From the NCBI GenBank assembly GCA_024278345.1, contig JAJRTK010000438.1:1-18857 (forward strand): a stretch of 18,857 bases of DNA, in the 5' to 3' direction. Below the pieces are notes generated by a model. The model saw nothing but the letters and a program-made list of their open reading frames with translations. It searched no databases and had not been told where the DNA came from. Made by a program: the position numbers and the translations under genes. Shown here in pieces: positions 1 to 18,857 of this stretch. The number at the start of each line of letters is the position of its first letter. Positions within the stretch are counted from its first letter, which is position 1. This stretch comes from a bacterium (GTDB lineage: Bacteria; CSSED10-310; JAJRTK01).

Positions 1-91
1 CCGGAGCCCGGCGGGCAGCGGGGAGAGCCGGTCCCAAGGCCAGAGCCCGGCGGGCAGCGGGGAGAGCCGGCCCCAAGGCCGGAGCCCGGCG
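1..91 (+). repeat. 39-bp in-frame tandem repeat inside csx19
   Basis: Units begin at 1, 40 and 79. The first two are complete and differ at very few bases; the third is partial and merges into unique sequence after about base 91. A unit of 39 bp keeps the frame and encodes PEPGGQRGEPVPR. The array may extend further left. There are no spacers between units, so this is a coding minisatellite and not a CRISPR array. Confidence 0.9.
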
Positions 92-645
92 CCTGGTGCC
101 TTGCCTCTGGAGATGTGGGATTCCAGCGGCTGGCCCAGATCGCCGAGGGACTGGCCGCGAGCCTGGCGGCCCTGGACCAGGCTTCCCCGCGGCTCTGGTC
201 CGCCGAGCCTGGGAGCTGGATCCTTGCCCCCTGGGATCCGGCTCGGCTAAGGACAGCCACCATGGAGGGCCGGCTCTTCTCGCCTTCGGGCGAGCTCCGG
301 TGGCGCCGCCTGGGCGCCGGGATGGATGCCAGCATCCGAACGGTCTACCTGGGATGCGCGCCCCTTCCGAAAGAAACGCCGCTCCGGGATCGATCCGAAC
401 TTCTCCGGGACCTGACGCGGGGCCGGGCGCGAAAGGTCGTCCTCTGGGGGCGGCTTCTCCCCGGCGCGACGGACGGGTCCGTCTGGATCGAACAGCGGGT
501 CCCCCATCGTTTCCGGTACGGCTTCGTGGACCCCGCGTCCGAGAGGATCGCCTTGCTCCAGGAGCCTTGGGAAGAGTTGGACGGATCGGTCCAGTTCTGG
601 CGCTTCGTGGACCTGGTTCCCTACCACCGGCCGAAGGAGGCTTGA
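1..645 (+). CDS. csx19: Csx19-like type III-D CRISPR protein (TIGR03984 family), 5' end outside window
   Basis: The reading frame is open from base 1 to the TGA at 643-645, so the gene starts upstream of the window. The last ~180 residues resemble TIGR03984/Csx19: a GRLFSPSGELRWRRLG segment, VVLWGRLLP followed by WIEQRVPHRFRYGF, and a C-terminal FWRFVDLVPY. Csx19 is a small protein found in type III-D loci; its biochemical role is not well established. The visible N-terminal part is a 13-residue repeat (PEPGGQRGEPVPR) encoded by a 39-bp tandem repeat, which is not typical of the family and may lie upstream of the normal start. An internal ATG or GTG near 113-115 could serve as a start but has no clear ribosome site. 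The next gene begins 2 bp after the stop, and AAGGAGG at the end of csx19 is its ribosome site, so the two were one operon. Identification is by motif memory, without a database search. Confidence 0.7.
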   Translation, partial: PEPGGQRGEPVPRPEPGGQRGEPAPRPEPGAWCLASGDVGFQRLAQIAEGLAASLAALDQASPRLWSAEPGSWILAPWDPARLRTATMEGRLFSPSGELRWRRLGAGMDASIRTVYLGCAPLPKETPLRDRSELLRDLTRGRARKVVLWGRLLPGATDGSVWIEQRVPHRFRYGFVDPASERIALLQEPWEELDGSVQFWRFVDLVPYHRPKEA

Positions 646-647
646 CG

Positions 648-1739
648 ATGCCTGAAAGAGAAGAGTTTTGGAACCCGTACCGCTTCGTTCCCATGCCCCA
701 TGGAAATCCTCCCCGGAGGGCGCCCCAGTACCACCACAAGCCCCGTGGAAGCACGGGCAGGCTCTGGTGCCGCCTGGAGGCCGTGACCGCTCTCCTGGTG
801 GCCAAGCAATCGGGCAAGACCAACACCTTCTGGACCTCCAGAAGGACCGGGAAGCCGACCATCCCGGGCACTTCCCTCAAGGGGATGCTCCGGAGCGTCG
901 TGGAGCTGGTGGGACACGGCTGTTCCATCACTTCGGAGGAGAAGGCGGCGGCCTGCCGCCACCTGGAATCTCTCTGCATCGCTTGCCGCATCTTCGGGTG
1001 GGTGGGCGGACAGCAGAACGACCCTCTCTACCAAGGACACGTCTCCGTGGGCGACGGGGAGATGGACTGGACTCCCACGCACCAGGCGCGGTGGAGCACC
1101 GGGAAAGTCTATCTCTCCGGGCCCAATTAAAGGCACCGGTCGTTCTATCCCTCTGCCGAAGCCGGTCACCGGAAACTCTACCACCACCAGCCCGAGCGGA
1201 AGACGAAGCCGGCGCCACCGCTTCCGGGAGTCAGACCCAACGCAACCTTCCAGCCGGCCCCGGCGGGGACGGGCTTCACCTTCCAGCTCCGGTTCCGGGA
1301 TCTTCCCGACGACCTCCTGGGTCTCCTTCTCTACGCCCTGGTGCTGGAAGAAGAGTGCTCCGCCACCTTGACGGGCTGGAGCGATGGGCAGCGCCGTCGG
1401 ATTCCGATCCCCATCCACGGCCCCCTCCGACACAAACTGGGACAGGGGAAGCCCCTGGGGCTGGGCTCGTGCAAGATCGGGATCGAAAAGGCCCAGCTTT
1501 CCTCGGGCCTGGGCCGGTATGCGCCAGGCGGATTGGCCCAAGCGCGGACTCTTTTGGAAGGCGACTCCCTGGCCTCTTGGATCGACGGCAAAACCGGCCA
1601 CTGGCGCAGTCTTGCGACGCCCACCATGACCGACTTCCGGAAGATGGCCATCTTCGACGACAACGACCCCAGAAGTTTCCGTTATCCATCACTCCAGTGG
1701 TTCAACAGCCATTCTTCAATCCGCCTGAAGCCCCTGTGA
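648..1739 (+). pseudogene. Type III-D RAMP protein (TIGR03986-like) interrupted by an in-frame TAA
   Basis: This encodes a RAMP-fold (Cas7-like) subunit expected to bind crRNA in a type III-D effector. ATG 648 follows AAGGAGG with 7-nt spacing. The first 160 codons give WNPYRFVPMP near the N-terminus, the RAMP loop IPGTSLKGMLRSVVE, and the Cys motif LCIACRIFG. The frame then hits TAA at 1128-1130, right after LSGPN. The same frame stays open for 202 more codons and continues the family consensus: RHRSFYP, GHRKLYHHQP, FTFQLRFRDL, LLGLLLYALVLEE and the glycine-rich RHKLGQGKPLGLGSCKIGI, ending at TGA 1737-1739. There is no frameshift, so one nonsense codon splits an otherwise complete ~363-codon gene. 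A recent point mutation (for example CAA to TAA), an assembly error, or readthrough would all fit. GTG 1338-1340 could restart a C-terminal fragment, but that would lack part of the fold. Confidence 0.85.
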
Positions 1740-1808
1740 GGGGCGGTTTTTGCAGGTCACCCGGCTCACTCTGAAAAACTGGGGCTTCACCTGAAACGGG
1801 TATCCACC

Positions 1809-1823
1809 TAAGCCGGGACACGC
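1809..1823 (+). repeat. Shared 15-mer followed by an A-tract, copy 1
   Basis: TAAGCCGGGACACGC is identical to bases 5261-5275. Both copies are followed directly by A-rich DNA (here AACAAAACCAAAAAAAG) and then a GC-rich ACG/CGAGG segment. Read on the other strand it is a T-tract leading into GCGTGTCCCGGCTTA. It could be an end of a small mobile element or a shared regulatory site; the sequence alone does not decide. Confidence 0.6.
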
Positions 1824-1870
1824 AACAAAACCAAAAAAAGACGCGCAGCGTACAAAAACGTGGGCTGGGA

Positions 1871-2005
1871 TCCCGTTGCCCTTCGTTGCAACGGGAAGAT
1901 GAGCGCGCTCCCTGGTGGGTGCAGGGCGAAACCCTGCCAGGGGACGGGGGATGGAATCCCCGGACCACCGCCGGGTAACGCGAGGCGTGACCCTTCGAGT
2001 CACGC
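1871..2005. other. Cluster of four compact stem-loops
   Basis: Perfect inverted repeats occur in close succession: 1871-1879 with 1888-1896 (9 bp, 8-nt loop); 1921-1926 with 1932-1937 (6 bp, CGAAA loop); 1947-1952 with 1956-1961 (6 bp, 3-nt loop); and 1985-1991 with 1999-2005 (7 bp, 7-nt loop). None is followed by a T-run, so they are not classic terminators. The density suggests a structured RNA or the remains of a palindrome-rich element. I could not match it to a known RNA family. Confidence 0.45.
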
Positions 2006-2147
2006 AAACGTGACCCGCCGAGCGATAGCGAGGCGTTGCCCGGACGCTTGCGATTCCACAGTCCCGGGAATGTCCCGCCTTGCGTGGAGCCCCTGAAACA
2101 TCCCCTCATTTCCAGGCGGAAAGAGGGTTTGGGGGCACGTTGACCGG

Positions 2148-3346
2148 TTGAAGGGCGATGAGAGGGGAGGGGCGGCGGACGGACTGCCGCCGACCCGACC
2201 GGACCCCAACATGGCTGGCGAACCGGTGGAGCTGGAGATTCGGTCTCTTGACAAGCCTGGTCAGGAGAACGATCTGGACGCCTGTTATGCCCATTTCGAC
2301 GGCGTCCTCCGGGAACTTCTCCGGCAAGGAGTCTCTCCCGGAGAAATCGGCATCGATTTCACCAGAGGAACCAAGGTGATGAGCGCCGCCCTGGTTCTTG
2401 CGGCCATCCGCCGGGAGATTCCTCGGCTTCGCTACATCACGGGTGATCGGGACAATCGGGGTTTCGTCATCTCTGGCACGGAAAGAATCACCGAACTCTC
2501 CATCGCCCATATCGGAGCCCGGAAACTCCTGGAGACTACGTACAGTCTCATGGTTCGCGGCGAATCAGTGCCATCGCCCGATTCTACACGGCCTGGGACC
2601 GCCTAGACTACCGCCGGGCAAGTGACCTGGCAAAGGGGGAAGGCCAGTTTTTCCACGCGCTCCCTCCCGGGCGTTGGAGCCGCCTCGAACCCTCTCGGGA
2701 TGCCCTTCAATGGGTCGCGGCCTTGGCGCAACCGGAGCCAGAGGAGATGCACCGCCGCGCCGAACGCCTGGCAAAGCTCGTGGTCGATCTCTATGCCAAC
2801 GGCCAGCGCAGGTTGAGGGACACCCACCTGGAAGACGCCCTCCTCCGCGCCTACCGGATCTTGGAGCTCGTGGGCCAGATGCGGCTTTTCCAGAAGGGAT
2901 ACGACTCGGCAAGGCTGCCCGTCGGTGGTGAAGTCGTGGAGAAAACCAGGGCTTTCCTGGAAAAGAAGAAAAAAGAAGGCTTCCAGCTAAGCCGAGATGA
3001 AAGCTCTTACCTGGCGCCAAGAATGCCCGTCGCCTACCTGTTGACGCAACTCGGGGATTCCCTGGGCAAAAGACTGCGGAAAGAGGCCGACGACGGCGCT
3101 CTTCCCGCCAAACGTCGGAACAAGAGCCTCCTCATCCACGGCTTCGAGGTTTCGGCCACCTCCCGGGAACAGGTGGAGGAGCTTTTCCTGCGCCTGGAAA
3201 CCCTTCTGGCTGACGTTTTTAAAGAGGAATGGAAACGGTGGCTCCCCCTGGCCCAGGCCCTGGATTTTGGAGAGTCGATGGAAGACCCGTCACCGGAGGA
3301 TCGACTGCTCCGCCCAGCGCCAACGCCCGGGAGCCAACGGCCATGA
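2148..3346 (+). pseudogene. Degraded CARF-HEPN protein of the TIGR02710 (Cas02710) family
   Basis: This is a paralogue of the intact gene at 13588-14886. The 5' part (codons from about 2205) matches the second half of the CARF domain, with IDFTRGTKVMSAALV aligning to INYTGGTKTMSAALV. About 80 N-terminal residues, including the LSVGG nucleotide-binding strand, are missing. Near 2552 the similarity jumps from frame 3 to frame 2, a one-base deletion: frame 2 then reads RRISAIARFYTAWDRLDYRRA, aligning to RRQKILAAIGAFDAWDRFDHRQ in the intact copy. Frame 2 continues to 3346 and keeps a HEPN-like RNKSLLIHG (R-x6-H). The CARF truncation begins next to a palindromic element at 2171-2192. With both a truncation and a frameshift it should be inactive; a free HEPN fragment starting around 2723 (TTG) is possible but unlikely. 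Confidence 0.82.
2171..2192 (+). repeat. Palindromic repeat element, copy 1
   Basis: The 22 bases can fold on themselves (GGCGGC pairing with GCCGCC). They match the reverse complement of the core of the element at 13464-13504 with a single mismatch (C for T). The copy lies at the truncated 5' edge of the broken CARF gene, which suggests the element or recombination at it took part in the truncation. Confidence 0.7.
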
Positions 3347-3389
3347 ACAGGGGTTCTTGCGGGACCTATCAAATCGTCCTGTTTCTACT

Positions 3390-4925
3390 TTACAACCTTC
3401 TCCGCCGAAACCCTGCCACAGGCGACGCCCGACGTTCCACCCGCTCCACCACCAGCGAACCATCGGGGTTTTCCGGTAGGCCAAAAATTCCTCGGAGCAC
3501 TCCCCGCAGGAGTTCGTAGGCACCTCCGCCAAAGGAGGGGGCGTGGCCCGCATGAACGTCGAAGCCCATGGTCAAAGCCAAACGTTCCACTTCCCGGGCC
3601 AGCCGTGATTTCCCCAGCCCCGCTTCGCCTCCAATGGCCCATCCGCCTCCCCGGCCCTCGGCTGCCAGGCCAAGAAACGCAGCCAGCCGCCGAAGCTCCT
3701 CTCTTCTCCCCACCAAGGGTCTTTCCCGAGGCCTCCGCCGAGCTTCCCTGGAAAGAGTCCCCTTGGCCGCATAGAACGTCAAAGCCGTTCTCTTCCCCTT
3801 CACCTGCTGCTCACCACGCTCCTCCACCAGCAGGCCAGCCACCTCTTTCTTGACCCGGTCCGTCACCCATAGCTCCCCCCAATCCGCCGCTACCATCGTC
3901 CGGGCGGCCGTGTTCACCGCATCACCGATGACATCCACGGAACAACGTCTTTCGTTCCCCATGATCACGTTCACCACGATTCCACCGTGGATCCCACCCC
4001 GAACGCGCATCCCCGCCGGCACCCCTCGAATCAACTCGATCCCGGCGTGAACCGCCATCTCCAGATCCTTTTCATGGGCGCGTCCCAAACCAAAGAGCAC
4101 CAGCCACTTCACCCCAAAGGCCGACAGATCCGTCTTCAAGAACAGCCCGCCGTACCGCCCCGCCGCCGAGACCAAACCACCGTAAAACTCCTGAAGCCGC
4201 CGCCGCGCCCCGCCCTTCGTCTCCAAAAAGAGAACCGCCACCCTTCTGTAAGCTCCCTCAAATCCCTGGTAAAGGGAAAGCAACCCAGGTTCCAGATAGG
4301 CTTGGAGCTCTCGTCTCTCCACCTCCATGAGTGCGCTCTTTCGCCACGAAACTCGCCTCTCCGTCGCACGCTTCCGCCTCGCCGACGACGACACCAAGAT
4401 TGCGCCCGATGGAGCACGACTCTCCAACCGCGCCAGTTCCTCGACAACCTCCCCCGCCACCAGGTAGTGCCTCCTCCGCATCCCTCCCAGGTGATAGGCC
4501 TTGACGTTGCCGTAGTGGACCGCCTGGGAAATCCCCAGACCCACGGGGCCAACGCTGCTCACGACCTCGCCTCTCTCCCCGACCAACTCCAGGATGTCGC
4601 CCGCGGCGGCTTCAGCGCGACTCACGGGCTCCCGCCCACGAAACAGGCAAAACAGCGAGTCACCTCCAAAACCCACCACCGATCCACCCAATGCCTGGAC
4701 GCGATCCACCGCGGGGCCAAGAATCGAGCCAAGGTGATCCGATATCTCTTCCGCTCCATCCCTTCCACGTTCCTGGAGCTTTTCCGTCAACGCGGTGAAT
4801 CCCGAAACGTCCAAAAAGAGTAAAGCTGCCCGGAAACGCTCTACGTGAGGAAACTCCCAGCCGGCCTTCCGGCGAGCCAGGGAAGTCGAAAGAGACGAAG
4901 GTAGAAGCGGATCGAAATGGGTCAT
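3390..4925 (-). CDS. Tandem class III nucleotidyl cyclase with a truncated AAA/NTPase domain
   Basis: ATG at 4925 is preceded by GGAGG with 5-nt spacing (plus-strand CCTCC 4931-4935); a longer open frame upstream to 5018 has no such site. The 511-residue product has cyclase domain 1 (about 30-200) with both metal-binding aspartates, D39 in LFLDVSGFT and D89 in GFGGDSLF. Cyclase domain 2 (about 245-400) lacks the first aspartate (LFLETKGG) but keeps FLKTDLSAFG, MGNERRCSVDVIGDAVNTAA. This complementary pairing is that of soluble-adenylyl-cyclase-type enzymes, where the two domains form one active site making cAMP or cGMP. A P-loop (GEAGLGKS, 433-440) follows, but the protein ends only ~70 residues later in RRRRL, whereas family members usually continue for several hundred residues of ATPase and TPR. 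It is therefore 3'-truncated, about 40 bp from the end of the broken CARF gene. It is divergent from cmr2; any CRISPR role is unproven. Confidence 0.85.
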   Translation of the reverse strand: MTHFDPLLPSSLSTSLARRKAGWEFPHVERFRAALLFLDVSGFTALTEKLQERGRDGAEEISDHLGSILGPAVDRVQALGGSVVGFGGDSLFCLFRGREPVSRAEAAAGDILELVGERGEVVSSVGPVGLGISQAVHYGNVKAYHLGGMRRRHYLVAGEVVEELARLESRAPSGAILVSSSARRKRATERRVSWRKSALMEVERRELQAYLEPGLLSLYQGFEGAYRRVAVLFLETKGGARRRLQEFYGGLVSAAGRYGGLFLKTDLSAFGVKWLVLFGLGRAHEKDLEMAVHAGIELIRGVPAGMRVRGGIHGGIVVNVIMGNERRCSVDVIGDAVNTAARTMVAADWGELWVTDRVKKEVAGLLVEERGEQQVKGKRTALTFYAAKGTLSREARRRPRERPLVGRREELRRLAAFLGLAAEGRGGGWAIGGEAGLGKSRLAREVERLALTMGFDVHAGHAPSFGGGAYELLRGVLRGIFGLPENPDGSLVVERVERRASPVAGFRRRRL

Positions 4926-5260
4926 GGAAGCCTCCCCGAAAGAGGGATCAAACCCCCAGCCAAACAAAGCTGGCTGCGAGCTGGACTCTATGATCCGGTC
5001 GAAAAAGGCGAGCAGCATTAGCGGACGCGAACGATGCGAAGGGACTCAACCCGAAGAAAGAAAAGGCTGGGAATACAAAATGCCGGCTCTGCAAGGAGAA
5101 CACCGCCTGACAAAGAGTAAACTTAGCGAGGTGTGGGTATCCATGTACCATGAGAGTTCCGCCCGGTCTTTCATCTTTTCGTGGTGTTGGCCAGTCCTAC
5201 ATGATTATTCAGGCAGGACAAAGCGAGGCGCCGGCAAGGCGCAAAAGAGGGGCATCAACG

Positions 5261-5289
5261 TAAGCCGGGACACGCGCCAAAAAAAAAAA
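5261..5289 (+). repeat. Shared 15-mer followed by an A-tract, copy 2
   Basis: TAAGCCGGGACACGC (5261-5275) repeats 1809-1823 exactly. It is followed by GCC and eleven A residues. It lies about 270 bp upstream of cmr2, so an A-tract promoter element or a mobile-element end are both possible. Confidence 0.6.
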
Positions 5290-5363
5290 CGAGGCGTTGT
5301 TTGGGCGCTGACTGTCACCTCTTGTCTGCAGACCATCCCCGATGGTGAGGCGATCCAAACGTA

Positions 5364-5389
5364 GTCGAGGCCACTTCCGGGGCCTCGAC
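5364..5389 (+). promoter_or_regulatory. 9-bp hairpin in the presumed cmr2 leader
   Basis: GTCGAGGCC (5364-5372) pairs perfectly with GGCCTCGAC (5381-5389) around an 8-nt loop. No T-run follows, so a Rho-independent terminator is not well supported. It lies between two divergent genes, about 155 bp before the cmr2 start, where it could be an attenuator or an operator-like dyad; no function can be assigned. Confidence 0.4.
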
Positions 5390-5543
5390 GGTTATCATGG
5401 GACGGGTCTCCTCTCGGATTCCTTGAAGTCCGGGCGGACCTGCACAGGCAAGCGACCTATGCTACGGTTTCGGCAGAGAAAGTCGTCAAGCTGGAACGCG
5501 CCGATTTGGTAGGCCCCCTCGGTTCCCTCGGATCACTTTTTAA

Positions 5544-8402
5544 ATGTTGGAAAAGAAAATGAAAAACACCGACTGGATTCAACTGCTTTGCGCGTTCTTC
5601 CACGATCCGCCGGACAAGGCCCTAAAAATCCCCGGCCACGTGCGGAGGGGCCTCGACTATTTTTGCGCGGCCTCCCGGCAGGAAATGGGCTACGAGGAGT
5701 TCAAGACGGCGGCGGGACTGGAAGATCAACTGGCCTCCATGGCGGAACGCCTTCCCATGCCCAGCGCCGGATCGAACGGAGAGCGAGCCGTGGGTCCCGA
5801 CAAGGATGGGTGCCTCCTGGCAATCCATCCCCTCTCTGGTGAAAGCCGGCAACTGAAGAGCAGCCGCCTGGAGCCCGGGAAAGTGCGTGCGGTGCTCCAG
5901 GGCCTCACTCAGGGAATCGACGACCCCCACAAACAGTTCCTGACCCTCTGGCGCCTCTTGCCCGGTGCCTTGGAACAAGCGTTCCCCGACTCCCTTCACT
6001 GGCCCGCCGACACTCGCCTGCCGGACCATACGATCTGGAACCACCTGGACATGACCGCGGGACTGGTGGCGGCGAAGCGCATGTCACCGTCGGGGAGCGG
6101 GGCGCTCCTGACCTTCTCCCTGGGCCCCGTCCAGCCGTTTATCGCTGGGGCCCGAACCGTCCGGGATCTCTGGAGCGGCAGCGCCATCCTCTCTTGGCTC
6201 GCCTTCCAAGGACTGATCCCGATCCTGGAAGCGGTGGGTCCGGCAGCCGTCGTCTTCCCGGCCCTCCGGGGCGTGCCGCTGATGGATCTGTGGCTTCGGG
6301 GGGAGATGGGCCTGGATCGCGTTCCCGAACCTTCCCTCATGAAGAGGAAGGCGCCCTGTCTGCCCAACCGGTTCCTGGCTCTGATACCTTTTGGCCGGGA
6401 AGGCGAGCTGGCATGGGATCTAGCCCGCCGCTGCCGGGAATCCGCCCGCAATGCCTGGCTCGATCTTGCGGAGGCGGTGCGAAGAAAGCTGGGACAGGCC
6501 TTCACTCAACGGCAGAGCCCCTTCCGGGAGGGCTGGTCCCGCCGTTGGCGGCACCAGGTGGATTCCTTCTTCGAAATCCGCACGGCCGTTTTGCCCTGGA
6601 GTCAGTTAGATGGGAAGAGCCTTGCCAGGCTCTCGGGATCCCAGTCGTTTTCAGAGGCGTTTCCCGACTCCGGGAAGATCCGGGACCTGGCTGTTCGGAT
6701 CCCGCCGGGCCACCGACCTTTCTACCCGCAGCAGAGCGCGGGGGAATGGCAAGCGCGTGTGGAGCTGGTGTTTCGCTCGCTGGCGTCCCACCGCTCCGTC
6801 CGCCACGTTCCCGTCGGACAGCCGGAGACTCCGGCGCCGCCCAAATGCACTCTCATGGGATCCTGGGAACAGATGGGGCCAGCCATCCTTCGTGAGTCCC
6901 GCGAGTTCTGGGAGGGGCTGGGAGATCCCGAGAATCCTCTCAGGGCCCAAGGCGTGCGTCTGCGGAAAGGGGAACGCCTTTGCGCCATCGCTCTGACGAA
7001 GCGGTTCGCCGCGCCGGTCTATCTGAACCGGATCCTGAGACTGGATCGGACGGCGGTCCGCTTCGACGACACGGCGACCGTCGCCGCGGCCGGCTGGCTA
7101 CGGAAGGCCGGCATCCATCCGGAGCAGTTCTTCGACGAGGGGAGCGGCTGGAGCGGGCAATGGCTTCACTGGCCCACGCAACGGTTCGACCGCGACGAAA
7201 AGCCGGTCCCCCATGAGCTATGGGACCAAATCCTCCATGCCCGGTCTCCCAAGAGCCTGGGGCCTCCTCCCACCTATTATGCCCTTCTCATGATGGACGG
7301 CGATCAGATGGGACAATGGCTTGGAGGGAAGAAAACACCAGCCGTGGGAAAGCTGCTCCACCCGAAACTGCGCCGCTACTTCGCGGAGCTTCCCGGGGCG
7401 GCGGACCTCCTGAAGGCTCGACGCCCGGTGAGTCCTGCCCTCCATGCCGCCATCAGCTCCGCTTTGGTGGGGTTTTCCGCCGAGGTCGTTCCCCGGCGGG
7501 TGGAAGAGTGTCATGGCGAGCTCATCTATTCCGGGGGCGACGACGTTCTTGCGCTACTACCCACCCGGGAGGCGCTGGGTCTGGCTCAAGATCTGCGCCG
7601 AGCCTTTCGCGGCGAGCTGGATGACGGCTCGCCACGGGGGTTCTGCCGCGGTAACGGCGGAGGGGATTTCCTTGCCATGGGGCCCACGGCAGGGATTTCC
7701 GCTGGAATCGTCATCGCCCATTACAAGGATCACCTGGCGGCTGTTCTGGCCGATGGCCGGGCGGCGGAGAAAGAGGCCAAGGAATCGGGACGGGACTGCG
7801 TTTCTATCCGAGTGCGGAAGAGATCTGGCGAGCGCTCTTCCGCATGGTGCTCCTGGGATCTATTGCCAGCCATGATGCGGCTCCTGGAGGCCTTCGAGGC
7901 CGGTGCATCACCCCGATGGCTCTACCGGTTCTCCCGCCACCTGGAGACGCTGAAGGCTTTGCCGGATAAAGCGGCCGCCGCGGAGCTGCGGCGCCAAATC
8001 GCCCGGGCGGACGCCACCACCCGGGAAATCCTGAAGGCATGCGACTTCAGGACTGGCCATGAAGCAGAGGCCCGCGGAGCAGGGGCCGGCCACGGGGCTC
8101 GGTCTGAATACGGAGCAGGGGCCGGCCACGGAGCAGGGACCGGGAATGGGGCTCGGGCTGAATACGGAGCAGGTGGCGGCCAGGGGGCTCGGGCTGAAAG
8201 CGGATCCGCCCACAACGGCGGGAAGGAGCCAGACAAAGAGGCCGAACCCCTCCGGATCGAAGAGTGCCGGGGCATCCCGGCACTCCTGCGACGCCACCAT
8301 CTGGCGTTCGAAAAGGCCCACCGGGACGAGCTCCCGCTGGAGAACTTTTTGGAGCTCTGCCGGGCCACGGCCTTCCTGGCCCGAGGGAGGGACGACCGAT
8401 GA
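5544..8402 (+). CDS. cmr2: Cmr2 (Cas10), type III-B large subunit
   Basis: This is the large subunit of the Cmr complex (952 residues). The N-terminal HD nuclease signature is H20-D21 in FFHDPPDKAL, placed for target-activated single-stranded DNA cleavage. The first Palm-like segment has LLTFSLGPVQPFI and VRDLWSGS; the second has MMDGDQMGQWL (D585, D587) and the catalytic IYSGGDDVLALL (G664-D667), so cyclic oligoadenylate synthesis should be intact. Near the C-terminus, residues 845-886 are a glycine/alanine-rich repeat that looks like an insertion in the small-subunit-like region; unique sequence resumes afterwards. ATG 5544 has no clear ribosome site. ATG 5559 (MKNTDWIQLL) follows GGAAAAG and may be the true start. 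The stop overlaps the next ATG as ATGA. The CARF-HEPN protein downstream is the expected target of its second messenger. Confidence 0.96.
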   Translation: MLEKKMKNTDWIQLLCAFFHDPPDKALKIPGHVRRGLDYFCAASRQEMGYEEFKTAAGLEDQLASMAERLPMPSAGSNGERAVGPDKDGCLLAIHPLSGESRQLKSSRLEPGKVRAVLQGLTQGIDDPHKQFLTLWRLLPGALEQAFPDSLHWPADTRLPDHTIWNHLDMTAGLVAAKRMSPSGSGALLTFSLGPVQPFIAGARTVRDLWSGSAILSWLAFQGLIPILEAVGPAAVVFPALRGVPLMDLWLRGEMGLDRVPEPSLMKRKAPCLPNRFLALIPFGREGELAWDLARRCRESARNAWLDLAEAVRRKLGQAFTQRQSPFREGWSRRWRHQVDSFFEIRTAVLPWSQLDGKSLARLSGSQSFSEAFPDSGKIRDLAVRIPPGHRPFYPQQSAGEWQARVELVFRSLASHRSVRHVPVGQPETPAPPKCTLMGSWEQMGPAILRESREFWEGLGDPENPLRAQGVRLRKGERLCAIALTKRFAAPVYLNRILRLDRTAVRFDDTATVAAAGWLRKAGIHPEQFFDEGSGWSGQWLHWPTQRFDRDEKPVPHELWDQILHARSPKSLGPPPTYYALLMMDGDQMGQWLGGKKTPAVGKLLHPKLRRYFAELPGAADLLKARRPVSPALHAAISSALVGFSAEVVPRRVEECHGELIYSGGDDVLALLPTREALGLAQDLRRAFRGELDDGSPRGFCRGNGGGDFLAMGPTAGISAGIVIAHYKDHLAAVLADGRAAEKEAKESGRDCVSIRVRKRSGERSSAWCSWDLLPAMMRLLEAFEAGASPRWLYRFSRHLETLKALPDKAAAAELRRQIARADATTREILKACDFRTGHEAEARGAGAGHGARSEYGAGAGHGAGTGNGARAEYGAGGGQGARAESGSAHNGGKEPDKEAEPLRIEECRGIPALLRRHHLAFEKAHRDELPLENFLELCRATAFLARGRDDR
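8076..8201 (+). repeat. 36-bp / 18-bp in-frame tandem repeat inside cmr2
   Basis: The units are 8076-8111, a half unit 8112-8129, 8130-8165 and 8166-8201. The full unit encodes GAGAGHGARSEY and variants, built from two related hexapeptides. Unit lengths are multiples of three, so the frame is preserved while copy number can vary. The segment is a low-complexity insertion in the C-terminal part of Cas10. Confidence 0.9.
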
Positions 8403-8470
8403 ACCGAAAGGAGTCGATTATGCGCAATACCGGGGTCTCCGGGCAAACCAGTGGAGGAATCACGGGATGA
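8399..8470 (+). CDS. 23-residue mini-ORF coupled between cmr2 and cmr3
   Basis: The ORF starts at ATG 8399, which overlaps the cmr2 stop as ATGA. GGGAGG lies 8 nt upstream. It encodes MNRKESIMRNTGVSGQTSGG plus ITG and ends at TGA 8468-8470, overlapping the cmr3 ATG (8467) again as ATGA. The layout is that of a translational bridge passing ribosomes from cmr2 to cmr3; the peptide has no recognisable motif. It could be chance, since a start near a stop is common in tight operons. Confidence 0.4.
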   Translation: MNRKESIMRNTGVSGQTSGGITG

Positions 8471-9786
8471 GCCAGCCGATGCGGTTCGATCCGGGCGAGG
8501 CGGGTTTTGGTCCCATCCCGGGGCAGAAGGGGGCGAGTGGCGGCGGACGCGGGGAACTCGCGCCGAAGGCGCGGGTCGGTGCCGCCGGGAGCGGAACGGA
8601 ACAAAAGGAGCGGGAAACCTCCTTGGAGACCCCATCCATCAACGGCCTACACCGGGGAGGGCGGATTGGCCTTTTGCTGAGCCCGCTGGACCTGCTTTTT
8701 TTCCGGGGCGGGTTCACCTTTGGCGAGGGGGCGCACGTGCGGAGCCTGCTCCCCACGCCTCAGACCCTTGCCGGCGCCATACGATCATGGCTTCTTCGTG
8801 AGCTGGGCTTCGACTTCTTGAACCTTCCGCCGCGATTGGAGGCAGGACTCGGGTTCCGGGAGGCACTGGCGTTGGAGGAAGATGCACGAATCCAGGCGGT
8901 GGGGCGGCTCCTGGTCCGAGGGCCCTGGCTGGCAAAAGTTGGGGATGATGGCAGCTACGAGCCTCTGGTTCGAACCCCGGCGACGCTCCAGAGAACCAAG
9001 GAGATGGGCGGGCGTGGCAAGCTCTACCGTTTCGACCCTCTACGACCGGAGGAGCTACCGGGGTGGCATCCTTTTTGCCACGCTCTTTGGCCTCTCTGGG
9101 CACGGCGGGGGGAACCCGGCGAAGCGGCGGGGGGATATCTCCGGCCCGACGGGCTTTCGGCCTTTCTGAAGGGCGGTCTTCCGGAGGCGGGTCATGTGGT
9201 GAAGGAGGGCGATCTGCTGGGCCGCGCCTCGCGGACGGGGATCGGCATGGACCCGGATCGGCGGACCGTGGCCGAGGGGCGGATCTATGTGGCGGAAATG
9301 CTGGCGCTGAAAGAAGGCGTCGCCTTTTACGGGGAGATCGCCGGGGAGACCGGGGATCTGGAGCTGGTGCCGGATTCGGGGGTGGCACGGTTCGGAGGGG
9401 AGGCACGGCAGGTTCGCGTGAGTAGGGTTCCCGCGCACCCGTGGCCGGATTCCGCCTGCCAGGCCCGCCATCCCGAGGCCAAGGGAGGTCGAGCTCTTTT
9501 GGCGCTCCTCACGGCACCGGCAATCTTCAGCGGCGGATGGCAACCCGATGAGGCTCCGGGGGAATTGATCTCCGCGGCCGTGCCGGGGCACGAGGCGGTT
9601 TCCGGGTGGGATCTTGCCCGGCGGGGCCCAAAACCGACGCGCTTTGCCCTGCCTGCTGGAAGCGTTTTCTTTTTTCGCCAAAATGCCGGGACCTTCCCGG
9701 CAAGCCTTCCGGATTCCCTCTGCACGAAGGCAGAGGCCGAGTTGGGCTGGGGCTCAGTAGTTTATGGAGGGTGGAACCATGTCTGA
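8467..9786 (+). CDS. cmr3: Cmr3, Cas5-like subunit of the type III-B complex
   Basis: Cmr3 is the Cas5-family RAMP protein that holds the 5' tag of the crRNA next to Cas10. ATG 8467 follows GGAGG (8453-8457) with 9-nt spacing. The conserved core starts only at about residue 66: LLLSPLDLLFFRGGFTFGEG, then RSLLPTPQTLAGAIRSWLL; the end is ELGWGSVVYGGWNHV, the usual glycine-rich Cmr3 terminus. Total length is 439 residues. The first ~65 residues are a Gly/Ala/Glu-rich extension absent from typical Cmr3 proteins, and bases 8532-8596 within it match a palindromic element found elsewhere in the window. A later start, for example TTG near 8671, would give a normal-length protein. The 3' end overlaps cmr4 by 8 bp. 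Confidence 0.95.
   Translation: MSQPMRFDPGEAGFGPIPGQKGASGGGRGELAPKARVGAAGSGTEQKERETSLETPSINGLHRGGRIGLLLSPLDLLFFRGGFTFGEGAHVRSLLPTPQTLAGAIRSWLLRELGFDFLNLPPRLEAGLGFREALALEEDARIQAVGRLLVRGPWLAKVGDDGSYEPLVRTPATLQRTKEMGGRGKLYRFDPLRPEELPGWHPFCHALWPLWARRGEPGEAAGGYLRPDGLSAFLKGGLPEAGHVVKEGDLLGRASRTGIGMDPDRRTVAEGRIYVAEMLALKEGVAFYGEIAGETGDLELVPDSGVARFGGEARQVRVSRVPAHPWPDSACQARHPEAKGGRALLALLTAPAIFSGGWQPDEAPGELISAAVPGHEAVSGWDLARRGPKPTRFALPAGSVFFFRQNAGTFPASLPDSLCTKAEAELGWGSVVYGGWNHV
8532..8596 (+). repeat. Palindromic repeat element, copy 2, within the cmr3 coding frame
   Basis: Two arms, GGCGAGTGGCGGCGGACG (8532-8549) and GCCGCCGGGAGCGGAA (8581-8596), are exact reverse complements of 13487-13504 and 13464-13479. 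The arms are separated here by 31 nt, including a CGCGCC-GAA-GGCGCG hairpin, against 7 nt in the other copy. The element is translated as part of the unusual Cmr3 N-terminal extension if the annotated start is right. Confidence 0.75.
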
Positions 9787-10747
9787 ACGCGCGCTTCTTT
9801 TCATTCATGCTTTGACGGGGATGCACCCGGGGGCGGGTACTTCGCCGGGAACCATCGACCTCCCGGTTCAGCGGGAGCGGCACACCGGTTGGCCCACCAT
9901 CGCCGCGTCCGGCGTCAAGGGGGTGCTCAGGGATGCCTGCCGCGAACGGGCGGCGGATTCTGAATCGGCGGTGGCGGAAACAGGCCCGGATGCCCCCAGA
10001 AAGGAGCGGAGACGATGGGCCAACGAGTTCCACGAAAGCCTCGTCACCGCCTTCGGCCCTGGACGCGTGGACGAGGCCAGTGCTCATGCCGGCGCCATCG
10101 CCATCACCGACGCCCGAATCCTGGCCTTCCCCGTCCGCTCCGCCAGAGGAGTGTTCGCCTGGATCACCTGCTCGGGGGTCCTGGATCGCTTCGACCGGGA
10201 CCTGGAACTGGCGGGGGCCGAGCTTCCCTGTTATCCGCTGGTGAAGGAAGGGAAAATCGCGGCGCCGCCCAACAGCCCACTTCTTCTGGGGGCCGGAAAC
10301 GAGCGGAGAATTGTCTTGGAGGAACTCGAATTCCTCGGGACGGAAGACGATTCAGAGAAGGTGGCGGACTTCCTGGCCGACGAGACGCTGAGGGATCCGG
10401 GGAGCTCCCTGCGCTTCCGGGAACGCCTCTGCGTCTTGAGCGACGACGATTTCACCTTTTTCGTGCGAAACGCCACGGAGGTGGTTCCGCGAATCGCCTT
10501 GAACTACGAGACGAAGAGCGTGAGAAAGGGCGCTCTCTTCTACCAGGAGTTTCTTCCACCTGAAACCCTCCTTTACTCCTTGGTACTCGCCGGCGGGAGC
10601 CGCCGGGACGGTAAGGAAACCAGCGCATCCGAGATCTTGGACTACCTGGAAAAAAGCCTTCCCGAGCTACTTCAGATCGGCGGCGACGAAACCACGGGGA
10701 AGGGGCTTTGCGCGACTCGCCTCTGGCGCCCGGGAAAGGAGGCATGA
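9779..10747 (+). CDS. cmr4: Cmr4, Cas7-like backbone RNase
   Basis: Cmr4 forms the helical backbone of the complex and cuts target RNA at 6-nt intervals. ATG 9779 is preceded by GGAGGGTGG; ATG 9764 lies further upstream in the same frame but within that ribosome site. The 322-residue product has the family signature HPGAGTSPGTIDLPVQRERH; D27 in IDLPVQRE corresponds to the catalytic aspartate D26 described for Pyrococcus furiosus Cmr4. Further hallmarks are ASGVKGVLRDA, FPVRSARGVFAWITCSGVL, KGALFYQEFLPPET and LQIGGDETTGKGL. All expected key elements are present, so target RNA cleavage should work. It overlaps cmr3 by 8 bp and its stop is 2 bp before the cmr5 start. Confidence 0.97.
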   Translation: MSERALLFIHALTGMHPGAGTSPGTIDLPVQRERHTGWPTIAASGVKGVLRDACRERAADSESAVAETGPDAPRKERRRWANEFHESLVTAFGPGRVDEASAHAGAIAITDARILAFPVRSARGVFAWITCSGVLDRFDRDLELAGAELPCYPLVKEGKIAAPPNSPLLLGAGNERRIVLEELEFLGTEDDSEKVADFLADETLRDPGSSLRFRERLCVLSDDDFTFFVRNATEVVPRIALNYETKSVRKGALFYQEFLPPETLLYSLVLAGGSRRDGKETSASEILDYLEKSLPELLQIGGDETTGKGLCATRLWRPGKEA

Positions 10748-10749
10748 CC

Positions 10750-11148
10750 ATGGCTCCCACACTCCATCAACAAAGGGCTAGGAACGCCTGGGAAGCCATC
10801 GAGAAGATCGACGGCAAACCAGGATTCAAGGAAAGCCAGAAGAAGGACTACGGCAGGGCTGCAAAAAAACTGCCGGTGCGGGCGCTCACCGCCGGACTGG
10901 GCCAGGCGCTGGCCTTCCTTCATGCCAAGGGTCAGGGAAACGCTCCGTTGAAGCTACTCATGAGCGACCTCTCCAAATGGACGCTCTCTCGCTACAAACC
11001 ACCCGCGGGCCATGACACCAACCTGCTGGACGCCATTATTCATGGTGACGGCCAGTTCTTGCGCCTGGTCACCGACGAAGCCCTTGCCTGGCTCCAGTGG
11101 CTCAACCGCTTCGCCGAGGCCAAAGGCTGGACAGCCGAGGAGGAATGA
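10750..11148 (+). CDS. cmr5: Cmr5, small subunit of the type III-B complex
   Basis: Cmr5 is the small alpha-helical subunit that lines the Cmr4 filament along the target RNA. ATG 10750 is 7 nt from GGAGG (10738-10742); an in-frame ATG at 10744 overlaps the cmr4 stop but sits too close to the ribosome site. The 132-residue product shows LPVRALTAGLGQALAFLHAK in its first half and DEALAWLQWLNRFAEA near the end, both typical for Cmr5. The stop at 11146-11148 overlaps one candidate start of the next gene (ATGA) and lies 1 bp before the other. Confidence 0.95.
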   Translation: MAPTLHQQRARNAWEAIEKIDGKPGFKESQKKDYGRAAKKLPVRALTAGLGQALAFLHAKGQGNAPLKLLMSDLSKWTLSRYKPPAGHDTNLLDAIIHGDGQFLRLVTDEALAWLQWLNRFAEAKGWTAEEE

Positions 11149-11149
11149 G

Positions 11150-13357
11150 ATGCCCGGACGACGACCGCCCCAAGGAAGAGACTCCGCCCGTGGACGCCGA
11201 TGGGATGGCGGCCAAAGCCCGGGACGGCAAGGGGCAAGGAGAAGAGGCCCCCCCCGCTTGGCTATTCCTCTCCCTCGCTCCACCGCTGCCCTGATAGAGG
11301 GGGTCAACCCCGGTGAACAGCACCCCGGCCTCCAACTGGACAAGTACCCCCGCCAGCTCTTGAACCCCGAGGAAAACCCGAAAAACGCCGAAGGCTGGCA
11401 GCTCAGCGCCATCGGAAGGGTCTGCGCCGCCAAGGGGCCCGAGGCCCTCTTCCCCGACCTTGCCGGCCGCAGGAAAAGGCTCCTGGAAAGCGTAGGCGGC
11501 CTCTTCGCCCAAGGAGTGACTACGGGACCCCTGACCCTGCACCTCTCCCGGGCCACGGCGCTCGAAAACGTCGGCATCTGCCTCCATCCCATCTATGGTT
11601 TCCCATTCCTGCCCGGCACCGGCCTCAAGGGAATGACCCAGGCGTGGGCCGAAACCGTCTGGCTGCAGTCCCAGCGGGACCGCGCCCAAGGGTGGAGCCG
11701 CATAGGCCGAGTCTTCGGCGTTGCCGACACTCCCCTCTGGAAAGAGCGCCAAAGGCGCGGCGCACGGCACGCACCGCCTGCGGCCGGAGACATCGTCTTC
11801 CACGACGCATGGCCCGCCAGGTGGCCCAAGCTGGAACCGGACATCCTCAACAACCATCACCGCCGGTACTACGACGGGACAGGCAACCAGAACGCGCCGG
11901 GAGACTGGGAGGAGCCTCTTCCCGTCACTTTTCTCCGCGTGGCCTCGGGAAGCAACTTCTCCTTCGCCCTGACTCCCCGAAGGCCCGAAATCCCCGACAC
12001 TCTCCTGGAGCTGGCCGCATCCTGGCTCACCGGCGCTCTTGGCCATCTGGGGGCCGGCGCCAAAACCAACGCCGGATATGGCACGATCCGGGTTCCTTTC
12101 TGGACACACGTCACCAGGAAAAAGGCTGCCCGGCGGGCAACCGAATCCGTGGCCGACGCAACCAACTCCGCGGCCGACACCGCCCATGCGGCCGGAGCCG
12201 ATGCGCCCCGAAGCAAAGCGCCCCACGCCCGCCGCCAGGGCCCGGAAACCCCGGATCAGCCCGAGACACCCCGCACCTTCCGCCTGCCCCGGGGAAGCTC
12301 CCGGGCACTCTTGAAGGCTGCCAATCATCCAACCCACGAAACCACCCTCACCCTGGTGGCTCCCGCATTCCTTGCCGGACCAAGGCAGGGTCAGAAGGAC
12401 TGCGAATTGCGCCCGGCAACCCTCCGAGGCCTCCTCCGCTGGTGGTGGCGCACCCTCCACGCCGGTTTTCTGGAAATCCGGGAACTTCGCCGGTTGGAAG
12501 GCGTCCTTTGGGGCGACACCAGCCAGAGCGGCGCCATCCGCCTTACCCTGGAGGCCCGCGAAGGAAACCCGAAACCGGAACCCTTCGACGCACGAAAAAT
12601 CCTAAGGACCATAGGCTACCGTCAACAGGGGCGGGGAATCCCCGGACTCTCTTACCACGCGTACGGCATGGGCGAAAGGAACCGCCAACGCTTCTTCCTT
12701 CCGCCGGACGCCTGGTGGAATATATGTCTCCAGGCCCGATGCTGCCGCCTTCCCAAGACTTTTGGGGACCGACGAAAAATCGAATCTCAACAGGTATTGG
12801 AACAGGCCACCACAGCCCTTTGGCTCCTTTGCGCCCGTGGAGGCGTAGGCGGCAAGAGCCGGAAGGGTTTCGGATCTCTGGAAGAAGGGGAACCCCGACG
12901 CATCAACCGTCCTTCGGCCATGGAAAACTCCCGGCGATTCCGGGAGACATTGGCTCTTCCCAACCGGTACACGGAAAACCTCGTTCACTCGCCGAGCCTC
13001 CGGTCTAGCCCCGACTTCCCCACCATTGCCGTGAACTGGACCAATCCCTGGAGACTGCTCCACGAAATCGGGGCCGCCACTCAGACCATCGTCAAGGAAC
13101 AGGACAAGCCAGACCGCTATATCTTCGGTATACCGCGAAAGCTCCGGGACACGGCGATTCCGGATTTCTCGCGCTACGCATCTCCGTTCCACTGGCACGT
13201 GGGGCGGCGCGGCGGCAACACCGCGTACGAAGTCACCCTCACACCCTTCCCGACCCCGCACCTGCCCAGAAAAAACACCGGATTCCACGGAAACTACCAG
13301 CTTCTGGATCACGCCGGAGGCGAAATGCTGGGCGAGCTCCGCGAGCGTTCTCCCTGA
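11150..13357 (+). CDS. cmr6-cmr1: Cmr6-Cmr1 fusion protein, two RAMP subunits in one frame
   Basis: A single 735-residue frame contains both subunits that cap the 3' crRNA end of the Cmr complex. Cmr6 part (about 37-315): YGFPFLPGTGLKGMTQAWAE, RIGRVFG, GDIVFHDAWP, NNHHRRYY and GALGHLGAGAKTNAGYG. An Ala/Pro/Arg-rich linker (about 318-394) follows. Cmr1 part (about 395-735): TLTLVAPAFLAG, ELRPATLRGLLRWWWRTL, LEGVLWGDTSQSGAIRLTLE and GGVGGKSRKGFGSL. No other cmr1 is present. ATG 11150 has AGGAGG at ideal 6-nt spacing, but codons 2-36 in this frame are Arg-rich with low GC at third positions. The frame beginning at ATG 11145 (coupled ATGA with cmr5) has normal codon use up to a C8 run at 11248-11255. 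One more C there, or a -1 slip, would join it to the main frame. The N-terminus is therefore uncertain; the rest is solid. Confidence 0.94.
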   Translation: MPGRRPPQGRDSARGRRWDGGQSPGRQGARRRGPPRLAIPLPRSTAALIEGVNPGEQHPGLQLDKYPRQLLNPEENPKNAEGWQLSAIGRVCAAKGPEALFPDLAGRRKRLLESVGGLFAQGVTTGPLTLHLSRATALENVGICLHPIYGFPFLPGTGLKGMTQAWAETVWLQSQRDRAQGWSRIGRVFGVADTPLWKERQRRGARHAPPAAGDIVFHDAWPARWPKLEPDILNNHHRRYYDGTGNQNAPGDWEEPLPVTFLRVASGSNFSFALTPRRPEIPDTLLELAASWLTGALGHLGAGAKTNAGYGTIRVPFWTHVTRKKAARRATESVADATNSAADTAHAAGADAPRSKAPHARRQGPETPDQPETPRTFRLPRGSSRALLKAANHPTHETTLTLVAPAFLAGPRQGQKDCELRPATLRGLLRWWWRTLHAGFLEIRELRRLEGVLWGDTSQSGAIRLTLEAREGNPKPEPFDARKILRTIGYRQQGRGIPGLSYHAYGMGERNRQRFFLPPDAWWNICLQARCCRLPKTFGDRRKIESQQVLEQATTALWLLCARGGVGGKSRKGFGSLEEGEPRRINRPSAMENSRRFRETLALPNRYTENLVHSPSLRSSPDFPTIAVNWTNPWRLLHEIGAATQTIVKEQDKPDRYIFGIPRKLRDTAIPDFSRYASPFHWHVGRRGGNTAYEVTLTPFPTPHLPRKNTGFHGNYQLLDHAGGEMLGELRERSP

Positions 13358-13401
13358 CTTTTCCAAGAACCTCTTCCCACTGGCAAGAATCATGCTCAAC
13401 G

Positions 13402-13455
13402 GCGGTTTCGATCCCCGCGCAGGACACTATTCAAGAAAACCGCTTTCTTTTCTTT
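13402..13455 (+). terminator. Possible terminator after cmr6-cmr1
   Basis: GCGGTTT (13402-13408) pairs with AAACCGC (13437-13443) and is followed directly by TTTCTTTTCTTT. The 28-nt loop is long for a Rho-independent terminator, so the call is weak. Its position 45 bp after the fusion gene would separate the effector operon from the downstream signalling and adaptation genes. Confidence 0.3.
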
Positions 13456-13463
13456 GGGTTGAC

Positions 13464-13504
13464 TTCCGCTCCCGGCGGCGGCAATCCGTCCGCCGCCACT
13501 CGCC
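13464..13504 (-). repeat. Palindromic repeat element, copy 3, between cmr6-cmr1 and cas02710
   Basis: On the minus strand it reads GGCGAGTGGCGGCGGACG, 7 nt, GCCGCCGGGAGCGGAA. The two arms equal those at 8532-8549 and 8581-8596, and the core matches 2171-2192 with one mismatch. It can fold as GGCGGC with GCCGCC. The arrangement resembles REP-type intergenic palindromes. A TTGACT at 13459-13464 just before it has no plausible -10 box, so I do not call a promoter. Confidence 0.75.
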
Positions 13505-13587
13505 TTTCCTCGCCCCCGGACAAGGTTTACCCCCCTGAAATCCGGCCACGACAACCCGCCAACCCAATCCGGAAAAGAGGCAATGCC

Positions 13588-14886
13588 ATGCAACGAAAAC
13601 AGATCCTGATTCTTTCCGTGGGCGGATCGCCCGCACCGCTCATCAATACGATCCAGACCTGCGAACCCCAGAAGATCGTCTTCGTCTGTAGCGAAACCTC
13701 CGCGCTGGCGGTGGATGGGGAGGGGCATCCCACCGCCAACCCACGCTACGCCATCTGTCCCGACTGCTCCAAGCGGTTTGCCACGGGCCCGGAAAAGGGA
13801 CACTCCTTGGCACGGCGCCTGGGCCTCTCATCGGAGGATTACCTCAAGTGGATCGTCCCCACCGACAACCTCGATGAGATCATGGACCGGCTTTCCGAGC
13901 TGGAAGCACTTCTGGACCGGGAACACCCCGGGGCCGACGTCGCCATCAACTACACCGGCGGGACCAAGACCATGAGCGCGGCCCTCGTTCTCCTGGCGCT
14001 TGGGCGCACCGACTGGAGACTGGATCTCAACACGGGGCCTCGGACGGATCTGCTGGCCGTCCACGGCCACGACATCGTCCAACAGGCTTCCGTGGAATCC
14101 ACTCGAACCGCCATCCAACTGGACTCCGTCCGGACCCATTTGGGTGCCCATTCCTACGGGGCGGCAGCCAGGACCCTCCGAGGCATCCTTCGCGGCACCA
14201 CCACTGGCCCGAAAAGCGCCCGCCGGCAGAAGATCTTGGCCGCCATCGGGGCCTTCGACGCCTGGGACCGCTTCGACCACCGGCAGGCCATGGAGATCAT
14301 CCAGAGCGCCGACTTGTGCAGTGATGCCGCCATCCACCCTTTCTTCCAACGCCTCAAGATCCTCACGGGGCATAAGAAGGCTCACGGTTTCGAGTTGGTG
14401 GCGGACCTCCTGGATAACGCAGGGCGGCGGGAGATGGAAGAACGGTACGACGACGCGGTGGGACGCCTCTACCGGGCATTGGAACTTACCGCCCAAACCA
14501 TGCTCAAGAAGAGACATGACCTCGACACGTCCCACCTGGGCCTGGAGCGGCTCCCCGAAGAGTTTGCCCGGACACTTCCCAACGTTGCACCTGGAAAAAA
14601 GAGCCAAATCGGACTGATGAAAGCCTGGAAGCTTCTGGCTCTCCTGGAGCCCGACTTCAACCAGAATGTCTGGGAACAGCATCACAAAAGCGTCCTCAAC
14701 ACTCTCTGCATCAGGAACTACAGCATCCTGGCCCACGGCCTCAAGCCCATCTCCAGGGAAGACTGGGGGAAAGTCCAAGCGGTCTTTCCGAAGGTCATCA
14801 CCGAAACCACGAAGCACTACGGAATCACCCTGACGAAGATCCAACTGCCGGGAGAAGAGATCCTTGGGTGGTTCCGCGCACCATGA
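13588..14886 (+). CDS. CARF-HEPN ancillary protein of the TIGR02710 (Cas02710) family
   Basis: A 432-residue protein expected to bind cyclic oligoadenylate made by Cas10 and to respond by cutting RNA. The N-terminal CARF domain has the strand and loop ILILSVGGSPAPLI (about 6-19) and the second ligand-binding motif NYTGGTKTMSAAL (121-133). It also carries a CPDC cysteine pair (ICPDCSKRFATG) that may bind metal. The C-terminal half is helical and ends in a HEPN active site, R376 to H383 in RNYSILAHG (R-x6-H). ATG 13588 follows GAGG; another ATG at 13583 is out of frame. The gene lies 230 bp after the Cmr operon and 30 bp before CAPP, so it is probably transcribed with the adaptation genes. An inactivated paralogue lies at 2148-3346. 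Family assignment is confident; RNase activity is inferred. Confidence 0.93.
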   Translation: MQRKQILILSVGGSPAPLINTIQTCEPQKIVFVCSETSALAVDGEGHPTANPRYAICPDCSKRFATGPEKGHSLARRLGLSSEDYLKWIVPTDNLDEIMDRLSELEALLDREHPGADVAINYTGGTKTMSAALVLLALGRTDWRLDLNTGPRTDLLAVHGHDIVQQASVESTRTAIQLDSVRTHLGAHSYGAAARTLRGILRGTTTGPKSARRQKILAAIGAFDAWDRFDHRQAMEIIQSADLCSDAAIHPFFQRLKILTGHKKAHGFELVADLLDNAGRREMEERYDDAVGRLYRALELTAQTMLKKRHDLDTSHLGLERLPEEFARTLPNVAPGKKSQIGLMKAWKLLALLEPDFNQNVWEQHHKSVLNTLCIRNYSILAHGLKPISREDWGKVQAVFPKVITETTKHYGITLTKIQLPGEEILGWFRAP

Positions 14887-14916
14887 CCACCAAACTTCAA
14901 CACGGGAAGAGCTATC

Positions 14917-16962
14917 ATGGCAACCTCCACTGCACCGGACCTTCTTGACCTGGCCCGCCGTCATCCCGACGAGGCGCGGCGCATCCTGGAATCGGCGGGC
15001 GGCTCGGACGAACCAAGAGACCATGCCATCATGGCCAGCGCAGCCGAAATCCTGGGCCTCCACGGCCTGGCCTTCCAGGAGCTTATCCTTGCCGCGCGCG
15101 CGGAGCCCGGGAATGCCGGATTCCTCATGCGCGTGGCCGAGGCTTATCGGGAACGGGGCGACTTCCGCCGGGCCTGCGCCACCTTGGAACGAGCCGTGGG
15201 AATCCCGGGGGCTCCCATGGATGCTTGGGAAGCCCTGGCCGACCTCTACGCTGGCGAGCGGTTCTGGGAGAAACTGCGAGACCTGGCGCGACGCGGCAGG
15301 GACGGCGGGCTCTCTGAAAAAGTGACCCGCCGGTGGCTCCAACGGGCCGAGCCACCGAAACCTCGGCGACAGGCGGACGATCTCCAGATCACAACCCTGC
15401 TGGATGCCTCCGACGCCGATCTCATCCGCTTCCTGGCGCTCTTCGGCGGGCGGGAAGAAGTCCATGCCCGGCAATGGTTCGATCCCCGTACGGGCCGAGG
15501 CGGCTACAGCCCCGTAGAACAGCCACTCACACCGCGACAGCTTCGGTCCCACTTGGCCGGCGACACAACGCTGGGCGTCTATCCCATCCGTTTGGACGGA
15601 ACGACCGGATTCCTGGCCATCGACCTCGACATCACCCGCCGGGCGCTGGAAGAAGCGCGGAGCGATCTTGACCGGGCGCACGGCCTGCGAAAAAGCGCAG
15701 CCGACTTCGCCGTCCGGATCGCCGGCGATCTCCGCAGGATGGGCTTCGAGCCCCTCCTTGAATCCAGCGGATACAAGGGCCGCCACATCTGGGTATTCTT
15801 CCACCCGCCCCAGACCTCGGCAAGGATCCACCGCTTGGGCGAGCTGCTCCTCCGCCGCTTCGCACCGATGACGCCACCTGGCCTCCACCTGGAAGCCTTT
15901 CCCAAGCAGGCTCGAAGGAAGAGCGGAAAGAAGGGCCTTGGCAACCTCATCAAGCTCCCCTTGGGTATCCACCGCCGTTCGGGGCGCCGCAGCCTCCTCC
16001 TCGATCCCGCCGGCGCCTTGATCGCCAATCCCTTCAAGCTCCTCAGAACCATGCCCCGAACGGGGGACGAAATCCTCCTCCAGGCCCTCACCGCTCTCCG
16101 GAGCCTTGACAGTGAACCACCGGCGCAGCAGCAGCCGGAACCGGAAGAGCTTCTCCTGCCCCCCCTGCCTCCCGCATCGCCCGCACCGCCGCCATGGACC
16201 GACGCGGACTTCGAAACTCACCGGAAGATCCGCCACCTCCTTTCCATCTGCCCCGTCCTCAAACAGCTACGGCGGCAGGCCGAAAAAGAACGGCGCCTGG
16301 ACTACGACGAACAGATGGTCCTCCGCCACACTCTGGGCCATATCCCAGAAGGCGTCCTGGCCGTCAACTACATCTTCCAGCTCGTTCCGGAAATCCCCGG
16401 GGACCGGTTCCTCAAGAGCCGCCTCAAGGGAAACCCCATCTCTTGCCCGAAAATCCGACAACGCATCCCCCACCTCACCCAGAGGCTACCCTGCAACTGC
16501 GTCTTTCCCCTGGCCCCCGAACACTACCCCACCCCAAACCTCCACCTCCTGGACCTGCCTCCCGAACCTCAACCGGATGGAACAGAGCCGCCCTCGGCCA
16601 TCAATGGAACAGAGCCGGCCTCGGCCATCAATGGAGCAGAGCCGGCCTCGGCCATCAATGGAGCAGAACCGGCCTCGACCGTGCAAAAAGCTCTTTCCTC
16701 GCAGCTAAGGACCGCCGTGCCCCATTCAACGGCGGACGGCCAGGGGGATCCCGCCAGCCTTCTCCAAGGTATGGCCAGGAGCTACCAGATCCTTCAGCGC
16801 CGGAAGGCCGAGCTGGACGCCGAGCTGCAACAACTTGCCGCCGCACTGGCCGCCCACCTCAAACGCCTTCCGGAGCCGCACCTGGAGAGCGGCGACGCAC
16901 GAATCGAGCTCCAAACCAACGACGGCGTCGAAACCGTCGTCGTCACCCCTTCCAATACCTGA
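14917..16962 (+). CDS. CRISPR-associated primase-polymerase (CAPP-like): TPR + AEP primase + Cys domain
   Basis: A 681-residue protein with three parts. Residues ~1-150 are TPR-like helices (AAEILGLHGLAFQELILAAR; AEAYRERGDFRRACATLERA). Residues ~165-400 are an archaeo-eukaryotic primase core of the type seen in TOTE/CAPP proteins: motif I FLAIDLDIT (D236, D238), motif II SSGYKGRHIWVFF (H290), and motif III GNLIKLPLGIHRRSGRRS. Residues ~435-545 carry four cysteines, C445, C510, C526 and C528; the first three are spaced somewhat like the Fe-S domain of primase large subunits. A 9-residue repeat (about 555-590) and a coiled-coil-like helix (LQRRKAELDAELQQLAAALA) finish the protein. ATG 14917 follows GGAAGAG. 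Its neighbours cas1 (5 bp downstream) and cas2 match published CAPP loci, where the enzyme is linked to spacer acquisition. Polymerase and primase activity is inferred from motifs. Confidence 0.9.
   Translation: MATSTAPDLLDLARRHPDEARRILESAGGSDEPRDHAIMASAAEILGLHGLAFQELILAARAEPGNAGFLMRVAEAYRERGDFRRACATLERAVGIPGAPMDAWEALADLYAGERFWEKLRDLARRGRDGGLSEKVTRRWLQRAEPPKPRRQADDLQITTLLDASDADLIRFLALFGGREEVHARQWFDPRTGRGGYSPVEQPLTPRQLRSHLAGDTTLGVYPIRLDGTTGFLAIDLDITRRALEEARSDLDRAHGLRKSAADFAVRIAGDLRRMGFEPLLESSGYKGRHIWVFFHPPQTSARIHRLGELLLRRFAPMTPPGLHLEAFPKQARRKSGKKGLGNLIKLPLGIHRRSGRRSLLLDPAGALIANPFKLLRTMPRTGDEILLQALTALRSLDSEPPAQQQPEPEELLLPPLPPASPAPPPWTDADFETHRKIRHLLSICPVLKQLRRQAEKERRLDYDEQMVLRHTLGHIPEGVLAVNYIFQLVPEIPGDRFLKSRLKGNPISCPKIRQRIPHLTQRLPCNCVFPLAPEHYPTPNLHLLDLPPEPQPDGTEPPSAINGTEPASAINGAEPASAINGAEPASTVQKALSSQLRTAVPHSTADGQGDPASLLQGMARSYQILQRRKAELDAELQQLAAALAAHLKRLPEPHLESGDARIELQTNDGVETVVVTPSNT
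16579..16686 (+). repeat. 27-bp in-frame tandem repeat inside CAPP
   Basis: The units are 16579-16605, 16606-16632, 16633-16659 and a divergent fourth at 16660-16686. Each encodes GTEPPSAIN or GAEPASAIN. Units 2 and 3 differ at one base, which points to recent duplication. The array forms the linker between the Cys domain and the C-terminal helix. Confidence 0.92.
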
Positions 16963-16967
16963 CCGCC

Positions 16968-18146
16968 GTGGGAACCCTCGTCGTCAACGAGATCGGATGC
17001 CAACTGGGCCTGCAGACCGGCTGCCTCATCATCCGGAAAAAGAAGGCCATCCTCCGGAGGATCCGCCTCCAGGAGGTAACGGCCATCCTCTTGGTGGGCA
17101 AAGTGGAAATCACCGCATCCGCCATCTTCGCCGCCTTCCGCCTGGGCATCCCCATCTCCTGGATAAGCCGCGCCGGGAAATACTTGGGAAGCCTTTCGGG
17201 CCCCACCATGGCCATTTCTGAACGCTGGATCGCCCAGTTCCGCGCAACCCAGAATCCCCAACTCCGTCTTCGCCTCATGCAGTCGTTTGTCAAGGGCAAA
17301 ATCCAGAACCAGCGGACTCTCTTGTTGCGAGCCCAACGGCGCCTCAAAGATGAACGGATCGCCGAGGCCCTGGCCAGGATGCGCCTTTCCCGAAACCGGC
17401 TGGAAGAGGCCGCCACCCCCGACGAGGTGCGAGGCTACGAAGGCGCCGCGGCCGCCGCCTACTTCTCCGTCTTCGGCAGGACCATCGCCAACCCGCTCTT
17501 CCAGTTCAACCGCCGCAACCGCCGCCCACCAAGGGATCCCGTCAACGCCTGCCTCTCCTTCGGCTACGCCTTCCTGGCCACCAACACCGAAGCCATCGTT
17601 CGCGCAAGAGGCCTCCTTCCCGCCATCGGCTTTCTCCACGAACCTCTCCGAGGCCGGCCATCCCTGGTCCTGGACCTCATGGAAGAGTTCCGCCCCGTCG
17701 CCGTCGATGCCCTCATCCTGCGCCTTCTCAATCGAAGACAACTGACGCCGGGAGATTTCCACGAATTCGATCCCAATGACCCCGACGGCGACGCATTGGA
17801 TCTCCCGCCCACGCCCTTTCCCCCAACGCCCACCAACGACAATCCCCTTCTTCCGCCCATCGAAACCCCACCCGGCCCCCACCCACCCAGCACCGGCCTC
17901 AACCCGGAATCCCACCGGCTTGGAATCACCCCCACCGAACCAGCAGCGCCCTCAAAAGCCGTCTACCTGGGCAAAACCGGTCGGAAAATCTTCATCTCCG
18001 CCTGGCTCTCCAGGCTCCGAGAGCCCATATCCCTTCGGAATCACGGCAAAATCACCCTCCAAAAGGCCATCGAGCTTCAGGTGGACCATCTCATCCGCCT
18101 CCTAGAAGGAACCGATGAACATTACTTCCCCATAGAGATCCGTTGA
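16968..18146 (+). CDS. cas1: Cas1 integrase with a proline-rich insertion
   Basis: Cas1 catalyses spacer integration with Cas2. I chose GTG 16968 because the protein then begins (f)MGTLVVNEIGCQLGLQTG, matching the usual first strand of Cas1. It lies 5 bp after the CAPP stop, without its own ribosome site, so translation is probably coupled. The open frame extends far upstream, but that part is a shadow of CAPP. The 392-residue product has the three active-site residues: E158 in GYEGAAAAAYF, H224 in GFLHEPL and D236 in LVLDLMEEFRP. Residues ~268-331 are a Pro/Thr/Asp-rich insertion (for example DLPPTPFPPTPTNDNPLLPP) placed before the conserved AVYLGKTGRKIF strand. The core is complete, so activity is expected. 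Confidence 0.96.
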   Translation: MGTLVVNEIGCQLGLQTGCLIIRKKKAILRRIRLQEVTAILLVGKVEITASAIFAAFRLGIPISWISRAGKYLGSLSGPTMAISERWIAQFRATQNPQLRLRLMQSFVKGKIQNQRTLLLRAQRRLKDERIAEALARMRLSRNRLEEAATPDEVRGYEGAAAAAYFSVFGRTIANPLFQFNRRNRRPPRDPVNACLSFGYAFLATNTEAIVRARGLLPAIGFLHEPLRGRPSLVLDLMEEFRPVAVDALILRLLNRRQLTPGDFHEFDPNDPDGDALDLPPTPFPPTPTNDNPLLPPIETPPGPHPPSTGLNPESHRLGITPTEPAAPSKAVYLGKTGRKIFISAWLSRLREPISLRNHGKITLQKAIELQVDHLIRLLEGTDEHYFPIEIR

Positions 18147-18169
18147 ACTAGCCCCTTACCGAGTTCCCT

Positions 18170-18445
18170 ATGTACATCCTTGTATGTTACGATATTGTCA
18201 CCAATTCCAGGCGCACCAAGCTCATGAAGACACTCAAGAGCTATCTGGAAAGAGTCCAGAAAAGCGTCTTCGAGGGCGAAATCACCGCCGCTCGCTGCCA
18301 AACCTTGCAAAACCGCATCGGCTCTATCATCGATCACGAAATCGACACCGTCCGCATCTATTTCCTTTGCAAGGGATGCCGCCACAGAATCGAGATCATC
18401 GGCACAGGAGCCATCCCCGATCCCGAGGGCGATTGGGTGGTCTGA
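18170..18445 (+). CDS. cas2: Cas2
   Basis: This is the structural partner of Cas1 in the spacer-integration complex. The 91-residue product starts MYILVCYDIVTNSRRTKLMK, with the conserved Asp of the first ferredoxin-fold strand (D8), and ends with the strand VRIYFLCKGC and a short tail. It lies 23 bp after cas1. There is no strong ribosome site before ATG 18170, so coupling to cas1 is likely. Length and fold match the family. A GCC-paired hairpin begins 12 bp after the stop. Confidence 0.95.
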   Translation: MYILVCYDIVTNSRRTKLMKTLKSYLERVQKSVFEGEITAARCQTLQNRIGSIIDHEIDTVRIYFLCKGCRHRIEIIGTGAIPDPEGDWVV

Positions 18446-18457
18446 AACCCCGCGGAC

Positions 18458-18478
18458 GGCAAGATAATCCATCTTGCC
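18458..18478 (+). terminator. Hairpin just after cas2
   Basis: GGCAAGAT (18458-18465) pairs perfectly with ATCTTGCC (18471-18478) around a 5-nt loop, 12 bp after the cas2 stop. Its position fits the end of the cas02710-CAPP-cas1-cas2 transcript, but no T-run follows, so intrinsic termination is uncertain. Confidence 0.45.
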
Positions 18479-18496
18479 CTCGACAATAGGAGGAGG

Positions 18497-18521
18497 GTTA
18501 TCGGCATTTATTGCCGATAAC
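18497..18521. terminator. Second hairpin, perfect 10-bp stem
   Basis: GTTATCGGCA (18497-18506) pairs with TGCCGATAAC (18512-18521) around TTTAT. It stands 18 bp after the first hairpin. It may act with it as a double terminator, possibly for transcription from both sides, or may be part of an inserted element. Confidence 0.4.
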
Positions 18522-18725
18522 TCGTATTCATCGGCCTTTAGACAATTGAGCCCGTTTTTGATAGTGCCAGGAGCTTTTGGTGCGGCTCTGGGAGAAGTGA
18601 AAAGTTCGAAACAGGCTTTTTGGCTGCGGCAAGCTCCGTTTTTGAACAGACTCCTCCCCGGCCGCATCGAAAATCTCGAAGCAGCCTTCGGTTTAACGGA
18701 TTTTTGGGGCAGTGGCGCCGAGGAC

Positions 18726-18857
18726 TCAGGCAGCCGCAAGCTCGGAAGCCTCGCTCCCCACCAACAGATGATGCACGAGCTCCAGGGCACTGGTTCCCGC
18801 GGCTTTGACCCAGGCTTTGACGTGCTGCAAGATCGCCATTAGATGGAGCCGGATAAG
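18726..18857 (-). CDS. C-terminal end of an unidentified ORF entering from the right edge
   Basis: On the minus strand the frame is open from the window edge to TGA (plus-strand TCA 18726-18728), at least 43 codons. It reads MAILQHVKAWVKAAGTSALE followed by LVHHLLVGSEASELAAA. An internal ATG at 18839 has no ribosome site. The composition is protein-like and it could be the end of a transposase or another gene convergent with cas2, but I recognise no family, and chance is possible. Confidence 0.3.
   Translation of the reverse strand, partial: LIRLHLMAILQHVKAWVKAAGTSALELVHHLLVGSEASELAAA

Follow-up and report, generated by a model that had tools for sequence, protein, structure and literature searches.

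A single-frame Cmr6-Cmr1 protein in a type III-B CRISPR operon, with relatives in at least eight bacterial phyla

The stretch of DNA analysed here (the window; positions 1 to 18,857 of contig JAJRTK010000438.1, assembly GCA_024278345.1, a bacterium of the GTDB lineage CSSED10-310; JAJRTK01) contains a CRISPR effector operon in the order cas10-cmr3-cmr4-cmr5-[cmr6-cmr1], followed by genes for a CARF-HEPN effector, a primase-polymerase, cas1 and cas2. The following features were assigned:

5544..8402, + strand: cas10/cmr2 (TIGR02577, 231.1 bits; HDPPDK and GGDD motifs)
8440..9786, + strand: cmr3 (TIGR01888, 111.2 bits; PF09700); the true start lies further in, the domain beginning at residue 79 of this frame
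9764..10747, + strand: cmr4, the backbone Cas7 (TIGR02580, 238.3 bits)
10708..11148, + strand: cmr5, Cas11 (PF09701; TIGR01881, 46.7 bits)
11150..13357, + strand: fused Cmr6-Cmr1 open reading frame (735 aa, calculated 81.9 kDa)
11564..12088, + strand: Cmr6 core, a Cas7-like RAMP (residues 139-313; TIGR01898, 106.6 bits)
12089..12325, + strand: interdomain linker (residues 314-392; Ala/Arg/Pro-rich)
12326..13324, + strand: Cmr1 domain (residues 393-725; TIGR01894, 33.3 bits, and fold match)
13588..14886, + strand: CARF-HEPN effector of the TIGR02710 / Csx1-Csm6 type (TIGR02710, 169.6 bits; PADLOC CARF1-CARF_HEPN)
14917..16962, + strand: CRISPR-associated primase-polymerase (NF040561, 249.7 bits)
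16977..18146, + strand: cas1, start approximate (PF01867, TIGR00287)
18170..18445, + strand: cas2 (PF09827, TIGR01573)

Cas10/Cmr2, Cmr3, Cmr4 and Cmr5 are found in one operon, all scoring above the NCBIfam cut-offs, and the translation of the predicted Cas10 contains both the GGDD cyclase motif and an HD motif, which places the system in type III-B (Cmr). A separate cmr1, said to be missing from the operon in an earlier note on this DNA, was indeed found neither in the operon nor elsewhere in the window; within the window we also recognised no cas6 and saw no CRISPR array. Upstream of the intact operon, positions 690-3346 (+) hold broken type III remnants, namely a Csm3/Cas7-like RAMP interrupted by a stop (816-1214) and a second Csx1/Csm6-like protein, of which CARF (2148-2606) and HEPN (2723-3346) pieces lie in different frames. 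Between these remnants and the operon, the opposite strand (3390-5018, -) encodes an apparently truncated protein that combines a guanylate-cyclase domain with the beginning of an AAA ATPase domain. Two repeats fall inside coding sequences: repeats with an 18-bp period (8072-8215) form a Gly/Ala-rich insert close to the C-terminus of Cas10, and three 27-bp repeats (16577-16680) give the primase-polymerase a repeated NGTEPASAI-like peptide in its C-terminal part.

The ATG of the fused gene lies one base past the cmr5 stop and five bases past a ribosome-binding site, GAGGAGGA. From there the frame runs for 735 codons without an internal stop and ends with TGA. Its N-terminal half is recognised as Cmr6 by TIGR01898 (106.6 bits at residues 139-313; NCBI curated cut-off 51.1 bits) and its C-terminal half as Cmr1 by TIGR01894 (33.3 bits at residues 402-506; cut-off 28.65 bits). 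The Cmr1 score is barely above its cut-off; the fold match of this half is strong. Pfam detects two RAMPs matches, one per half, and the PADLOC models for Cmr6 and Cmr1 concur. An AlphaFold2 model of the fused chain, built on an alignment of 15 relatives, consists of two folded halves joined by a disordered linker (mean pLDDT 72.2; below 50 at residues 345-390). Residues 393-725 of the model match Cmr1 of A. fulgidus (9l7c_A, 325 residues long) with a Z-score of 24.2 (rmsd 3.1, 281 residues aligned) and other solved Cmr1 structures, including 4w8x of P. furiosus, with 22.4 and 22.4. Residues 56-314 match A. fulgidus Cmr6 (3x1l_H; Z 17.5, rmsd 3.7, 208 residues aligned), and a further solved Cmr6 reaches Z 16.6. 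The earlier note had described one open frame holding complete Cmr6 and Cmr1 cores and had predicted a subunit of about 80 kDa; the frame is uninterrupted, contains the sequence motifs named there, and its calculated mass agrees. The fusion in this genome is confirmed as real, with Cmr6 and Cmr1 both complete.

How widespread such a protein is had been left open. A scan of 84,980 species genomes returned 18 related loci, in 14 of which one frame covers both domains. The carriers belong to Acidobacteriota, Planctomycetota, Omnitrophota, Latescibacterota, Pseudomonadota, Bacillota and Thermodesulfobacteriota and include a Sericytochromatia genome; among them are two named isolates of Pseudomonadota, Roseospira visakhapatnamensis and Nitratireductor sp. 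XY-223. The profile search proposed in the earlier note gave the same answer in the relatives as in the window, since both TIGR01898 and TIGR01894 are matched by all 15 aligned fusion proteins. A further 1,674 genomes sampled from five phyla contributed seven more fusions, one of them cut at a contig end. As the remaining matches in these samples were mostly separate Cmr6 or Cmr1 proteins, a fusion of this type is a minority form. Altogether, 21 single-frame Cmr6-Cmr1 proteins were found beyond the window, in one clade spanning at least eight phyla, to which a group of cyanobacterial proteins with the same domain composition is added below. Wherever a relative's locus is long enough to show the gene order, cas10-cmr3-cmr4-cmr5-fusion is kept. 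A plasmid collection searched with the window protein yielded matches only to separate Cmr6, none covering 80% of the query.

Many of the fused relatives (L016, L018-L020, L022-L025, L027, L029, L031) end in a conserved C-terminal domain of about 70 residues with the consensus LLEEKTKKGGWKA...SGPIQNT..VP...PG, which is absent from the window protein and also ends some separate Cmr6 proteins (L062, L072, L098). Comparison with Pfam and PDB sequences gave no convincing match for this domain.

A tree was built from 91 Cmr6 domains, with sampling that began from the fused protein. In it, the 22 fused proteins including that of the window occupy one side of a branch and require one change (SH-aLRT 88). 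Together with two separate Cmr6 proteins from Planctomycetota they form a group of 24 rows, starred at 96. A smaller tree of Cmr1 domains is poorly supported and has a few separate Cmr1 proteins mixed into the fused group. Judged from the Cmr6 tree, the simplest reading would be one fusion event which spread between phyla along with its operon. Two Defluviicoccus operons (L032, L033) carry cmr6 and cmr1 as separate genes that keep this order with 5 nt between them; from such a layout a stop loss together with a frame change could yield the fusion, or a fusion could revert to it. The same two operons contain two different Cmr1-like genes: one, encoding 488 aa, heads the operon, and the other directly follows cmr6.

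A fusion of this kind is already known from the literature: in the III-B cluster 4 of Microcystis aeruginosa FACHB-524, Cmr1 and Cmr6 form one protein, "Cmr1-6", which was recovered as a single subunit when its complex with Cas10, Cmr3, Cmr4 and Cmr5 was purified; with crRNA, that complex raised the resistance of E. coli to phage T4 about 10-fold (PMC11855584, published in 2025). We did not find a second paper on a Cmr1/Cmr6 fusion in the open-access literature. The window and the Microcystis system have in common a chain with both domains and a III-B operon that includes cas10, cmr3, cmr4 and cmr5 but no separate cmr1. However, cyanobacterial homologs (L044-L056, and L118 from Microcystis NIES-2481) form a very divergent, separate clade of about 570-680 aa and do not have the additional C-terminal domain. 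The FACHB-524 complex, compared through its published description, is probably from a different clade.

Cyanobacterial proteins of about 650 aa match the Cmr6 half and are annotated "Cmr6" or "RAMP superfamily". Their C-terminal half aligns with the Cmr1 profile in hhalign (E-value 9.5e-7) over the RPxxxxxxLRxWxR motif, and TIGR01894 is weakly matched by seven of nine. A modest AlphaFold2 model (pLDDT 59.4) reaches Z-scores of 18.1 against Cmr1 and 12.3 against Cmr6. One of these proteins is the 649-aa "RAMP superfamily CRISPR-associated protein" of the III-Bv locus on plasmid pSYSA of Synechocystis sp. PCC 6803 (NC_005230.1, 80203-82152). As in the window, Cmr6 (residues 151-297) precedes Cmr1 (344-405) in one chain, and the gene closes the core set, preceded by cas10, cmr3, cmr4 and a small gene. 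Unlike the window protein, it is divergent, reaches neither the Cmr6 nor the Cmr1 curated cut-off, falls into the cyanobacterial clade and has different neighbors. No separate cmr1 is annotated near the Synechocystis pSYSA and Microcystis NIES-2481 fusions. Both the multi-phylum clade and the shared make-up of the Synechocystis protein appear to be new, as no paper stating either was found in the open-access literature.

In the Cmr6 tree the multi-phylum and the cyanobacterial fusions form separate clades, although a topology that unites them is not rejected (p-AU 0.395). The chances are about even that fusion arose at least twice independently, in the multi-phylum group and in the cyanobacterial III-Bv systems, with Cmr6 ahead of Cmr1 each time. 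In that case the multi-phylum clade would represent an unnamed III-B variant whose effector operon of five genes moves from phylum to phylum, often encoding the undescribed C-terminal domain of about 70 residues as well.

Other effectors also combine RAMP units. Type III-E Cas7-11 and the multi-Cas7 subunits of type III-D fuse units other than Cmr6 and Cmr1, and III-E has no Cas10. Both resemble the window protein in that RAMP subunits of one effector are joined, and both were among the Foldseek matches. In the window, by contrast, only the two capping subunits are fused, whereas Cas10, Cmr3, Cmr4 and Cmr5 remain separate; the system is hence not a single-chain Cas7-11 effector, in which several Cas7 units and Cas11 form one protein without Cas10. 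The published Cmr1-6 is the kind to which it belongs. Canonical Cmr6 and Cmr1 (A. fulgidus 3x1l, 9l7c; P. furiosus 4w8v, 4w8x; Thermus TtCmr) have the same two folds as the halves of the window protein, but are two chains from two genes; the position at the crRNA 3′ end is presumably shared.

In solved Cmr complexes, a Cmr1-Cmr6 heterodimer caps the filament at the 3′ end of the crRNA (PMC8376896). According to earlier work cited in that paper, both subunits are needed for target RNA binding. The Cmr6 GYG motif and the Cmr1 PAFL motif are 93 residues apart in the window protein and 21 to 46 apart in the relatives, at the low end 21-31; gaps as short as the latter indicate that the end of Cmr6 and that of Cmr1 must be near each other. 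Hence, the suggestion in the earlier note that a covalent link is structurally sensible finds backing in the structures as well as in the short gap of the relatives. We infer, with a probability of roughly 0.9, that the single polypeptide replaces two III-B subunits: it would be expressed as one chain and fill the Cmr6/Cmr1 cap at the crRNA 3′ end, with the two domains at a fixed 1:1 ratio. The N-terminal Cmr6 and C-terminal Cmr1 domains would take the heterodimer's places on the Cmr4/Cmr5 filament, at the 3′ end of the crRNA, with the linker bridging the short distance from the Cmr6 C-terminus to the Cmr1 N-terminus, and the fused cap would help target RNA to bind there. A fused chain should also enforce equal amounts of both domains and their joint assembly. 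The remaining cycle would be that of an ordinary III-B system, in which Cmr4 cleaves the target RNA, Cas10 contributes HD and cyclase activity, and cyclic oligoadenylate activates the CARF-HEPN ribonuclease encoded by the adjoining gene.

The linker itself, given as an Ala/Pro segment of about 75 residues in the earlier description, comprises about 80 residues (approx. 314-392) rich in Ala, Arg, Pro and Thr. Since it is the longest among the 15 aligned fusion proteins, a host protease could cut the chain after translation in this exposed, Ala/Arg-rich segment, which is predicted to be disordered, and the working complex would then contain separate Cmr6 and Cmr1. However, the relatives have far less room between the flanking motifs, and Cmr1-6 of Microcystis gave a single band on purification (PMC11855584), so we consider such processing improbable. 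Even less probable is a mixture of fused and free Cmr1, the latter made from an internal start: the linker contains a single GTG (codon 334) and a single TTG (codon 388), but no ATG, and neither codon is preceded by a Shine-Dalgarno sequence. The chance that two neighboring genes only look joined because a stop codon was lost through faulty assembly or sequencing is negligible despite the fragmented assembly (550 contigs), the broken genes upstream and the closely spaced Defluviicoccus genes, because the same architecture occurs in 21 other single-frame proteins, isolates and complete chromosomes included, and the GC content at the three codon positions of the linker resembles that of the flanking domains and neighboring genes; for the family, chance or an assembly artifact is refuted.

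If the single chain indeed forms the cap, the five-subunit III-B effector is a recurrent design rather than the curiosity of one cyanobacterium. Annotation masks the fusion: RefSeq names the cyanobacterial proteins "Cmr6" or "RAMP superfamily protein" and, consequently, their operons seem to be without cmr1. Whether Cmr1 and Cmr6 ever work independently could be tested with such a naturally fused cap, and engineered III-B complexes for RNA detection could use one to fix the Cmr6:Cmr1 ratio.

Although the fused operon has no separate cmr1, such a gene does exist elsewhere in the genome. Contig C340 carries a second, conventional operon, cmr1-cas10-cmr3-cmr4-cmr5-cmr6, with a separate Cmr1 of 339 aa and a separate Cmr6 of 283 aa. 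A derivation of the fusion from the genome's own cmr1 and cmr6 was rejected, as the C340 Cmr6 falls outside the fused clade and far from it in the Cmr6 tree. Sharing of subunits between the fused and the separate operon is possible. In total, 16 further RAMP-family hits were found on six other contigs (C71, C161, C201, C244, C326 and C340), showing that the genome carries several type III systems.
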